From assembly GCA_026004195.1 (NCBI GenBank), contig BPIQ01000001.1, positions 1,602,311 through 1,666,310 on the forward strand: DNA of 64,000 nt. The letters are read 5' to 3'. The notes under the pieces were generated by a model, which saw only the letters and a list, made by a program, of their open reading frames with translations, was not told the origin of the DNA and ran no database searches. Both the position numbers and the translations under genes were made by a program. Shown piece by piece: positions 1 to 64,000 of this stretch. Every line of letters begins with the position of its first letter. Position 1 is the stretch's first letter. Source of the stretch: Candidatus Binatia bacterium. GTDB taxonomy: Bacteria; Desulfobacterota; Binatia; HRBIN30; BPIQ01.

Positions 1-1626
1 CACCCCACCGCTCCCAGATCCACCTCCCACCACGGCTCCGCCTCCCACGCCGTGTGCGTCACCGACCCGTCCCACCACATCCCGCTCTCGTTCCCGTCCA
101 CCGCACGCGACGCCACCGCACCCTCGATCGTGCTCGACTGCCGCGCCACCTTCCCGAGCGCGAGATTCCCCGCTACCCGAACTCCCCGGTGTCGGCGTCG
201 GCGTGGGCTCCGGCACCGCTCCCATCTCGCCCCACACCTCCACCTCCGCCAGCGAGAGATACTCCGCCCGCCCGAGCTGCACCCGCACGTACCTCCCCGT
301 CCTCCCTACCGCCACGCTCGTCGGACTCCCTCCCACTCCCGCGACGAAATACGCCCCCACACCCGCCTGCCCCAGCACCTCCGAAAGCCCTCCGCCCACG
401 AAAGGCTCGTCCGACACCAGCACGTAGAAATCCCGTAGCCTCTCCCCGCAGCAGTCCGTCCGATTCCACACGTCCACCCACTCGATCCACCCCACCGCTC
501 CCAGATCCACCTCCCACCACGGCTCCGCCTCCCACGCCGTGTGCGTCACCGACCCGTCCCACCACATCCCGCTCTCGTTCCCGTCCACCGCACGCGACGC
601 CACCGCACCCTCGATCGTGCTCGACTGCCGCGCCACCTTCCCGAGCGCGAGATTCCCCACTCCCGAACTCCCCGGTGTCGGCGTCGGCGTGGGCTCCGGC
701 ACCGCTCCCATCTCGCCCCACACCTCCACCTCCGCCAGCGAGAGATACTCCGCCCGCCCGAGCTGCACCCGCACGTACCTCCCCGTCCTCCCTACCGCCA
801 CGCTCGTCGGACTCCCTCCCACTCCCGCGACGAAATACGCCCCCACACCCGCCTGCCCCAGCACCTCCGAAAGCCCTCCGCCCACGAAAGGCTCGTCCGA
901 CACCAGCACGTAAAAATCCCGTAGCCTCTCCCCGCAGCAGTCCGTCCGATTCCACACGTCCACCCACTCGATCCACCCCACCGCTCCCAGATCCACCTCC
1001 CACCACGGCTCCGCCTCCCACGCCGTGTGCGTCACCGACCCGTCCCACCACATCCCGCTCTCGTTCCCGTCCACCGCACGCGACGCCACCGCACCCTCGA
1101 TCGTGCTCGACTGCCGCGCCACCTTCCCGAGCGCGAGATTCCCCACTCCCGAACTCCCCGGTGTCGGCGTCGGCGTGGGCTCCGGCACCGCTCCCATCTC
1201 GCCCCACACCTCCACCTCCGCCAGCGAGAGATACTCCGCCCGCCCGAGCTGCACCCGCACGTACCTCCCCGTCCTCCCTACCGCCACGCTCGTCGGACTC
1301 CCTCCCACTCCCGCGACGAAATACGCCCCCACACCCGCCTGCCCCAGCACCTCCGAAAGCCCTCCGCCCACGAAAGGCTCGTCCGACACCAGCACGTAGA
1401 AATCCCGTAGCCTCTCCCCGCAGCAGTCCGTCCGATTCCACACGTCCACCCACTCGATCCACCCCACCGCTCCCAGATCCACCTCCCACCACGGCTCCGC
1501 CTCCCACGCCGTGTGCGTCACCGACCCGTCCCACCACATCCCGCTCTCGTTCCCGTCCACCGCACGCGACGCCACCGCACCCTCGATCGTGCTCGACTGC
1601 CGCGCCACCTTCCCGAGCGCGAGATT
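1..1626 (-). repeat. 486-bp tandem repeat encoding the fucolectin-like units
   Basis: Three full copies (1141-1626, 655-1140, 168-654) and part of a fourth (1-167) lie head to tail. The first two are 486 bp, exactly 162 codons; the third is 487 bp because of one extra base. The copies compared by eye are almost identical at the DNA level (for example a single g/a difference in the segment near 427 versus 913). This points to recent unequal crossing-over or gene conversion rather than ancient domain duplication. The window start lies inside the array. Confidence 0.93.
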
Positions 1627-3480
1627 CGTCCGCGGCGTGGGGGACGCCGTGGCCGTCGACGTCGGCACGGGCGTAGGCGTCGAAGAAGGAACCGGCGTCC
1701 AGGTGCGCGTCGGCGTGCGTGTGCGCGTCGCGGTCGCCGTGAACGTGCGCGTCACCGTCGGCGTGGGCGTGTGCGTTCGCGTAGGTGTGAACGTTCGGGT
1801 CTGCGTGACCGTCGGCGTGGCGGAGGGCGTCCTGGTTCGCGTCGGAGTGGGGGTCTCGGTCGGTGTGCGGGTGCGCGTGGCCGTGTGCGTCACGGTAGGG
1901 GTGGAACTGATCGTAGGGGTCGACGTGGCCGTCGCGGTACGCGACGGGGTGAAGGTGTGAGTTCGTGTCGGCGTCACGCTCGGAGTCGGCGTACGCGTGA
2001 ACGTGCGTGTCGGGGTCCGCGTCGACGTGGAGGTCGGCGTCCGCGAAGGCGTGGAAGTCTCCGTGGGTGTCGGAGTGTGCGTCGGTGTTCGTGTTCGCGT
2101 CGCCGTCGCGGTCGGCGTGGGCGAAAGCGTGATCGTCGGAGTCGGCGTCACCGTCGCCGTGTGCGTGACCGTGGGTGTGGAGGTCGGAGTCGCAGTGACC
2201 GTTCGAGTGGGTGTGGGACTCGGAGTCCCGAGGATCGGGTAGACGAACTCGGCACCGGCCACCTCGTCGTCCCGCACCGAGGGATTCGCCGAGCCGTAGG
2301 GATTGGCACACCGGCCGTCGAAGTGCGCGGAGCTTCGCATCGTGGCGTCGGGGTCGGAGGAGTGGCCGAAGCCGATCGCGTGGCCGAGTTCGTGGACTGC
2401 GACCTCGCCCACGTTGCACGCGTTCCAGACCGAACAGCCCGACCACCCGTCCGCGAACGTGACCTTGCCGAGCACGATCCGGTTGAACGTCGTACCGTTC
2501 ACGACCTTCGTCTGGGTCGTGGAGCAATAGCCGCCGATCGCGAGCACGCCTCCGCAGCCCGCCGGGTCGTCGACCTCGTCGAAGGGATCCTCGAAAACGA
2601 TCCGGTTCCCGTTCGAACAGCCGGCGAACGGAACGGGGCTCATGGGACCGCCGTCGCCGAGCGCGAGAGCGGAGGTCGGGATGCTCGTCCAGGCGTCGAG
2701 AGCGTCCCGCACGGCTTCGATCGACTGCGCTGCCGTCATGGCGGGCCCGGTCGTCCCTGTCGAATCGATCTTGAAAAAGACGGTCTCGCCCGAATCGGGC
2801 TCGAACCAGCGGGAGGGAGACCCGAGAAACGTGAACGAAGCTCGGTATTCACGCGGGACATCGCTCTCGAGCTCGGCCGGCACGAGTTCGACGGGGCGCT
2901 CGGGAAGCACGGCAGCGCCGCCGGAGCGCTCGAGCGTGTCGCGGATGCGGCCTACGAAGTCCTCGAGGGTAGAGAACCTACGCCGGCCGCGCTCGAACCG
3001 GCCCGAAAAGGGCTCGTAGACCGTAGCTCCGTAGCCCACGTCGGGCCGGACTACCTCCCAGCCGTGGCCGTCGTCCTCGACGACGTACTTCCCCAGCGAG
3101 AGATGCGCCGTGTGGAGTGTCCCGTCCGCTCCCTGCTTGAGAAAGACGAGAACCCGCTCGCCGACGGTGTACTCCGCGCTCCCCACCACGCGCTCGACGT
3201 GATCCCCGACGATCCCGCCGGGTTCCTTGAGCACGAACTCCTCGAGCGGGAGATTTCCCTTGAGGATTTCTTCCGGTTCGAGCCAGACATACGTGTGGAC
3301 GGCACCGTTCTCGTCGAGAAGGGACTCGATTTCCGTCACGTGTCCGAGGACGATGGCTGTCGCGTCGAGGGCGAGCTCTTCTTCGGAGAGAGCCACGAGT
3401 GTCGTGCCCGGCGCAGGGCTCGGAACGACCACGAGGGCCAAGGCAACGCACAGGAGAAACCGCCGAAGACCCGCACCCAT
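1..3480 (-). CDS. Secreted matrixin-type zinc metalloprotease with TP-rich linker and tandem fucolectin-like domains (3' end outside window)
   Basis: Starts at ATG 3480 and stays open to base 1, so at least 1160 codons; the C-terminus is outside the window. Residues 1-25 look like a signal peptide. A bacterial matrixin N-terminal region follows. The zinc site [11 protein letters not shown] lies at residues 363-373, with a Met-turn candidate ATMR just after. Residues about 420-617 are almost only T, P, R, S and V, like a flexible secreted linker. From residue about 618 come 162-residue units opening with NLALGK and containing PWWEVDLG and [10 protein letters not shown], the signature of fucolectin/tachylectin-4 (F5/8C-like) sugar-binding domains. 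Family knowledge suggests an extracellular protease tethered to glycans; substrate unknown. The frame shifts near 168-178, so the last visible unit is read out of frame (see findings). Confident in the domains, less so in integrity. Confidence 0.85.
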
Positions 3481-3781
3481 TCCGCACCCGAACCGAGCAC
3501 GATTTATGCCACAGGAGCCGAAAGTTTCCCATGCATCCTCGCGAAGCGCATCTGTACGCGGCCAACTGCGCACGCTCTCGTGAAGGGTCCATGGCGAGTG
3601 ACGTGAGAAGCGAGGAACGAGAAACGGTCCCCGCCACTACCGCGTGGTACGAGCGTCGAAGTCGTGACACGAGGAACATCCGAACTCGTGACGCCACGGA
3701 AGGCGCGTCGCGAGCACACGCGGAGCCCGACCGGGTCCGGTTGGCAGGCGAAAAATCCCCGGTACCCGACCGGAGTTGCCC

Positions 3782-4066
3782 TCACCGTGAGGCGCAGGGA
3801 TCGACCCAGCGCAGGCCCGGGAAACGAGCGAAGTCCGTGTCGGTCGTGTAGAGACCCAAGCGAAACCCACCCCCTCGGGTCCCGAAAGACACGCCTCCCA
3901 CCACCGGCGCGCCCGCCCGTGCACCGGCGAGTCGGTGTTATGCGCGTGCACGAGAACGCTTACGTCGGGAAGAATCACGGAGCTGTTTCGCCCACTTCGC
4001 CGAGAACGCCTCGGCCTCGAGTTCGTCCACCAGCTGGTCGAGCTTGTCGAGGTCGATCCCGGGCCG
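3782..4066 (-). pseudogene. Decayed VapBC-like toxin-antitoxin pair
   Basis: Reading minus from GTG 3978, the frame starts ILPDVSVLVHAHNTDSPVH, a typical PIN-domain N-terminus with its first acidic residue, and continues through RRWWEACLSGPEGVGFAW. It then moves directly into another frame reading YTTDTDFARFPGLRWVDP and a TGA at 3782-3784, which is a typical VapC C-terminus. The central part of a normal PIN protein of about 130 residues is missing; only about 65 remain. Just upstream (3968-4066) an overlapping frame reads RPGIDLDKLDQLVDELEAEA, like the C-terminus of a VapB-type antitoxin; no convincing antitoxin N-terminus was found. Inference: a relic produced by internal deletion, without a functional RNase. 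Confidence 0.55.
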
Positions 4067-4312
4067 TAGGCGGGAACGGCTCGAACGTAAAGTTCGACCC
4101 GAGTGTCCGCCGCGAACCGAACGCGCAGTTCGAGTGTGCGGCGGGACTTCGCGTGGCGTCCACGACGATCGCGAGGGACGTGCTCTCTCTGGTCGCGTCG
4201 AGCGAAGGCGTACGGCCGTGTGCGTCCGAGCGCGGAAAATTCGCCATAGCAGGCGGCACACCGAAAAGGTTTTTTTCTTTTACGAAAAAGCCGACGTCGA
4301 CAGCTTTGGTTC

Positions 4313-4341
4313 TTGACCTGGGAAGGAAGACGGCGTATGAG
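4313..4341 (+). promoter_or_regulatory. Candidate sigma70-type promoter of the transglycosylase gene
   Basis: TTGACC at 4313-4318 (5 of 6 to the -35 consensus) is followed after exactly 17 bases by TATGAG at 4336-4341 (4 of 6 to the -10 consensus). It sits just after an unusually A/T-rich stretch (4266-4290) and would give a leader of about 110 bases to the ATG at 4456. Found by eye. Confidence 0.4.
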
Positions 4342-4455
4342 CGCCTGGACTTCTGCTGTGTCCCAGTGGGTTGGCGAGGCAGAGGCGGATATCCGGGGCG
4401 GCTCTGGCTCTTCCCCACCCGGATGGCGTCCGAAGAAGAGGAGGGAGGAACCACC

Positions 4456-5868
4456 ATGCGGAAACGAACCCCGTGGGCGGAAGCGGCGGGGACGGTCATC
4501 GTCGTTCTCGTCGCGGGTTGTGCGGTGCCGAAGCCGGGGACCCAGTGGAAACCCTATCTCGAACGGCTCAAGTTTCCTCCTCGCACCTCGCACGTCCAGA
4601 AAGACGACGCCCGAGCCGGCACGAAAACGGCCGACAAAACGCCGAATCTCCGAACCGTGGAGTTCGACGACGAGCACCCGACCGTCGACGCCTTCGTCGA
4701 GCAGTTCTCGACGCGTAGTCGCCGGTCCTTCGGCTATGCGCTCGAGCGTTCGGGTCGTTTCGTGCCGGAGATGATGGCCATCCTGGAAGAAGAAGGCCTT
4801 CCCCCGGAGCTCGCCTATCTCCCGCTCATCGAAAGCGGATACCGCACGAACGCCCGGTCCCCGGCCGGTGCCGTGGGACCTTGGCAGTTCGTTCGCAGCA
4901 CCGGCGAGCGGTACGGACTCCGCATCGACTGGTACGTGGACGAACGCAGGGATCCCGTGAAATCCACGCGAGCGGCCGCACGCTACCTCGCGGACCTCCA
5001 CGAAATGTTCGGCGACTGGAACCTGTCCATCGCCGCGTACAATACGGGTGAGTTCAACGTCGCTCGCGTCGTCGACCGCGGCACGAAGGATTTCTGGGAA
5101 ATGGCCGAAAAAGGCTACCTCCACCCGGAAACTCGGTCGTTCGTACCGCAATTTCTCGCGGCGCTGAAAATCGCGCGCGAGCCGGAAGCGCACGGCTTCG
5201 CGCCGCCCGAACTACGGCCGTTGGAATACGACACGGTCCGCGTCGACCGTTCCGTCTCGCTCCGGAAGATCGCCGAAATGACGGGAAGCTCGCTCGCCGA
5301 AATCCAGAGCCTCAATCCCGCGTTGCTCCGCGGCGTGACGCCGCCGGGAGGCTACACGATTCGCGTTCCCTCCGGGACCGGGGATCGCTTCCAGATCGCT
5401 TACGCCCGCGAGAAAGAGAGGTCCGGGCGTCTCGCAGCCGCCGTTCCTCCTCCCGGCACGTACCGGATACGACCGGGCGACACGCCGGCCAGCATCGCGA
5501 CACGGTTCGGGGTCTCCGTCGAGGCTCTCATGCGCGCGAACGACTGGAGCGATCCAAGGGCCATCCGCGCCGGTGCCCTGGCCCGAATTCCGAAGGAAGC
5601 CGCGGCTCTTACCGCCGCATCCAGCGCCCCCGGTTCGGCACGGGCGTCGGCGCAGCGGACGACCTATCGCATTCGGCCGGGTGACACCCCGGAGACGATC
5701 GCTCGACGATTCGGTGTCGCGGTCGAAGCTCTCATGGCCGCCAACGGGTGGAAGGACCCGAGGAAGATTCGAGCGGGGGATCTCGCGACGATTCCGCTTC
5801 CCGGCGACGCGAGCCCCGATTACCGCCTGGCCGCGCGAGAGCGAGAACAGGAGAAGCGACTCAACTGA
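4456..5868 (+). CDS. mltD: MltD-like membrane-bound lytic murein transglycosylase with LysM repeats
   Basis: 470 residues from ATG 4456, preceded by a strong GGAGGGAGG ribosome site. Residues 1-22 end in a lipobox (VLVAGC, lipidated Cys22), so the enzyme should be anchored in an envelope membrane and face the periplasm. The SLT domain is at about 95-230, with catalytic Glu126 in LIESGYR followed by SPAGAVGPWQF and AAYNTGEFN motifs. A degenerate LysM unit at about 258-310 and two clear LysM units (TYRIRPGDTP...) near 335-380 and 400-450 should bind peptidoglycan. The enzyme cleaves glycan strands to 1,6-anhydroMurNAc ends. It converges with the heptosyltransferase gene, overlapping its 3' end by 8 bases. 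The open frame extends upstream, but the RBS and lipobox decide the start. Confidence 0.92.
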   Translation: MRKRTPWAEAAGTVIVVLVAGCAVPKPGTQWKPYLERLKFPPRTSHVQKDDARAGTKTADKTPNLRTVEFDDEHPTVDAFVEQFSTRSRRSFGYALERSGRFVPEMMAILEEEGLPPELAYLPLIESGYRTNARSPAGAVGPWQFVRSTGERYGLRIDWYVDERRDPVKSTRAAARYLADLHEMFGDWNLSIAAYNTGEFNVARVVDRGTKDFWEMAEKGYLHPETRSFVPQFLAALKIAREPEAHGFAPPELRPLEYDTVRVDRSVSLRKIAEMTGSSLAEIQSLNPALLRGVTPPGGYTIRVPSGTGDRFQIAYAREKERSGRLAAAVPPPGTYRIRPGDTPASIATRFGVSVEALMRANDWSDPRAIRAGALARIPKEAAALTAASSAPGSARASAQRTTYRIRPGDTPETIARRFGVAVEALMAANGWKDPRKIRAGDLATIPLPGDASPDYRLAAREREQEKRLN

Positions 5869-7000
5869 CGGCCCTCGAGGCCCGCGTCCGAGGCAGCGTA
5901 CTTCGGACCGCGGCCAGCAGCTCTTCGGGTTCGGGGTCGAACAGTGCGCGGTCGTCGGACCCGCGCGGGCAGTAGAGCAAGGAACGAACGTCGCGCAGGA
6001 TCGCGATCGTGGGAACCTCGACTGCGGCGGCAAGGTGCAAGGGGCCCGAATCCGGGCTCACGACGAGACTCGCCTCGGCGAGCACGGCCGCGAAGAGCCT
6101 CAGAGGGAGCGGCCGAAGCACCCGGATCGAAGGCCGTCCGAGGCTTCGCACGAGCCCTTCGAGCCACTCCTCCTCGGGCCCGAGGAAAACGACGACGGGC
6201 AGGCCTTCGCGTCCCATCGCGTCGAGGTGTTCCATCCACCGACCGGCCGGAAAACGTTTCCGCTTGTGGCCACCGACGAAGACCCCGAGAAAGGGAGTAT
6301 CCCGCCCCAGTCCGAGCGTCCCGAGAATCCGGCGCGCCTCTTCTTTTTCCGTCGGCCGAACACGGTAAAGGGGCCGACGGGGAGCGGAGACCCCCAACCC
6401 CCGCGCGATCGCCCTCGACCCGTCGTAGGCGTGACCCGCGCCGTCCAGAAAAAGCGGCACGTTGACGAGCCTCGAACTCGTGCGCGTCGAGCCCACGCGA
6501 TAGCGGGCACCCACGAGGTAGGCGTAAAGAGAGCCGGAAAAAGAACCGCCCCCCGCATCCACGGTGACGTCGTACCGCCGCCGCCGGAGTTCCCGGAAAA
6601 GCCGCACGAACTCCCACGGGCGAAGCACCGCACGTCGAGAGAGGACGAAAATCCGGTCCACTCCCAGCCCCTCGAGAAGAGGTGCCGCCGTGTCTCCGCA
6701 GAGACAGTCCAGCTCCGCGCCCGGAAAGCGCTCCCGGAGAGCGGGAATCAAAGGCGTGGCCAGGAGCACGTTGCCGATCCGGAAATTCGGCCGCACCAGA
6801 AGGACGCGTGAGACCCCTTCGATCTCCTCGGGACGGAACCGGTCGCCCGGAGGGAGCACCGCCGAGAGAAAAACGTCGCCTACCCGCTTCGCCCACCTGC
6901 CGGCGGCGGCACCGAACGCCCGAGCCGCAGGGTGCTTCCACGGGCCGAGCCGCCAGGCTTCGCCGCGGACGCCGGGCTTTCGGACGCCGCGCGCGGACAT
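5861..7000 (-). CDS. Glycosyltransferase family 9 (heptosyltransferase-like)
   Basis: About 379 residues. Resembles ADP-heptose:LPS heptosyltransferases: the N-terminal Rossmann motif VLLVRPNFRIGNVLLATPLIPALRERFP at about residues 70-98 and the C-terminal donor-site motif SPDSGPLHLAAAV are typical of GT-B family 9. Likely cytoplasmic face of the inner membrane, adding heptose to LPS core or another surface glycan; acceptor unknown. The N-terminus carries about 65 basic residues before the domain. The ATG at 7000 overlaps the thioesterase stop (TGATG), so the two genes are translationally coupled; a GTG at 7003 is an alternative start. Confidence 0.82.
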   Translation of the reverse strand: MSARGVRKPGVRGEAWRLGPWKHPAARAFGAAAGRWAKRVGDVFLSAVLPPGDRFRPEEIEGVSRVLLVRPNFRIGNVLLATPLIPALRERFPGAELDCLCGDTAAPLLEGLGVDRIFVLSRRAVLRPWEFVRLFRELRRRRYDVTVDAGGGSFSGSLYAYLVGARYRVGSTRTSSRLVNVPLFLDGAGHAYDGSRAIARGLGVSAPRRPLYRVRPTEKEEARRILGTLGLGRDTPFLGVFVGGHKRKRFPAGRWMEHLDAMGREGLPVVVFLGPEEEWLEGLVRSLGRPSIRVLRPLPLRLFAAVLAEASLVVSPDSGPLHLAAAVEVPTIAILRDVRSLLYCPRGSDDRALFDPEPEELLAAVRSTLPRTRASRAVS

Positions 7001-7488
7001 CACCGAAGGAGACCTTCCACGGTGCTACGAAACTCCCGTGGAATCCGCTGCGGCCGCCCCTGCTCGTCGACGACCACGTGGACGGTCTCGCCCGTCGTGA
7101 GAAGCTCGCCGTCACGCCACACCTCGTAACCGATCGTGAGGCGGACTCGGTCGAGTGCGACGAACCCGGCACGGACGAGGAGCAGGTCGTCGTAACGAGC
7201 AGGCTTGTGGTAACGGCAACGGGTCTCCACGACGCTCAGGTAGAGACCTCTGGCGATGTAAGCAGGGAACGGGTGACCGAGACGCCGGAAAAGCTCGGCG
7301 CGCCCGATCTCGAAAAGCCGGAGGTAGCTCCCGTAGTACATGATGCGCATGGGGTCGCAATCGGCGAAGAGAACCCGGTAGGTGGCGACGTCGAGCCACG
7401 AAGGCCGTTCGGCGGCCGTACCGCTTTTTCCGGGGTCTCCGGCACGCCCCGAACCAGGCATTCCGACTCCGGCGCTTTGCTTTTCCAT
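7000..7488 (-). CDS. Hotdog-fold acyl-CoA thioesterase (4HBT/YbgC-like)
   Basis: 162 residues from ATG 7488. The motif FADCDPMRIMYYGSYLRLFE at about residues 41-60 is the 4HBT/YbgC signature, with the catalytic Asp in its usual place; AELFRRLG and ARYDDLLLVRA follow as expected. Family role: hydrolysis of short or aromatic acyl-CoA thioesters in the cytoplasm. The first about 30 residues are low-complexity and a later start is possible. First gene of a two-gene minus operon with the heptosyltransferase and divergent from the FAH gene, with 234 bp between starts. Confidence 0.85.
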   Translation of the reverse strand: MEKQSAGVGMPGSGRAGDPGKSGTAAERPSWLDVATYRVLFADCDPMRIMYYGSYLRLFEIGRAELFRRLGHPFPAYIARGLYLSVVETRCRYHKPARYDDLLLVRAGFVALDRVRLTIGYEVWRDGELLTTGETVHVVVDEQGRPQRIPREFRSTVEGLLR

Positions 7489-7722
7489 TTTTGCCACCCG
7501 TGCGTGAAAAGACGGCGCCATCGTAGCGAATTGCTCCGCCGGCATCCAAGAAGCGCCCCGTCGGGAGCCGCGCCTTCTCCCACCAAGCGGGCCGCCCCGG
7601 CACGGTCGGCGCTCCTTCTCGGCCGCACCCCGAGCCCTCCGGCAGGAGCGACGGACCCGACGCCCTCGCCGTCGCGCCCGCCCTTGCGCGCCGCAGGGCC
7701 GAGGAGTAACTCCGCGCGGACG

Positions 7723-8598
7723 GTGCGCCTCGTCACGTTCGAATACCGGGGGAAAGTGCGTCTCGGCGCCGCCACGCGCGACGGAATCGCGGACTTCTCG
7801 GCGGACAGACGACTTCCCCGAAGCCTTCTCGAGCTGTTGCGTGAAGGCGGCCCGGCGATCGAGGGCGTGCAGCGAAGCCTCGAGCGCGGGCTCTTTCCGT
7901 TGCGTGCGCCGGATCGCGTTCGTCTCCTCGCCCCGCTCCCGAGACCGGGAAAGATCCTGGGCGTCGCCCTGAACTACGCTTCCCACGCGCGGGAGACCGG
8001 GCGTGCCGTTCCCGAAGTGCCCACGATCTTCTCGAAAGCGACGACGGCCGTCGTCGGACCGGGAGGCCCCGTCGTCCTCCCCGAGGTTTCCGCGGAGGTC
8101 GACTACGAAGGAGAACTCGCCCTGGTGGTGGGCCGGACCATGCACAGGGTCCCGCCGACCGAGGCCCTGCGCTTCGTCGCCGGCTACACGATCCTCGTCG
8201 ACGTGACGGCCCGCGACTACCAGCGCCGGAGCGGCCACTGCCTCGCGAAATCCTTCGACACGTTCGCGCCCATGGGTCCGTCGCTGGTCACGTCCGAGGA
8301 AGTCGGCGACCCCGGAAACTTGCGGATCGTGACGGAGCTCGAGGGGGAAGTGGTGCAGGACGGATGCACGAGAGACTGGATCTTTCCCGCTTCCGAGCTT
8401 CTCGCGTTTCTTTCGGAGGTTCTCACGCTCGAACCTGGCGACGTCGTGACGACGGGAACACCGGCGGGAGTGGGAGCCTACCGCACTCCCCCGCGCTTTC
8501 TCCGTCCGGGAGACCGCTTGCGGGTTTCGATCGAGCGAATCGGCGTCCTCGACGTGGCAGTACGCGCGGCTTCAGACCGGGCGGAAAGCTCGGCGTAA
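7723..8598 (+). CDS. Fumarylacetoacetate hydrolase family protein
   Basis: 291 residues from GTG 7723 (RLVTFEYRGKVRLGAA...). The C-terminal FAH domain is complete: ALNYASHARETG, acidic metal ligands in EVDYEGELALVVGR, DVTARDYQ, KSFDTFAPMGPSLVT and TGTPAGVGAYR. Members hydrolyse or isomerise beta-diketo acids or catechol-cleavage products (fumarylpyruvate, acylpyruvate, hydroxyheptadienedioate); motifs alone do not give the substrate. The 3' end overlaps the convergent VWA gene by 27 bases. The frame is open well upstream, but that part lacks FAH similarity. Confidence 0.87.
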   Translation: MRLVTFEYRGKVRLGAATRDGIADFSADRRLPRSLLELLREGGPAIEGVQRSLERGLFPLRAPDRVRLLAPLPRPGKILGVALNYASHARETGRAVPEVPTIFSKATTAVVGPGGPVVLPEVSAEVDYEGELALVVGRTMHRVPPTEALRFVAGYTILVDVTARDYQRRSGHCLAKSFDTFAPMGPSLVTSEEVGDPGNLRIVTELEGEVVQDGCTRDWIFPASELLAFLSEVLTLEPGDVVTTGTPAGVGAYRTPPRFLRPGDRLRVSIERIGVLDVAVRAASDRAESSA

Positions 8599-9696
8599 CG
8601 CCCGCTCGAGGGACGCGAGGTCGTACGCCGGAAAAAACAGGTCCACGTGTCGCGTGTAGCTGGCCAGGACCGAGTCCCCGGTGTTCCACCGGTGGGGCAG
8701 TTCCGGAACGAGCCACACGACCTGCCGCACGCGCTCGCGCATCCGTGCCAGGAGATCGGCGCGCGGGGGGCGGCGGTTGTTCCGCGCGTCGCCCAGGACC
8801 AGGAGGATCGTCTGACGCGTCCAGAGCCCGTCGTACTCGGAGCCGAGCCGTTCGAGCACCCGCCCGAAGTCCGACCTCGCGGCGAGGTCGAGCCTCGAGT
8901 GCGGGACGACGTAGCCCCGCTCGAAGGAAAGCTCGACGGGCTCGTCGACGTAACCCAGGAAGGTTGTGCGCCGGAAATAGCGCTCGGCCGGGGCAAGGAG
9001 AGAAAGGAGAAATCCCGACGCGGTACGCACCGAATACGAGAGATCGACGAGCGCCACGAGGTCGAGCGGGTCGGGCCGAGGTCCGCGGAAGCGGAGCTCG
9101 ACGGGTACCCCTCCGCGCGTCGTCGCGCGACGGATCGTGCGGCGGAAATCGAGACTTCCTCGTGCACGCCGGCGCCGTCGGCGACTCCAGTGACGCCACC
9201 ACCGCGTCGCGAGCACCGCGACGAGCTGCTCCGCTTCCTCCACCTCGCGCGGGCTCATCTCCTCGAAGGGTATCCGGCGGAGAACGCGCTCGCGCGCGAG
9301 GAGACTCCTCCGGCTCTTCTCGGTTTCCCCCGCTCGCGAGTCTCGGCCTCCCGACGGACGCCCCTCCGGTGTCTTGCCCGCGGCCGAGCTCGAGTCCCGC
9401 GGCTCGCTGCCACCGCGGCCCCTTCCCGAACCTCCCTTGCCCTCTCCCTCGCCCTCGGGCCTGGTTTTCTTTTTCCGGCCCGGAGACGGAAGCCGGAAGT
9501 ACCGGTCGAAGACCTCGTCGAACGTGGGGCGCTCCGCCTCGTCCTTGACGAGCGAGGCGGCGAGCGATTCGCGCAAAGGCTCGCGTTCCACCCCGACGAG
9601 CGCCACGGCACGGCAGGCGTCGATCGTCTCGGCGGGACCGAAGGAAAGCCCCGCGGCGCGCAGGGCGTCGAAAAAGCCGAACAGTCGCTCCCTCAT
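8572..9696 (-). CDS. VWA domain protein, CoxE-like
   Basis: 374 residues from ATG 9696. A short helical N-terminal region (1-75) leads into a charged, G/R/E-rich linker (75-140), then a CoxE-type von Willebrand A domain at about 190-370 with the MIDAS-like motif DLSYS and a second metal-site segment LVLGDARNNR. Members act with a MoxR AAA+ ATPase as a metal-dependent adaptor in enzyme maturation (CO dehydrogenase in the founding case). Its ATG overlaps the MoxR stop (ATGA), supporting a functional pair. No CO dehydrogenase gene is in this window, so the client is unknown. Confidence 0.85.
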   Translation of the reverse strand: MRERLFGFFDALRAAGLSFGPAETIDACRAVALVGVEREPLRESLAASLVKDEAERPTFDEVFDRYFRLPSPGRKKKTRPEGEGEGKGGSGRGRGGSEPRDSSSAAGKTPEGRPSGGRDSRAGETEKSRRSLLARERVLRRIPFEEMSPREVEEAEQLVAVLATRWWRHWSRRRRRRARGSLDFRRTIRRATTRGGVPVELRFRGPRPDPLDLVALVDLSYSVRTASGFLLSLLAPAERYFRRTTFLGYVDEPVELSFERGYVVPHSRLDLAARSDFGRVLERLGSEYDGLWTRQTILLVLGDARNNRRPPRADLLARMRERVRQVVWLVPELPHRWNTGDSVLASYTRHVDLFFPAYDLASLERALRRAFRPV

Positions 9697-10574
9697 CCCG
9701 CGCGGCTCGCGGCAGCCAGGAGGCTCGAGGCGCGGGAGTCCGCTTTCCGGAGGTCCTCTTCGTGTTTGAGCACGAGGTTCAGCGTGCGACGGACGGTAGG
9801 GAGATCGAGCTCCCGGACACCGAGCGCCACGAGTGCACGCGCCCAGTCGAGCGTCTCGGCTATGCTCGGCACTTTCCGCAGGTCGAGCTTCCGGAGACCG
9901 TGGACGAACTCCACGACTTGCCGGCGGAGTTTTTCGTCGAGGTCCGGCACCTTGCGCGCCACGATTTCCTTTTCCTTCTCGATCCCCGGGAAGTCGAGCC
10001 AGAGGTAGAGGCAGCGCCGCTTGAGCGCCTCGGAAAGTTCGCGAGCTCGGTTCGAAGTGAGCACGACGACGGGACGGCTGCGGGCGCGCACGGTGCCGAG
10101 TTCGGGAATCGTGACCTGGAAGTCCGAAAGCACTTCCAGCAAAAACGCCTCGAATTCCTCGTCCGCCTTGTCGACCTCGTCGACGAGAAGAACGACGGGC
10201 GAGGGAGCCGTGATGGCACGGAGGAGCGGCCGCTCGAGGAGATAGTCGCGGGAGAAAATGTCGTGCGAAACCTCTTCCCAGGCCCTGCCGTCCCGGCGAT
10301 CCGCCTGGATCCGGAGGAGCTGCTTCTGGTAGTTCCACTCGTAGAGCGCCTTCGCTTCGTCGAGCCCCTCGTAGCACTGAAGCCGCACGAGCTCGGTGCG
10401 GAGCGTCTCGGCGAGCACCTTCCCGAGCTCCGTCTTGCCCGCCCCCGCCGGCCCCTCGACGAGAAGCGGTTTTCCCAGGTTCAGCGCGAGGAAAAGAACG
10501 GTCTCGACGCGTTCGGTCGTCACGTAGTCGGACCGCCGGAGCCCTTCGCGCACATCTTCCAGGGAAATTCTCAC
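9693..10574 (-). CDS. MoxR-family AAA+ ATPase
   Basis: 293 residues from GTG 10574. Walker A GPAGAGKTE near residue 40, Walker B VVLLVDEVDKAD near 125, sensor-1 VVLTSNRARELSEALKRRC and a C-terminal lid are present. Class founders (MoxR, CoxD) are chaperone-like ATPases working with a VWA partner; here the partner is the next gene, overlapping by 4 bases. Cytoplasmic. A 32-bp gap separates it from the DUF6285 gene upstream, so all four minus genes from 12024 to 8572 may be one operon. Confidence 0.92.
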   Translation of the reverse strand: MRISLEDVREGLRRSDYVTTERVETVLFLALNLGKPLLVEGPAGAGKTELGKVLAETLRTELVRLQCYEGLDEAKALYEWNYQKQLLRIQADRRDGRAWEEVSHDIFSRDYLLERPLLRAITAPSPVVLLVDEVDKADEEFEAFLLEVLSDFQVTIPELGTVRARSRPVVVLTSNRARELSEALKRRCLYLWLDFPGIEKEKEIVARKVPDLDEKLRRQVVEFVHGLRKLDLRKVPSIAETLDWARALVALGVRELDLPTVRRTLNLVLKHEEDLRKADSRASSLLAAASRAG

Positions 10575-10606
10575 ACCCCGATGATGCGTGTCGGCCCCCC
10601 GGGCGG

Positions 10607-11005
10607 TCAAGAAGGGGGGCGGTCGTAGCCCGGGTGGGCAATCGCGAGCTTTTCCCGGACGGTCTCGCGCACGTGCTCTCGCACCGCGCGCCCCCAGGGC
10701 CCCGAATCGGCCTCCCCCCTTCGGATCCGCTCGCAAAGCTCGGCGGTCCACGAGGCTACCTCGTCCCGCAAGGCCTGCCGACTTCCCGGCAACTCCCCCG
10801 TCTTCCCGAGGAGTTCGCGCAGCCGTGTCCACTCGGCCCGAAGCGACGACTCCTCCCTTTCCCACTCCCGGCCCACGACGGCGAGAAGGTTGGCCGCCAC
10901 GCGAGCGTGGAATTTTCGCGGACCCTCGAGCGCGGGCACGACTTCCTCGAGGAGGAACTCCCTGACGAGCTCGAGGACCTCGGTCACCGCGGGGCGGTCC
11001 TGCAC
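10607..11005 (-). CDS. DUF6285 domain protein
   Basis: 132 residues, probably from GTG 11005, beginning QDRPAVTEVLELVREFL and continuing with FHARVAANLLAVVGREWE, the pattern I associate with DUF6285, a small helical family usually next to acyl-CoA dehydrogenase-associated phosphotransferases. That neighbour is present: this gene overlaps the 3' end of the phosphotransferase gene by 22 bases. Function unknown; a role with the kinase in acyl-CoA handling is inference. No signal peptide or membrane segment. Confidence 0.72.
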   Translation of the reverse strand: MQDRPAVTEVLELVREFLLEEVVPALEGPRKFHARVAANLLAVVGREWEREESSLRAEWTRLRELLGKTGELPGSRQALRDEVASWTAELCERIRRGEADSGPWGRAVREHVRETVREKLAIAHPGYDRPPS

Positions 11006-12024
11006 GTCTCTTCCTCCATCAGCTCGAGCAACTCCCACTCGACCTCGGCCGTCCGCCGCCCGAGGCTTCCGAGCTCCAGGTTTTTCCTCTGCCCCTCGAG
11101 CCCTACCCGGGCCTGCCCGAGGCAGATGACCGCCCACTTGAGGTTCCCGAAGGCCTCCCAGAAGCGAACGGCGGCGAGGTCCACCGGAAACCCCCCGGCA
11201 TTTTCGTAGGCCGCGTAGAACTCCTCCCGGTCGGCGAGGCCACCCACCGCCTTCTCGTCGCGACCGAACCTCCAGGCGCGAACGCAGAGCCAGCCCAGGT
11301 CTTCCATGGGGTCTCCCACGTGGGCAAGCTCCCAGTCGAGGACGGCTCGCAACCCCTCCGGCCCGAAGACGACGTTCCCGATCCGAAAATCGCCGTGGAC
11401 GAGCGCGAGACGGGAAGCAACGGGGGCCCGGGACCGAAGCCAGCGAAAAGCCAGCTCGAGCGCCGGGTGCGGTTCGAGGGCGACGAGGCGGTAGAGGTTC
11501 TCGTAGCGGTCGATTTCGGCGCGGGCGACCGATTCCCCTCTCCTCGGTGCGGGCAAACCTCGGAGCTCCTCGCGCCCGAGCTCGATGCGGTGGATCCGGG
11601 CGAGACACTCCGCGAGCTGTGCGGGGAGTACCTCGCGCGCTCGAGCGTAGAGCTCGTCGCGCAGAAGTCGGCGCGGGATGGTCTCGCCTTCGACGCGTTC
11701 CATGACGAGAAAGCGACCGCCGAGCGTTTCCTCGTCGTCCCCGAGCCAGTAAGGCCTCGGTACGGGAAGCCCGCACTCGTAGGCCGTGCGCAGCACCAGG
11801 AACTCCTCCCTCCGGCTCGTCTCTCCTCGGCCCGGCGGGTCCCGTCGGAGGACGAGCGGCAGGCGGAGCATGGCTCCGCCCCGCTCGTAGACGGCGTCGA
11901 AGGACCAGGTTTCACGCGACGCCCCCCCGGGAAGCGGACGCAAGCCCTCGATTCGGACTTCCCGGACACCTTCGCGGGCGGCAACGAAGCTCGCGAGCCG
12001 TTTCCGCATCTCCTCGGTGGTCAT
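10984..12024 (-). CDS. APH-type phosphotransferase, ACAD10/11 N-domain-like
   Basis: 346 residues from ATG 12024. Kinase-like fold: the catalytic loop LVHGDFRIGNVVF near residue 210 and the metal-binding segment AVLDWELAHVGDPMEDLGW near 228 are both intact. This subgroup matches the phosphotransferase domain fused to acyl-CoA dehydrogenases ACAD10/11, which in animals phosphorylates 4-hydroxyacyl-CoA; here it is stand-alone and no dehydrogenase is adjacent. Cytoplasmic. Start gene of the minus operon with DUF6285, MoxR and VWA. Aminoglycoside resistance is a poorer fit to the motif context. Confidence 0.85.
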   Translation of the reverse strand: MTTEEMRKRLASFVAAREGVREVRIEGLRPLPGGASRETWSFDAVYERGGAMLRLPLVLRRDPPGRGETSRREEFLVLRTAYECGLPVPRPYWLGDDEETLGGRFLVMERVEGETIPRRLLRDELYARAREVLPAQLAECLARIHRIELGREELRGLPAPRRGESVARAEIDRYENLYRLVALEPHPALELAFRWLRSRAPVASRLALVHGDFRIGNVVFGPEGLRAVLDWELAHVGDPMEDLGWLCVRAWRFGRDEKAVGGLADREEFYAAYENAGGFPVDLAAVRFWEAFGNLKWAVICLGQARVGLEGQRKNLELGSLGRRTAEVEWELLELMEEETCRTAPR

Positions 12025-12123
12025 ACCCGAATTTTCCCTATCCGAGCCAAGGACGGCGTCGCAAGACCGAAAGCCCGGGCCTTCCGTCGCGGGTTGCCCT
12101 TCGGGAAAAGAGCGAGGCATTGC

Positions 12124-12192
12124 GGACGCGACGGAGCGCGCCCCTCCGGGGGCGTGCCCGCGTTTGTCGGAGGGACCCGCTCTGTCGGGTCC
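12124..12192. repeat. Inverted pair of dispersed hairpin elements
   Basis: Two related hairpins in opposite orientation. 12124-12143 is a type A element on the minus strand (7-base stem, 6-base loop, one G-T pair). 12173-12192 is a type B element on the plus strand: stem GGACCCG, loop CTCTGT, stem CGGGTCC. The 312-bp space between the divergent phosphotransferase and YeiH genes (12025-12336) holds these, plus flanking sequence at about 12193-12240 that resembles the material beside the copies near 63.5 kb. Confidence 0.85.
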
Positions 12193-12336
12193 GTGTTCGT
12201 GCGTGGTACCTCCGTCCGCCCCCGCGGACGAATTCGCGGCAAGGACCCTGCGGTCGCGTGGGAAGATTCCGTCGAGAACCCACGTTGGAAAATCCGGGGA
12301 GCTTCGATAGAGGAACGGCGAGACCGTTCCGTGGCG

Positions 12337-13620
12337 ATGGCATTCCGACGGCTTCGCAACTCCGAGTTCTTTCGCCTCGAAGACTGGTGGGCCGTATGGC
12401 TCGGACTCCTTTTCCTGGCCGCTGCCGTCTCGGGGGCGGTGTCCGCCGTTCCCAGGCTCGAGAAGTGGACCTCCGCGCCCCACCTCGCCGCCTCGGCACG
12501 AGGCTGGCTCTCTTTCGTCCCCCTCGCCGCCGGCCTCGCGATCCCCTGCGCCGTGGCCGTGCGAGCCACGGCGAACACGTCCGCCACGCGGTACCTGCCG
12601 GGTTTCGCCGCGGTGTTCTCCCTGGCGCTTTTTGCCGAGCTCGTCTCCCGACACACCACGATTTCCTCCTACGGACTCGAAAGCGTCCTCTGGGCCGTGG
12701 CCCTGGGCCTCCTCGTCGCCAACACGTCGGGCACCCCTCCCTGGCTCGCCTCGGCGGCGCGGTCGGAGCTCTACATCAAGACAGGGCTCGTTCTCCTCGG
12801 TGCGGAGATCCTCTTTTCCCGCATCCGCGCGCTCGGGCCCCCGGGGCTCGTGGTCGCCTGGGGCGTGACACCCGTCGTCGTCGTGTCCATGTACCAGTTC
12901 GGCGTACGTGTCCTGCGCGTTTCCTCCCGATCGCTCGCGATGGTCATCGCGGCGGCCACCTCCGTTTGTGGAGTCTCGGCGGCCATTGCCACGGCAGCGG
13001 CCTGCCGCGCGAAAAAGGAGGAGCTCACCCTCGCCGTCGCTCTTTCCATGTCCTTCACCGCCGCGATGATCGTCGTCATGCCCGCGCTCGCGCGTCTTCT
13101 CGAGCTCGACGAAAGCGTCGCGGGCGCCTGGATCGGGGGCACCATCGACTCGACGGGCGCCGTCGTCGCAGCGGGGGCACTCGTCGGCCCGCGGGCCGAG
13201 ACCGTCGCCGCCATCGTCAAGATGATCCAGAACGTGCTGATCGGCATCATCGCGTTCGTCGTGGCGGCCTACTGGGTCGCCTTCGTCGAGCGGGACCCGA
13301 GCGGTCCCCGGCCCGACCCGCTCGAGATCTGGCGACGGTTCCCCAAGTTCATCCTCGGGTTCCTCGGTGCGTCGGTCCTCGCCTCTTTCGTCCTGCTCCC
13401 GACGTACGGTGCCGAGACGACCGACGAACTTCTCCGCACGAGCAAGGGGATCCGCCACTGGCTTTTCAACCTGGCCTTTCTTTCGATCGGCCTCGAGTCG
13501 AACTTCCGCGCCCTCGCGGCGCAACTCGCCGGCGGAAAGCCCGTCACCCTCTACGTGTGCGGGCAGGCGTTCAACGTGCTGCTCACGCTCGCCGCGGCGT
13601 GGGTCGCCTTCGGTTCGTGA
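12337..13620 (+). CDS. YeiH-family (UPF0324) putative anion/sulfate exporter
   Basis: 427 residues from ATG 12337; an in-frame GTG two codons upstream is an alternative. About ten hydrophobic helices. Family motifs seen: SELYIKTGLVLLGAEILF, the glycine/serine-rich segment ATSVCGVSAAIATAAA, GTIDSTGAVVAAGAL and the C-terminal FLSIGLESNF. The Pfam family is annotated as conserved putative sulfate exporter, based mainly on regulation by sulfur or cysteine regulators, so the substrate is uncertain. Inner membrane. Single gene, convergent with the small membrane protein (10-bp gap). Confidence 0.9.
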   Translation: MAFRRLRNSEFFRLEDWWAVWLGLLFLAAAVSGAVSAVPRLEKWTSAPHLAASARGWLSFVPLAAGLAIPCAVAVRATANTSATRYLPGFAAVFSLALFAELVSRHTTISSYGLESVLWAVALGLLVANTSGTPPWLASAARSELYIKTGLVLLGAEILFSRIRALGPPGLVVAWGVTPVVVVSMYQFGVRVLRVSSRSLAMVIAAATSVCGVSAAIATAAACRAKKEELTLAVALSMSFTAAMIVVMPALARLLELDESVAGAWIGGTIDSTGAVVAAGALVGPRAETVAAIVKMIQNVLIGIIAFVVAAYWVAFVERDPSGPRPDPLEIWRRFPKFILGFLGASVLASFVLLPTYGAETTDELLRTSKGIRHWLFNLAFLSIGLESNFRALAAQLAGGKPVTLYVCGQAFNVLLTLAAAWVAFGS

Positions 13621-13630
13621 GGCTCCTGCT

Positions 13631-13933
13631 TTACCAGCAGACCGAGAACGGGTTGCCCGTGAGCGGCGCGCAGTCCCTGCCTACGCGCACCGTCCGCTCC
13701 TCGGGTTCGGGAAGCGGCAAGGAAGCGAAAGCGCTCGGTGGCGCCTTGCGGCCGTAGACGTAATACGTGGCACCGATGACGATCAGGAACCACGCGGCCG
13801 TGGCCGCGCCGGCGACGATGAAGGGCGTGGCATCGGCCCGGGCAGGGGCAGGACGAAGTGCGCCCCACGCGAGGAAGGCCGCGAGCAGTGCGGCAAGGAG
13901 GGTTCGTTTCGAGTGCTTTCCGAGCTTCGGCAT
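13631..13933 (-). CDS. Small single-span membrane or exported protein
   Basis: 100 residues from ATG 13933. A basic N-terminus (MPKLGKHSKR) is followed by a hydrophobic stretch ending APARADA, resembling a cleavable signal peptide, and then a second hydrophobic span FIVAGAATAAWFLIVIGATYYVYG at about 37-60. The tail is polar with two cysteines near the end. No family recognised. It lies 59 bp upstream of the galactokinase stop with no obvious link. Confidence 0.6.
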   Translation of the reverse strand: MPKLGKHSKRTLLAALLAAFLAWGALRPAPARADATPFIVAGAATAAWFLIVIGATYYVYGRKAPPSAFASLPLPEPEERTVRVGRDCAPLTGNPFSVCW

Positions 13934-13992
13934 CGATCGCTTCCTCCGAACGTCCGAGCTTACCGGAAAACTCCGACCCGAGGCAAAGGATT

Positions 13993-15345
13993 TCAGCCAC
14001 GAAGCCGGCGCACCCAGGCCCCCTGGCGCGGCGAGAACACGAACCGGGGATACTCGGCCGAGCCACCGAGGCGCGGCTCGTAGAACCTGCGATCCACCTC
14101 GGCGAGAAAGCGGGACAAGCCGTCCTCGCGGACGAGGTGGACGGTACATCCCCCGAAACCCGCGCCCGTGAGGCGTCCGCCCGGAGCGCCCGCGTCCCGT
14201 CCGATCGAAACGAGGTCGTCGAGCTCGGCCGAGCTCACCTCGTAGTCCCGCGCCAAGCTAACGTGGGATTCGTACATGAGTCGCCCGAAGGTTTCCGCGT
14301 CGCCGGCCCGAAGGCACTCTTCGGCGAGCTCCACCCGGCGCGCCTCGCGGAGCACGTGGCGCACTCTGCGCAGCAGCGGGATCTTGGCGGGGAGCTTCGC
14401 CGGGATCTCGAGACCTCGGACGACCTCCTCCGGCGTCGCGCCTGCGAGGCGCGCGATCTCGTCGAGGCCGAGCGGCGCGTCGGGAATCGCCTCCTCGAAA
14501 AAACGGACGAACTCCTCGAGGGACCAATCGGGCAAAAGCCCGGGGAGATCTCCGAGCAGGCGCGGGAACTCCCCGAGTTCGCGGCGGGCGAGAAACCCGA
14601 AGACCCGCGCGCCGACCGCGCACTCGAAGACCCGGAGATTGTACGCGTCGCGCGCAGCCCCGGATTTCTCGGCCCTCACGAGACTGTGGCAGACGACGAC
14701 GCGCACTCCGTCCGGAAAGGGCACGGGCCGGGCTCGGAGCGGGAAGAAATCGATGCGGAGCGCATGCCCCTCGCGCCCGAGAAGACTCACCGCTTGATCC
14801 ATGCCCCCGCTGCGGGTGCCCACGTAGCGCTCCGCTTCGGCGAGAAGTTCCGCGAGTCTTTCGGGCCGGGTCGCCACGCCGTGAAGCGCGAGAAAGGCGA
14901 GCCCGCTCGCCACCACGAGCGCCGAGGAAGAAGAGAGACCCGCGCCCGGCGGCACGTTCCCTTCGACCAGGTAGCGTCCCCCACGGACGGACGGGATTTC
15001 CGGGTAAAGGCCCTGGAGAGCCGCCTTGTGGTAGTTGCACCAGTCGCCGGGGGGAGACGGCGCGAGAGGAAAGACGAGCTCGTACGCCCGCGGCGGAAAA
15101 CTCGGGTCCGCGTTCGCGAGCTCGACGCGGCTCTTCTCGCGTCCCGAGGCCGCGACGAGAACCGAGCGCTCGATGGCCATGGGAAGGACGGGGAAGCCGT
15201 TGTAGTCCGTGTGTTCGCCGATCAAGTTCACCCGCCCCGGAGCCCTGGCCACGACTTCCGCAGGAACACGGAAGCGGTCGCGGAACGAGTTCAGCAGGGC
15301 GTCGAGGCGCTCCTCTTCTTCGGCGCGAGTGGCGACGCTGCTCAT
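13993..15345 (-). CDS. galK: Galactokinase
   Basis: 450 residues from ATG 15345. GHMP kinase with the galactokinase signature GRVNLIGEHTDYN at about 42-54, the ATP loop PPGAGLSSSSALVVASG near 135 and the C-terminal motif LTGAGFGGCTVHLV. Phosphorylates galactose at C1, the first Leloir step; no other Leloir gene is in this window. Length is within the usual 380-450. Divergent from the copper-radical oxidase gene, whose fungal relatives oxidise galactose, with 149 bp between starts; whether they share a substrate is open. Confidence 0.93.
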   Translation of the reverse strand: MSSVATRAEEEERLDALLNSFRDRFRVPAEVVARAPGRVNLIGEHTDYNGFPVLPMAIERSVLVAASGREKSRVELANADPSFPPRAYELVFPLAPSPPGDWCNYHKAALQGLYPEIPSVRGGRYLVEGNVPPGAGLSSSSALVVASGLAFLALHGVATRPERLAELLAEAERYVGTRSGGMDQAVSLLGREGHALRIDFFPLRARPVPFPDGVRVVVCHSLVRAEKSGAARDAYNLRVFECAVGARVFGFLARRELGEFPRLLGDLPGLLPDWSLEEFVRFFEEAIPDAPLGLDEIARLAGATPEEVVRGLEIPAKLPAKIPLLRRVRHVLREARRVELAEECLRAGDAETFGRLMYESHVSLARDYEVSSAELDDLVSIGRDAGAPGGRLTGAGFGGCTVHLVREDGLSRFLAEVDRRFYEPRLGGSAEYPRFVFSPRQGAWVRRLRG

Positions 15346-15494
15346 GGCGGAATGCCCGGCACTCCCCGGAAACGGAGCCGAACATATCGACGCCGCGGAA
15401 AAAAGGCGAACGGCGCGGCCTCCCGACGAGCCGCCGTGCGACGGAGAATTTTCCGCCTTGACGCGAAAGCCCGCGCGGACGTACGAAACCGAAC

Positions 15495-17267
15495 ATGAAA
15501 GCAAGGCGCGCCTTTCGGAGTGCTGCGGGCGCCTACCTCTCGGCGATCTGCTTTCTCTGGGTCGCGGCCGCGCAGGCGTCGGACCTCTGGATTTTCACCC
15601 GGATCGCGAAGCTCCGCGCCGGAGACGGCCCGCAGGACGACCGTGCCGTCCTCAAGGGGGTTTTCGACGTCGTGCCCCCCGACGACGGCTTCGACCCCGT
15701 GGCGCAGGGCGTCACGATCGAGCTTGCGGGACAGGCTTTTTCTTTGCCCCCCGGCGCCTTCGTTCGAGTCGGGGACCACGACCGCTGGAAGCTTCCGCGA
15801 GGCACGGGCGAGCAAGTCCGTGCGGCCGTCTTCGACCTCGAGAGAAGGCTCTTCCGTTTTCGCCTCGCCGAAATCGACCTCCCCGCCGACCTGACCGAGC
15901 CTCTTTCGCTCTCGGTCACGGTGGGCAACGACACGGGGCGCGACGCCTTCTCCTGCACGACGAAGAACGGCGTCGCCTACCGGTGCACGCAGGCCGGGAG
16001 CTGGACGGACCCCTTCGACCTTCCGCTCGTGGGAATCCACGGGGCCCTGCTGCGCACCGGGAAGGTGCTCTACTGGTCGTACCCGCAAGACGGAGTGGGC
16101 GCCGAAGCGTGGCTTTTCGATCCCTCGACGCAGGCGCTCACGGAAGTACCCGTCGACCGCGACGTTTTCTGCGGCGGGCACTCGTTCCTCGACGACGGCC
16201 GCCTTCTGGTCACGAGCGGCACGGACGACGAGTTCACGGGGGACTGCTGTGCGGGGCTCCGCGACACGCACATCTTCGACCCCGCGACCGAGACGTGGAC
16301 GCGGGTCGAGGACCTGGCCGCGGGTCGCTGGTATCCGACGAACGTGACTCTCGGCGACGGGAGGGTCCTGGTTTTCTCGGGGCTCGACGAAACGGCCGAG
16401 TCCAACCCGACCGTGGAGCTCTACACGCCGGGCTCCGGATGGTCGCTCGTCGCGGGCGCCGACCGTCACCTCGCGCTCTATCCCTTTCTCTTCCTCCTTC
16501 CGACGGGTGAGATCTTCCACGCGGGGCCCGAGGAAACCTCGGCCTGGTTCGACCCGGCCACGGCCACCTGGGCCCCCGGGCCCGTGAAGGCACGAGCGCA
16601 TTACGACGGGACGTCCGTCCTTCTTCCGGGACTCGAGCGCATTCTCGTCGCCGGCGGCGGAAAGCCAGCGGAAATTCTCGACCTGGGCGACCCTTCCCCG
16701 GTCTGGAGGGAGACGAAAAAGAGGCTGCGGCGGCCCAGGCACACGAACTCCGTCCTTCTGCCCGACGGGAACGTTCTGCTGGTCGGGGGTGGCCGCGGGA
16801 ACGTGCTCTTCCATCCCCCCACGGAGACTTGGGTCCCGCTGGCGCGGCTCGGAAAGCCGCGCCGTTACCACTCGACGGCGCTTCTTTTGCCCGACGGGCG
16901 TGTCATCGCCGCCGGGACGGACGGCAACCGGACCGCGGAGATTTTCTCCCCTCCTTACCTGTTCCGCGGCCCGAGGCCCGAAATCACGAGTGCCCCGGCG
17001 ACGATTTCCTACGGCACCGTCTTTTCCGTTTCGACCCCGGATCCGAGCCCCATCCGCCGCGTGGCGCTCGTGCGCCCGTCGGCCGTCACGCACTCTTTCA
17101 ACCAGGACCAGCGGTACGTCGAACTCTCGTTCTCGGTCGCCGGCGGAGGAATCGAGGCACAAGCACCCGCGGACGGGAACGAAGCTCCTCCCGGGTACTA
17201 TCTGCTCTTTCTGGTCGACGACCTCGGGGTTCCCTCCGAGGGCACCTTCGTTCGCCTGATCCCCTGA
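15495..17267 (+). CDS. Galactose oxidase/glyoxal oxidase-like copper-radical oxidase
   Basis: 590 residues with a signal peptide (cleavage near AQA at 25-28). A kelch-type beta-propeller occupies about 170-490 and a galactose-oxidase C-terminal Ig-like domain (DUF1929) the last about 95 residues. All mononuclear copper-radical positions can be identified by alignment to known motifs: Cys226 (VFCGGHS), Tyr280 (GRWYPTNV), Tyr458-His459 (RRYHSTA) and His533 (THSFNQDQRY). Cys226 and Tyr280 would form the thioether cofactor. Such enzymes oxidise primary alcohols or aldehydes with O2 to give H2O2. Exported; substrate undetermined (galactose, glyoxal, glycans or others). Ligand assignment is from motifs, not a computed alignment. 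Confidence 0.85.
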   Translation: MKARRAFRSAAGAYLSAICFLWVAAAQASDLWIFTRIAKLRAGDGPQDDRAVLKGVFDVVPPDDGFDPVAQGVTIELAGQAFSLPPGAFVRVGDHDRWKLPRGTGEQVRAAVFDLERRLFRFRLAEIDLPADLTEPLSLSVTVGNDTGRDAFSCTTKNGVAYRCTQAGSWTDPFDLPLVGIHGALLRTGKVLYWSYPQDGVGAEAWLFDPSTQALTEVPVDRDVFCGGHSFLDDGRLLVTSGTDDEFTGDCCAGLRDTHIFDPATETWTRVEDLAAGRWYPTNVTLGDGRVLVFSGLDETAESNPTVELYTPGSGWSLVAGADRHLALYPFLFLLPTGEIFHAGPEETSAWFDPATATWAPGPVKARAHYDGTSVLLPGLERILVAGGGKPAEILDLGDPSPVWRETKKRLRRPRHTNSVLLPDGNVLLVGGGRGNVLFHPPTETWVPLARLGKPRRYHSTALLLPDGRVIAAGTDGNRTAEIFSPPYLFRGPRPEITSAPATISYGTVFSVSTPDPSPIRRVALVRPSAVTHSFNQDQRYVELSFSVAGGGIEAQAPADGNEAPPGYYLLFLVDDLGVPSEGTFVRLIP

Positions 17268-17290
17268 AGACCCCTGCCCCCCGGCCCCCC

Positions 17291-17316
17291 GGGACGCGAC
17301 GGAGCGCGTCCCTCCG
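17291..17316 (-). repeat. Dispersed hairpin element, type A
   Basis: A perfect 8-base stem with a 6-base loop on the minus strand (GGGACGCG, loop CTCCGT, CGCGTCCC), in the 150-bp gap between the oxidase and the ketopantoate reductase-like gene. Same family as the elements near 12.1, 57.6 and 63.3 kb. Confidence 0.85.
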
Positions 17317-17417
17317 TGGGCGTGGCCGCTCGTTCCCCCGGATGTGGCGAGCCGCGCGTCCCTCCCGGGACGGGCTGGTACGAAACCCGGCCGCGTTGTA
17401 GCTAGGGGACTTGCGTC

Positions 17418-18365
17418 ATGGCCAGGCTTCTCGTCGCGGGTGCCGGGGCGCTCGGGTCCGTCTTCGGCGCTCTGCTACGCCTCCGCGGACACGAGGTCGC
17501 ACTCCTCGGGCGCAAGCCACACCTCGACGCCGTCGAACGCCAGGGACTTTTCGTCGACGGCATCTGGGGGGAGCACCGCGCGCAGGGGTTTTCCTGTTTC
17601 GCGGACCCGGGCGCGATCGACGGCGACTTCGACCTCGTGCTCGTAACCGTCAAGTCTTTCGACACCGAGAGGATCGCCGACGAAGTCGCGACGCGCCTTC
17701 GGGCGCAGGGTTTTGCCGTTTCTCTCCAGAATGGTCTCGGGAACGTCGAAACACTCGAACGCCGGTTCGGACCCGAGCGCACCCTGGGCGGGCGCGTCAT
17801 TTTCGGCGCGGAGGTCGTGAAGCCCGGGCACGTGCGCGTGACCGTCTATGCGGAGCCCGTCCTTCTCGGCGCCTGGGAACCGGGGCGCTTCCCCTCGCGG
17901 GACACTGCGGCTCGCCGGTGGGCCGAGGAGTTCGCGAAATCCGGCATCCCCTGCGAGTACACCGAGAACTTGAGGACGGCGATCTGGGCCAAGGTCTTCT
18001 ACAACGCCGCGCTCAATCCCCTGGGCGCGCTGCTCGGCGTCCCCTACGGCGCACTCGCCGAAAGCGAGGCGACGCGCGGTTTCATGGACCACGTCATCGA
18101 CGAAGCCTACGCCGTCGCCCGGGCCGAGGGCATCCCGCTACCCTGGCCGGACGCGGGCGCGTACCGGGAACTTTTCTACTCCAGGCTCGTGCCGAGCACC
18201 TACGACCACCGGTCCTCGATGCTGCAGGACCTGGAGAGAGGGCGGAGGACCGAAATCGAAGCCATCAACGGAGCGGTCTGGCGTCTCGCCGAGAGGCACG
18301 GTATGGCGGCTCCGTACAACGAAGCACTCACGAGACTCGTGCGCTACAGGGAAGGACGTCGGTGA
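17418..18365 (+). CDS. 2-Dehydropantoate 2-reductase family protein
   Basis: 315 residues from ATG 17418. N-terminal Rossmann motif GAGALGSVFG at residues 8-17, then LVTVKSFDT and SLQNGLGNVE, as in ApbA/PanE. The C-terminal helical domain has AIWAKVFYNAALNPLGALLG, containing the catalytic Lys of the family, and SSMLQDLERGRRTEIEAINGAV. Family reaction: NADPH reduction of ketopantoate to pantoate (CoA pathway); paralogues reduce other 2-keto acids, so PanE itself is not certain. Its stop overlaps the GTG of the JAMM gene, suggesting an operon through luxE. Confidence 0.87.
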   Translation: MARLLVAGAGALGSVFGALLRLRGHEVALLGRKPHLDAVERQGLFVDGIWGEHRAQGFSCFADPGAIDGDFDLVLVTVKSFDTERIADEVATRLRAQGFAVSLQNGLGNVETLERRFGPERTLGGRVIFGAEVVKPGHVRVTVYAEPVLLGAWEPGRFPSRDTAARRWAEEFAKSGIPCEYTENLRTAIWAKVFYNAALNPLGALLGVPYGALAESEATRGFMDHVIDEAYAVARAEGIPLPWPDAGAYRELFYSRLVPSTYDHRSSMLQDLERGRRTEIEAINGAVWRLAERHGMAAPYNEALTRLVRYREGRR

Positions 18366-18826
18366 AGGAACTCGTCCTCGACGAAAGCAGCCGCAGCGAA
18401 ATCGAAGAGCACGCCCGAGCCTGCTACCCCGAGGAGTGCTGCGGCATCGTCGTCGAGAAGGCCGGTCGTCTCGAGGTCGTGCGCGTCACCAACGTCCAGA
18501 ACGAGTACCACGCGAGGGACCCGGTGACCTTCCCGCGCACGGCGAGAACGGCGTACAAGATGGGGCCCGAGGCCCTACCCGTGCTACGCGACGCCGAACG
18601 GGGATCGTGCCGCATCCATGCCTTCTACCACTCGCATCCCGACCACGATGCCTACTTTTCCGCCGAGGACCGTGCCGCCGCGCTCGCGGGGTGGGACGAG
18701 CCGAGCTACCCCGACGCGGGACAGATCGTCGTCTCGGTGCGCAACGGAGAAGTGCGCGACATGAAAGCGTTCGCGTGGGACCCCGAGGCGGCCGACTTCC
18801 TGGAGATCCCCTTGCGGTGGCGCTGA
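18362..18826 (+). CDS. JAMM/Mov34 metallopeptidase (M67 family)
   Basis: 154 residues from GTG 18362, overlapping the previous stop (GTGA). The JAMM signature is complete: a Glu at 24/25 in PEECCGIV, H90-S91-H92, seven residues, S100, two residues, D103 (YHSHPDHDAYFSAED). Bacterial stand-alone members trim C-terminal extensions of ubiquitin-like sulfur carriers (MoaD, ThiS, CysO) or isopeptide bonds. No carrier gene is seen in the window, so the partner is unknown. Cytoplasmic. Confidence 0.87.
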   Translation: MKELVLDESSRSEIEEHARACYPEECCGIVVEKAGRLEVVRVTNVQNEYHARDPVTFPRTARTAYKMGPEALPVLRDAERGSCRIHAFYHSHPDHDAYFSAEDRAAALAGWDEPSYPDAGQIVVSVRNGEVRDMKAFAWDPEAADFLEIPLRWR

Positions 18827-18860
18827 GAGCGCGACCCACCCGCCGCTTCGGCCACTCCCG

Positions 18861-19922
18861 ATGAGCGTCCATGCCCTCCACGATCGCGTCCTCGCTTTTC
18901 TGCGCGCTCCCGGGGAGGACGCGTTCGACGACCTGGCCCTCGAAGTTTTCCGCCACCAGTACGAGCACGTCGAGCCCTACCGGACCTATTGCCGGAGGCG
19001 CGGGGTGGAGCCCGACGAAGTTTCGAACTGGCGGGAAATCCCGCCCGTTCCCGTCCTGGCGTTCCGCGAAGTGGAGTTCCGATGCGGTCCCGCCGAGAGG
19101 GTTTTCCGTTCGAGCGGCACGACGCGCGGACCCGACCGGCGCAGCGTCCACGCGCTCCCCGATCTCCGCCTCTACCGGACCTCCGCCGTCGAGGGGATGC
19201 GGCGTTTTCTCTTCCCGGACGTGGAACGCATTCGCATCCTTTCGCTCGTCCACTCGGTCGAAGAGCTTCCCGAATCCTCCCTCGCACAAATGGTCGCGTG
19301 GGCTCTCGAGGTCTTCGGAACCCCCGAAAGCCGAACCGTCGTGCAAGGCCGGAACCTCGACCTCGATGCGGCGGCCGAAGTCTTCCGCCTGTCCGAACGG
19401 GACGGCCAACCTCTGGCCCTCCTCGCCACGACGGCGGCGCTCGTGCGGCTTCTCGACGCTCTGGCGGAACGGCGATGGAGCTTCCGGCTTCCCCACGGAA
19501 GCCGCGTCATGGACACCGGAGGAAGCAAGGGGCTCGGGCGGCCGCGTTCCCGCAAGGGACTCCACCGTGCCGTCTGGAACGCGCTTGCCGTACCCGGCTA
19601 CTTTTTCGTGAACGAATACGGGATGTGCGAGCTTTCTTCCCAGGCATACGAGAACGTCATCGCGGCTCGGGAAGCGGGCCGCCTCGTCCACCGCACGCTC
19701 GTGACACCTCCCTGGATGCGAACACGTGTCCTCGACCCGCGCACGCTCCGGGACGTGCCTCCGGGAGAACGCGGTCTTCTCTGCCACTACGATCTCGCCA
19801 ACGCGGGCACGGTGTCGGCCGTCCTGACCGAAGACGTGGGCCGAACCCGGGACGAAGGGTTCGAGCTTCTCGGGCGCGCGTCGGACGCCGAGGTGCGGGG
19901 CTGTTCCCTCGTGTGGGCGTGA
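18861..19922 (+). CDS. LuxE-family acyl-protein synthetase-like adenylating enzyme
   Basis: 353 residues from ATG 18861. The adenylate-binding motif FRSSGTTRGP lies near residue 85; VNEYGMCELSSQAYEN near 255 matches the LuxE/PF04443 core. In luciferase operons LuxE activates fatty acids as acyl-AMP, takes them onto a Cys and passes them to LuxC; a LuxC homologue lies 8 kb downstream (27983-29323). No luxA/B or luxD is present, so light production is not implied. The final 69 bases are duplicated at 20509-20577 beside an inserted RelBE pair; this first copy keeps the gene intact. Third gene of the 17418-19922 run. Confidence 0.83.
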   Translation: MSVHALHDRVLAFLRAPGEDAFDDLALEVFRHQYEHVEPYRTYCRRRGVEPDEVSNWREIPPVPVLAFREVEFRCGPAERVFRSSGTTRGPDRRSVHALPDLRLYRTSAVEGMRRFLFPDVERIRILSLVHSVEELPESSLAQMVAWALEVFGTPESRTVVQGRNLDLDAAAEVFRLSERDGQPLALLATTAALVRLLDALAERRWSFRLPHGSRVMDTGGSKGLGRPRSRKGLHRAVWNALAVPGYFFVNEYGMCELSSQAYENVIAAREAGRLVHRTLVTPPWMRTRVLDPRTLRDVPPGERGLLCHYDLANAGTVSAVLTEDVGRTRDEGFELLGRASDAEVRGCSLVWA

Positions 19923-19945
19923 GCGCGTCCCGTTTGCAGGGCCGG
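19854..19945 (+). repeat. 92-bp direct repeat, copy 1 (end of luxE-like gene)
   Basis: Begins GAAGGGTTCGAGCTTCTCGG and covers the last 69 bases of the luxE-like gene plus 23 bases beyond. It appears base-for-base identical to 20509-20600, 655 bp away. Bases just outside differ (c versus g before, t versus c after), which fixes the limits. Confidence 0.93.
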
Positions 19946-20011
19946 TGGTAGCGGGGCTATCGAAGGACACGCCGTTCGACTTCCCCGGAGACCGCCGGTA
20001 AAGTCACGTGC

Positions 20012-20224
20012 ATGCGGAGGCACCGCGTGAAGGGCGTTCGGTTCGTCGTGAACGAACGAGGCGAAAAGACGGCGGTCGTCATCGATCTCAAGAAGCATTC
20101 CGAGGTCTGGGAGGACTTTTATGACGTGACGGTGGCGCGGGAGCGCCAGCACGAACCCCGCGAGACTCTGGCCTCGGTAAAACAAAGGCTGAGCCGGCGC
20201 CGTAAGCTGCGCCGCGATGGCTGA
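20012..20224 (+). CDS. RelB/Phd-like antitoxin (predicted)
   Basis: 70 residues from ATG 20012. VKGVRFVVNERGEKTAVVIDLKKH is typical of short antitoxins with an N-terminal strand-helix operator-binding part, and the charged C-terminal half (ETLASVKQRLSRRRKL) would wrap the toxin. The 8-base overlap with the RelE-like gene is the usual order, antitoxin first. A GTG at 20027 is an alternative start. Likely autoregulated by family analogy; no operator palindrome identified. Confidence 0.75.
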   Translation: MRRHRVKGVRFVVNERGEKTAVVIDLKKHSEVWEDFYDVTVARERQHEPRETLASVKQRLSRRRKLRRDG

Positions 20225-20477
20225 GTACGCGATAACGTTCGCGCGCTCGGCACGCCGGGAATTGGAGTCACTGGACGATCCTCTGCTTGCACGCGTCCTC
20301 GCCCGGATCGAAGGTCTCGCGAAGGAGCCGCGCCCACCCGGATCCCGCAAGCTGCGCGGAGGGCAAAACCTCTGGCGTCTTCGCGTTGGGAATTATCGTA
20401 TCGTTTATGGCATCGACGACCGGCGACGCGTGGTGGATATCGTGACGATCCGCCACCGGCGGGAAGCCTACCGCTAG
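20217..20477 (+). CDS. RelE/ParE-family toxin
   Basis: 86 residues from ATG 20217. YAITFARSARRELESLDDPL, the central RKLRGGQNLWRLRVGNYRIVYGIDD and the C-terminal VDIVTIRHRREAYR are the RelE pattern, with the basic residues used in ribosome-dependent mRNA cleavage; a ParE-type gyrase target cannot be excluded. The pair sits in a 563-bp segment (19946-20508) bounded by 92-bp direct repeats, which suggests acquisition as a unit. Confidence 0.85.
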   Translation: MAEYAITFARSARRELESLDDPLLARVLARIEGLAKEPRPPGSRKLRGGQNLWRLRVGNYRIVYGIDDRRRVVDIVTIRHRREAYR

Positions 20478-20508
20478 CGCAACCCACGACGAACCGCGAA
20501 CCACAACG

Positions 20509-20600
20509 GAAGGGTTCGAGCTTCTCGGGCGCGCGTCGGACGCCGAGGTGCGGGGCTGTTCCCTCGTGTGGGCGTGAGCGCGTCCCGTTTGCAGGGCCGG
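20509..20600 (+). repeat. 92-bp direct repeat, copy 2 (after RelBE pair)
   Basis: Second copy of 19854-19945. Here the luxE-derived 69 bases have no start and are not expressed as LuxE. It ends 40 bp before the next gene (ATG 20641). Without the 655-bp segment, luxE would run directly into that gene's leader. Confidence 0.93.
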
Positions 20601-20640
20601 CGCCGGGACGATATGGAACGCTGCCGAAAGGGGGCTCTTC

Positions 20641-21435
20641 ATGACAAGCTTCGGACCGATCGTTTCGAAAGCTACTCTCGCGTCGCTCGCCGCGGTTCTT
20701 CTCTCCGCTGTTCCGCTGGGTGCCGCTTCCCTCATGGAGACCAGGGACGAGGACGGAACGGTCCAGCGCATCTACGTCGAAGGACGGAAAATGCGGGTCC
20801 AGGAGCGCGACGGCGAGGAGTACATGCTTTTCGACCTCGAGGCCAAAAAGCTCTACGCCGTACGGCCCGCGGCGAAAGAAGCCGTCGACATGAGCGGCAT
20901 GCTCTCGGAATCCGCGGCCGCCTCGGCCACGGGCGTGCGCCTCGAACACGAGGGGCAGGGACCTTCGATCGCGGGCTACGCGACCGAACACTACCTCGCC
21001 CGCGCGGGCGAGAAAACGTGCACGGAAGAGTTCCTCTCCAGGCAAGCGGCCGAGGACCTCGGTGCGGCTCCGCTCCTCGAGGCGCTCGCTTCCCTCGGCG
21101 CGGAGGAGGACGGAGACTCGGACCCGTGCGAGCAAGCGGAGCGGGAGCTCGCAAAGCTCTACGGCGAGCACGGGATACCGCTCCGCGTCGTCGAAACCGA
21201 CGGAACGGTGAGCATGGAGGTCACGCGGATCGAAAAGAACGTGCCGGCGCCCGCGGGGGGATTCCACCTACCCGAGGGCTATCGGGTCGTGACGCTCGAT
21301 GCGGAAGTCCGGAAAGCCATGGAGGAGGCACAGAAGAGCCTCGAAGGTCTCGTGCCGCCGGAAGGAGGCGCGGGAGCCGGCGCGGAAGAGTTCCGCCGGG
21401 CGCTCGAAGAGCTGCAGAAAAAGACGGGACAGTGA
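20641..21435 (+). CDS. Secreted DUF4412-like protein
   Basis: 264 residues from ATG 20641, preceded by AAAGGGGG. A signal peptide ends near residue 29 (PLGAAS). The body has a repeating pattern of strands (RIYVEGRKMRVQERDGEEYMLFDLEAKKLYAV) like DUF4412/LolA-like lipid-binding folds; an E/A-rich helical tail follows. Periplasmic or outer-membrane associated, function unknown. It may once have followed luxE directly before the RelBE insertion. Confidence 0.6.
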   Translation: MTSFGPIVSKATLASLAAVLLSAVPLGAASLMETRDEDGTVQRIYVEGRKMRVQERDGEEYMLFDLEAKKLYAVRPAAKEAVDMSGMLSESAAASATGVRLEHEGQGPSIAGYATEHYLARAGEKTCTEEFLSRQAAEDLGAAPLLEALASLGAEEDGDSDPCEQAERELAKLYGEHGIPLRVVETDGTVSMEVTRIEKNVPAPAGGFHLPEGYRVVTLDAEVRKAMEEAQKSLEGLVPPEGGAGAGAEEFRRALEELQKKTGQ

Positions 21436-21463
21436 CGTCTCGGAAAGACTCTCGCGTCACGCT

Positions 21464-22906
21464 TCAGAAAAACGCTTCGGCGAGAAGAAAGAGCGTGTCT
21501 TCGGCGAGCCCGAACTCGGACCGGCGCGGGCCCGCGAAAAGCTGGGCCCCGAGCGTCCATTCGAGAAAGCCGAAGGGCTCGTAGCGCACCGCGGGAACGA
21601 AGGCGGCACTCGGGCCTTCCCAGTCGAAGAGCACGAAGGCGTCGAGCCCGAGAGCGAAGGTCGTCTCGTAAGCCACCTCGAGGCCGGTCTGGTGGCGCCC
21701 GAAGCTCACCACCTGGCTCCCTCCGAAACGGGCCGCCGAGGTCGGGACGACGACGAGAGTCTCGGGCGGAGCGGGTCCTGCGGGTAGGGCCGAGTGCGCG
21801 AGCGAGAACTGTGCGGGCGCGACGTCCGTGCCGTCGGCGCCCTTCGCCTCGAAAAAAGAAGCGAAGGGGCCGGCGAGCCCCCGGCCGAAACCGAGGGCGT
21901 TGCCGTTGTAGAGGTACTCGGCGAGAACGTAGAGGCCCTGCCCCAGGTCGAAGTTCCGGTCGGCCGAAAGCACGACCTGCCAGAATCCGCGCAGCCTCCC
22001 GCTCTCGGGCGAATCGAGGGGCCGGACCGAGCGCAGAGGTTCGGTGTAGGCCGCTTCCGCGCGCACGGCCACGTCGCCCAGGTTGCGAGCGACCTCGATG
22101 CCGCCGGCCGGGGCTTCCCGGAAGATCCCGCCCACGAGCGCGTAGTCCGTATCGCGAAAAAACCCGCGCAGCCTGAGCGCGTACGCCGAATCGAGAAGCG
22201 TCGCTTCCGGCACGGCCACGGCCTCGAGCGACGTGAAGCCCGTGAAGGCGAAGCGCACCGAAATTCCGTCGACGCCGGGACTCTGGTCAGCTTCGATGGC
22301 GAGGGGCGGGACGAAGGCGAGGCGGTCGAGGGGCCTCCAGAGCCGGCCCACGCCCCACGCTATGCGCTGCCGGCCTGCGACCACGTCCCACCGGTCGTCG
22401 CGATAGCGAAGGTAGGCGCGATAGAGAAGGTGACGCCAGCGGCCCCCGTCGGCGCTGCCCCCGAAATCGAAGCCGGAAATCGTCTCCTCGAGGGGAAGCG
22501 CAGCTTGCGAGCCCACGCTCGCCGCTGGATCCGCCTCGAGAGTCCGGATCGCTCCCGCGAGAAGCTCGTGGTCGTAGACGAGCACGAGCGTCCAGGTCTT
22601 CCCGGAGCGGAAGTCCCACCGGGTCCGGAGTCGCGTGAGGCTTTGCCAGACGTTCTGCTCGCCCAGAAGTCCGAAAGCAGGGCAATCGGGGAAAAGCGTC
22701 GGGAGCACACAGTCGGGCGAGGGAAGGGAGCTCGAGATCGCCCTTTCGAACGCCTGGAGGTTCGTGCCCCGAGTGGCGACGGCGACCTCCCGCAAGGACC
22801 CCGAGAGTTCGAGCTCGAAGCCGCGCCACCTGGCGACCGGCCGTGCCTCCGCGGGTCGAAGAAAGACGACGCAGCAGAGGGCGGAAAAAAGAACCCTGGC
22901 GGTCAA
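21464..22906 (-). CDS. Outer-membrane beta-barrel protein (DUF1302/porin-like)
   Basis: 480 residues from TTG 22906, which overlaps the ABC ATPase stop. The signal peptide ends near AEARPV (residue about 20). The rest alternates hydrophobic and polar residues with many aromatic girdle positions (VVAGRQRIAWGVGRLWRP, YVLAEYLYNGNALGF, FGRHQTGLEVAYETTF) and ends in Phe, as outer-membrane barrels do. It is the last gene of a five-gene operon with an ABC transporter and a LolA-like protein, so it is probably the outer-membrane component or cargo of that system. No clear ATG fits; the TTG is chosen for overlap and signal peptide. Confidence 0.72.
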   Translation of the reverse strand: MTARVLFSALCCVVFLRPAEARPVARWRGFELELSGSLREVAVATRGTNLQAFERAISSSLPSPDCVLPTLFPDCPAFGLLGEQNVWQSLTRLRTRWDFRSGKTWTLVLVYDHELLAGAIRTLEADPAASVGSQAALPLEETISGFDFGGSADGGRWRHLLYRAYLRYRDDRWDVVAGRQRIAWGVGRLWRPLDRLAFVPPLAIEADQSPGVDGISVRFAFTGFTSLEAVAVPEATLLDSAYALRLRGFFRDTDYALVGGIFREAPAGGIEVARNLGDVAVRAEAAYTEPLRSVRPLDSPESGRLRGFWQVVLSADRNFDLGQGLYVLAEYLYNGNALGFGRGLAGPFASFFEAKGADGTDVAPAQFSLAHSALPAGPAPPETLVVVPTSAARFGGSQVVSFGRHQTGLEVAYETTFALGLDAFVLFDWEGPSAAFVPAVRYEPFGFLEWTLGAQLFAGPRRSEFGLAEDTLFLLAEAFF

Positions 22907-23592
22907 GGCGAGGCTCGCGTGTCCTCGACGACTCTCCCGTCCCGCAAGCGGATCGTCCGCCGCGCTTTCCCGATGACCAGGGGATCGTGCGTCGAGAAGA
23001 GGAACGTCGTGCCGCGCGTACGGTTGATCCGTTCCATGAGCTCGAGGAGTCTCGTCGCCGTCTCCGAGTCCAGGTTCGCCGTGGGTTCGTCCGCGAGAAC
23101 CACACGCGGACCCGAAGCCATGGCCCGGGCGACGGCCACCCGCTGCTGTTCGCCGCCGCTCAGCTCGAGCGGCTTTTTGTCGGCGAGCTCGGAGAGCCCG
23201 AGCTCCGCGAGAAGCTCCATGGCCACGGCGCGTCGTCGGCGAGCCGGCACCCCCTGGAGCTCCATGACGAATTCGACGTTCTCCCGCGCCGTGAGCACGG
23301 GGATCAGGTTGTAGGACTGGAAGACGAAGCCGATCTTGTGGAGGCGGAGCCTGGCGCGCTGCGTGGGGCTCCACTCCGTGATGTCCTCGCCGTCGAAAAA
23401 AAGCCGGCCAGCGGTCGGAGAGTCGAGCGCTCCGAGCAGATTGAGGAGCGTCGTTTTCCCGGAACCGCTGGGTCCGGCGAGAGCCGAGAACTCGCCCTCC
23501 TCGAGAGAAAGCGTGACGCCGCGGAGCGCCCAGGTTTTCACGCCCCTGACGTCGTACACCTTCGTCACTTCGCGGGCTTCGAGAAGGGCCAC
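22903..23592 (-). CDS. LolD/MacB-type ABC transporter ATP-binding protein
   Basis: 229 residues from ATG 23592. Walker A AGPSGSGKTTLLNLLG near 40-54, Q-loop FVFQSYNLIPVLTA, signature LSGGEQQRVAVARAM near 142 and Walker B VVLADEPTANLDSETA, all characteristic of the LolD/FtsE/MacB subfamily, which powers FtsX-type permeases to extract lipids or proteins from the inner membrane rather than pump across it. Works with the two permeases encoded just upstream (9- and 4-bp gaps). Confidence 0.95.
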   Translation of the reverse strand: MALLEAREVTKVYDVRGVKTWALRGVTLSLEEGEFSALAGPSGSGKTTLLNLLGALDSPTAGRLFFDGEDITEWSPTQRARLRLHKIGFVFQSYNLIPVLTARENVEFVMELQGVPARRRRAVAMELLAELGLSELADKKPLELSGGEQQRVAVARAMASGPRVVLADEPTANLDSETATRLLELMERINRTRGTTFLFSTHDPLVIGKARRTIRLRDGRVVEDTRASP

Positions 23593-23601
23593 CGCGACCT
23601 C

Positions 23602-24816
23602 TCAGACCGAACGCAAGGCTTCCGCGGGTTCGAGACGGGCTGCTCTCCAGGCAGGCCAGAGGCTCGCGCCGGTGGCGCTCGCGAAAGCCAGGATCAGCGG
23701 CACGACGAAATCGTAGGCCCGCAAGAACGGGACGAGACGCGTGCCCACGCCTGCGGCCCGGAGACCTTCGGCCCACATGCCGAGGTCGATTCCTTCGTGG
23801 AACGCCGAGACCACCCAGGCCGCCGCCCCGTAGCCCGCGGCCACTCCGGCAAGCGTCAGGAGGAGCGATTCCGTCACGATCATGGCCACGAGACGTCGGG
23901 GCCGCATCCCGACCGAAAGCAGAATGCCGAACTCTCGCAAGCGTTCGTAGACGGACACGAGAAGGACGTTGGCGATGCCGAAGACCATGGCGAGAAAGAC
24001 GGCCGCGTAGACGTACCAAGCCGTCTGGTCGAAAAGCTCGACCATTTGGAGGAGCAGAGGGCGAAGTTCTCCCCATGTGCGGACCTCGACGCCTTCGCCG
24101 AGCCGCTCCTGTAACGTTCTGCGGACCCGCGGGATCCAGGATTCCCGCCGAACGAGAACCACGATTTCGGAGACGTCTCCACCGATGCCGAGGAGATCCC
24201 GCGCTTCCCCTAGGTCGAGGAAAACCGTCCCCCGGTCGAACTCGCGAGCCGGAGAGCGGAAAAGCCCCGAGATACGAAAGGCACCGCCGGTGAAGTTCCC
24301 CGCCGCGTCCTGGACCGAGAGCACGACCTTCTCGCCGACCCCCACGCGGAGTCGGCGGGCCAGAACTTCGCCGACCAGTATCTCCCCGTGCTTCCCCTCG
24401 AGGTACCGACCGGCGACGATCGAACGCGCGACGAGAGAAACCCCGGCTTCGCGACCGGGGTCGACTCCGAACACGCGCACACCGGCGCTCGCTCTCGGCG
24501 AGAAGAGGAGCCCCTCGGCCACCACCCTCGGCGCCCAGGCCCGCACTTCGGGAAGAGAGCGGAGAACCTCCCGCGCGGCCTCTCCGCCGTCCCGCAGACG
24601 GAGCTCGAGGCCGGGATTCCGGGAGTAGCCGCGGGCGTGCACCTGAAGATGCCCGACTTCGGTCGCGATGGCGTTCTCCACCATCTGGAAGACGAGACCG
24701 TTGTTGAGTGCCATGGAAAGGACGACCCCCGCCATGCCCACCGCCACGGCAGCGAAAACGATGCCGGCGCGGGCGCGGTTCCGCCACACGTTCCGCCAGG
24801 CGAGCCGCAGGAACAT
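23602..24816 (-). CDS. LolC/E-like (FtsX-domain) ABC permease
   Basis: 404 residues from ATG 24816. N-terminal helix after LAWRNVWRNRARAG, a large periplasmic domain (about 45-275) and three helices near the C-terminus (about 280-400), ending with PAWRAARLEPAEALR, the coupling motif of the FtsX/LolE family. Forms a heterodimer with the next upstream gene. The WRN...R motif at the start is also shared by that gene, showing they are paralogues. Inner membrane; cargo unknown. Confidence 0.92.
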   Translation of the reverse strand: MFLRLAWRNVWRNRARAGIVFAAVAVGMAGVVLSMALNNGLVFQMVENAIATEVGHLQVHARGYSRNPGLELRLRDGGEAAREVLRSLPEVRAWAPRVVAEGLLFSPRASAGVRVFGVDPGREAGVSLVARSIVAGRYLEGKHGEILVGEVLARRLRVGVGEKVVLSVQDAAGNFTGGAFRISGLFRSPAREFDRGTVFLDLGEARDLLGIGGDVSEIVVLVRRESWIPRVRRTLQERLGEGVEVRTWGELRPLLLQMVELFDQTAWYVYAAVFLAMVFGIANVLLVSVYERLREFGILLSVGMRPRRLVAMIVTESLLLTLAGVAAGYGAAAWVVSAFHEGIDLGMWAEGLRAAGVGTRLVPFLRAYDFVVPLILAFASATGASLWPAWRAARLEPAEALRSV

Positions 24817-24820
24817 CACC

Positions 24821-26053
24821 TCAGGGCTCCCTGAGCGCTTCCACGGGTTCCGAGCGGGCCGCACGCCAGGCGGGGTAAAGAGCCGCCAGCGTGGCGACCG
24901 CGAAAACCGTGAGTGCGGAACCGAGCGGGTTCCACGGCTTGAGCTTCCAGACGAGAACGGGCTCGAAGCCCCAGAGCTCGACCGCACCTGCCGCCGCTCC
25001 CCCGAGCGCGACGGGATGGGCGACGAAGTAAAGAACGAGTGCGATCCCTGCGGCGAGGCCGACGGCGAGGCCCAAGCCCCCGAGCACGAGCGATTCGAAA
25101 AACACGAGGGCGAAAAGCCTCCGCGGCAAAAGCCCCACCGCGAGCAGAATCCCGAATTCCCGCCGCCTTTCCAGGACCGCCATGAGGACGGTGTCGAGGA
25201 TGCCGAACGCAACCACGACGACCAGAATGACGAGCAGCATGTACATGCCGATGTCGTCGAGGAGCACGAACTGCTCCACCTCGGGCATCACCTCGTTCCA
25301 CGTGTGGACTTCCACGGCTCGGCCACGCAGCGCTTCCCGGAGAGAAGAAGCCACCCGGGGCGCGCTTTCCGCGTCTCGGGTCAGGATCGCCACTTCGTTC
25401 ACCCGGTCGCCGTAGACGAAAAACTCCTGCGCATCCGCGAGGCGCACGAACGCCGTCGAGCGGTCGGCCTCGGGTTCGGGCAGCCGGAGGATCCCGACGA
25501 CGCGGAAAAGCTCGTACGCCATCTCGAGCGAGTAGGCGACCGAAAAAAGCAGCACCTCGTCCCCCACGCCCGCTCCCAACTCCCGAGCGAGCCGCTCGGC
25601 GAGGACGATCTCCCGCCTCTCGCCCGACGCCCCGAGGAAACGGCCGTGCCGAACCCTCCTGGAAAGCGTGGAGACGTTTCCCTCGAGCACGGGATCGACA
25701 CCCACGACCGCCGCCCCTTTGGTCGAGGAGCCCTTCGAGAGAAGGCCGAAACCGAGAAGACGCGGGGCGTAACCGAGGACGCCGGGACTCTCCTCGAGAA
25801 CCCTCCGGAGCTGACCGTCGAACACCAGGAACTGCTCGAGCGTGCGGTTCTCGAGGTAGCCCTCTCCCACGATCGTCACGTGGCCCGAGCCCACCCGTAC
25901 GGCGTCTTCGATCATCTTCTCGTGGACACCGGCGGCCATGGCCACGAAAAAGACGATCAGGAGAACGGCAAAGGCCGTCGCCGCGACCGTGAGTGCCGTC
26001 CTCCGGGGCACTCTCCCCACGTTGCGCCAGGCGAGCCGGAGCGCGAGCCCCAC
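24821..26053 (-). CDS. LolC/E-like (FtsX-domain) ABC permease, paralogue
   Basis: 410 residues from GTG 26053, directly abutting the stop of the LolA-like gene. Same topology as its neighbour: helix after LAWRNVGRVPRRTA, periplasmic domain to about 275, three C-terminal helices and the tail YPAWRAARSEPVEALREP. Two different permease subunits plus one ATPase is the LolCDE arrangement; whether it moves lipoproteins, lipids or a dedicated cargo is not determined. Confidence 0.92.
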   Translation of the reverse strand: MGLALRLAWRNVGRVPRRTALTVAATAFAVLLIVFFVAMAAGVHEKMIEDAVRVGSGHVTIVGEGYLENRTLEQFLVFDGQLRRVLEESPGVLGYAPRLLGFGLLSKGSSTKGAAVVGVDPVLEGNVSTLSRRVRHGRFLGASGERREIVLAERLARELGAGVGDEVLLFSVAYSLEMAYELFRVVGILRLPEPEADRSTAFVRLADAQEFFVYGDRVNEVAILTRDAESAPRVASSLREALRGRAVEVHTWNEVMPEVEQFVLLDDIGMYMLLVILVVVVAFGILDTVLMAVLERRREFGILLAVGLLPRRLFALVFFESLVLGGLGLAVGLAAGIALVLYFVAHPVALGGAAAGAVELWGFEPVLVWKLKPWNPLGSALTVFAVATLAALYPAWRAARSEPVEALREP

Positions 26054-26863
26054 TCAGAGCCTCTCCCGCAGGTGGCGGGTCGTGAAGATCGTCTCGTCGA
26101 ATGTCTCGTCGAAGCGCACCGCCTGTACCTGGATTTCCGTCCTGTGCCCGGGCTTGTCGAGCGGCAAGACGGTCCACCGGAAGGGAAACCGCCTTCCCTC
26201 GACCTCGCGGATGTCGGAGTAGCGCAGGATCCGGAGCCGCTCGCCTTTCTCGTCGTAGAAGTCCGAGCGAATCGGCGTGAAATGCTCGGTCTCGATCCAG
26301 GTCACGATCCGTCCCCAGACGACGGGAGCTCCGGGGCGAGGAACGTACTCCACGACGTACGCCCGGAGGTCCGTGAAGCCCTCGGGGCCCGGATCGATCC
26401 CGAGAAGGCGGTGGGAGTAGTCCTCGAGCTGGCTCGATTCGCGCACGAGGTCGTCGTTCGTGAAGTCGCTGCCCATCCAGGGCTGCAGCATCATCGACGG
26501 CGGGATCCGCACCGTGCGCTCGACCCGCGGGACGTACATCCAGAGGTTCGGGTGCAGCTTCAAAAACGCCGTGCCGGCGTCCTTGGCGGGGGCGAGAATC
26601 CGGATGAAGGTTCGCTTTTTCTCGCGGTCGTCCCATGCCCGGAAGACCACGACACGCGGGGCGGGAAGCCTGGGCGAGACGATCGTCATCGTGGCTTCGA
26701 GGTAGATCGTATCGCCCCGGAGAACTTCTTCGGCACGCTCGGCCACCTCCTTTCCGTCGAGTCCCGGCGGAGGAGGAAGGAGTCGGGGAAGGGGGGACGG
26801 AACTTCGAGGGGCTTCGAAAGAAGGAAAAGCCCGAGGAGCCAGGTGCCCGGCCGTAGGCCCAT
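26054..26863 (-). CDS. Outer-membrane lipoprotein-sorting-type protein (LolA-like fold)
   Basis: 269 residues from ATG 26863. An N-terminal hydrophobic segment may be a signal peptide. The body has IYLEATMTIVSPR, FIRILAPAKDAGTAFLKLHPNLWMYVPRVERTVRIPPSMMLQPWMGSDFTNDDL and SDFYDEKGERLRILRYSDI, the pattern of the 'outer membrane lipoprotein-sorting protein' family (PF17131). Probably a periplasmic carrier that takes cargo from the permeases. First gene of the operon 26863 to 21464. Confidence 0.88.
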   Translation of the reverse strand: MGLRPGTWLLGLFLLSKPLEVPSPLPRLLPPPPGLDGKEVAERAEEVLRGDTIYLEATMTIVSPRLPAPRVVVFRAWDDREKKRTFIRILAPAKDAGTAFLKLHPNLWMYVPRVERTVRIPPSMMLQPWMGSDFTNDDLVRESSQLEDYSHRLLGIDPGPEGFTDLRAYVVEYVPRPGAPVVWGRIVTWIETEHFTPIRSDFYDEKGERLRILRYSDIREVEGRRFPFRWTVLPLDKPGHRTEIQVQAVRFDETFDETIFTTRHLRERL

Positions 26864-26954
26864 GAACGGCAGGGCTACAACGTCGGTTCCGGGCGATGCA
26901 AGCGTCCCGAACTCGAATGCCGCGCGGAAAGAAGCGTGCCCGGCACGTGCCCGG

Positions 26955-27845
26955 TCACGCTGCCCCGCGCGTGAGCCGCTCGAGCGCCTCCCGGTACTTC
27001 GCGGCCGTCTGCTGGACGATGTCCGGGGGAAGTTCCGGGGCGGGAGGCTTGTGGTCCCAGCCGATCGAATCCAGATAGTCCCGAACGAACTGCTTGTCGA
27101 AGCTCGGCTGCGGACGTCCGGGCTCGTAGGTGTCCTTGGCCCAGAAACGGGAGGAGTCCGGCGTGAGGAGCTCGTCGATCAGCACGAGCTCGCCGTCCAC
27201 GAGCCCGAACTCGAACTTCGTGTCCGCGATGATGAGCCCGCGCGACTCCGCCCAGCGTGCCGCCGCGGCGTAAATCTCGAGGCTCCGCCTCCGCACCTGC
27301 TCGGCGAGCTCCCGCCCGAGGATTGCCGCCGCCTCGTCGAACGAGATGTTCTCGTCGTGCTGGCCCTGCGGAGCTTTGGTCGAAGGCGTGAAGATGGGTT
27401 CCGGGAGCCTCTCGCTTTCCCTGAGCCCTTTCGGGAGACGAATCCCGCAGACCTCGCCCGTCCTCTGGTAGTCCTTCCAACCCGAACCCGAGAGGTAGCC
27501 GCGAACGATCGCTTCGACCTTCAGCGGTCTCGCCTTCCGCACGACGACCGCCCTGCCCTCGAGCTGGGCGCGCGCCTCGGGGTCCGGAACGACCCTCTCG
27601 AGCGGCTCGTCGAGGAGATGGTTCGGGAGGATCGACGACGTCCTCGCGAACCAGAAGTTCGAAAGCTGCGTGAGAATCCGTCCTTTTTCCGGAATGGGAG
27701 TCGGGAGAACGACGTCGAAGGCGGAAATCCGGTCGGTCGCCACGATGAGCAGCCGGTCTCCCAGGTCGTAAACGTCGCGCACCTTGCCCCGAAAAAGCAG
27801 GGGCAGGGAAGGAATGTCCGACGAAAAAAGCGCCCTGGGCTGCAT
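26955..27845 (-). CDS. purC: Phosphoribosylaminoimidazole-succinocarboxamide synthase
   Basis: 296 residues from ATG 27845. SAICAR synthetase motifs: [30 protein letters not shown] at the N-terminus, [17 protein letters not shown], the loop HDENISF and [25 protein letters not shown]. Couples CAIR and aspartate with ATP in purine synthesis. Belongs to the longer (about 295-residue) bacterial/yeast-like form. No other pur gene nearby. Divergent from the luxC-like gene. Confidence 0.96.
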
Positions 27846-27982
27846 GGCGCCCCGGTTTAGCCGAAATCCGGACGCTGAGAAAGTGGCCGGGCCGAAATTC
27901 GGCGGGGGCGAGCGGCTGCCGTGGATCCGAGCAGCGCTCCTCGGACTCTTCGCGCCCTCCGCCGCGGCGGGGATTTGCCGGA

Positions 27983-29323
27983 GTGCGAGGCGGGGGTTAT
28001 GCAGAGAGCGTGGACCTCTTCACCCCCTCCACGGTCCGGTCGGCGGTCGAACGCCTGCTCTCTGCCCGCCTGGCGCTTCGGGAGCGAACGCCCGCGGAGA
28101 TTTTCTCCGCGCTCGACCGAACCGTGGGGGCGTGGCTCGAGGCGGACTCCGCCTGGCTCCGGCGGGCCGAGGCCGAAGTGAGTCGTGCAAGCGGCTTCTC
28201 TCCCGAGATGGTCCGTTACGCCCTTCCGACCGTGCTCGCACCTTTGCGCGCGCCCGCCCTCGAAAGGCTCGTCGTCGAGGAGCTCGGAGGACTCGAGTTC
28301 CTTTCCCGCCCGCCCGAGCTCCCACCTCGTCTCGTCCTCCACATCCTTCCCGGGAACCTGCCGGGACTCGCGGCCGCCCCCGTCTGCCTTTCGCTCGCCA
28401 CGGGGGTCGCGGCACTTTTGAAGCCCGGGAGCGGCGACCTGGCCTTTCCGCGGCTTTTCCTCGAAAGCCTCGCCACCCTCGACCCCGACCTCGCGGCGTG
28501 CGTGGAAGTCCGCTACTGGAAAGGAGGAAGTCCGGAGCCGGAAAAAGAGCTGTTCGCGCTCGTCGACGCCGTCGACGCCGCGGGCAGCGACGAAGCGATG
28601 GAAGACCTGGCGAAGCGCTACTCCGGCACCCTTGTCGTGCGCGGGAGCCGGCTCAGCTTCGCGTACGTGGCGAGACCGAGCTGGCAGGATCCTCTGCTCC
28701 GGGGACGAGCTTTCCGGGCTCTCGTCGAAGACACCGTCGTGTGGGATCAGCTCGGCTGCCTCTCGCCGCAGGTGGTGTTCTTCGAAGGCGCCGCTTTCGG
28801 CGACCTCGTGCGCCTCGCGGAGGAACTCGGGGAAGAGTTCGAGCTCGCCCGAAAGCGACTTCCGCCGAAGCGCCTCTCCCTCGAAGAGGAAAGCCGGATC
28901 GTCCGTTTCCGGCAGGAGGCCGAGTGGAGAGAAATCCGGGGCGAGGAGAAACGGCTCCTCGGGGGAGAAGACCTCTCGTGGACCCTTCTTCTCGAAAAAG
29001 GACCGAATTTCGCGCCTACCTGCCTCCACCGAACGCTCCGGCTCCAGACCGTGCAGGGCACGGAGGAGCTCGAGGAGCCGATGCGCCGCGCGCACTCCCG
29101 CCTCGAAGCCGTAGGTGTGGCGGCCGCCCCCGACGACTTCCCGGCCGTCGCCGATGTTTTCCGGAAAGCCCGCCTTCCCAGAGTCGTGCCCCTCGGGGAA
29201 ATGCAACGTCCCGGCCTCGACTGGAAGCCCGGCGGGATCCCGAGGGTGAGAGAATGGTTCGCGCCGCGGGACGGAGAAAAGTCGGATCGCGGGACGAGGG
29301 TGACCCCGCGTGCCCTGCCATGA
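27983..29323 (+). CDS. LuxC-family acyl-CoA/acyl-protein reductase
   Basis: 446 residues from GTG 27983; GTG 28010 is another possible start (437 residues). An NAD(P)-dependent aldehyde dehydrogenase-like fold with [22 protein letters not shown] for cofactor binding and the reactive Cys259 in [14 protein letters not shown]. LuxC reduces acyl-enzyme or acyl-CoA to aldehyde. Its stop overlaps the ATG of a class III aminotransferase (ATGA), which suggests the aldehyde is aminated. The acyl-activating partner LuxE is 8 kb away. Divergent from purC. Confidence 0.85.
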
Positions 29324-30513
29324 GCCGCCTCCGGGAAGATTTTCTCCGCTACGTCTGCCAGACGAGCGACTCGCCCATGGGCCTCGTCGTCGCCCGGGCC
29401 GAGGGCTCGAGAGTGTGGGACGAAAGCGGGAACTGCTACCTCGACCTTCTTTCCGGGATCGGCGTCGCCAACGTGGGACACACGAACCCGGAAGTGGTCG
29501 CTGCCGTCGAGCGGCAGGCGAAGCGCTACCTCCACGTCATGGTCTACGGCGAGATGGTGCTCGAGCCGCAGGTCGAGCTCGCCCGCAGGCTCGCCCGACG
29601 AGCGCCCGGCGAACTTTCGGTCACCTATTTCGCGAACAGCGGCACGGAAGCGATCGAAGGGGCACTCAAGACGGCGCGGAAGTACACCGGACGGAAGACC
29701 TTCGTGGCTTTCGAGGGGAGCTTCCACGGGGATACGCTCGGATCGCTCTCGGTCGGCGGCAACCCCCTCTACCGGAAGCCCTTCGAACCGCTCCTCCCCG
29801 AAGTGCGGTTTCTCCCCTTCGACGACACCGAGGCGCTCGAGTCCATCGACGAGGACGTCGCCGCCGTGGTCCTCGAACTCGTGCAGGCCGAAGCGGGCGT
29901 CCGAATCCCGCGCCCCGAGTTCGTCTCCCGCCTCTCGAGACGCTGCCGGGAGACCGGAGCGCTTCTCGTCGTCGACGAAGTCGTCACGGGCTTCGGGCGG
30001 ACCGGACGGCTCTTCGCTTGCGAGCACTGGGGCGTCGAGCCCGATCTTCTCGTCCTCGCCAAGGCGCTCGGCGGAGGTCTTCCCCTCGGAGCCTTCGTAG
30101 GGCGCCCCGAACCGATGCGAACCCTCTCCCACGACCCTCCCCTCGCGCACGTGACGACCTTCGGCGGTCACCCCCTTTCCTGCGCGGCCGCCCTCGCGGC
30201 CTGGGATTTTCTCGACCGCGAAAACCTCCTCGCGCGTTCCGAGGAACTCGGTCGGCGGTTTTTTTCGGCGCTCCGCCCCCTCGAAGGCGAAAAACTCCGG
30301 GAGGTCCGGGGACTCGGTTGCCTCCTGGGCCTCGAGTTCGCGGACGAACGGCTCGTTCGTCGTTTCGTCGAAACGTGTCGAGAACTGGGGGTGCTGGTCG
30401 GCTGGACCCTCCACCGAGATACGGTGGTGCGGCTCGCTCCTCCTCTCGTTCTTACGGACGACGAGTTCGAAGAAGCCGTCGACAAGCTTGCGGAGGCGCT
30501 CCGCCGGAGCTGA
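29320..30513 (+). CDS. Class III PLP-dependent aminotransferase
   Basis: 397 residues from ATG 29320. GSGTEAIEGALKTARKYTGR-type segment (here NSGTEAIEGA, residues 106-115), FHGDTLGSLS, the PLP ring Asp219 in LLVVDEVVTGFGRTG and the Schiff-base Lys248 in LVLAKALGGGLPLGAF. The family includes acetylornithine, 4-aminobutyrate and amine:pyruvate transaminases; sequence resembles ArgD-like forms but the coupling to luxC argues for an aldehyde (for example fatty aldehyde) acceptor. Cytoplasmic. The frame is open far upstream in another gene's space; the ATGA overlap decides the start. Confidence 0.9.
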   Translation: MSRLREDFLRYVCQTSDSPMGLVVARAEGSRVWDESGNCYLDLLSGIGVANVGHTNPEVVAAVERQAKRYLHVMVYGEMVLEPQVELARRLARRAPGELSVTYFANSGTEAIEGALKTARKYTGRKTFVAFEGSFHGDTLGSLSVGGNPLYRKPFEPLLPEVRFLPFDDTEALESIDEDVAAVVLELVQAEAGVRIPRPEFVSRLSRRCRETGALLVVDEVVTGFGRTGRLFACEHWGVEPDLLVLAKALGGGLPLGAFVGRPEPMRTLSHDPPLAHVTTFGGHPLSCAAALAAWDFLDRENLLARSEELGRRFFSALRPLEGEKLREVRGLGCLLGLEFADERLVRRFVETCRELGVLVGWTLHRDTVVRLAPPLVLTDDEFEEAVDKLAEALRRS

Positions 30514-30641
30514 CCGTCGAGGGGTCCCCGGGAACGGCTCGCCGGGCTCGGAGGCGGCGCGACGGCCCCGGGCGAGCCCGAAGCACGCGGGGCCCGTTCG
30601 CCGGCTTGCCTCGCCTTGCTCGAGCGGCCACACTCGCCGCC

Positions 30642-32039
30642 ATGCCGAAGCGCCCGGCCGAAAAGACGCCCGACATCACGCGGGGTCGGGCACGACGCGC
30701 GCTCAAGCTCGGCTCGCTCACGACCTCGGTGGGCACGAGCTACATCTGGCAAGCCCTGAAGCGCCCGTTCCAGTCGAGGGAACGGCACGAGCGCGAGCTT
30801 CTCGACACGCACATCCGCAACGCCGTGCGGATCGTCGAGAGCTCGAAAGAGCTCCGAGGTGCCTTCACGAAGCTCGTGCAGATGCTCTCCATGCGGGACG
30901 ACATCTTCCCGCCCGAAGTGCTCGACATCCTCTCCGTCGTCCAGTCGCGCGTGCCTCCCATGCCTTACGAGACGATCCGGAAACAGATCCGCCGCGAGCT
31001 CGGGGCCTACCCCGAGGAGCTTTACGGCTCTTTCGAGCGCGAAGCGTTCGCGGCGGCCTCGCTCGGGCAGGTCCACAAGGCGCGCCTCGGGACCGGAGAG
31101 GAAGTCGTCGTCAAGGTGCAGTACCCGGGCGTCGAAGAAACCGTGCAACAGGACCTCGAAAACATCCGCGCCCTTCTTCACACCTTGGCGCTCATCGGCC
31201 GCGAGATCATGCGGCAGGACATCGACCCTTCCGACGTCTACCGCGAGCTCGAGGAGCGGCTCCACGAAGAGCTCGATTACGTGAACGAGGCGAAGAACAT
31301 CGCGCTCTTCCAGAAGATGTTCCGCGACGATCCGGAAGTGCTCATCCCCGAAGTCTATCCCGACTTCTGTTCCCGGCGGGTCCTCACGATGAGTTACATC
31401 GAGGGCTATCCCTTCACCGACATCCTCGCCCCCGGCGTCGAGCAAAGCCTCAAGGACTGGGTCGCGATCAAGTACTTCCGCGTTCTCTGGCGGCAGATCT
31501 TCGAGTACGGAACCCTCCACACGGACCCGCATCCCGGCAACTACCTCGTGACGTACCACCCGAAACTCGCCATCCTGGACTTCGGCTCGATCCGCATCTT
31601 CCCCGAACCCATCCGCAAGGCTTACCACCGGCTGGCCAAAGCCATCCTCGCCCGGGACGAGGCGACGATGGCCGAGTGCTTCGTCACCCTCGGTTTTCTC
31701 GACCCGGGACAGGACCCGAAGCCACTCGTCCGCATCATGTACATCCTTTTCGAGCCCGTGCTCGAAGACCGGGAGTACGATCCCCGGGATTTCAAGTCGG
31801 TGGAGAAGGCGATGGAAATCGCTCAGATCGGCGTCGAGCACCGGCTCTTCAAGGCACCGGGGCACCGCGTCTTCCTCACGCGGGCCCTCGTCGGTCTCGA
31901 CGCTTACGTGAAGCAGTTCGGCACGGTCACGAACTGGCACCGGCTTTTTCGGGAGTGCGTCGAGCGCGTTCCCGACGAAAATCCCGTGCAAGAACGATCC
32001 ATGCCGCCGAAGGAAGGCGAACGCCGCGCGGGGTCCTGA
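30642..32039 (+). CDS. ABC1/AarF/UbiB-family atypical kinase
   Basis: 465 residues from ATG 30642. Signature elements: KLVQMLSMRDDIFPPEV (form of the KxGQ motif, with Q55-like Gln retained), AAASLGQVHKARL (alanine-rich loop), VVVKVQYPGV with the ATP-site Lys, HTDPHPGNYLV catalytic loop and LAILDFGSIR metal motif. Members support quinone synthesis or lipid metabolism through ATPase or kinase activity. No ubiquinone genes are adjacent. The 3' end overlaps the convergent methyltransferase by 113 bases. Confidence 0.93.
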   Translation: MPKRPAEKTPDITRGRARRALKLGSLTTSVGTSYIWQALKRPFQSRERHERELLDTHIRNAVRIVESSKELRGAFTKLVQMLSMRDDIFPPEVLDILSVVQSRVPPMPYETIRKQIRRELGAYPEELYGSFEREAFAAASLGQVHKARLGTGEEVVVKVQYPGVEETVQQDLENIRALLHTLALIGREIMRQDIDPSDVYRELEERLHEELDYVNEAKNIALFQKMFRDDPEVLIPEVYPDFCSRRVLTMSYIEGYPFTDILAPGVEQSLKDWVAIKYFRVLWRQIFEYGTLHTDPHPGNYLVTYHPKLAILDFGSIRIFPEPIRKAYHRLAKAILARDEATMAECFVTLGFLDPGQDPKPLVRIMYILFEPVLEDREYDPRDFKSVEKAMEIAQIGVEHRLFKAPGHRVFLTRALVGLDAYVKQFGTVTNWHRLFRECVERVPDENPVQERSMPPKEGERRAGS

Positions 32040-32832
32040 AGGGCTCGAGGGCACGCCGCACCTCCCGGGCGACGGGCTCGCGAAGCTCCGCAGGCGCCGC
32101 GCGCAACGCTGCCCCGGTCGGGCCCATCTCGAGAGCGAGCTCCACGGCACGCTCGAAGTCGACACCGCCGCCGAGCGTGAGTGTCTCGCAGTGTTCTTCG
32201 AGACGGACGTCGGCGAAACCCGCGTCCGCGAGCACCTCCCGCAAAAACGCCGCCGAAGCGAGGCCGAACGGGCCCGGAGTACCCGGCGCCGGTGGCGGCG
32301 GGAGCTCGAGGTAGCGCGCCGCGGCCTCGAGCGGCACGAGGGCCCAGGGGTTGCGTTCGAGGGGCTGCCAGCAGACGAAAGCGAGGCGCCCCCCGGGCCG
32401 GAGAGAAGCGCCCAGGCGCGCGAAGGCGACGCGCGGGTTCTCGAAGAACATGACGCCGAACCGGGAGTAGACGAGGTCGAAAGACGCCTCGGGAAGTTCC
32501 CCGGTCTGAGCGTCCAGAAGCTCGAAACTCACGTTCCCGAGACCCGCTTCCCGGAGCCTCTCCCGCGCTCGTTCGAGCATGACCCGCGAGACGTCGATCC
32601 CCACGACACGCCCTTCGGGACCCACGCGGCGCGCGAGCTCGAGGGTCGTGTCGCCGCAGCCACAACCCACGTCGAGCACCGTCTCGCCGCGCGAGACACC
32701 GGCTCGGTCCATCGTGGCGAGGCCGAGCGGGCGGATCTGCGGCTCGATTTCGCGCTCGAGCCGGACCCACTTGGGCCCGGCGATCTCGTTCCAGTATCGG
32801 ATCTGCTCGGCGTTGGGCCCCGCCTCTTCCAT
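31927..32832 (-). CDS. Class I SAM-dependent methyltransferase
   Basis: 301 residues from ATG 32832. Motif I VLDVGCGCGDTTLELARRVG near residue 55, then VVGIDVS, FDLVYSRFGVMFFENP and LRPGGRLAFVCWQ, placing it with UbiE/Methyltransf_11 enzymes. Substrate unknown; NAEQIRYWNEIAGPKWV at the N-terminus is common in a subgroup of small-molecule methyltransferases. Begins 1 base after the ProA-like gene's stop, so the pair is cotranscribed. The C-terminus runs 113 bases into the convergent ABC1 gene. Confidence 0.88.
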   Translation of the reverse strand: MEEAGPNAEQIRYWNEIAGPKWVRLEREIEPQIRPLGLATMDRAGVSRGETVLDVGCGCGDTTLELARRVGPEGRVVGIDVSRVMLERARERLREAGLGNVSFELLDAQTGELPEASFDLVYSRFGVMFFENPRVAFARLGASLRPGGRLAFVCWQPLERNPWALVPLEAAARYLELPPPPAPGTPGPFGLASAAFLREVLADAGFADVRLEEHCETLTLGGGVDFERAVELALEMGPTGAALRAAPAELREPVAREVRRALEPFRTPRGVRLPSAAWIVLARDFRRERARRTPEKAGASS

Positions 32833-32833
32833 T

Positions 32834-34330
32834 CTAGCGCCGCACGTCGAAGTCCACCTGACGCGCCCGGGCTCGGATCGTGAAGACGCCGTCGCCGCTG
32901 AGAATCGCACCGCGCCCCAGGAGCCGGCCCGCCTGCCAGTTCGAAAGCCCCAGTTCGGGCCGGCCGAGCGCGTACTGCCCGTCCACCCACCGCGTGAAAC
33001 CGTTTCCCACGAACGGTGCGTTCACCGAGCGGTAAAAGCGCTCGTGCTCGGCTTCGTCCGTGCCGACCAGGCTGGCGATGAACTGCGGGCTCCACTGGTT
33101 GAAGAGTTCCACTGCCTCGTCGACCGACTCCACGACCTCGAGCGTGACTTCCGGCGTTTCCTCCCACTCCCACTCGCGCCCGAGCTCCTCCCGGGGAAGC
33201 ACTTCCGCCTGCGGCTCTTCGACGTCGCCCTCGGCCCTCCGAACGCGGATCCTGCGCCCGAAAAGCTCCCGTGGCACGTAGCTTCGCGCACCGGGCGCGA
33301 CGTGAAGCTTGAACTCCTGCCCTCTCCGCGCTCCGGCCTCGCGCAGGCTTTCGAGGAAGACGGGGACGAGCTCTCGCGCTCGCGACCTCACGACGCAGCA
33401 GACGTTGAGCGTGTTGCACACCTTGCGGTCGAGCGAGTGCAGAACCGCCGACGCAAAGGCGTCTTTCGGGGCGCTTTCCGCCGCGACGAGCCACGCCCCG
33501 CCCGTCCCGTGGAGGCTCACCGGCACTCCGGCTTGCCGCGCGAGCGCTCCCAGGATGGCGACGGCCTTCCCCGAACCGCGGGCCACGGCGAGCCCGAGCC
33601 TCGCGTCGGAAAAAAGCGCCCAGGCCGAGGCGTGCTCCGTGCTGTCGACGAGCGAAACCGCGCCTTCCGGGAGCCTCGCTTCTTCCCGCGCGGGCTCGAC
33701 GGCGTGCTCGAGAAGGGCGCGAGCCGTCCGCAGGGCATCGCGACCGATGCGGAAGACGACCGTGTTACCCCCGCGCAGAACCCCGGTCGCGTCGGCCACG
33801 ACGTTGGGCCTTCCCTCGAAGACGAATCCCACGACACCGAGCTCCGCCCCGAGGAGCTCGACGCTCCAGCCCGGGTGCTCCACGCGCTCGAAGAGCTGGC
33901 CACGACGCGAGGGAGCTTCGATCCATCCTCGCAGCCCTTGGATCATGCCGCGCCTGAGCTTCTCGTCCGCCACGAGCCGTGTGACCGACCGGCCGCGCGA
34001 GCGGGCTTCTTCCACGTCTTCCCGGTTCGCGCGGCTCACCCCCTCCCACACGGCGTCGTCCTCGAGACGGCGTGCAAAGGCGTCGTAGAAGTTCGAAATC
34101 GCCTCGTCCGTGACCGAACCCATCCGCCGGAACGCCTCGACGGCGCGGTCCACGGCACGACGCGCCACCTCGCGCTCCCGAGCCGGGATGTGGAGAATCT
34201 CGCCGTCGACGACGGCAAGGGCATCGCCCGGGCGGAAAGCCCGCGCGACCTCCTCGGGCACGCGGACCACCCGGTCGCCGCCGAAGACGAGCCGCATCCC
34301 GGGCTCGACGGTTTCGAGCTTCTCGATCAT
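32834..34330 (-). CDS. Glutamate-5-semialdehyde dehydrogenase (ProA)-like aldehyde dehydrogenase
   Basis: 498 residues from ATG 34330; ProA proper is about 415. ProA-type features: GVVGFVFEGRPNVVADATGVLRGGN, SLHGTGGAWLV and the reactive Cys in KVCNTLNVCCV, but the ET after CN in ProA (CNAxET) is replaced. The C-terminal VNAPFVGNGFTRWVDGQYALGRPELGLS matches ProA's oligomerisation/substrate end. The extra N-terminal about 65 residues (GDALAVVDGEILHIP...) form an unknown small domain. No proB is present, so proline synthesis is not assured; it may act on another acyl phosphate or aldehyde. Operon with the methyltransferase. Confidence 0.78.
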   Translation of the reverse strand: MIEKLETVEPGMRLVFGGDRVVRVPEEVARAFRPGDALAVVDGEILHIPAREREVARRAVDRAVEAFRRMGSVTDEAISNFYDAFARRLEDDAVWEGVSRANREDVEEARSRGRSVTRLVADEKLRRGMIQGLRGWIEAPSRRGQLFERVEHPGWSVELLGAELGVVGFVFEGRPNVVADATGVLRGGNTVVFRIGRDALRTARALLEHAVEPAREEARLPEGAVSLVDSTEHASAWALFSDARLGLAVARGSGKAVAILGALARQAGVPVSLHGTGGAWLVAAESAPKDAFASAVLHSLDRKVCNTLNVCCVVRSRARELVPVFLESLREAGARRGQEFKLHVAPGARSYVPRELFGRRIRVRRAEGDVEEPQAEVLPREELGREWEWEETPEVTLEVVESVDEAVELFNQWSPQFIASLVGTDEAEHERFYRSVNAPFVGNGFTRWVDGQYALGRPELGLSNWQAGRLLGRGAILSGDGVFTIRARARQVDFDVRR

Positions 34331-34502
34331 CGCTTCCCACGATTACTGTCCGGTCGGGAGCGTGTCAAAACGCCGGCGGGCAGAGACCTGCGGGAGCGCG
34401 GGGGAAAGCACGCGGAGGCGAAAGTCCGCTCCCCCCGAAAACTCCTCGGCGCCTGCCAGACGAAGTGCGTGGAAGAATCGCTCCGTCCAGCGTCACCCGG
34501 CA

Positions 34503-34948
34503 TCAGGGCCGGTGTTTTTCGAGAAGCTCGAGATCGAGAAGATCTTTCGGCCGGCCGAGGGCGCGCTTGTTCCGAACGAGTTCCTCCCGGCCGATGACAG
34601 GCAAGCGGAGACCACCGTCTTCGACCTCCAGGGGTTCGGCCAGGCTTCCTCGAACGCGACACCGGTGATGCCCGTAAGCAGGTCGACACGCCGGGGCGGC
34701 AGACCGATCTGGAAAACCAGATCGTCCCGCGTGAGGTCCTCTTCGGAAATGTCGTGAAGCGGTACGCCGAACTCCCGCAATGCCAGAAGGACTTTCCGGG
34801 CGTTTTCCCGCGTCGGCTCCACCCAGAGGTCGAGATCCCCCGTCGCCCGGGGCTCGGAGTGGATCGATACCGCATAAGCACCGACGACGAGGAACCGAAC
34901 CTCAGCGTCGGAAAAGGCGCGTAAAAGATCGCGAAAGTCCTCGTTCAT
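34503..34948 (-). pseudogene. Nucleotidyltransferase (MNT/DUF6036-like), frameshifted
   Basis: From ATG 34948 the frame reads NEDFRDLLRAFSDAEVRFLVVGAYAVSIHSEPRATGDLDLWVEPT, a minimal nucleotidyltransferase with a GDLDL metal motif. At about 34635 similarity changes to another frame that reads LEVEDGGLRLPVIGREELV and then NKRALGRPKDLLDLELLEKH up to a TGA at 34503-34505, the usual ending of this family. So one base has been lost or gained; unshifted, translation would run to 34493 with an unrelated tail. Either a true pseudogene or a sequence error. The upstream small gene overlaps it by 47 bases, a gene pair common in bacterial genomes. Confidence 0.72.
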
Positions 34949-35105
34949 CCGGCTTCCAGCCCTTGAGCCGCCAGATCTCCTCGCTGAGTTCGCACGCACG
35001 CCGCCACTTCTCGCCAGGCGACGCGCGTGCCCAGAACTCCCGGTCGAACCGGTCGTCGATCTCCCGCAGCGTCGTCTTCCGGAACACGATTTTCCGTGGC
35101 TTCAC
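34902..35105 (-). CDS. Small conserved partner of the nucleotidyltransferase
   Basis: 67 residues from GTG 35105: KPRKIVFRKTTLREIDDRFD, then EFWARASPGEKWRRACELSE and WRLKGWKPDERGLSRS. I recognise this as a small protein often encoded just before minimal nucleotidyltransferase genes; the order and 47-base overlap match. Function not known to me; such pairs have been proposed as toxin-antitoxin-like. No membrane segment. The partner is frameshifted here, which may leave this gene alone. Confidence 0.65.
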   Translation of the reverse strand: MKPRKIVFRKTTLREIDDRFDREFWARASPGEKWRRACELSEEIWRLKGWKPDERGLSRSFTRLFRR

Positions 35106-35300
35106 GACAGTCAGGGTACCACGGGAGGGCGCGCTCCGCGACGAAACCTGCGGTCGCGTGGCGTTTCGGGGGCTCGGAACCTCGCCTCTGTCCGGGATTT
35201 CCCCCGTGCCGGGCCGCTCTCCGAGGAACGCCGAACATCTCCCGCCACGTGGATCATCCCCCCTTCCCTCGCGCAGCCGAAACCCGTAAATCCGGGCGCG

Positions 35301-37001
35301 ATGGCAGACCTCGCCCGCGAGCTCGAGCGCCTCGACGGCCGTCCGTACCCGGCCTACCGGGACCTCCGGGGCCGGCCGTTCCCCGTGGGGTCCTACCGGA
35401 TCGTCCTCGATCACGTCCAGGGCGACCCTTTCGCGTCCCCGAGCAGGGTCAGGGTCGAGGTCCCTCCGGAACTGCTCCGCCTCCCGAGCTCGGCGCTCTC
35501 GGGACGCGACGCCCGGAGGGCTGCGGCGGACTTTTTTCACCGGCGCCTCCTGCGCTCGCTGCGCGAGGAGGCGGGAAGGGCCGGCAGCGGAAAGAGCGGA
35601 CTCCTCGAGATCTGCCCGGTAGGGCAGGAAGTGCTCGAACGAACCGCCGTACGTCTCGAGCCGGGAGGTCGCGCCACGCTGCGTCTTCTCGCCGGACTTC
35701 CGGCCGCGGGACGCCGGATCCTGGGACGCGAGGCGGCGCGCCTTCTCACCGAAAAGCTCCCCCGCGCCCTCGACCGCGCACTCCTGCCCCGAACGTACGA
35801 TGCCGGGGCGCTCGCGCGCCACGTGGCCGCCGTCGAGGACCAGACGGCTCTCCGGGCCGAGCTCGATGCGAAAGGCCTCGTCGCCTTTCTCGCCGAGGGC
35901 GCCATCCTTCCGAGAAAAAGCGGCGCCGACGACCGTCCAATGGAAGGTGCACTTCCCCTCGAAGTGTCCCCGAGCCTCGCCGTCGAGCTCGAAGCGCCGC
36001 ACGCGGGAAGGCTCCGCGGCCTCGGCATTCCGCGGGGCGTCACGTTGATCGTGGGCGGCGGCTACCACGGAAAGTCGACGCTCCTTGCCGCCCTCGCCTC
36101 CGGTGTCTACGACCACGTACCCGGCGACGGCCGGGAGTTCTGCGTGACCGTACCGGGAGCCGTCGTCGTGCGCGCCGAAGACGGCCGCTCGGTGCGCGGC
36201 GTGGACCTGCGTGCCTTCATCTCGCGCCTGCCCCTCGGCCGGCCGACCGACCGCTTCGAGACGGACGACGCGTCGGGCTCGACGTCGCAGGCCGCGGCGA
36301 TCCTCGAGGCGCTCGAGGTCGGGGCGACCTGCCTTCTCGTCGACGAGGACACGGCCGCCACGAATTTCATGATCCGGGACGCGAGGATGAGACGGCTCGT
36401 TCCACCCTCGGCCGAGCCCATCACGCCCTACATCGACCGCGTGCGACAGCTCGCCCGGGAGCTCGGTGTTTCCTCGGTGCTCGTCGTGGGCGGCGCGGGC
36501 GACTACCTCGACGTGGCCGACACGGTGATCCAGATGCAGGACTACCGTCCGCTCGACGTGACGGAAAAGGCGCGTCAGGTCGCCCGGGAACTCCCCCTCG
36601 GCGAAGCGGCACCGCATCCGCCCGGTCCCTGGCCCTCCCCGCCGCCGCGCGTCCCGGATCCTCGAAGCTTCGACCCGAGCCGCGGACGGCGCGAAGAAAG
36701 GGTCCGGAGCGTGAAGACACGCAGCATCGAGTTCGGCACCGAGGAAATCGACGTCTCGCTCCTCGCCCAGCTCGTCGACCCAGCCCAGTGCCGGGCCATC
36801 GGGGACGTCCTCCTCCTTTTCTCCCGCGGGCTCTGCGACGGGAAAAAAACCCTCGCCGAGCTTCTCGACCTCGTCGACCGGCGGATCGAAGACGAAGGTC
36901 TCGAGAGCGTGACGCAGCGAGGCTTCGGAGACCGCGCGCGTCCGAGAAGGTTCGAGATCGCGGGGGCCGTGAACCGCCTGCGGACGCTCCGGATCCGGTG
37001 A
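35301..37001 (+). CDS. Predicted ATPase of the ABC class (PF09818/COG3044)
   Basis: 566 residues from ATG 35301. N-terminal ferredoxin-like part YRDLRGRPFPVGSYRIVLDHVQGDPFASPSRVRV is typical of the family. A glycine-rich P-loop variant LIVGGGYHGKSTLLAALASG at about 250, then TCLLVDEDTAATNFMIRD (Walker B region) and SVLVVGGAGDYLDVADTVIQM complete the ABC-like core; the last about 120 residues form a helical extension. A soluble protein of unknown cellular role; not a transporter. Ten bases upstream of the RND gene, so possibly cotranscribed. Confidence 0.88.
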   Translation: MADLARELERLDGRPYPAYRDLRGRPFPVGSYRIVLDHVQGDPFASPSRVRVEVPPELLRLPSSALSGRDARRAAADFFHRRLLRSLREEAGRAGSGKSGLLEICPVGQEVLERTAVRLEPGGRATLRLLAGLPAAGRRILGREAARLLTEKLPRALDRALLPRTYDAGALARHVAAVEDQTALRAELDAKGLVAFLAEGAILPRKSGADDRPMEGALPLEVSPSLAVELEAPHAGRLRGLGIPRGVTLIVGGGYHGKSTLLAALASGVYDHVPGDGREFCVTVPGAVVVRAEDGRSVRGVDLRAFISRLPLGRPTDRFETDDASGSTSQAAAILEALEVGATCLLVDEDTAATNFMIRDARMRRLVPPSAEPITPYIDRVRQLARELGVSSVLVVGGAGDYLDVADTVIQMQDYRPLDVTEKARQVARELPLGEAAPHPPGPWPSPPPRVPDPRSFDPSRGRREERVRSVKTRSIEFGTEEIDVSLLAQLVDPAQCRAIGDVLLLFSRGLCDGKKTLAELLDLVDRRIEDEGLESVTQRGFGDRARPRRFEIAGAVNRLRTLRIR

Positions 37002-37011
37002 CGGCAAGGCC

Positions 37012-39660
37012 ATGCCGGGCAGCGGGAAGGACGCGCTCGACCGCGCAGTCGGGAAGATCCTCTCGTCTTCGACGCGGCTCGTCCTCGCCGCCCCACGGGC
37101 GGTGGTCCTCGCGACGGCGGTTCTCACCGTGGTCTTCGGCCTCTTCGCCGCACGGACGCTGCGACTCGACATGGACCACACGAAGCTCGTCGACGAGAAC
37201 CTGCCCTTCCGGAAAACGTACCGCGAGTTCGCGGCCGCCTTTCCGATCCTCGACAACGCGCTCCTCGTCGTGGTCGACGCGCCGAGCGGCGTACGCGCAC
37301 GGCAGGCGGCGAGCGAACTCGCGGACGAACTCCGGAAGCATCCGGACCTCTTCTCCGACGTCTTCGTCCCGGGCGCAGGCCCCTTTTTCGAGCGGAACGC
37401 GCTTCTCTACCTGGACGTCGAAGAGCTGGAAGAGTTCGCCGACCGGCTCGCCATGGTGCAGCCCATCGTGGCCGAGCTCTTGCGCGATCCCAGCGTGGCG
37501 AACCTCGCCCGGCTCGTCGAGCTCGGGCTCGAGGAGATTCGCCACGACCAGCGGGACCCGTCCGAGTGGGCACGGCTCCTCGACCGGCTCTCGAGCGCCG
37601 TCGTTTCCGTCTACGACGAATTTCCCGTGTCGTTTTCCTGGGAGGATCTCCTGCTCGAGGGCTCGGCCATCGACCCGAGGACGCGTCAGGTGGTCGTCGT
37701 GGAGCCGGTGCTCGACTTCGAGAGTCTCCTCCCGGCGGCCCGTCCCCTGGCCGCGATCCGCGCGGCGGCACGGAAGCTCCGTCTCGCCGAGAAACATTCG
37801 GCGAACGTCCGTATCACCGGCAACCCCGCACTCAACCACGAGGAGATGCTCGGGCTCGCGCGAGACGTGGGGCTCGCGGGTCTCTTCTCGGCCGCCTTCG
37901 TCGCCGTCCTCCTCTACGCGGCCCTGCGTTCGGTGCGCGTCGTGCTGGCCGTTCTTCTCGTGCTCGGAGCCGGGCTCGTCTGGACCGGAGCCTTCGCCGC
38001 CTGGGCGGTGGGCTATCTCAACGTCCTTTCCGTCTGTTTTGCCGTGCTGTTCGTCGGACTCGCCGTGGATTTCGGGATCCACTTCTCGCTCCGGTATCTC
38101 GACCTCCGGCAGTCGGAAAAGACGCACGAAGAGGCATCGTTCGGAGCGAGCCGCGAAGTCGGCTCCTCGCTCGTTCTCTGTGCCCTCACGACGGCGCTGG
38201 GTTTCTGGGCATTCCTTCCGACTCCCTACCGCGGTGTGGCGCAGCTCGGTCTCATCTCCGGCGTCGGCGTGCTCGTCGGGCTCCTCCTCACGCTTTCCCT
38301 CCTCCCTGCGCTCCTGGCTTCCTACCTCCACGTGCCCCGCGACGGTCTCCCCGCCGTTTCCTTGCGTTTCTCCTTCCCGAATCTCGCCCGAACTCCTCGC
38401 CCGGTTCTCCTCGGGACGCTGCTCTTCGCACTTGCGGCTCTCGTGCTCGCGCCTCGCGTGCGTTTCGACTCCGACATCCTCGCCATGCGCGACCCCGACA
38501 CCGAATCCGCCCGGGCCTTCGCCGATCTCCTCGCGGACGCAGACCATTCCCCCTGGTACGTGGACGTCGTGGCTCCTTCCCTCGAAGAGGCCGAGCGTCT
38601 GGCCGAACGGCTCCGGCGCTTGCCCGGCGTGGGACGCGTCGTGACGGCCCGCAGTTACGTCCCGCAGAACCAGGAGGAAAAACGCGCGATCCTCGCCGAC
38701 GTCGCCGTTCTCCTCGACTTCCCCGAGCCGGAAGAAGGAACCGACTCGAGCCTTCCCCCGGAAGAACAGATCCGCGCCCTGCGCGAACTCCGGGATTTCC
38801 TCTCGGCCCGGTGGCTCGAGGAACGCGACACGGAACTGGCCAGGAGCGTGAAGCTCCTGCGGCAGGAGCTGGGTCGCTTCCTCGAGCGGATCGAAAAAGG
38901 GCAGGAGCCGCAACGGGTCCTGGCGGCGCTCGAGAAAACGCTCCTCGGACCGCTTCCGGACCTCGTCCGTCGTCTGCGGCGGGCACTCGACCCCGAGGAG
39001 GTGCGGCTCGAAAACCTCCCGCCGGAGATTCGCTCCCGCATGCTCGCTCCCGACGGCAGAGCGAGACTCCAGGTGTTTCCCCGGACACCGATCCACGACA
39101 CGGAATCTCTCGGTGGCTTCGCCCGCGAGGTGGCAGCGATCGCCCCGAACGTCACGGGCATGGGGGTGAACATCTACGAGTTCGGCCGAGCCACCGTCCG
39201 CTCGCTCCGGCAGGCGCTCCTCACGGCGGCCGTGGCGATCACGCTTCTTCTCTGGCTCCTTTTCCGGCGCCTCTCCGACGTGCTGCTCGTCCTCGCGCCG
39301 CTCGCGCTCGCCATGGCGGGGACCTGCGCGGCGATGGTGCTCCTCGGCTGGAAGTTCAACTTCGCCAACGTCGTCGTCCTGCCGCTCCTTCTGGGTGTCG
39401 GCGTGGACAGCGGCATCCATCTCGTCCACCGAAGCCGTCTCGGCCTCGACTCGGCCGGAGCCCTGCTCCGAAGCTCGACGGCGCGCGGGGTGTTCTACAG
39501 CGCGCTCACGACACTCGCGAGCTTCGGAAGCCTCGCTCTCTCCCACCACCGGGGTGTGGAAAGTCTCGGCAAGGTGCTGACCCTGGGGATGGCGCTCACT
39601 CTCCTCGCCAACCTCGTCGTCCTGCCCGCGCTCCTCGACGCGAGGCGGCGCCGCGGTTGA
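37012..39660 (+). CDS. RND-superfamily (MMPL/HpnN-like) exporter
   Basis: 882 residues from ATG 37012. Two halves, each with one N-terminal helix, a periplasmic domain and five or six helices: first half near 25-455 with VCFAVLFVGLAVDFGIHFSLRY, second half near 460-880 with VVLPLLLGVGVDSGIHLVHR; the paired D in AVDFGIH and GVDSGIH are the proton-relay type positions. Resembles the hopanoid transporter HpnN, which moves hopanoids to the outer membrane; no hopanoid genes are nearby, so cargo is uncertain. Inner membrane, proton-driven. Confidence 0.87.
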   Translation: MPGSGKDALDRAVGKILSSSTRLVLAAPRAVVLATAVLTVVFGLFAARTLRLDMDHTKLVDENLPFRKTYREFAAAFPILDNALLVVVDAPSGVRARQAASELADELRKHPDLFSDVFVPGAGPFFERNALLYLDVEELEEFADRLAMVQPIVAELLRDPSVANLARLVELGLEEIRHDQRDPSEWARLLDRLSSAVVSVYDEFPVSFSWEDLLLEGSAIDPRTRQVVVVEPVLDFESLLPAARPLAAIRAAARKLRLAEKHSANVRITGNPALNHEEMLGLARDVGLAGLFSAAFVAVLLYAALRSVRVVLAVLLVLGAGLVWTGAFAAWAVGYLNVLSVCFAVLFVGLAVDFGIHFSLRYLDLRQSEKTHEEASFGASREVGSSLVLCALTTALGFWAFLPTPYRGVAQLGLISGVGVLVGLLLTLSLLPALLASYLHVPRDGLPAVSLRFSFPNLARTPRPVLLGTLLFALAALVLAPRVRFDSDILAMRDPDTESARAFADLLADADHSPWYVDVVAPSLEEAERLAERLRRLPGVGRVVTARSYVPQNQEEKRAILADVAVLLDFPEPEEGTDSSLPPEEQIRALRELRDFLSARWLEERDTELARSVKLLRQELGRFLERIEKGQEPQRVLAALEKTLLGPLPDLVRRLRRALDPEEVRLENLPPEIRSRMLAPDGRARLQVFPRTPIHDTESLGGFAREVAAIAPNVTGMGVNIYEFGRATVRSLRQALLTAAVAITLLLWLLFRRLSDVLLVLAPLALAMAGTCAAMVLLGWKFNFANVVVLPLLLGVGVDSGIHLVHRSRLGLDSAGALLRSSTARGVFYSALTTLASFGSLALSHHRGVESLGKVLTLGMALTLLANLVVLPALLDARRRRG

Positions 39661-39816
39661 CTTGCCCCTCGTTCGTCGGAGGGACGCCGAAGCTACCCCC
39701 TCGTTTTCTCGATCGGCCGGTTCGCGAAGTGCGGCACCACGAAGTGCCACGCGAGATACCCGCTCCTCTGCGGGACAGAAGTTCCCCTCGGCCGAAGTCG
39801 CCGCCCCGAGCACCCC

Positions 39817-41133
39817 TCAACCGCCCGACGGCAGGTGCACCGTGAAGGTCGTGCCTTTTCCGAGGGTGCTCTCCACCTCGATGCGCCCACCCATTCGCTC
39901 GACGAGCTCGCGCGCGAGAGCGAGGCCGAGACCGGCGCCGGAGATCTGCTCGTGGATTTTCGACCGCCGAAACGGCCGGAAAATCAACGGCAGGTCCTCG
40001 GGGGGTATACCCGTCCCCGTGTCCCGAACGCGCACGGCGACCGTGCCGTTCGGCTGCGGCACGGCCTCGAGAAGGACCTCGCCTTCGGCGGTGTACTTCG
40101 AGGCGTTCGTCAGGAGGTTGGTCAGCACCTGTCTGAGCCGCTGGGGGTCCGCCCGAACGGTCAGGGGACCGGGGTCGGGGCATTCGAACCGAATGGGCCT
40201 TTCGCGAAAGAGGGGCTCGGCGAGCCCGCGCATGTCCTCGAAGACCACGTCGAGAGGGACGGTATCGGTGGAGATCTCGAGCTGCCCGCCTTCGGCCCGG
40301 GAAAGGTCGACGAGATCGGTGATGACACCGAGAAGCTGCCTCGCGTTCCGCGCGATTCTGTCGACCGCCATTCTCGTGCCTTCTCCGACCTCCTCGATCG
40401 TCCCGTCGAGCAGAAGGTCCGCGTACCCGAGAATCGCGCTGAGCGGAGTCCGGAGCTCGTGCGAAACGGCCGCGAGCAGGCGATTTTTCGCTTCGTTCGC
40501 TTCCCGCAAGGCGCGGTTCGCTTCTTCGAGTTCTCGCGTCCTCCGGAAAAGGTCGAGCCTGTAACGGTCGAAAAGGTAGGCGGCCCCCACCGAAAGCGCA
40601 CCGATGCAACCGAGCCCGAGAAAGCTGATCTCGGCGGACACGTCGGCCGTGATGCTCGGCCGGAGCGCGATGGCGCCGACGTAGACCCCCAAGGTCGTCG
40701 CGGCCAGGGGAAGCTGCCCGCGAACTCCCCAGGGCAGAAAGGCACTGCACGCGACCGCGAGAAACGAAAGACCCAGAGCGAGCGTGTCGGCCTCGCCGTC
40801 CGTCCAGACGTGGTATGCCCCCATGAAGACGGCGACGAGGCAAGCCGCCACGCTCGTGATTCCTGCGGCGTACGGCCGAAACCGCTCGAAGCGAAGGAGC
40901 AGTGCGGCCAGGGCCAGGCTCGCCGATTCGGCGAAGTAGAGCACTGCAAACGCGAGGTCGCGCCCGGGATGCCCCCGGTGCTCGAAAAACCACGCGGCAC
41001 CCATGACGGCGACGAAAGCCGCAAGAGCCTGCGGCACCCGCCTCGCGATCTGCGCGCCGCTTTCGGCTTCGAAACCCTGGGGCCGGACCGTGAAGTTCAT
41101 TCCCGGCGCCCACGAGAGCAAATGCCTTGCCAT
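39817..41133 (-). CDS. Membrane sensor histidine kinase (orphan)
   Basis: 438 residues from ATG 41133. About six membrane helices at 35-190 (MASE-like sensor), a coiled-coil (195-215), the H-box AAVSHELRTPLSAILGY with phospho-acceptor His225, then an HATPase domain with N-box LTNLLTNASKYT, G1 VRDTGTGIPPEDL and G2 GAGLGLALARELVERMGG. No response regulator lies next to it, so its partner is elsewhere. The signal may be sensed in or at the membrane since there is no large periplasmic loop. The 156-bp gap to the RND gene holds only a weak trace of the dispersed repeat near 39679. Confidence 0.92.
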   Translation of the reverse strand: MARHLLSWAPGMNFTVRPQGFEAESGAQIARRVPQALAAFVAVMGAAWFFEHRGHPGRDLAFAVLYFAESASLALAALLLRFERFRPYAAGITSVAACLVAVFMGAYHVWTDGEADTLALGLSFLAVACSAFLPWGVRGQLPLAATTLGVYVGAIALRPSITADVSAEISFLGLGCIGALSVGAAYLFDRYRLDLFRRTRELEEANRALREANEAKNRLLAAVSHELRTPLSAILGYADLLLDGTIEEVGEGTRMAVDRIARNARQLLGVITDLVDLSRAEGGQLEISTDTVPLDVVFEDMRGLAEPLFRERPIRFECPDPGPLTVRADPQRLRQVLTNLLTNASKYTAEGEVLLEAVPQPNGTVAVRVRDTGTGIPPEDLPLIFRPFRRSKIHEQISGAGLGLALARELVERMGGRIEVESTLGKGTTFTVHLPSGG

Positions 41134-41306
41134 GGCCGGCGAACCGGAGCCCTCCCTCCCCCGAACTGGCAGACCGTCGCCACCGAAACCGAACGAGCGA
41201 CACGCCGTGTCACGAAGAGTCTTCCGCGACGCCCGCTATACCGCACCCCGGGAGAGAAAGCGAGCCGTCGACAGACCGGACCCGAGTGGTTAAGGAAAAG
41301 CCCGGC

Positions 41307-42158
41307 ATGCCCCGGAGGCCCGTACTCCTCGTGCACGGCGGAGCCGGACGGAAACCTCGCACGGCGGTCGACGAGATCCGTGCGGCTCTCGTCCGGGCCG
41401 TCCGGGCCGGGTGGGACGTCCTCGCGCGAGGGGGGCCGGCTCTGGACGCCGTCACGGAGTCGGTTCGCATCCTCGAAGACGACCCCCATTTCAACGCCGG
41501 CTACGGCTCCGTGCTCACGTCCGAGGGGACGGTCGAGACGGACGCCTCGGTCATGGACGGGGAGAGCCTTCGCGCCGGCGCGTGCGGGGCCACGAGCGGG
41601 GTGAAAAACCCGGTTCTTCTGGCGCGCGCGCTGGCCGAGGACGGCCGGCACGTCCTCATCGTGGGAGAAGCAGCGAGACGGTTCGCCGAACGCGCCGGGC
41701 TCTCGGTCTGCGCCCCGGGCGACCTCGTAGCGCCGGAACCGAAGACCACGGGGTCGGGAACCGTCGGTGCCGTGGCGCTCGACATCCGCGGGCACGTGGC
41801 TGCCGCGACCTCCACGGGCGGAAAGTCGGGAAAGCTCCCGGGGCGAGTGGGCGACTCCGCCGTTCCGGGTGCGGGAACCTACGCCGACGATGCGGCCGGG
41901 GCGGCTTCCGCCACCGGCGACGGCGAGACGATCCTCCGTCTTGGCTTGACGCGGCTTCTCGTGCACGACCTCGGCGAGGGGCTCCACCCGCAGGAAGCCT
42001 CCCGGCGTGTCGTCCGCCTTCTCGGCGAGCGGCTGGGGGGCGAGGGGGGCGTCGTGGCGGTCGACGTCCTCGGAAGAATCGGATACGCTTGCAACACCGA
42101 GCACATGTCCGTCGCTTGGATGGTACCGAACGCGAAGGAGCCGGAGGTTCGCCCGTGA
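41307..42158 (+). CDS. iaaA: Isoaspartyl peptidase/L-asparaginase (T2 Ntn-hydrolase)
   Basis: 283 residues from ATG 41307, with AAGGA upstream. LLVHGGAG at the start, ALDAVTESVRILEDDPHFNAGYGSVL, and the autoprocessing site before the nucleophile Thr152 in GSGTVGAVALD; VAAATSTGGKSGKLPGRVGDS follows as in plant-type asparaginases. The precursor cleaves itself before Thr152 to give alpha and beta subunits. Removes isoaspartyl dipeptides or hydrolyses asparagine. Thirteen bp before plsC and probably cotranscribed. The gene symbol is by family. Confidence 0.92.
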   Translation: MPRRPVLLVHGGAGRKPRTAVDEIRAALVRAVRAGWDVLARGGPALDAVTESVRILEDDPHFNAGYGSVLTSEGTVETDASVMDGESLRAGACGATSGVKNPVLLARALAEDGRHVLIVGEAARRFAERAGLSVCAPGDLVAPEPKTTGSGTVGAVALDIRGHVAAATSTGGKSGKLPGRVGDSAVPGAGTYADDAAGAASATGDGETILRLGLTRLLVHDLGEGLHPQEASRRVVRLLGERLGGEGGVVAVDVLGRIGYACNTEHMSVAWMVPNAKEPEVRP

Positions 42159-42171
42159 GGAGTCGCGCGTC

Positions 42172-42975
42172 ATGAGCCGGAGTCCCGATCCGCCGGCGAG
42201 CTCGGGGGTCCGAGCGCTCCCGGCTTTTCTCTCCCTTCCCGGGCTGCGCGCGGGTTGGAACTTCGTCTGGGGGCTCGCAGCCGACGCCCTCGTTTGCCTT
42301 TACACGGTCCTCCTCGGCCTCCCCTGCATCGCTCTCACCCTCGCGACCCGCAAGGGCTGGCCCGTCGACGTCTTTTTCAAGGTCTGGAGCCGCTGGATCG
42401 TGCGCACCTGCGGGATGGACATCGAAGTTCGGGGGCTCGAGAACGTGGACCTCTCGGGCCGGTACGTCATCCTTTCGAACCATCTGAGCAACCTCGACAT
42501 CCCGGCCACCGTGGCGGCGCTTCCCATGAAAATCCGCTTCGTCGCCAAAAAAGAGCTGCTCCGCGTCCCCATCTTCGGGCAGGCGCTGCGCATGAGCGAC
42601 CACATCGTGATCGACCGCGACAATCCGGCCGAGGCCGTCGAGACGATCAACCGGCGGGCGACCGAACAGGCGAGCGAAGGCTTCTGCGTCCTCTTCTACG
42701 CCGAAGGAACGCGGAGCCCGGACGGCAAGATCGGGCGCTTCAAGAAGGGCGGCGTGGTCTTCGCGCTCAGGACGGGTCTGCCGATCCTGCCGCTCACCGT
42801 GAGCGGCACGAGAAAATTCCTGCCGAAGGACTCGCTCCGGATCCGCCCGGGCGGCAAGGTGCGGCTGGTCCTCGACCGCCCGATCCCCACCGAAGGGCTG
42901 GGACTCGAACAGCGGGACGAGCTCAACGAACGGGTGCGGGAAATCATCGTCCGGAACTACGACGAAACTCTCTGA
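42172..42975 (+). CDS. plsC: 1-acyl-sn-glycerol-3-phosphate acyltransferase
   Basis: 267 residues from ATG 42172. One membrane helix near 35-60, the catalytic NHLSNLD (the NHx4D form, His-Asp pair) near 103-109, FVAKKELLRVPIFGQALR, and the glycerol-phosphate-binding AEGTRS near 180. Makes phosphatidic acid from lysophosphatidic acid at the inner membrane. Paralogues acylate other lipids, so PlsC is the likeliest rather than only reading. Followed by the H1-like gene 68 bp downstream. Confidence 0.91.
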   Translation: MSRSPDPPASSGVRALPAFLSLPGLRAGWNFVWGLAADALVCLYTVLLGLPCIALTLATRKGWPVDVFFKVWSRWIVRTCGMDIEVRGLENVDLSGRYVILSNHLSNLDIPATVAALPMKIRFVAKKELLRVPIFGQALRMSDHIVIDRDNPAEAVETINRRATEQASEGFCVLFYAEGTRSPDGKIGRFKKGGVVFALRTGLPILPLTVSGTRKFLPKDSLRIRPGGKVRLVLDRPIPTEGLGLEQRDELNERVREIIVRNYDETL

Positions 42976-43043
42976 ACGACCCTTGCGCAATTCCGAGCGG
43001 CGTGGTTCTAGTTCGCGTCGCACACGAGGAGGCAAAGAACGAG

Positions 43044-43235
43044 ATGAGAAAGAAGGCTGCGAAGAAAACCGCGACGAAAACGGCGGCCCGGCGAAAGGCG
43101 CGGGCGGCGTCGAAAAGCTCCGCGAAGTCGACGAAGACGAACGCGCGGACGTCGGCCGCAGCCACGAGCACCCCGGAATCCAAGGCGCAAAAATACGAAC
43201 AGCCCGGCGCGCCCTGGTGGAAGCAGTTCATCTAG
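43044..43235 (+). CDS. Lysine/alanine-rich histone H1-like small protein
   Basis: 63 residues from ATG 43044, with a GAGGAGG ribosome site 43026-43032. The first about 45 residues are almost only K, A, R, S and T (KKAAKKTATKTAARRKARA...), like bacterial H1/HctB-type tails or AT-hook-poor DNA-binding proteins; the last residues, PGAPWWKQFI, are unusual and hydrophobic, possibly an interaction tag. Predicted nucleoid binding is inferred from composition only. Overlaps the mutS2 3' end by 8 bases. Confidence 0.7.
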   Translation: MRKKAAKKTATKTAARRKARAASKSSAKSTKTNARTSAAATSTPESKAQKYEQPGAPWWKQFI

Positions 43236-45579
43236 GCGGGACGGGCCCGATCTCGACGACGGTCACCCCCGGACCCCCTTCGGAAGCGTCGGCGGGCCGG
43301 TAACGGCCGCAGTAAGGCGAGGCTTCGAGGTAGGCGTGGATCGCTCGGCGGAGGGCGCCGCTTCCCACGCCGTGAACGACGCGAACCGAGTCGTGCCCGG
43401 CTAGAGCCGCCCGGTCGAGAAACGTCTCGAGCCGTTCGATGGCTTCCCGCGCCCGGAGTCCCACGAGCATGATCTCGGTGGGAGCGTCCGGCGGGGGCGT
43501 CCGCACGGGCGCCTCCGGAGCCTTCCGCTCGCCGGACGAAGGGCGCAGGCGGGAAAGCGGCACCTCGATTCGCATGGCTCCGCGCCGCACCCAGGCTTTT
43601 TCCCCCGCTACGCTCACCAGCTCGCCGCGAAACCCGCCGTCCAGGAGCTCGACGGTCATTCCCTTCTCGAGCCGGGGACGAGGCAGGGGACCCCGGGCCT
43701 CCTCGTGCTCCGTCTCGCGCCGAATCCGGGCCCGGCTCTTCTCGACGAAACGTTCGAGCTCGGCCCGTCCGGCCTCGCCCGTCCGGATCTTCTCGAGAAG
43801 GCCGCGCGCCTCGGCACGGAGCTGTCCGAGGAACTCCGCGAGCCGATGCCGCTCCTCCTGCCGGACCTCTCGCTTCCTCTTCTCGAGTTCCCCGAGAAGG
43901 TCCGCGAGCTCGGCCTCCCTCCTCCGCAGGAACTCCTCCCGTTCGGCCAGCGAGGCTTCGCGCGCCCGGAGGTCGGCGGCCCGAGCCTCGTAGCCCCTCC
44001 GGAACTCCTCGAGTCTGGCACGAGCCGCGTCGACTTCCCGCTCGCTGCCCGACGACGTACGCCGGGCGGCCTCGACCACTTCGGAGGGGAGCCCGAGCTT
44101 TTCGGCCACGAGCAGCCCGAAGCTTTCGCCCGGCGAACCGTACACGAGCCGGTAGCGGGGCACGAGTGCACGAGGGTCGAATTCCACCGCCGCAACCGAC
44201 CAGTCCTCGCGTGCCAGCGCCCGTACCTTCACTTCCCGGTGGTGCGTCGTGGCCAGCACGCACGCTCCCCTCCCGACGAGCGTCTCGAGGAGGGCCGTGG
44301 CAAGCTTCGCGCCTTCCTCGGGATCGGTTCCTACGCCGGGCTCGTCGAGAAGGACGAGAGCAGGAGGTTCGAGGTCGTCGAAAATGCCCCGCAGGTTCGC
44401 GACGTGGGCCGAGAACGTGGACAGGTTTCGCTCGAGACTCTGCTCGTCGCCGATGTCGACGAAGATCCCCCGCCACACCGGAACTTCGCTCCCGGGCTCG
44501 GCGGGCACGAGGAGACCCGTCTGCGCCATGAGGCTCGCGAGACCCGCGGTCTTGAGCGCCGCCGTCTTCCCGCCCGTGTTGGGTCCCGTGAGGACGAGCG
44601 CCCGTTTCCCCTCGGGCAAAAGGAGGTCGACGGGTACGACGGGGCGGCTGTCCTCGAGAAGCGGGTGGCGAGCGCCTCGCAGCGAGAGGCTCGCGCCGAG
44701 CTTCGGCCGCGTGCAGCGGTGACGCTCCGCGAAGCGGGCCCGGGCCACCAGGACGTCGAACTCCACGGCCGCCTCGAAGCTCTCGCGGATCTCGGGGAGC
44801 CGCGAGCGTACGAGGTCCGAAAGGTCGGCGAGGATTTTCCGCACGACACGTTCTTCTTCCCGCACGCCCATGAGCAGCGCGTTGTTGAGCTCGACGGCGA
44901 AAAGGGGCTCGAGAAAAAGCGTCTCGCCCGACGCGGAACGGTCCTGCACGATTCCCTGCAGCTTCTGTGCGTAGTGCGGCCGAACCGGGACGACGAACCG
45001 GTTGTTGCGTATCGTGACGTAGGGCTCCGCGATCACGTCCGAGAGCGAGGCCCGGTGGACCAGACGCTCGAGCCTCCGCGTGATTTCGTCCCGGAGACTC
45101 CGGAGCGAGGACCGGATGTTCGCGAGTTCCTCGCTCGCTTCGTCTCGCACGGCACCTTCCTCGTCCAGGGACCGTTCCAGGACCTCCCGGAGTTCCGGGA
45201 GCGGGTGGAGCCGGTCCGCCCGGTGCACGAGTACTCCGTCTCGGGGCGCGCGTGCCCGGAGGAACGAGCGAAGCCGTGCCGTGATCTCGAGGAGTTTTCG
45301 GACGTCGACGAGCGACCGGCCGTCGAGCACGAAACCCCCGTGGCTCGCCCGCGCGAGCACGCTCTCGAGGTCGGGCACGTCCGTGGGCGGCAGCGTACCC
45401 TCCCGCTCGAGAAGCCGCAGACACTCTTCGGTTTCTTCGAGCCTGCGCTCGACCTCGGACGGCTCGGTCGACGGGCGCAAGGCACGGCAGGCGCGCACGC
45501 CGGCCGGGGACCGGGCGAAACCCGAGAGGCGCTCGAGCAAAGCCGGAAATTCGAGCGCGTCGAGGTCGTGCTGCCGCAC
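43228..45579 (-). CDS. mutS2: Endonuclease MutS2 (MutS-II)
   Basis: 783 residues from GTG 45579 (RQHDLDALEFPALLERLSGFA...). Core/lever region to about 320, then ATPase with Walker A GPNTGGKTAALKT near 340, LVLLDEPGVGTDPEEGA (Walker B) and ATTHHREVK. A coiled-coil region (510-640) leads to a C-terminal Smr nuclease domain with GLRAREAIERLETFLDRA and HGVGSGALRRAIHAYL. Known to resolve or suppress recombination and, in some bacteria, rescue collided ribosomes. It lacks the mismatch-recognition domain of MutS1. An ATG-initiated start was not found near the conserved N-terminus. Confidence 0.93.
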   Translation of the reverse strand: MRQHDLDALEFPALLERLSGFARSPAGVRACRALRPSTEPSEVERRLEETEECLRLLEREGTLPPTDVPDLESVLARASHGGFVLDGRSLVDVRKLLEITARLRSFLRARAPRDGVLVHRADRLHPLPELREVLERSLDEEGAVRDEASEELANIRSSLRSLRDEITRRLERLVHRASLSDVIAEPYVTIRNNRFVVPVRPHYAQKLQGIVQDRSASGETLFLEPLFAVELNNALLMGVREEERVVRKILADLSDLVRSRLPEIRESFEAAVEFDVLVARARFAERHRCTRPKLGASLSLRGARHPLLEDSRPVVPVDLLLPEGKRALVLTGPNTGGKTAALKTAGLASLMAQTGLLVPAEPGSEVPVWRGIFVDIGDEQSLERNLSTFSAHVANLRGIFDDLEPPALVLLDEPGVGTDPEEGAKLATALLETLVGRGACVLATTHHREVKVRALAREDWSVAAVEFDPRALVPRYRLVYGSPGESFGLLVAEKLGLPSEVVEAARRTSSGSEREVDAARARLEEFRRGYEARAADLRAREASLAEREEFLRRREAELADLLGELEKRKREVRQEERHRLAEFLGQLRAEARGLLEKIRTGEAGRAELERFVEKSRARIRRETEHEEARGPLPRPRLEKGMTVELLDGGFRGELVSVAGEKAWVRRGAMRIEVPLSRLRPSSGERKAPEAPVRTPPPDAPTEIMLVGLRAREAIERLETFLDRAALAGHDSVRVVHGVGSGALRRAIHAYLEASPYCGRYRPADASEGGPGVTVVEIGPVPPR

Positions 45580-45663
45580 GAAGGTCGAGTATGGTCGAGA
45601 CCTCGCGTACCGGCAAGCCGCGAGTTCGTTGCGCCTCCCGGAGGGATTGGCTAGGTAAGCGGC

Positions 45664-46452
45664 ATGCGCCGGGCTCGGATCCGTCGTCGACTTTGGCTTT
45701 ACGTCTGGCTCTGGCTCGCGGTACCCCCCGCTTTCGGCTTCGACGAAGAGAAGCTCCTCGACCTCACCTACCCGTTCGACGAAAACACGGTCTACTGGCC
45801 CACCTCGCTTCCCTTCCGGCTCGAGACCGTCCACGAAGGGAAGACGGCCGGAGGTTTCTACTACGCCGCGAAGAACTTCTGTGCCGCGGAGCACGGCGGC
45901 ACGCACATGGACGCGCCGGCGCATTTCGCCCGTGGCAAGCGTACAGCGGGTGAGATCCCGCTCCGTCTTCTCGTGGGCCCGGCGGTCGTCGTCGACGTGA
46001 GGAAAAAGGCCGAGGAGAACCCGGACTACGCTCTCCGGGTCGAAGACCTCCTCGGCTGGGAGGAACAGCACGGCCGCATCCCCCGCGGAGCCGTGGTCCT
46101 TCTCTCGAGTGGGTGGGGAAGCCGCTGGCCCGACCGGGCGCGCTACCTCGGCAGCGCCGAGCCCGGCGACACGAAAAACCTCCACTTTCCGGGGTTTTCG
46201 GTCGAAGCCGCGCGCTGGCTCGTCCGGGAGCGCGACATCGACGCGGTCGGGGTCGATACGGCGAGCGTCGACCCGGGACCCTCGCGCGACTTCCCGGCGC
46301 ACCGCGTGTTCGCCGAAGCCGAAAAGCCCGTCTTCGAGAACGTGGCCAATGTGGACCGGCTACCTCCGCGGGGAGCGCTCTTTCTGGCTTTCCCGATGAA
46401 GATCCGGGAAGGTACGGGAGCACCCGCACGGATCGTCGCCCTCCTTCCTTGA
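45664..46452 (+). CDS. Secreted cyclase/kynurenine formamidase-like metal hydrolase
   Basis: 262 residues from ATG 45664. A signal peptide ends near PAFGF at 22-26. The cyclase-family metal motif HGGTHMDAPAHF at 77-88 is complete, with further metal ligands expected in AVGVDTASVDPG. Members hydrolyse N-formylkynurenine or cyclic amides/lactones, usually in the cytoplasm, so an exported version is worth noting. Starts 84 bp from the divergent mutS2 start; 16 bp before the DUF1573 lipoprotein gene. Confidence 0.88.
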   Translation: MRRARIRRRLWLYVWLWLAVPPAFGFDEEKLLDLTYPFDENTVYWPTSLPFRLETVHEGKTAGGFYYAAKNFCAAEHGGTHMDAPAHFARGKRTAGEIPLRLLVGPAVVVDVRKKAEENPDYALRVEDLLGWEEQHGRIPRGAVVLLSSGWGSRWPDRARYLGSAEPGDTKNLHFPGFSVEAARWLVRERDIDAVGVDTASVDPGPSRDFPAHRVFAEAEKPVFENVANVDRLPPRGALFLAFPMKIREGTGAPARIVALLP

Positions 46453-46468
46453 GCCCGCCCGACCTTCT

Positions 46469-47161
46469 ATGCGGCGGTCCTGCCCCCTCCTCCGCGCTGC
46501 CCTCGTTCTCTGCGCCTGCGCGGCTTGCACGACGAGTCCGGCTCGAGGTCCCCGGTGGTCTCTCGCCGGACCGGCACGGTACGACGCGGGAGCAGCCGAA
46601 CGAGGTGCGCGGGTAGGGGCTTCGTTCCCCTTCCGGAACACCGGCGGCATGCCTCTGGTCGTCTACGAGATCCGGACGGCGCGGGACTGTAGAGCCTTCG
46701 TCCATCCCGGCCGAGCGATCCCGCCGGGAGGGAACGGTGCCGTGGTGGCATGGTGCGACACGAGCTTCGCCGCAGGACGCTTCGAACGGAAGGTGACCGT
46801 GTACTCGAGCGACCCCACGCACGAAAGGGTCGTGCTCGCCCTGCGGGCGGAGGTCGCAGCCCGTGTTTTCGCCGAGCCTCCGGAGGTGTACGCGGGTTTC
46901 CTCGGCCCCGGGGACGAGGTTCCACGGAAGATCTCCCTTCGCTCCGCCTCGCCCGATGCCGCCGTCACGAAAGTCCGCAGCTCCGGGGCCGTGCTCGAGC
47001 CCCGACTCGAAGACGGTCCGAAAGGACCGCAGGTCGTCCTGCGCGTGCGCCCGGAGGCTCGGGCAGGAGATTTCGAGGAGACGGTCGTCGTGGAGTGGAC
47101 GGGAGGCCTCGTCCTCCGGGTGCCCGTCGTCGGTACGGTCCGAAACGGAGAAAAGCCGTGA
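46469..47161 (+). CDS. DUF1573-domain lipoprotein
   Basis: 230 residues from ATG 46469. Signal peptide with a lipobox near CACAAC (Cys20 likely lipidated). Two Ig-like DUF1573 units: the first has GARVGASFPFRNTGGMPLVVYEIRTARDCRAF and VTVYSSDPTHERVVLALRAEV, the second covers about 145-228. This family is typical of ASH/HYDIN-like beta-sandwiches in envelope proteins; function unknown. The stop overlaps the GTG of the PfkB gene. Confidence 0.78.
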   Translation: MRRSCPLLRAALVLCACAACTTSPARGPRWSLAGPARYDAGAAERGARVGASFPFRNTGGMPLVVYEIRTARDCRAFVHPGRAIPPGGNGAVVAWCDTSFAAGRFERKVTVYSSDPTHERVVLALRAEVAARVFAEPPEVYAGFLGPGDEVPRKISLRSASPDAAVTKVRSSGAVLEPRLEDGPKGPQVVLRVRPEARAGDFEETVVVEWTGGLVLRVPVVGTVRNGEKP

Positions 47162-48096
47162 GAGGTGCCGAGAAAACGCTCGACGTACTCGGAGTCGGGG
47201 GGAACACGCTCGACCACCTCTGCGTCGTTCGGGGTCCCGTGCCACCGGACGCGAAGTCCCGCCTTCTCCGCCTCGAAAGACAGCCCGGCGGACAGGTCCC
47301 GACGGCCCTCGTGGCGCTCCGGCGCTGGGGGCTGCGGACGGCTTACCTCGGAAGCTTCGGAGACGACGAAGCGGGCCGCATCTCGCTCGAGTCGCTCCGG
47401 TCCGAGGGGGTCGAAGTCGGAATACCCCTCGTCCGCAAAGGCGTGCGGAATCAGGAGTCGATCATCCTGGTCGACGCGGTCACGGGACAGAGGACGGTCC
47501 TCTGGAACCGTCCGGGCGAGCTGGGGCTCCGGGTGCACGAGCTATCGAGGGAGACCGTCTCTTCCGCCCGGCTTCTCCTGCTCGACGGCTACGACTCCGA
47601 GGTGGCCCTCGAGGCGGCCTCCTGGGCCAGAGAAAGCGGAACTCTCGTCATGGTGGACCTGGACGTCCCCGACTCGAAGACCGAGGAGTTGCTGCGGCGG
47701 ACGGACCTGGCCGTCGTCTCCCGGGAATTCCTCGAGCGGTTCGCGGACACACGAGACCTTCGCACGGCTCTCCGGCGGATCGCGCGGCTCGGGCCCCCGG
47801 TCGCCGCCGTGACGCTCGGTGCCGGCGGCAGTCTCGCGCTCGCCGAAGGGCATTTTCTTTTCGTGCCTGCGCTCCGCGAGCGCGTCGTGGACTCGACGGG
47901 AGCGGGCGACGTTTTCCATGCGGGCTGTGCCTACGGGGTGCTCGCCGGCTGGACGCTCGCCGAAACGTTGCGCTTTGCGAACGCAGCAGCGGCCCTTGCG
48001 TGCCGGCGGCTCGGAGCTCGTGCCGGAATTCCTTCCCTCGAAGAAGCGAAATCGCGGGCAGGCCTCTCGCTCGACTCGGGCGCGAAAGGTTGGTAA
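47158..48096 (+). CDS. PfkB-family carbohydrate kinase
   Basis: 312 residues from GTG 47158. N-terminal DVLGVGGNTLDHLCVV, substrate lid PGGQVPTALVALRRWGLRTAYLGSFGDDEAGR and the C-terminal anion hole/catalytic motif DSTGAGDVFHAGCAYGV with the base Asp near residue 250. Ribokinase-like fold; substrate could be ribose, fructose-1-P, adenosine or others. Cytoplasmic. Overlaps the DUF1573 gene by 4 bases and is 44 bp from infA. Confidence 0.87.
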   Translation: MRGAEKTLDVLGVGGNTLDHLCVVRGPVPPDAKSRLLRLERQPGGQVPTALVALRRWGLRTAYLGSFGDDEAGRISLESLRSEGVEVGIPLVRKGVRNQESIILVDAVTGQRTVLWNRPGELGLRVHELSRETVSSARLLLLDGYDSEVALEAASWARESGTLVMVDLDVPDSKTEELLRRTDLAVVSREFLERFADTRDLRTALRRIARLGPPVAAVTLGAGGSLALAEGHFLFVPALRERVVDSTGAGDVFHAGCAYGVLAGWTLAETLRFANAAAALACRRLGARAGIPSLEEAKSRAGLSLDSGAKGW

Positions 48097-48140
48097 TTTA
48101 TCGCGTTGATCCGAAAAATTTCCCGTTTTTTCGAGTTGTT

Positions 48141-48356
48141 ATGGCCAGAGACGACCTGATCGAAATCGGCGGAACCGTCACCGAAGTCATGGCGGGCGGG
48201 CACTTCCGTGTAAAAGGCGACAACGGGCAGGAATACATCGCCCGGATCGGGGGCCGCATGCGCCGGATGCACATCCGCGTGATCCCGGGCGACCACGTCA
48301 CCGTGGCCGTGTCCCCGTACGACCCGACGCACGGTCTGATCGTTTATCGCAACTAG
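48141..48356 (+). CDS. infA: Translation initiation factor IF-1
   Basis: 71 residues from ATG 48141. OB-fold protein matching IF-1 end to end: DDLIEIGGTVTEVMAGGHFRV, then GDNGQEYIARIGGRMRR and RVIPGDHVTVAVSPYDPTHGLIVYRN. Binds the ribosomal A site during initiation. The leader 48090-48140 is the most A/T-rich stretch nearby and carries no clear Shine-Dalgarno just before the ATG, unlike most genes here. Usually found among ribosomal protein genes; here it is isolated after a sugar kinase, which suggests a second infA copy or a moved gene. Confidence 0.93.
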   Translation: MARDDLIEIGGTVTEVMAGGHFRVKGDNGQEYIARIGGRMRRMHIRVIPGDHVTVAVSPYDPTHGLIVYRN

Positions 48357-48670
48357 GAGGGGCCCTGACGCGCCCTTGGCCGAGCCCGCAAAGGCCCGCC
48401 GCGGCGCAACGCCGCGGGCGGCCCGTGTGTGCCCGCCGACCGAGGAGCGGCTCCTCGTCTTCGTCGAGCGGCTCGCCCGTGTAACCGCAGACCCCCGTCC
48501 GCGGAGAGTCGACGACCGGCAAAACGGCCCCTTCGTGCTTCGGGTCGTCCTCGGAGGAGTGCTCCGCACAGAAAAACGGACTGCCAGCGTCCGAGTCGTA
48601 GAGACAGGAAGGACACACGCGGGTGGCAGGAGCCCGCAGATCCTGCAAAGCCAAAGGGGGGTTCGGTCAT
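48298..48670 (-). CDS. Small zinc-ribbon-like protein, possibly frameshifted
   Basis: Reading from TTG 48654 gives about 118 residues with CPSC, FFC and GVCGYTGE, a pattern like a zinc ribbon. ATG 48670 is a better start (MTEPP...) but is in another frame; removing one base from the six-C run (48656-48661 on the plus strand) joins it directly to the Cys-rich frame. So either there is a homopolymer length error or the gene is broken. The 3' part overlaps infA by 59 bases and its composition there looks less natural. Family not recognised. Confidence 0.4.
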
Positions 48671-48862
48671 GGCAGGGCGCCTGGCTAGGTGAAGGCAGCG
48701 CGGGTTCGAAAGGAGCCCGACCGCACGACTCCGAGCGGGAAATGCCACGCCCCGCTCACGGCGAAAGGTCGTGCAATGCCGGCGAGGGAACGAGAACCCG
48801 GCGACCGACCGAGAACGTAGTCCGTGGCGCCGCGCTTGCGCGCCGGGTCGTCTCGGAGTGAA

Positions 48863-49954
48863 ATGCCCTCTGTCGTGCGACGCCGCGGTACATCGCTTAT
48901 GCTCGCCTTCTGCCTTCCGCTCGCCGGTCTTTTTCTCCTGGGCTGTGGCGACTCCGATTCGCAAGGTACCTTCCTCCCCTGGGAAGAGCTCCGCAATCCC
49001 GTCCTCGCCCTTCCCGACCGCTCGCTCAAGGACGTCGCCGTGGCGTACGAGCCCTCGAGCGGCTGGTTCTACGTCTTCACCTCCACGCGCTTCGAGCCCA
49101 CGGACCCCGAGGCCGGGACCAAGGAAAAGAGCTTTTTTCGCACGCGGGACTTCCTCGAGTTCGAAGCCTTTTCCGACCCCGACCTGAACGGCCCCGGCTA
49201 CGGTCCCGGCTCCCCCGACCTCGTCCGCGTAGGGGACCTCTGGTACATGACGTTCCAGAGAAGCACGGCGAACGTTCCCTTCCTCGGCGCCGCGACACTC
49301 TGGGTGTCGACGTCCGAAGACCTGCGCGAGTGGTCGCCGCCGCGAGAGCTCGCCCCCGAGCTCCTCGACCCGACCCTGCGGAACATCGACGGCGCCCTGG
49401 CCGAAGAGGGAGGATACTTCTACCTCGGGTGGAAGAAAGTGCAGAGCTTCGTCGTGACTCGCTCCGTGGACCCGGTCCTCGACGGGCGGTGGCTACCCGA
49501 GCGTCCCGCCGTCGCCGGCGAAGAGGGGGAGTTCGCCGAGAACTTCCAGTTCATCGAGATCGACGGCACGTGGCGGCTTCTTGCGACGGGGCGCGACCCG
49601 GGGCCCTACCGCTGCGAGGAGCCGGCTTACGCAATCTACACCTGCGATCACGAACCCTTCCTCTACCGGATGGAAGGCGACGGCACGGAGCTCGAACACT
49701 GGACGCGCTGGGTGGAAAAAACCCACCTCGAGGTTCCGTTCGAGGAATGGAACACGGTCATGCACGCGAACTCGGCCTACCTGGCGGACTGGCGGCGGTA
49801 CGACGGTCACTTCTATCTCTTTTACGCGGGCTCGAGCGACGGGAAGAGCTTCGAGCTGCGAGGGCACGGCAAGATCGGGATGGCTCGGTCCCGAGACCTC
49901 GAGCACTGGGAGGTGCCGGGCGTCAAAAAGCCGGCCGACGAAGCTCCCTCCTGA
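48863..49954 (+). CDS. GH43-like five-bladed beta-propeller lipoprotein
   Basis: 363 residues from ATG 48863. Lipobox GLFLLGC near residue 27. Repeated blade motifs (AVAYEPSSGWFYVFTST, PDLVRVGDLWYMTFQRS, EEGGYFYLGWKKV, WRRYDGHFYLFYAGSSDGKSFELRG, MARSRDLEHW) fit glycosyl hydrolase families 43/32/62/68-type propellers. The three catalytic acids were not assigned, so enzyme activity is uncertain. Envelope-anchored, possibly polysaccharide-related. The 3' end overlaps the convergent CYTH gene by 32 bases. Confidence 0.8.
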   Translation: MPSVVRRRGTSLMLAFCLPLAGLFLLGCGDSDSQGTFLPWEELRNPVLALPDRSLKDVAVAYEPSSGWFYVFTSTRFEPTDPEAGTKEKSFFRTRDFLEFEAFSDPDLNGPGYGPGSPDLVRVGDLWYMTFQRSTANVPFLGAATLWVSTSEDLREWSPPRELAPELLDPTLRNIDGALAEEGGYFYLGWKKVQSFVVTRSVDPVLDGRWLPERPAVAGEEGEFAENFQFIEIDGTWRLLATGRDPGPYRCEEPAYAIYTCDHEPFLYRMEGDGTELEHWTRWVEKTHLEVPFEEWNTVMHANSAYLADWRRYDGHFYLFYAGSSDGKSFELRGHGKIGMARSRDLEHWEVPGVKKPADEAPS

Positions 49955-50666
49955 GAAGCTCGTAAGCGCGCGGCGGGAGAGGTCCGCGCAACCGGACTCC
50001 CTTTCCTTCGAGTCGCTCGAGAGCGAAGCCCGTGGCGAGCTTGCTGTAGGGCCAGGGCCGGAGCGCGTTTCCGTAACGGGCAAGAAGCCACGCTCGGAAC
50101 TCACCGAGTACGTCCGGCTCGGCCTTCTTTTCGACTTCGATCTCCCGGTGGACGACGGATCCGGAGCGAAGCCGGTACTCGACCTCGTCGAGGTCGAACT
50201 CCGCCACCCGCGTCGTTCCGAGGAACACTTCCCGGACGACCCTCTCGGTCCGCCGCTCCTGCACGACGACGAGCCCGAGTGCGAGAAGCGCCGCCCGGGG
50301 CCCCGCCGCCGCCCCGCCCGGCGGGCCGAGCCGTACGCCGCGTCTTGCGAGGCTTTCCCGGAACTTCCCGAGCGCACTTGGAGACCACGGGATCTCGAAC
50401 TCCTCCCGCTCGAGAATCGCCCGACCGCGCGAGCTTTCCCCGGCCTTCCACCCGAGGAACACCCTCCCCGTCGCGTGGCGGATCCGTACTCCCATGCCCC
50501 TCCGCGCGAGCTTCCGGTCGGGAAAGTCGAAGTAGAGGTCGCGGAGCACTTTTCTCCCGCGAGGGAAAAGCAGGAGGCGTCCCGCCCGGCGGAGACGGGC
50601 GAGAGAGGCACGCAGCGGTCCCGCCTCGGGTCCCACGAGCACGAGCTTGAGCTCGACCTCCGTCAA
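49923..50666 (-). CDS. CYTH-domain protein (triphosphate tunnel enzyme family)
   Basis: 247 residues from TTG 50666, opening EVELKLVLVG, the ExExK motif of the CYTH family; RDLYFDFPDRKLARRGMGVRIRHATGR and VAEFDLDEVEYRLRS, HREIEVEKK give further acidic/basic tunnel positions. The family hydrolyses inorganic triphosphate or thiamine triphosphate or cyclises ATP. Members of this size without the CHAD domain are usually triphosphatases. Divergent from pfkA by 47 bp. The start codon is unusual but places the motif at residue 2 as in homologues. Confidence 0.83.
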   Translation of the reverse strand: MTEVELKLVLVGPEAGPLRASLARLRRAGRLLLFPRGRKVLRDLYFDFPDRKLARRGMGVRIRHATGRVFLGWKAGESSRGRAILEREEFEIPWSPSALGKFRESLARRGVRLGPPGGAAAGPRAALLALGLVVVQERRTERVVREVFLGTTRVAEFDLDEVEYRLRSGSVVHREIEVEKKAEPDVLGEFRAWLLARYGNALRPWPYSKLATGFALERLEGKGVRLRGPLPPRAYELLRRELRRPAF

Positions 50667-50713
50667 CTCCGCACCCCTTTTCCCGAAAGCCCTTTTCTGA
50701 CAGCCTTTGCGCC

Positions 50714-51682
50714 GTGCGCAAAATCGGCGTTCTCTGTAGCGGCGGCGACGCGCCCGGAATGAACGCCGCCATCCGTGCCGTCGTCCGGCGCGCCGCGAGT
50801 CTCGAACTCGAGACCACGGGCATCCGGAACGGCTACGCCGGCCTTTTGCGGGGGGAGCTCGTACCGCTCGGGCCGCGCGACGTGGGGAACATCGTCCAGT
50901 TCGGCGGCACGATCCTCGGCACGGCGAGAAGCCGGGAGTTCTACCGGCCCGAAGGCCGCGCCCGGGCCGCGCAAGTGCTCCGGGAAGCGGGGATCGAGGG
51001 GCTCGTCGTGATCGGGGGGGACGGAAGTTACCGCGGCGCGCAGCTCCTGGCAGCCGAGCACGGGATCCACGTCGTCGGGATTCCCGGGACGATCGACAAC
51101 GACATCCCCGGCACGGACGCGACGATCGGTTTCGACACGGCCGTCAACACGGCACTCGACGCGATCGACCGGCTCCGGGACACGGCCGAGGCACTCGGGA
51201 GGCTTTTCTTCGTGGAGGTGATGGGGCGATCGACGGGGTTTCTCGCGGCCCACGTGGCGCTCGCCGGCGGTGCCGATCAGGTCCTGGTGCCGGAAGTGCC
51301 GACGGACATCGAAGCGCTTTGCCGGAGAATCCGCGACGAAGTCGGCAAGAAAAAGCGGAGCGCCATCGTCGTCGTGGCCGAAGGGGACGACGCGGGCGGC
51401 GCGGTCGACATCGCCCGCCGTATCAAGGACGACCTCTCGATCGACTCGCGGGTCTGCGTGCTGGGCCACATCCAGCGTGGCGGCAAGCCCACGGCCCGGG
51501 ACCGGATCCTGGCCGCGCGGCTCGGCGCGAGGGCGGTCGAAGCGCTCGCCGCGGGGAGGAGCGGCGTGGCGGTCGGCGAACGAAAGGGAGTCGTCGTGGA
51601 GGTTCCCTTCGACGAGGTCTTCCGGGAGCAAAAACCACTCGAGCTCGAGTTCGTCGACCTTGCCGAGAAGCTCTCGGGCTGA
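50714..51682 (+). CDS. pfkA: 6-phosphofructokinase, ATP-type
   Basis: 322 residues from GTG 50714. GVLCSGGDAPGMNAAIR at the start, VIGGDGSYRGAQ (a Gly after the Asp marks the ATP-type rather than PPi-type), the catalytic PGTIDNDIPGTD, VEVMGRSTGFLA and GHIQRGGKPTARDR. Phosphorylates fructose-6-phosphate in glycolysis; length fits the bacterial tetramer (about 320). Typically allosteric. Divergent from the CYTH gene and convergent with the dehalogenase gene by a 10-bp gap. Confidence 0.94.
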   Translation: MRKIGVLCSGGDAPGMNAAIRAVVRRAASLELETTGIRNGYAGLLRGELVPLGPRDVGNIVQFGGTILGTARSREFYRPEGRARAAQVLREAGIEGLVVIGGDGSYRGAQLLAAEHGIHVVGIPGTIDNDIPGTDATIGFDTAVNTALDAIDRLRDTAEALGRLFFVEVMGRSTGFLAAHVALAGGADQVLVPEVPTDIEALCRRIRDEVGKKKRSAIVVVAEGDDAGGAVDIARRIKDDLSIDSRVCVLGHIQRGGKPTARDRILAARLGARAVEALAAGRSGVAVGERKGVVVEVPFDEVFREQKPLELEFVDLAEKLSG

Positions 51683-51692
51683 GGGAAAGCCC

Positions 51693-52607
51693 TCAGAGAC
51701 GGGGGTTTTCCCGGCAGAAGCGGACGACGAGCTCGGCGAGCTCCTCACCCTTGTCCTCCTGCAAAAAGTGTCCTGCACCCTCCACGATCGTGTGGGGCTG
51801 ACCTCTGGCCCCCGGAACGAGCTCCTGGAAGATCCTTTCACCGCCGCGGGTCACGGGGTCGGAGTCGCTGAACGCGGTGAGAAACGGCTTCTCCCAGCGC
51901 CGGAGGACTTCCCACGCGCGCCGGTTGGCCGGGGCCGCAGGATCGTCCGGGGAGATCGGCACGAGCACGGGGAACTGCCGGGCGCCGGCCTTGTAGGATT
52001 CGTCGGGGAAAGGCGCATCGTAGGCTCGGACGACCTCGGGCGGTAGCTCCGTTCGACAGGCTCCCGCGATGAGCGTGCCGACGGGAAACTCGGGCACCTC
52101 CTGGCTGAACTTTCGCCACGCCAAAAACGCGTCCGAAAGCGGCACGTCTCCGGTCGGAAGCCCCGTGTTCGCCGCCACGACCCGGTCGAAACGGTCCGGC
52201 CGGTCGGCGAGGACGCGAAGGCCCACGAGCCCTCCCCAGTCCTGGCAGAAGAGCGTGACACGGTCGAGACGCAGTGCGTCGAACCAGGCACCCATCCAGT
52301 CCACGTGGCGCTGGTAGGTATAGTCGCTCCGCTCCGCAGGTTTGTCCGAGCGGCCGAAACCCACGAGGTCGGGGGCCAGGACACGGTAGCCGGCGTCGAC
52401 GAAAATCGGGATCATCTTCCGGTAGAGGTAGGACCACGAAGGCTCGCCGTGGAGACACAGGATGACCTCCGCCTCCTTTGGTCCCTCGTCCACGTAGTGG
52501 ATCCGAAGCGTCCCGCCCTCGCCGTCCGGCACCTCGAGGTAGTTGGGCCGGAACGGGTATCCGGGCAGGTCCTGGAATCGCTCCTCGGGCGTTCGAAGCT
52601 TTTTCAT
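51693..52607 (-). CDS. Haloalkane dehalogenase
   Basis: 304 residues from ATG 52607. Alpha/beta hydrolase: LCLHGEPSWSYLYRKM (oxyanion/halide, Glu55), nucleophile Asp123 and halide-binding Trp124 in FCQDWGGLVGL, acid at about Asp248/250 in FSDSDPVT, base His280 in EGAGHFLQED. The HGEPSW/QDWGG set is the DhlA-type (HLD-I) subfamily, length 304 versus DhlA 310. Converts haloalkanes to alcohols; preferred substrate not inferable. No signal peptide. Good ribosome site AGGAAA before the ATG. Divergent from the MlaE-like gene. Confidence 0.9.
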   Translation of the reverse strand: MKKLRTPEERFQDLPGYPFRPNYLEVPDGEGGTLRIHYVDEGPKEAEVILCLHGEPSWSYLYRKMIPIFVDAGYRVLAPDLVGFGRSDKPAERSDYTYQRHVDWMGAWFDALRLDRVTLFCQDWGGLVGLRVLADRPDRFDRVVAANTGLPTGDVPLSDAFLAWRKFSQEVPEFPVGTLIAGACRTELPPEVVRAYDAPFPDESYKAGARQFPVLVPISPDDPAAPANRRAWEVLRRWEKPFLTAFSDSDPVTRGGERIFQELVPGARGQPHTIVEGAGHFLQEDKGEELAELVVRFCRENPRL

Positions 52608-52752
52608 CGTGGGTTTCCTCCTTTCCCGTGCGGCCGCGCGCGACCGGTTCGCCTCGACCGCGCGGTTCGACCGCCCGAGCCAACATCAAATGCCGCCCGA
52701 GTGCAAAGGGGCGCCTCTTGCCAGGGGCGAGGGTGAGTGCCACAAGGACGCC

Positions 52753-53907
52753 GTGAACCCACAAGGAGCGGAGCGCCTTCCGACCGAGGGAGCGCGCTTC
52801 GAGCTCGGAAAGGAAGGAGACGCGATCCTCGTCGAGGTCGCAGGCCGCTGGCAACTCGAGGGGGAGCTTCCGTCGCCGGAGGACGTAGAGAAGGAAATCG
52901 AACGGACGAAGCCGGTCCGGGTGGTTTTCGAGGGGAGCCGCGTCGCGGAATGGGACACCTCGCTCCTCGCCTTTCTTTTCCGGCTGAGCGAGCGCTGCCG
53001 GGAGCTCGGCGTGGAAACCGACCGCTCGCGGCTTCCCGCCGGGCTCCGTCGTCTTCTCGAGCTGGCCGAAGCCGTGCCCGAAGCCGAGGAGGCCCGGCGA
53101 GAAGAGGCGCCTCGCTCCTTTCTCGCGCGTGTCGGGGAAGCGACCGAGGCCGCTCTCGGCGAGGCGGCCGAGTTCCTTTCCTTCGTGGGCGAGGTCACGC
53201 TCGCACTCGTGGCCCTCGCGCGCGGCCGCGCGCGCTGCCGGCTTTCGGACTTCCTCCTCATGGTGCAGCGCTGCGGCGCCGACGCCCTTCCGATCGTGAC
53301 GGTGATCAGCTTTCTCGTGGGACTCATCCTCGCGTTCGTCGGGGCCATCCAGCTCCAGCAGTTCGGGGCGTCCATTTACGTGGCCGACCTCGTCGGCATC
53401 GCCATGGTACGGGAGATGGGCGCCATGATGACGGGAATCGTCATGGCCGGCCGCACCGGAGCGGCCTTTGCGGCCGAGCTCGGCACGATGAAGGTGACCC
53501 AGGAAGTCGACGCGCTCCGGACGACCGGGATCTCCCCGACGGAGTTTCTCGTGCTGCCTCGACTTCTCGCCCTCTTTTTCATGATGCCGCTTCTCTGCGT
53601 GTACTCGGACTTCGTGGGGGTGCTCGGCGGGGCAGCCGTGGGGGTCTCGATGCTGGGCCTCTCCTGGACCACCTACTACACGCAAACGACGGCCGCGGTC
53701 ACGCTCGGCCACCTCTTCGGCGGTATTCTCAAGGCCGCCACGTACGGGGCGCTCGTCGCCGTGGCCGGATGCCTGCGGGGGATGCAGTGCGGGCGGAGCT
53801 CGGCGGCGGTCGGGGAAGCCGCCACCTCGGCGGTGGTGACTTCGATCGTGCTGATCATCGGCGCCTGCGGGGTTTACGCCGTCGTTTTTTACATCCTGGG
53901 GATCTGA
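52753..53907 (+). CDS. MlaE-type lipid transport permease with N-terminal STAS-like domain
   Basis: 384 residues from GTG 52753 (AAGGA before it); ATG 52690 would add 21 residues. About 1-110 is a STAS/MlaB-like domain (AILVEVAGRWQLEG...WDTSLLAFLFRLSERC), and 150-384 is the MlaE permease with GAIQLQQFGASIYVADLVGIAMVREMGAMMTGIVMAGRTGAAFAAELGTMKV and TQEVDALRTTG. Fusion of MlaB to MlaE is known in this family. Moves phospholipids between membranes with an MlaF ATPase, but none lies here. Followed by MlaD and PqiC genes. Confidence 0.9.
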   Translation: MNPQGAERLPTEGARFELGKEGDAILVEVAGRWQLEGELPSPEDVEKEIERTKPVRVVFEGSRVAEWDTSLLAFLFRLSERCRELGVETDRSRLPAGLRRLLELAEAVPEAEEARREEAPRSFLARVGEATEAALGEAAEFLSFVGEVTLALVALARGRARCRLSDFLLMVQRCGADALPIVTVISFLVGLILAFVGAIQLQQFGASIYVADLVGIAMVREMGAMMTGIVMAGRTGAAFAAELGTMKVTQEVDALRTTGISPTEFLVLPRLLALFFMMPLLCVYSDFVGVLGGAAVGVSMLGLSWTTYYTQTTAAVTLGHLFGGILKAATYGALVAVAGCLRGMQCGRSSAAVGEAATSAVVTSIVLIIGACGVYAVVFYILGI

Positions 53908-53950
53908 GGACCGCGACGTCCCGGAGGCACGAGCGTTTTCGGTCGGTGGT

Positions 53951-54907
53951 ATGGCGAAACGCGCGAACGTAACGCTGATCGGTGGCTTCGTCGTCGGCGC
54001 GGCGGCACTCGTCGTCCTCGGTATCACGCTCTTCGGCTCGGGTCGCCTCTTCCGCGAAACCCACGAGTACGTCCTCTACTTCGACAGTTCGGTGAACGGC
54101 CTCACGGTCGGTGCCCCGGTCAAGTTCAAGGGAGTCGAGGTGGGCTCCGTCAAGGACATCCTCCTGAGTCTCGACGGCCAGGGGTTCGGCGACGTTCGCA
54201 TTCCCGTGATCATCGAACTCGACGCGGAGAAAATCACCGAAAAGGGGGTCCAGCTCGACCTCGACGACCCCCGGACGATGGAAAACCTGATCCGACAGGG
54301 CCTCCGGGCTCGGCTGAGCACCGAAAGCATCGTGACGGGGCTCCTCTACGTCTCGCTCGATTTCCACCCGGGTACGCCCATCGACCTCGTCAAGCCCCCG
54401 AACGTGCCCTACCAGGAGATTCCCACGCTGCCCACGATCCTCGAAGAGGCCCAGACCGCAGCCTCCGAAATCATCGCCAAATTCCAGGAAATCGACCTGG
54501 CCAAGCTCGTGGACTCCGCCACCGAGACCATGCAGTCGCTCAACGAGATCCTGCGTTCCCCCACGCTACGCGCCGCCGTGGAGTCTCTCGACGGTACCGT
54601 CGAAAACCTCGACCGAACGGTGGCGAGCATCCGCAAACTCGCCGAGGACTTGAACTCGCACCTGGGTGGCGTAACCAAAAGCCTCGAGCGCACGGCCGGG
54701 GAGGCGACGCGCGCGCTCGAAGAGGCACGCCTCACTCTCGAAGCACTGCGCGAGCTCGCCGAACCCGGTTCCCCCCTCACGCACCAGATCGGCAAGACGA
54801 TGGAGGACGTAGCGGCTGCGGCTCGGGCGTTCCGCAACCTCGCCGAGTACCTCGAACGGAACCCGAGCGCCATCCTTCGAGGTCGGGGAGGAGACGAAGA
54901 GCGATGA
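53951..54907 (+). CDS. MlaD/MCE-domain lipid-binding protein
   Basis: 318 residues from ATG 53951. One N-terminal helix (VTLIGGFVVGAAALVVLGITLF), then an MCE domain at about 38-140 with VNGLTVGAPVKFKGVEVGSVKDI and LIRQGLRARLSTESIVTGLLYVSLDF. The C-terminal about 150 residues are helical coiled-coil-like, as in PqiB/YebT-type tunnels. Anchored in the inner membrane, it forms a hexameric lipid channel. 43 bp after MlaE-like; its stop overlaps the PqiC-like start. Confidence 0.91.
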   Translation: MAKRANVTLIGGFVVGAAALVVLGITLFGSGRLFRETHEYVLYFDSSVNGLTVGAPVKFKGVEVGSVKDILLSLDGQGFGDVRIPVIIELDAEKITEKGVQLDLDDPRTMENLIRQGLRARLSTESIVTGLLYVSLDFHPGTPIDLVKPPNVPYQEIPTLPTILEEAQTAASEIIAKFQEIDLAKLVDSATETMQSLNEILRSPTLRAAVESLDGTVENLDRTVASIRKLAEDLNSHLGGVTKSLERTAGEATRALEEARLTLEALRELAEPGSPLTHQIGKTMEDVAAAARAFRNLAEYLERNPSAILRGRGGDEER

Positions 54908-55572
54908 ACGGCGGCAATTCGAAGGATGTCCCCCTCGGCCGTACCCGTGCCGCGAGCGCGCGCTCGCGGTCGATCCGGGCGGCCCTGCTGTCCGCGGCGT
55001 TGCTCTCTTCCTGCGCGTTCCTCGCACCGCGCCCGGACCCCTCCCGGTTTTACGTCCTCGCACCCGTTCCTCCACCCGAGAAACCCGTCCCCGCGTTCGA
55101 AGCCGTTCTCGGTCTCGGTCCGGTGGACTTTCCCGACTACCTCGAGCGCCCCAACTTCGTCGTGCGCCTCTCGTCGACCCGCCTCGACTTCTCGGAGCGA
55201 AGTCGCTGGGCGGAGCCACTCGACGCGAACTTCCAGCGAACGCTCGCCGAGAACCTCTCCCGGCTCTTGCGACCGAAGAAGATCGAGTCGTTCCCCTGGT
55301 TCGGCAACCCACGGCTCGATTACCAGGTCGAAATCGAAGTGCTCGAGTTCGAGGTCGACGCCGAGGGCACAGCCCGGCTCGCCGCACGGTGGGCGCTCCG
55401 TGACGGGAAAACGAAAAAGCTCCTGGACTCGGGAGAAGCGAGGTTCGAAGAACCGTCGGAAGGGAAAACGACGGCCGCGAGGGTCGCGGCCCTGAGCCGG
55501 GCGCTCGGGAAATTTTCGGACGAGCTGGCCCGAGCGCTGCGCCGTGTCGCCTCGGGGGGTCGCCCGGCGTGA
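54904..55572 (+). CDS. PqiC/ABC-type transport auxiliary lipoprotein (DUF330)
   Basis: 222 residues from ATG 54904. The lipobox SALLSSC near residue 37 follows a basic N-terminal stretch, longer than usual. FYVLAPVP, LGLGPVDFPDYLERPNFVVRLSSTRLDFSERSRWAEPLDANFQRTLAENLSRLL are the PqiC/DUF330 hallmarks. Outer-membrane lipoprotein that docks with MCE tunnel proteins. ATGA overlap with the MCE gene and GTGA overlap with the next hydrolase gene show one transcript. Confidence 0.9.
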   Translation: MNGGNSKDVPLGRTRAASARSRSIRAALLSAALLSSCAFLAPRPDPSRFYVLAPVPPPEKPVPAFEAVLGLGPVDFPDYLERPNFVVRLSSTRLDFSERSRWAEPLDANFQRTLAENLSRLLRPKKIESFPWFGNPRLDYQVEIEVLEFEVDAEGTARLAARWALRDGKTKKLLDSGEARFEEPSEGKTTAARVAALSRALGKFSDELARALRRVASGGRPA

Positions 55573-56510
55573 GAGCCAGGCTCGCTCTGGCTCTTCTCGC
55601 GTCGCTTGCCGTCTGGAGCTGTGGCGGCGACTCCCCCGAGCAGGATTTCCTGGACGGAGTTTCGGTCCGCGAAGAGGTCTTCCTCGACCCGAGCCGCCCC
55701 ACTCCTCCGACGGCGAATTTCCCGGGTTCGGAGGACCGGACGCTCCGCACGCTCGTGTGGTTTCCCGAGGGAATCCGAGGCCCGCTTCCCCTGCTCCTTC
55801 TCGCGCACGGCTTCGGCGGACTCCCCGAGAAGTTCGACGCGTTCGCCCGTTCGGTGGCCCGCGGGGGTTTCGTCGTCGCGGCTCCGGCCTTTCCCCTGAC
55901 GAACCAGAACGCACCCGGGGGACACGAGGTGGGATTTTCCGACTTTACGAACGAGCCGGGGGACCTCTCCTTCGTCCTCGACGAGCTTCTGGAAGCGGGC
56001 GCCGACGCCGGCCACCCGCTCGGCGGAAGGATCGACGCGGGGCGGATCGCCGTCCTCGGGCACTCTCTCGGGGGAGCCGCTGCCTTCGCGCTCGGCCGCA
56101 AGGTCTGCTGCCGGGACGAACGCGTGCGGGCCACGATCCTGGTGGCCGCAGCCTGGAGTCTCCATACGGCTTTCGGCGGCACCGCGTTCGACCCCGGGCC
56201 TCCGCCGACGCTCCTTCTCCACGGAACGCAGGACCGGACGCTCGCGATCGCAAGTTCGGAAGCCCTCTACGAGCTTCTTTCGCCGCCCCGGATTTTCCTC
56301 GGCATCGAGGGCGGGGGACACAGCGACGGGCTCGAAAGCCAGGAAGAGCCTCCCGTCGTGCCGCGCCGGGTGACGCAGGAGGCGACCCTGGCTTTTTTGC
56401 GGGCCGTCTTTTTCGGCGAAGTGGCCGAGCTCGAGAAGCTCCTCGAGCGTCTCCGGGCCGAGGGACACGACGTGCGGTTCGACGGAATCGAGCTGCTTTC
56501 CGGCCGTTGA
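55569..56510 (+). CDS. Alpha/beta-hydrolase lipoprotein (chlorophyllase/PET-hydrolase-like)
   Basis: 313 residues from GTG 55569. Lipobox LAVWSC near residue 18. The core has LLLAHGFGGLPEKFDAFARSVARGGFVVAAPAFP, nucleophile Ser in VLGHSLGGAAAFALG near 174, acid in LLHGTQDRT and His in EGGGHSDG. Esterase or lipase on the envelope surface, inferred by family. Overlap with the PqiC-like stop ties it to the Mla set, maybe lipid turnover. Confidence 0.83.
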   Translation: MRARLALALLASLAVWSCGGDSPEQDFLDGVSVREEVFLDPSRPTPPTANFPGSEDRTLRTLVWFPEGIRGPLPLLLLAHGFGGLPEKFDAFARSVARGGFVVAAPAFPLTNQNAPGGHEVGFSDFTNEPGDLSFVLDELLEAGADAGHPLGGRIDAGRIAVLGHSLGGAAAFALGRKVCCRDERVRATILVAAAWSLHTAFGGTAFDPGPPPTLLLHGTQDRTLAIASSEALYELLSPPRIFLGIEGGGHSDGLESQEEPPVVPRRVTQEATLAFLRAVFFGEVAELEKLLERLRAEGHDVRFDGIELLSGR

Positions 56511-56564
56511 CCCGAGCACGGCCGAGCGGATAGGTTCGGGGCGTTTTTCCTCGGGGGAATCTCG

Positions 56565-57563
56565 ATGCGAAAGCTGGCCATCACGTTCGACTGGCAGGGT
56601 GACCTCGACCGCGAGCGCGCCTACGAGCGCGTGGGCATCGCCGATCGTGTCGGAGTCGACTCCGTGTGGGTCCCCGAGGCGTGGGGGCGCGACTGTTTCA
56701 CGACCCTCGCACTCCTGGCCGACCGGACGAAAAGAATCCGGCTCGGAACGGGGATCGTGAACGTCTACTCCCGCACGCCCGCGGCGCTCGCACAGCATTT
56801 CGCGACCCTCGACGAGCTTTCCGGAGGCCGGATGATCGCGGGCTTCGGGACGAGCGGCGCCCTCGTGATCGAACACTTCCACGGCGTCCGGTTCGAGCCC
56901 GCGCTCACGCGGCTTCGGGAAACCATCGAGATCTTCCGGATGCTCGTTCGTCGCGAGCCGCTGCGTTACTCGGGCAAGCTCTTCCGTCTCGAGCGCGGCT
57001 TCACCCTGCGCTTTTCCCCGCCGCGGAAAGAGATTCCGGTTTTTCTCGCCACGTTGAACCCGCGTGCTCTCGAGCTCACGGCCACGCATGCCGACGGCTG
57101 GCTTCCCGTCATGATCCCCATCGACCGCCTCGGCGCCGAAGTCGAGGCGATGCGGGAAAGGATCCGACGGGCGGGGCGAGACCCCGAGCGCTTCGAGATC
57201 CTCGCTCCCGGAGGCGTGGTCGTCGCCCGAGGCGCGGCCCGGGAGCGCGCCGAAATCGTGCAGGCCGGAACGATCGCCTTCTACGTGGGCCGCATGGGCG
57301 TTTACTACGCCCGGCAGCTCGAGCGCTTCGGATTCGCGGACGAAGTCGCCCGGATCCGGGAAGCCTGGAAGGACGGATCCGCCGCAGCCGCGGCGGCCGT
57401 GCCCGAAGACATGCGGCGGCGGCTGGTCACCGTGGGCGACGTCGAGGAGTGCCGCGAGCGAATCGAGGAAGAAGCCCGAGCAGGAGCCACGATCCACCGC
57501 GTGAGCATCCCCACGGACGACGCGCGGGAGTACGAGAAGACACTCGAGCGACTTCTGGCCTGA
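56565..57563 (+). CDS. LLM-class flavin/F420-dependent oxidoreductase
   Basis: 332 residues from ATG 56565, preceded by GGGGGA. VGVDSVWVPEAWGRD and LGTGIVNVYSRTPAALAQHFATLDELSGGRMIAGFGTSG are luciferase-like TIM-barrel signatures; RLRETIEIFRMLVRREPLRYSGK and LATLNPRALELTATHADGWLPVMIP follow. Members use F420 or FMN to reduce or oxidise small substrates; the cofactor cannot be decided here. Single gene, 54 bp after the hydrolase. Confidence 0.9.
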   Translation: MRKLAITFDWQGDLDRERAYERVGIADRVGVDSVWVPEAWGRDCFTTLALLADRTKRIRLGTGIVNVYSRTPAALAQHFATLDELSGGRMIAGFGTSGALVIEHFHGVRFEPALTRLRETIEIFRMLVRREPLRYSGKLFRLERGFTLRFSPPRKEIPVFLATLNPRALELTATHADGWLPVMIPIDRLGAEVEAMRERIRRAGRDPERFEILAPGGVVVARGAARERAEIVQAGTIAFYVGRMGVYYARQLERFGFADEVARIREAWKDGSAAAAAAVPEDMRRRLVTVGDVEECRERIEEEARAGATIHRVSIPTDDAREYEKTLERLLA

Positions 57564-57577
57564 AGGCACGGGCGGCC

Positions 57578-57730
57578 GGAGGGACGCGCTCCGTCGCGTC
57601 CGGGGAGCGGAGGGACGCGCTCCGTCGCGTCCCGGGGGACGGGGGGAACGCGCCACCCATGAACAACGACCCGACAGAGCGGATCCCCCGATGCGCCCGC
57701 GACCCCCGCCGGAGGGACGCCCTCCGAAAG
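57578..57730. repeat. Cluster of dispersed hairpin elements
   Basis: Two type A copies on the plus strand (57578 and 57609, the second with an 8-base stem), a degenerate type B copy on the minus strand (about 57667-57690) and a truncated type A copy at about 57711. They fill most of the 232-bp gap between the LLM gene and the first secreted paralogue. Confidence 0.85.
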
Positions 57731-57795
57731 TTTCTCCCTTGTCATGTCGCTTCGGGTTCTGGTATGCGAATGCGTAGCTCGGCAGAGGAGGGCCC

Positions 57796-58410
57796 ATGAA
57801 ACGAATTCGAGCCCCGGGGTCCGGGGCTTGGTGGCGTGCTCGGAGTTCGGGGATCGCTCTCGTGTGGGCACTCCTGATAGCCCTGCCCGAGGCGTCCGTG
57901 GCAGGGCCCGTGGATTCGCCGATTCCCCCGAACCCCTGTGGCACGAAACCTCTGAAGCTTGCCTTCGTCGCCGACGGCATCGGGACGGATGCCGGAGGCA
58001 CCGCCTGCGCCGGTGCCGGATCCGTTTGCGTGGAAACGATGGTCGTGTGCAAGCATGCGGGCAAGACGGGCAGTACCCCCATGGACATCGCAGTCGAGCT
58101 TTTCGACGCGAGCGGTACCCCGCTCGTTCCCCTGGCCTGCGCCAGCGCGGTACCGCCGGGAGGCGGTGCTTCCTTCGTGACCTCCGGGGCCACACTTCCC
58201 TCACCGTACGTGGGTACGACCCCCATCACGGCAGGACCGGTTTCTCCCTTGGGATCGCTCCGGGTTCTGAGCACGATTCCGGGAAAGACGGCCTGCGACG
58301 TAACCGTCATCGACACGCGCGGCCCGGCCAGCGGGACGACGACCGCGGCTCCCCTCTGGACCTCGGGTCCGACCATCACGAAGAAAAAAGCCCCCCAGAA
58401 GGGAGACTGA
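57796..58410 (+). CDS. Secreted protein of unknown function, paralogue 1
   Basis: 204 residues from ATG 57796, with GAGGAGGG upstream. Signal peptide ends near EASVAG (about 36). The exported part shares an ordered set of segments with the next gene: KLAFVADGIGTDAGG, MDIAVELFDASGTPL, SFVTSGATLPSPY, GSLRVLSTIPGKTACDV and the end QKGD. Cysteines (C48, C70, C77, C84 region) could form disulfides. Beta-sandwich likely from strand-like segments. Not recognised as a known family. One base separates it from paralogue 2. Confidence 0.75.
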   Translation: MKRIRAPGSGAWWRARSSGIALVWALLIALPEASVAGPVDSPIPPNPCGTKPLKLAFVADGIGTDAGGTACAGAGSVCVETMVVCKHAGKTGSTPMDIAVELFDASGTPLVPLACASAVPPGGGASFVTSGATLPSPYVGTTPITAGPVSPLGSLRVLSTIPGKTACDVTVIDTRGPASGTTTAAPLWTSGPTITKKKAPQKGD

Positions 58411-58411
58411 C

Positions 58412-58969
58412 ATGGCGGCCACCACGCTCGCCCTTTTCCTGGGGCTTCTTTTCGCCGCACCGAGCTTGGCGGGTTTCGGCGACGCCCTTCCCACGAACGG
58501 TTGTCCCTCCGGCAACCGCTACAAGACGAAACTGGCCGTTCTCGACGTGACGGCCGACGGCGGCGTGAGCTGCACGACCAACGCCGAGACGGCGATCACC
58601 TGCACCGTGAAGCAGGCCGACCGCACGGGGACGACGGCCGACTTCTCGATCGAGTTCTTCGACGAGGCGACCGGGCTCGGCATCAGTCCGCCGGGCATTT
58701 TCCAGCATTGCGGCGTTCCGGTCGGCTCGACCGTGACGTTCGTCACGGCGGGAGGACTTCCGTCTCCGTGGGATACCTCGGCCGTCGTGATCACACCCAC
58801 CGCCTCGCCCTTTCTCCACGGGAGCGCCCGGGTACTTTCGACGGGCAAAGTCGAATGCTCGGCACTCCGCATCGATTTCAGCCACCACTGCTCGACTCTC
58901 TTCCCTACGATCCCGCTCGCGACGAAAGACCTCACGATCGTCAAGATCCCGAAGCAGAAGGGCGACTGA
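58412..58969 (+). CDS. Secreted protein of unknown function, paralogue 2
   Basis: 185 residues from ATG 58412, using the AGAAGGGAGA inside the end of paralogue 1 as ribosome site. Signal peptide ends near SLAGFG (about 20). Equivalent segments: KLAVLDVTADGGVSC, DFSIEFFDEATGLG, TFVTAGGLPSPWDTS, GSARVLSTGKVECSA and the shared end KQKGD. A clear tandem duplication with divergence. Periplasmic or extracellular, function unknown. Confidence 0.75.
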   Translation: MAATTLALFLGLLFAAPSLAGFGDALPTNGCPSGNRYKTKLAVLDVTADGGVSCTTNAETAITCTVKQADRTGTTADFSIEFFDEATGLGISPPGIFQHCGVPVGSTVTFVTAGGLPSPWDTSAVVITPTASPFLHGSARVLSTGKVECSALRIDFSHHCSTLFPTIPLATKDLTIVKIPKQKGD

Positions 58970-58999
58970 AGTCCGTCGCCGCTGCTCTCCCCCGCGCCG

Positions 59000-59710
59000 A
59001 TGCCCCTCCGCTTCTTCCTCGTCCGGCACGGCCTCACCGACTGGAACGAAGAGCGCCGTCTACTCGGCCGGACGGAAATCCCGCTCAACCGGCGAGGTCT
59101 CGCCCAGGCGAGGTCCCTCGCGAGAGCTCTCGCACGGGTCCCCCCCGGGAGGGTCTTCGCGAGCCCCCGCCGGCGAGCCCGGGAAACCGCCGAGGAAATC
59201 GCCAGGTCGTCGGGCCTCGTCGTCGAAACGGCACCGGAACTCGACGAAGTTCGTCTCGGCCGCTGGCTCGGAAAGACGGTCGACGAACTCCAGGACGACG
59301 AGGACCTGCGCCGCTACCTCGAGGATCCCACCTACGAGTGCGACGCCATCGAGCCGGCCCGCGAAGTACGCGACCGCGTCGTCGCCTTCGTCGAGCGACT
59401 GAGGCAGAATCCTCCGGCGCCGGACCTCGTTCTCGTCTCGCACGGAGACCCGCTGCGCGTGCTGGTGTCGCACTACCTCGGGATCGAGCTCCGCGAGTAC
59501 CGGAGACTCCGGATCTTTCCCGGGTCCGTCACCCTCCTCGAGTTCGACGGAGCTCGGGCCCGCGTTCCCTTCCTCGGCTGGAAGTCGCCTTTCGCGAAGC
59601 TCCTGGCCGATCTCGACGGAAGCGCGACTGTCAGGGTTCGAGCCGCGTCCCGAGCGCCTCGAGAAACTTCCGAAGCCAGACGGGGTGTGCGAGCCAAGCT
59701 GGAGCCGTGA
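59000..59710 (+). CDS. Histidine phosphatase family protein (phosphoglycerate mutase-like)
   Basis: 236 residues from ATG 59000. The RHG motif FLVRHGLTDWNEE at 6-18 with catalytic His10, RRRARETAEEIA, acid donor region LDEVRLGRWLGKT and the second catalytic His in LVSHGDPLRVLVSHYLG near 152. A phosphatase for small phosphates (alpha-ribazole-P, 3-PG or others); cofactor-dependent mutase length would be about 250. The last about 50 residues diverge from the family and overlap the PfpI relic on the other strand, so the tail may be an extension caused by that rearrangement. Confidence 0.87.
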   Translation: MPLRFFLVRHGLTDWNEERRLLGRTEIPLNRRGLAQARSLARALARVPPGRVFASPRRRARETAEEIARSSGLVVETAPELDEVRLGRWLGKTVDELQDDEDLRRYLEDPTYECDAIEPAREVRDRVVAFVERLRQNPPAPDLVLVSHGDPLRVLVSHYLGIELREYRRLRIFPGSVTLLEFDGARARVPFLGWKSPFAKLLADLDGSATVRVRAASRAPRETSEARRGVRAKLEP

Positions 59711-59923
59711 CGAGGTTCCCGCCGACGTGCGCGCCGTCCATCTCGAGTTCGACGTACTCTCCGCCCGCGAGGCGCACGGCCTGCGCGCACGCAGGCTAAG
59801 CCGAGCACCGGCGGCCGGCCGGAACACCGGCTGCCGCAAGGACGAGCGCCCCGTGGCAGATCACATGATCTCCTAATCCTCGCCGTAGTTGCCGACGAGC
59901 ACGAGGATTCTTTTCGCCGCCAT
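59631..59923 (-). pseudogene. PfpI/DJ-1-family relic
   Basis: From ATG 59923 the frame reads AAKRILVLVGNYGED, a TAG stop, EIM and TGA: the start of a PfpI/DJ-1 protein of about 190 residues. About 80-90 codons of the middle are missing. Then another frame reads VICHGALVLAAAGVPAGRRCSA (the nucleophile-elbow region with the Cys) and stops, and a third reads QAVRLAGGEYVELEMDGAHV followed by APAWLAHPVWLRKFLEALG up to the TGA at 59631-59633. So the gene carries internal deletion, two stops and two frame changes. It overlaps the histidine phosphatase 3' end by 80 bases. Confidence 0.78.
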
Positions 59924-60022
59924 GACGCGCCTCCTCCCGGAGCCGAGCGTCCAGTACGATCCCGGCAGCGCTGGCAAGAAAGACTCGGCTCGGGTCGCGG
60001 TTTTGCGCTACGATCGGACTGC

Positions 60023-60928
60023 ATGCGGCTCGTGGGCATCGACCTCGGCGGGACGAAAATCGAGGGGATCGTTCTCGAAGAGGACGGAAGCGAAGTCTTC
60101 CGGAAAAGAATCCCCACGGAAAGCCGGTACGGCTACGAGCACGTCTGCGAGCGAATCCGCACGCTCTTCGAAGAACTCGCGCGACACGCACCGGGTCTTC
60201 GCCGGGTAGGAGTCGGGACGCCGGGGTCCACCTCGGCGCGCACGGGGCTTCTCAAGAACTCGAACACCACGTGCCTGAACGGCCGACCGCTGCGGACCGA
60301 CCTCGAAAGGCGGCTCGGCGTCGAGGTTCTCCTCGAGAACGACGCGAACTGTTTCGCGCTGGCCGAAGCGCTTCTCGGTGCCGGGCGTGGGGCGGACGTC
60401 GTCTTCGGCGTGATCCTTGGCACCGGCGTCGGAGGTGGCATCGTCTGGCGAGGTAGGATCTGGCCGGGCCACCAACACGTAGCCGGCGAGTGGGGACACC
60501 ACCGGATCTCCGACGACGGACCTCTTTGCTATTGCGGCCATCGCGGCTGCGTCGAGACGTTCCTTTCCGGACCCGCCTTCGAGAAGCGCTACGCCGAGCG
60601 AAGCGGCGAACGGCTCGACCTCCCCGAGATCGTGGCCCGGGCCCGTTCGGGCGACCGGGATGCCGAAGCCGTGCTCGAGGAGTATCTCCGGACCTTCGGG
60701 CGGGCGCTGGCCAACGTGGTCAACATCCTGGACCCCGACTGCATCGTGCTGGGTGGTGGCGTCTCCAACGTGGAAGAACTCTACACGCGTGGTGTGGAGG
60801 AAGTTCGAAGGTACGTGTTCAACGACGAGTTCCGCACACCCGTCGTACGGCACGCCCTCGGAGACTCGGCCGGCGTGATCGGGGCGGCGCTTCTCGCCGG
60901 TGACGAGGCGAAGCTCCGCTGTCGATGA
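60023..60928 (+). CDS. ROK-family sugar kinase (glucokinase-like)
   Basis: 301 residues from ATG 60023. Phosphate loop GIDLGGTKIEGIVL at 5-18, the ROK signature with catalytic Asp in LLENDANCFALAEALLGAG near 110, ILGTGVGGGIV, and the zinc site PLCYCGHRGCVETFLSG near 170-186. The EWGHH-type His/Glu sugar ligands are present. Phosphorylates glucose, fructose, N-acetylmannosamine or similar; mostly glucose in bacteria with this motif set. Single gene. Starts 99 bp after the PfpI relic. Confidence 0.9.
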   Translation: MRLVGIDLGGTKIEGIVLEEDGSEVFRKRIPTESRYGYEHVCERIRTLFEELARHAPGLRRVGVGTPGSTSARTGLLKNSNTTCLNGRPLRTDLERRLGVEVLLENDANCFALAEALLGAGRGADVVFGVILGTGVGGGIVWRGRIWPGHQHVAGEWGHHRISDDGPLCYCGHRGCVETFLSGPAFEKRYAERSGERLDLPEIVARARSGDRDAEAVLEEYLRTFGRALANVVNILDPDCIVLGGGVSNVEELYTRGVEEVRRYVFNDEFRTPVVRHALGDSAGVIGAALLAGDEAKLRCR

Positions 60929-61362
60929 GGAAGGCTTCGGTTCCTCTTCCGCGTCCGCGAATCGGGCGCCGGGCGCGCGCCCGTGCACGTGCGCGGCGGG
61001 TCCCACGAAGGACCGCGCCGCCACGGGACCACGGACGCAGGAAAAATTCCGGCCCGCGTCGTCCGGGCCCCCGATTTCCTCGGATTTTTTCGCGCGCCAT
61101 TCGGGCCGCGCAGGGATCCTCCCGACCCGTGGAAGACGGGAAAAATGCCGCCCGCGCGATCGGGCCTGTCGATTTTTGCGGGGCTTTTTCGTGTGGAAGT
61201 GGGCGAACCGGCGATTCTTTCACGAACCCGCGGCTCTACGATCGGCGGCGCAAGCCGACGTTTCGACAGTGCAAGCCCGCGTCTTTTCGTTCCGTCCCTG
61301 GCTTCGCCCTCCCCAAGCGCGCCAGAGGTGGGGCGCGCGTGTGGTCCGCGCGCAAGCGCAGC
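60929..61362. other. 434-bp gene-poor stretch
   Basis: Lies between the convergent ends of the ROK and LpoA-like genes. Frames are open on the plus strand but read as R/P/G-rich low-complexity text without a family. Runs of A and T (about 61047-61090 and 61140-61190) stand out against the GC-rich background and a small G/C stem with a T run near 61155-61185 could end transcription, but it is too weak to call. Confidence 0.5.
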
Positions 61363-63123
61363 TCAGCGAAATTCGGCGGTTCGCTCGAAAGCAACCGGGG
61401 CCGCTTCTTCGAGGCGCCCCCTGGCGAGGCGGATGACCATCGGCTCCGCGGAGACGACCGGCGGCGGGGGCGCTTCGGCGAGCCAGTTTTGCATTTCGGC
61501 GCGGGAGTGAACGCCCCGAGCCAGGCCGGACGCAGCCAGGTTGGCGGCAGCGTAAGCTTCGGCCTCGAGCCGCCCGGGTCTCGTGCCGCCCTCGGACTGG
61601 AACTTTTCCACGAACTCGCTCACCTCGGGGAGCGGGCGTTCGGCGTAGAAGCGGTCGACGAAAAACGCTCGGAGCCACGGGAAGTCGGCCGGCAGCTCGG
61701 GGCGGTTCCAGGCCTGGACGCCGAGAACGATCACGTCCGGAAACTTCGTGTTGATGGCCATGGCGAGAGTCGCCACGTCGGGCGACGAATCGGGAAGGAA
61801 GACGGCCTCGACGAGCCGATCCGGACGGCGCCAGCGTTTGAGCTGCGCGAGTTCTTCTTGCCAGCCGCCCGCCCCGTCGGTGTACACCGACTCTCCCACG
61901 AGAACGCCCCCCCGCCGGGTGATTTCTTTTCGGAAAAGCTCCGCGTATTGCCGCGCATCCGGCGTATCCGGACGCAGAGTCCCGAAATGGCGCACGCGGA
62001 CCCGGTCGAGAGCGTAGTCCGCCAGTGTCGCGACTTCCTCTTCTTTCGAGAGGCCGAGCCGGTAGATGTAGCCCGACGCCTCCACTTCGCGGTCCGAGAG
62101 GAGGAACACCGCGACCGGCGTCGCGCGAGCCAGCGCGACGAAGGCGTCTTCGAGATCACGGCCGGGATACGCGATGACGGCGACGATTTCCGGGTCGCGG
62201 GACACGGTGCGCCACACGTCGCGCAGCGCCGTTTCCGACCGTCCCGTGTCGAGCGCGACGAGCCGTTCGGTTTCCTCTCCGAATCCGAGCTTGGCCGCCG
62301 TCCAGAGCCGTTGCGTCGTGGCGGCCTCGGGCCCGCTCTGCGGGGCGAGAAAAGCCACCTTGCCCGCGCGAGCGATCCGCTCCGCCTTCTTTTCCAGCTC
62401 GCTCCGCCGGGAGGGTGCGGCTGCGGCCGTACGCGGCCTCCGGCTCCGGTCGCTGCCGAGCCAGGCCGCGAGCACCCCGCGCTCTTCTTGCGTTTCGGGT
62501 GCCGTGGCGAGCTCTTCTTCTCGCGGCTCCGGTAGCCGCTCGAGCTCTTCGAGAGCGCTTCCCCCTTTGGCGACGATCGCTTCGCTCACCAGCCGGAGAA
62601 CCGCCGGTTCGTGAACGACGCGCGCCACGTCCTCGGCTTCCTCGAGCGATATCTCGCCGAGCACTTCCTGGATCCTTTTCTGAAGCTTCTGGCGGTCCAG
62701 AGGGCCGGCGATACGCCACGCCCGATCCCAGTCCCGCACGGCCGCGACCGGGTTCCCGAGCGCGCGCTCGAGGTCCCCCCGGAGAGCCAGCGTCTGGACC
62801 GTGCGGTAGCCCGGTTGCGCGAGTTCGAGTTCCTCGAGTGCAGCCAGGCCGTCCGCATAGCGGCCGAGCCTGTAATATGCCAGCGCCAGCATGTAGTAGG
62901 CTCGCGGAACGTACGGCTGCCCTTCGGGACCGGGGTCCGAAAGGAAGACCCGGTAAGCGTCGATCGCTTGCTGGTAGTAGCCCTGCCGAATGGCTCTCTC
63001 GGCCGTGTAGTAAAGCGGCGCCGGTCCGGGGGGCTTCCTGGGGGCACAGCCGAGCGCGAAGACGACCCAGACAAGACCAAGGAGAAAGACAAAACCCCCG
63101 GGAAAGTACGCGCGGCGGGCCAT
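61363..63123 (-). CDS. LpoA-like penicillin-binding protein activator lipoprotein
   Basis: 586 residues from ATG 63123. Lipobox VFALGC near residue 26. TPR-like repeats at about 35-150 (AIRQGYYQQAIDAYRVFLSD, PRAYYMLALAYYRLGRYADGLAALEEL), then a helical linker and a type 1 periplasmic-binding fold at about 250-560 with VAFLAPQSGPEAATTQRLW and AVIAYPGRDLEDAFVALARATPVAVFLLSDREV. LpoA stimulates PBP1A in gammaproteobacteria from the outer membrane; this architecture supports that role but a ligand-binding sensor is possible. The upstream 660 bp are filled by hairpin repeats. Confidence 0.85.
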   Translation of the reverse strand: MARRAYFPGGFVFLLGLVWVVFALGCAPRKPPGPAPLYYTAERAIRQGYYQQAIDAYRVFLSDPGPEGQPYVPRAYYMLALAYYRLGRYADGLAALEELELAQPGYRTVQTLALRGDLERALGNPVAAVRDWDRAWRIAGPLDRQKLQKRIQEVLGEISLEEAEDVARVVHEPAVLRLVSEAIVAKGGSALEELERLPEPREEELATAPETQEERGVLAAWLGSDRSRRPRTAAAAPSRRSELEKKAERIARAGKVAFLAPQSGPEAATTQRLWTAAKLGFGEETERLVALDTGRSETALRDVWRTVSRDPEIVAVIAYPGRDLEDAFVALARATPVAVFLLSDREVEASGYIYRLGLSKEEEVATLADYALDRVRVRHFGTLRPDTPDARQYAELFRKEITRRGGVLVGESVYTDGAGGWQEELAQLKRWRRPDRLVEAVFLPDSSPDVATLAMAINTKFPDVIVLGVQAWNRPELPADFPWLRAFFVDRFYAERPLPEVSEFVEKFQSEGGTRPGRLEAEAYAAANLAASGLARGVHSRAEMQNWLAEAPPPPVVSAEPMVIRLARGRLEEAAPVAFERTAEFR

Positions 63124-63210
63124 AGAACCTTTATCGGAGACGGTGCGGCGAAGTGTCAAGCGGTTTCTGGCCCGTGCCCCGCATGGCGTTCGATGCACCG
63201 CGCGCGCCTC

Positions 63211-63612
63211 GGAGGGACGCGCTCCGTCGCGTCCGGGGGGATGCGCAATCCACGCGGCCGTTTGCGTTCGAGCACCGACGTTCGCGCCATGCGCGAACGC
63301 GGCCACCCGGAGGGACGCGCTCCGTCGCGTCCGGGGGTGGTGGGGCGGACGCGCCACGTACGAACAAGGACCCGACAGAGTGGGTCCCTCCGATTGCGTG
63401 CCGGGGGCGGGCGCCGTGCCACGCATGAACACGCACCCACGCGGAGGGACGCGCTCCGTCGCGTCCGCGGGTGGGGGGATCATGTCCACGCGGGGGCGGA
63501 CGGAGGTGCCATGCACGACCAAGGACCCGACAGAGCGGGTCCCTCCGATCGCGTCCCGGGGGCGGGCGCCGTGCCACGCATGAACACGCACCCACCCGGA
63601 GGGACGCGGGGT
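63211..63612. repeat. Alternating array of dispersed hairpin elements
   Basis: Type A hairpins on the plus strand at 63211, 63309, 63443 and 63598 (truncated), with type B hairpins on the minus strand at 63368 and 63523 between them. Two A-to-B-to-A modules share not only the hairpins but also the spacer text (63392-63440 closely matches 63547-63595, offset 155), so a unit has been duplicated. The rest of 63124-63785, the gap after the LpoA-like gene, shows no gene. Confidence 0.88.
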
Positions 63613-63785
63613 TGTGAACAAATTCGGGTCTTGGCGAAAGGCCAGCGAAGCAGGAGCTCGCCGGGGTCGGTCGGAGGAAAAAAGAGAAGGCTGGCGGCCT
63701 CCGGGGTTCCCACCGAGCCCCGGCTTGCCACCTCCTTCCAGTCTTTTCGTCTTCGGTTTCGGCCCTCTCTCGCGCCTACGACGCC

Positions 63786-64000
63786 TTAGCTTCCGCCCGC
63801 GGCCGCAAGAAGGGCGAACCACCGCAGCAGGTTGTAGGTGATCACGTTCAGCAACACGATGCACCGCACCTTCGTTCTCCCCCGTAAGACGATCTTCCCG
63901 AGCGTCCTCCAGCGCTTGAGGTCCGCGTGCACCCGCTCGCTCACCCGAGCCCGCACGCCGTAGATCGCCCGCCCCTCCGGTGTCCTCATCCTCTCTTTGA
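63786..64000 (-). mobile_element. DDE transposase C-terminus (IS1182/IS5-type), runs off window
   Basis: The frame is open from base 64000 to a stop at 63786, at least 71 codons. KERMRTPEGRAIYGVRARV, ERVHADLKRWRTLG, IVLRGRTKVRCIVLLNVITYNLLRWF match the C-terminal part of DDE transposases in which a glutamate, lost or shifted here, precedes the LRG...N segment. An in-frame ATG at 63989 is internal. The N-terminal catalytic part and any terminal inverted repeat lie outside the window, so completeness cannot be judged. Confidence 0.72.

Follow-up and report, generated by a model that had tools for sequence, protein, structure and literature searches.

Integrative elements that target tRNA genes or other gene ends restore the gene end on which they insert and leave direct repeats on both sides. 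Long target duplications of variable length have been reported for the insertion of restriction-modification genes (Nobusato et al., 2000, as cited; PMC3874152, PMC1643837, PMC3031569), and one account gives them as 'in the order of 100 bp' (PMC3874152). Gene ends have also been seen to be duplicated by recombination: in E. coli conjugation experiments with linearised plasmids homologous to the lacZ end, 56 of 60 Lac- clones gave a PCR product of a partial duplication of that end, and the 14 duplications that were sequenced, 109–950 bp long, were ascribed to a single crossover, true illegitimate events being rare (PMC3240628). As for toxin-antitoxin (TA) systems, it has been suggested that chromosomal ones may counteract large deletions and that gene transfer may benefit from post-segregational killing (PMC2654758, PMC3031569), with the remark in one of them that the same hindrance to deletion or advantage in transfer could hold for TA systems (PMC3031569). 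The excerpts available of these sources and related literature call TA systems mobile and do not ascribe a long-repeat footprint to them (PMC3874152, PMC2654758), and within a partial coverage of the literature no title or opening of an abstract was found that reports a TA system with such a footprint. The open question addressed here is by what means chromosomal TA modules move when no mobile element carries them.

The locus that we describe lies in a 64,000-nucleotide stretch of the genome of a Candidatus Binatia bacterium, hereafter the window. When the window is compared with itself, the maximal exact direct repeat is 92 bp long, with copies at 19854–19945 and 20509–20600 on the forward strand (655 bp from start to start) and a 563-bp insert between them (19946–20508); apart from a tandem array at 1–1630, the window has no other exact direct repeat of more than 40 bp. 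Copy 1 consists of the last 69 bp of a luxE-like acyl-protein synthetase gene (18861–19922, forward strand; PF04443, 64.9 bits) and the 23 bp that follow. The C-terminus encoded by copy 1 is in line with the end conserved among five aligned orthologues, which makes copy 1 the intact gene end and copy 2 an orphan, a non-coding segment that turns up as a second short match of the luxE-like protein in its own genome. The anatomy put forward in the original prediction, exact 92-bp repeats of the luxE end plus 23 bp with only the first copy in an intact gene, is thus borne out both by the self-match and by the orthologues. The inferred empty site would have as its downstream neighbour a DUF4412 gene (20641–21435, forward strand; PF14371, 30.1 bits).

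The insert carries a pair of open frames on the forward strand, a putative antitoxin gene (20012–20224) and a toxin gene (20217–20477), which overlap by 8 bases and leave margins of 66 bp before the antitoxin ATG and 31 bp after the toxin stop. The toxin matches PF05016 with 53.3 bits and the PHROG family 'RelE-like toxin' at 5.9e-21, resembles by sequence solved RelE-like toxins (best 8.6e-9), and scores 19.4 bits against NCBIfam RelE/StbE, under the cut-off of 27.9. For the antitoxin, profile and PHROG searches matched no family with an E-value of 0.001 or lower. A related pair at locus L036 has a toxin 65% identical to that of the window, with one internal stop, and a partner 70% identical to the window antitoxin over 64 residues; the antitoxin start may be the GTG at 20027, where the L036 relative starts. 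Judged by sequence, then, the pair is probably a type II TA module in which a RelE-family toxin is preceded by an overlapping antitoxin gene, and the RelBE pair originally named between the repeats stands as regards the RelE-like toxin and its overlapping partner, while RelB itself was not identified and the start given for it may have to move. A scan of the contig database with the window toxin returned no relative.

Little in or around the insert points to a mobility enzyme of its own. Its GC content is 63.4% against 67.9% for the window, and 1.9% of windows are equally low. A transposon was considered and rejected, as the insert lacks terminal inverted repeats (3 of 20 terminal positions match) and no transposase was found among the proteins scanned; indeed, no integrase, transposase or recombinase was matched among the neighbouring proteins scanned at 13993–27845, where one long frame matched nothing. 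There is no tRNA in 15000–27000, no Rfam match in 19300–21300, and no promoter or terminator was returned by a scan of 19800–20700. Two further features were set aside: a hairpin in the 92-bp repeat, which folds no better than shuffles (z -0.21), and a likeness immediately upstream of the two copies, where 14 of 30 positions match in register (P 0.028), which is not convincing. The 874-bp stretch at 19827–20700 matches itself only in its own genome (3.63 Mb, 6 contigs; 40 of 58 first-look candidates scored). Relatives of the luxE-like gene occur in 50 of 58 genomes (its own included) and at 9 further contig-database loci, at identities of up to about 58%, its own gene excepted; the nearest genomes compared share only the order with that of the window. 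At none of the 29 luxE-relative loci compared (L003–L031, about 1.5 kb or less on each side) was there a panE-, JAB-, TA- or DUF4412-like neighbour.

Repetitive DNA of other kinds was also encountered in this genome. The tandem array at 1–1630 is nearly exact, with units of ~486 bp, and begins at the window edge; a PIN toxin locus, L308 (G000:C1:1601534-1601887), lies just upstream of it in the genome. A dispersed palindromic REP-like element with the core GGACGCGACGGAGCGCGTCC is present at 17286–17316, 57576–57632 and 63210–63467 of the window and is common in further stretches of the genome too (L100, L105, L106, L108).

The original prediction had suggested a search for other TA modules flanked by long direct repeats, and such modules were found. 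RelE/ParE toxin loci were collected from the same class, and each was compared with itself; the exploratory set comprised 103 unique loci from 75 genomes, 10 of these loci having one flank shorter than 1 kb. After this exploration the criterion was fixed as a repeat of 50–400 bp with at least 84% identity and a spacing of 350–2000, bracketing the toxin within 1.5 kb and with at most 6 self-hits, and it was then run on all 103 exploratory loci, 40 new RelE/ParE loci and 84 PIN loci, the loci being part of the match lists (30 and 40 for RelE/ParE; 30, 14 from the window's own genome and 40 for PIN). Repeats bracket 14 of the 227 unique RelE/ParE or PIN loci (6 of 103 exploratory, 3 of 40 new RelE/ParE and 5 of 84 PIN), as against 3 of 1560 random windows, at two places in 40 stretches of 20 kb, and none of 70 loci of a glyoxalase-family control (30 loci and 40 from lower in the match list). 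Fisher's test gives P values of 9e-11 against the random windows and 0.02 against the glyoxalase control for all 227 loci, and of 1e-7 and 0.03 for the 124 new loci alone, although adjoining random windows share flanks, so that 1560 is not the number of independent trials.

In 8 of the 14 bracketed loci what is duplicated is the terminus of the gene beside the TA module, in each case next to an intact copy of that gene. In seven it is the 3' end: of the luxE-like gene in the window, a SIS-domain gene (L148, genome G061), a gene for a radical SAM protein with a SEC-C end (L171, genome G144), a sodium:solute symporter gene (L287), a DUF421 gene (L283), a NIPSNAP gene (L327) and a DUF4440/SnoaL-like gene (L256); in the eighth it is the start of a Cas6-N-domain gene (L251). 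At L147 a PIN module is bracketed by a gene-end repeat like these eight, the gene having no Pfam match, and at L141 another PIN module is bracketed by a 61-bp repeat; both were met off-centre, so that L147 is not among the 14 and L141 enters neither count. The remaining 6 of the 14 are of other kinds: a gene end plus 163 bp whose repeat is nevertheless dispersed in its genome (L138), an 89-bp repeat at tRNA-Thr (L109), an intergenic repeat (L085), transposase-like copies, named by eye (L301), a repeat away from any gene end (L260), and a 55-bp internal fragment, not a terminus, of a glyoxalase-family gene (L303). The last of these is a second candidate in the window's own genome (1432–1485 and 2525–2579 of L303), where a PIN module lies beside the glyoxalase-family gene and the 55-bp orphan fragment overlaps the PIN gene in its final codons.

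A number of other repeat-bearing loci were discarded: what looks by eye like a diversity-generating retroelement (L110), internal protein repeats (L117), a repeat array under the identity cut (L123/L052), a tandem copy of a TA locus (L079), a repeat in an integrase-like C-terminus, by eye, just under the identity cut (L153), two further loci under that cut (L158 and L075), one in an array (L315) and one whose repeat brackets no TA module (L272). At L110 an avd-like gene, again named by eye, lies between 87%-identical repeats (3412–4450; G007:C7). The one random-stretch bracket that was examined, L183 (17409–19049, genome G126), once more involves a gene end: a DUF4143-type ATPase gene is bracketed by a 70-bp duplicated gene end, with 5 of 6 differences at third positions.

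If an orphan end were a plain duplicate left to decay, its differences from the intact end should be spread with little regard for codon position. Pooled over the eight loci that show differences (L148, L171, L147, L287, L283, L327, L256 and L251), third codon positions account for 55 of the 82 differences between an intact end and its orphan, a share that exceeds the ~45% expected under duplication followed by decay (P 5e-5, with sites taken as independent) and equals that among functional orthologues, for which the G061 gene end was compared with six congeners (90 of 134, six comparisons sharing one sequence). Orphan ends therefore often look like a second allele rather than a decayed target duplication, although the excess is not significant in L287 (6 of 13), L283 (2 of 4) or L171 (4 of 6; P 0.1) taken singly. 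At the seven 3'-end loci with differences the repeat stops between -16 and +11 bp from the stop codon, as is expected where the intergenic sequence differs between alleles. Tree tests were applied to L148 in G061: sisterhood of the intact and orphan ends is rejected by the AU test (P 0.04, 0.009) and not by the SH test (P 0.08, 0.05). In the best tree, from 197 bp, the intact end joins G059/G038 and the orphan branches off outside them, whereas the G061 gene body falls outside (G031,(G059,G038)), so that the intact end beside the TA module looks donor-derived and the orphan native; the assignment is a weak one, given the 197 bp, the SH result and the fact that G059/G038 are the nearest sequences to the orphan as well (91.9 and 92.9%). 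In the window the two copies are identical and offer no differences to such a comparison, and either the event was recent or the donor very close; a plain duplication would fit as well.

Occupied and empty versions of some of these sites can be compared across genomes. Second copies of the SIS gene end are confined to G061 among 7 genomes of the genus, and the tail-to-tail site behind that gene is a hotspot (L113, L148, L203), with TA-like modules in 3 of 7 congeners and none in the other 4. The site is empty in G059, G038, G024 and G060, where the SIS gene and a second gene meet tail to tail. Besides its RelE-type module and the orphan end, G061 has a gene for a MazF/PemK-type toxin there, together with additional genes; G031 has an antitoxin remnant and another pair that by eye is TA-like; and G058 has a RelE-type module of ~615 bp between the two tail-to-tail genes, with 2–4 bp lost and no duplication. 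For L171 the long second end copy is found in G144 alone among 4 genomes, two of which, G143 and G142, are undecided because of a contig end or truncated match, and in the congener G015 the site retains the remnant of an antitoxin but no orphan. Since G058 and G015 carry a TA module or remnant without an orphan, TA insertion and the repeat are separable; modules can be gained at such sites without any repeat arising, the orphan belonging to some events only, which speaks against target duplication as an obligatory step. The original prediction had named a same-site module in relatives lacking the repeats as an observation that would count against it, and G058 provides just that, at another locus than the window's.

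How, then, might the repeats have arisen? The best explanation, to which we would give an even chance, is that additive homologous recombination, with the end of the neighbouring gene as its anchor, brought the TA module into the chromosome, and that addiction hinders its subsequent loss. The donor fragment would comprise the end of the gene and the TA module, and it could enter in one of two ways, either circularised and then integrated by one crossover, or as a linear fragment with homology on one side and illegitimate joining on the other (homology-facilitated illegitimate recombination). The product would run from the intact gene, with its donor-derived end, through the TA module and the displaced gene end to the original downstream sequence. 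Such a product is a short direct-repeat merodiploid and should be lost again via recombination between the repeats; this same recombination would also remove the TA module, and a toxin acting on cells that lose the module would keep the structure in place. Retention by addiction would explain why such repeats are commoner at addiction modules than at control genes. The repeat anatomy, its recurrence and enrichment and, in pooled form, the allele-like ends of comparable loci are observed, whereas the route, the donor and the stabilisation by addiction are what we infer, and there are points on the other side: TA genes are more accessory than those of the glyoxalase control, and the regions in which TA loci lie could simply be more plastic; modules or remnants stand without an orphan end in G058 and G015; the SH test fails to reject sisterhood in G061, and three of the loci taken alone are not significant; and six of the bracketed loci belong to other kinds. 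An alternative that we find possible but doubtful is a long target duplication proper, in which a staggered or replication-derived break took up the 563-bp cassette and the recipient's 92 bp were copied twice. The identity of the window copies and their abrupt ends on both sides favour it, as does a length that fits the figure for restriction-modification genes (PMC3874152); the pooled allele-like divergence of the copies in comparable loci, the AU rejection of sisterhood in the one case tested (G061) and the insertion without duplication at the same site in G058 speak against it. Of the insertion by tandem duplication or strand invasion originally proposed, strand invasion fits best, whereas a duplication of the target caused by the insertion itself is not supported as a general rule.

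Three further readings carry less weight. It is improbable that the insert is the remnant of an integrative element whose attL and attR lay in the gene end and whose integrase was lost, leaving the TA module: L109, where a weak Phage_integrase match (21.5 bits, curated cut-off 27.1) lies between the repeat copies at tRNA-Thr, and the repeat of L153 in what by eye is an integrase-like C-terminus speak for it; against it, neither an integrase match nor a tRNA nor terminal inverted repeats occur in or near the 563-bp insert, and the genes whose ends are used differ in family among the eight terminus cases. Slightly less probable again is a TA module that was an old resident, beside which the 92-bp orphan landed later as an unrelated dispersed copy, by template switching; the orphan-free sites of G058 and G015 agree with it, whereas the far higher frequency of bracketing repeats at TA loci than in random windows or at control loci does not. 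A metagenomic assembly artefact we consider the least probable of all. The repeat is exact and about as long as the k-mers that assemblers commonly use, which is a reason to think of it, but it lies on a 1.70-Mb contig in a 6-contig genome, bracketing is enriched at TA loci, and L148 comes from a one-contig genome (contamination estimate 8%).

The feature in the window is real, and the recurrence of the bracketing makes TA gain without a dedicated recombinase plausible, as does the absence of a nearby integrase, transposase or tRNA in the ranges searched; in this respect the spread of TA modules without an integrase, as first suggested, has support. The mechanism in the window itself is unproven. 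More broadly, it is tempting to speculate, and we do so tentatively, that ordinary homologous recombination at neighbouring gene ends carries type II TA modules along as passengers and so spreads them among chromosomes, that addiction traps the resulting short-repeat merodiploids, of which orphan ends are the fossils, and that this route is common to TA and restriction-modification genes and needs no dedicated mobility enzyme. A recurrent footprint and a recombination route shared with restriction-modification genes would help to explain the patchy spread of TA modules, an orphan gene terminus beside a module would serve as a sequence signature of recent acquisitions, and the stabilisation of unstable duplications by addiction becomes a directly testable idea.

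Unlike integrative elements that target tRNA genes or gene ends, the loci described here have no integrase and no common target gene, and the insert is under 1 kb. The duplications that arise by homology-facilitated illegitimate recombination or single crossover are alike in that a duplicated gene end flanks inserted DNA, with homology on one side (PMC3240628, PMC3784515); they differ in being laboratory events for which the accessible parts of these sources describe no link to TA. The stabilising role of TA modules and post-segregational killing shares with our proposal the notion that addiction hinders deletion or favours transfer (PMC2654758, PMC3031569), whereas the published cases, in the passages available, concern large regions, superintegrons or IS-linked movement, and here short-repeat duplications surround the module itself. 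The closest known system is the insertion of restriction-modification genes with long target duplications, and the idea is to that extent not wholly new: in both, an addiction-type gene pair without a transposase is flanked by direct repeats of ~100 bp and variable length. What sets the present loci apart is that they hold type II TA modules, with RelE/ParE or PIN toxins, in another bacterial class, that gene termini are duplicated, and that the copies, when pooled, differ from one another as alleles do.
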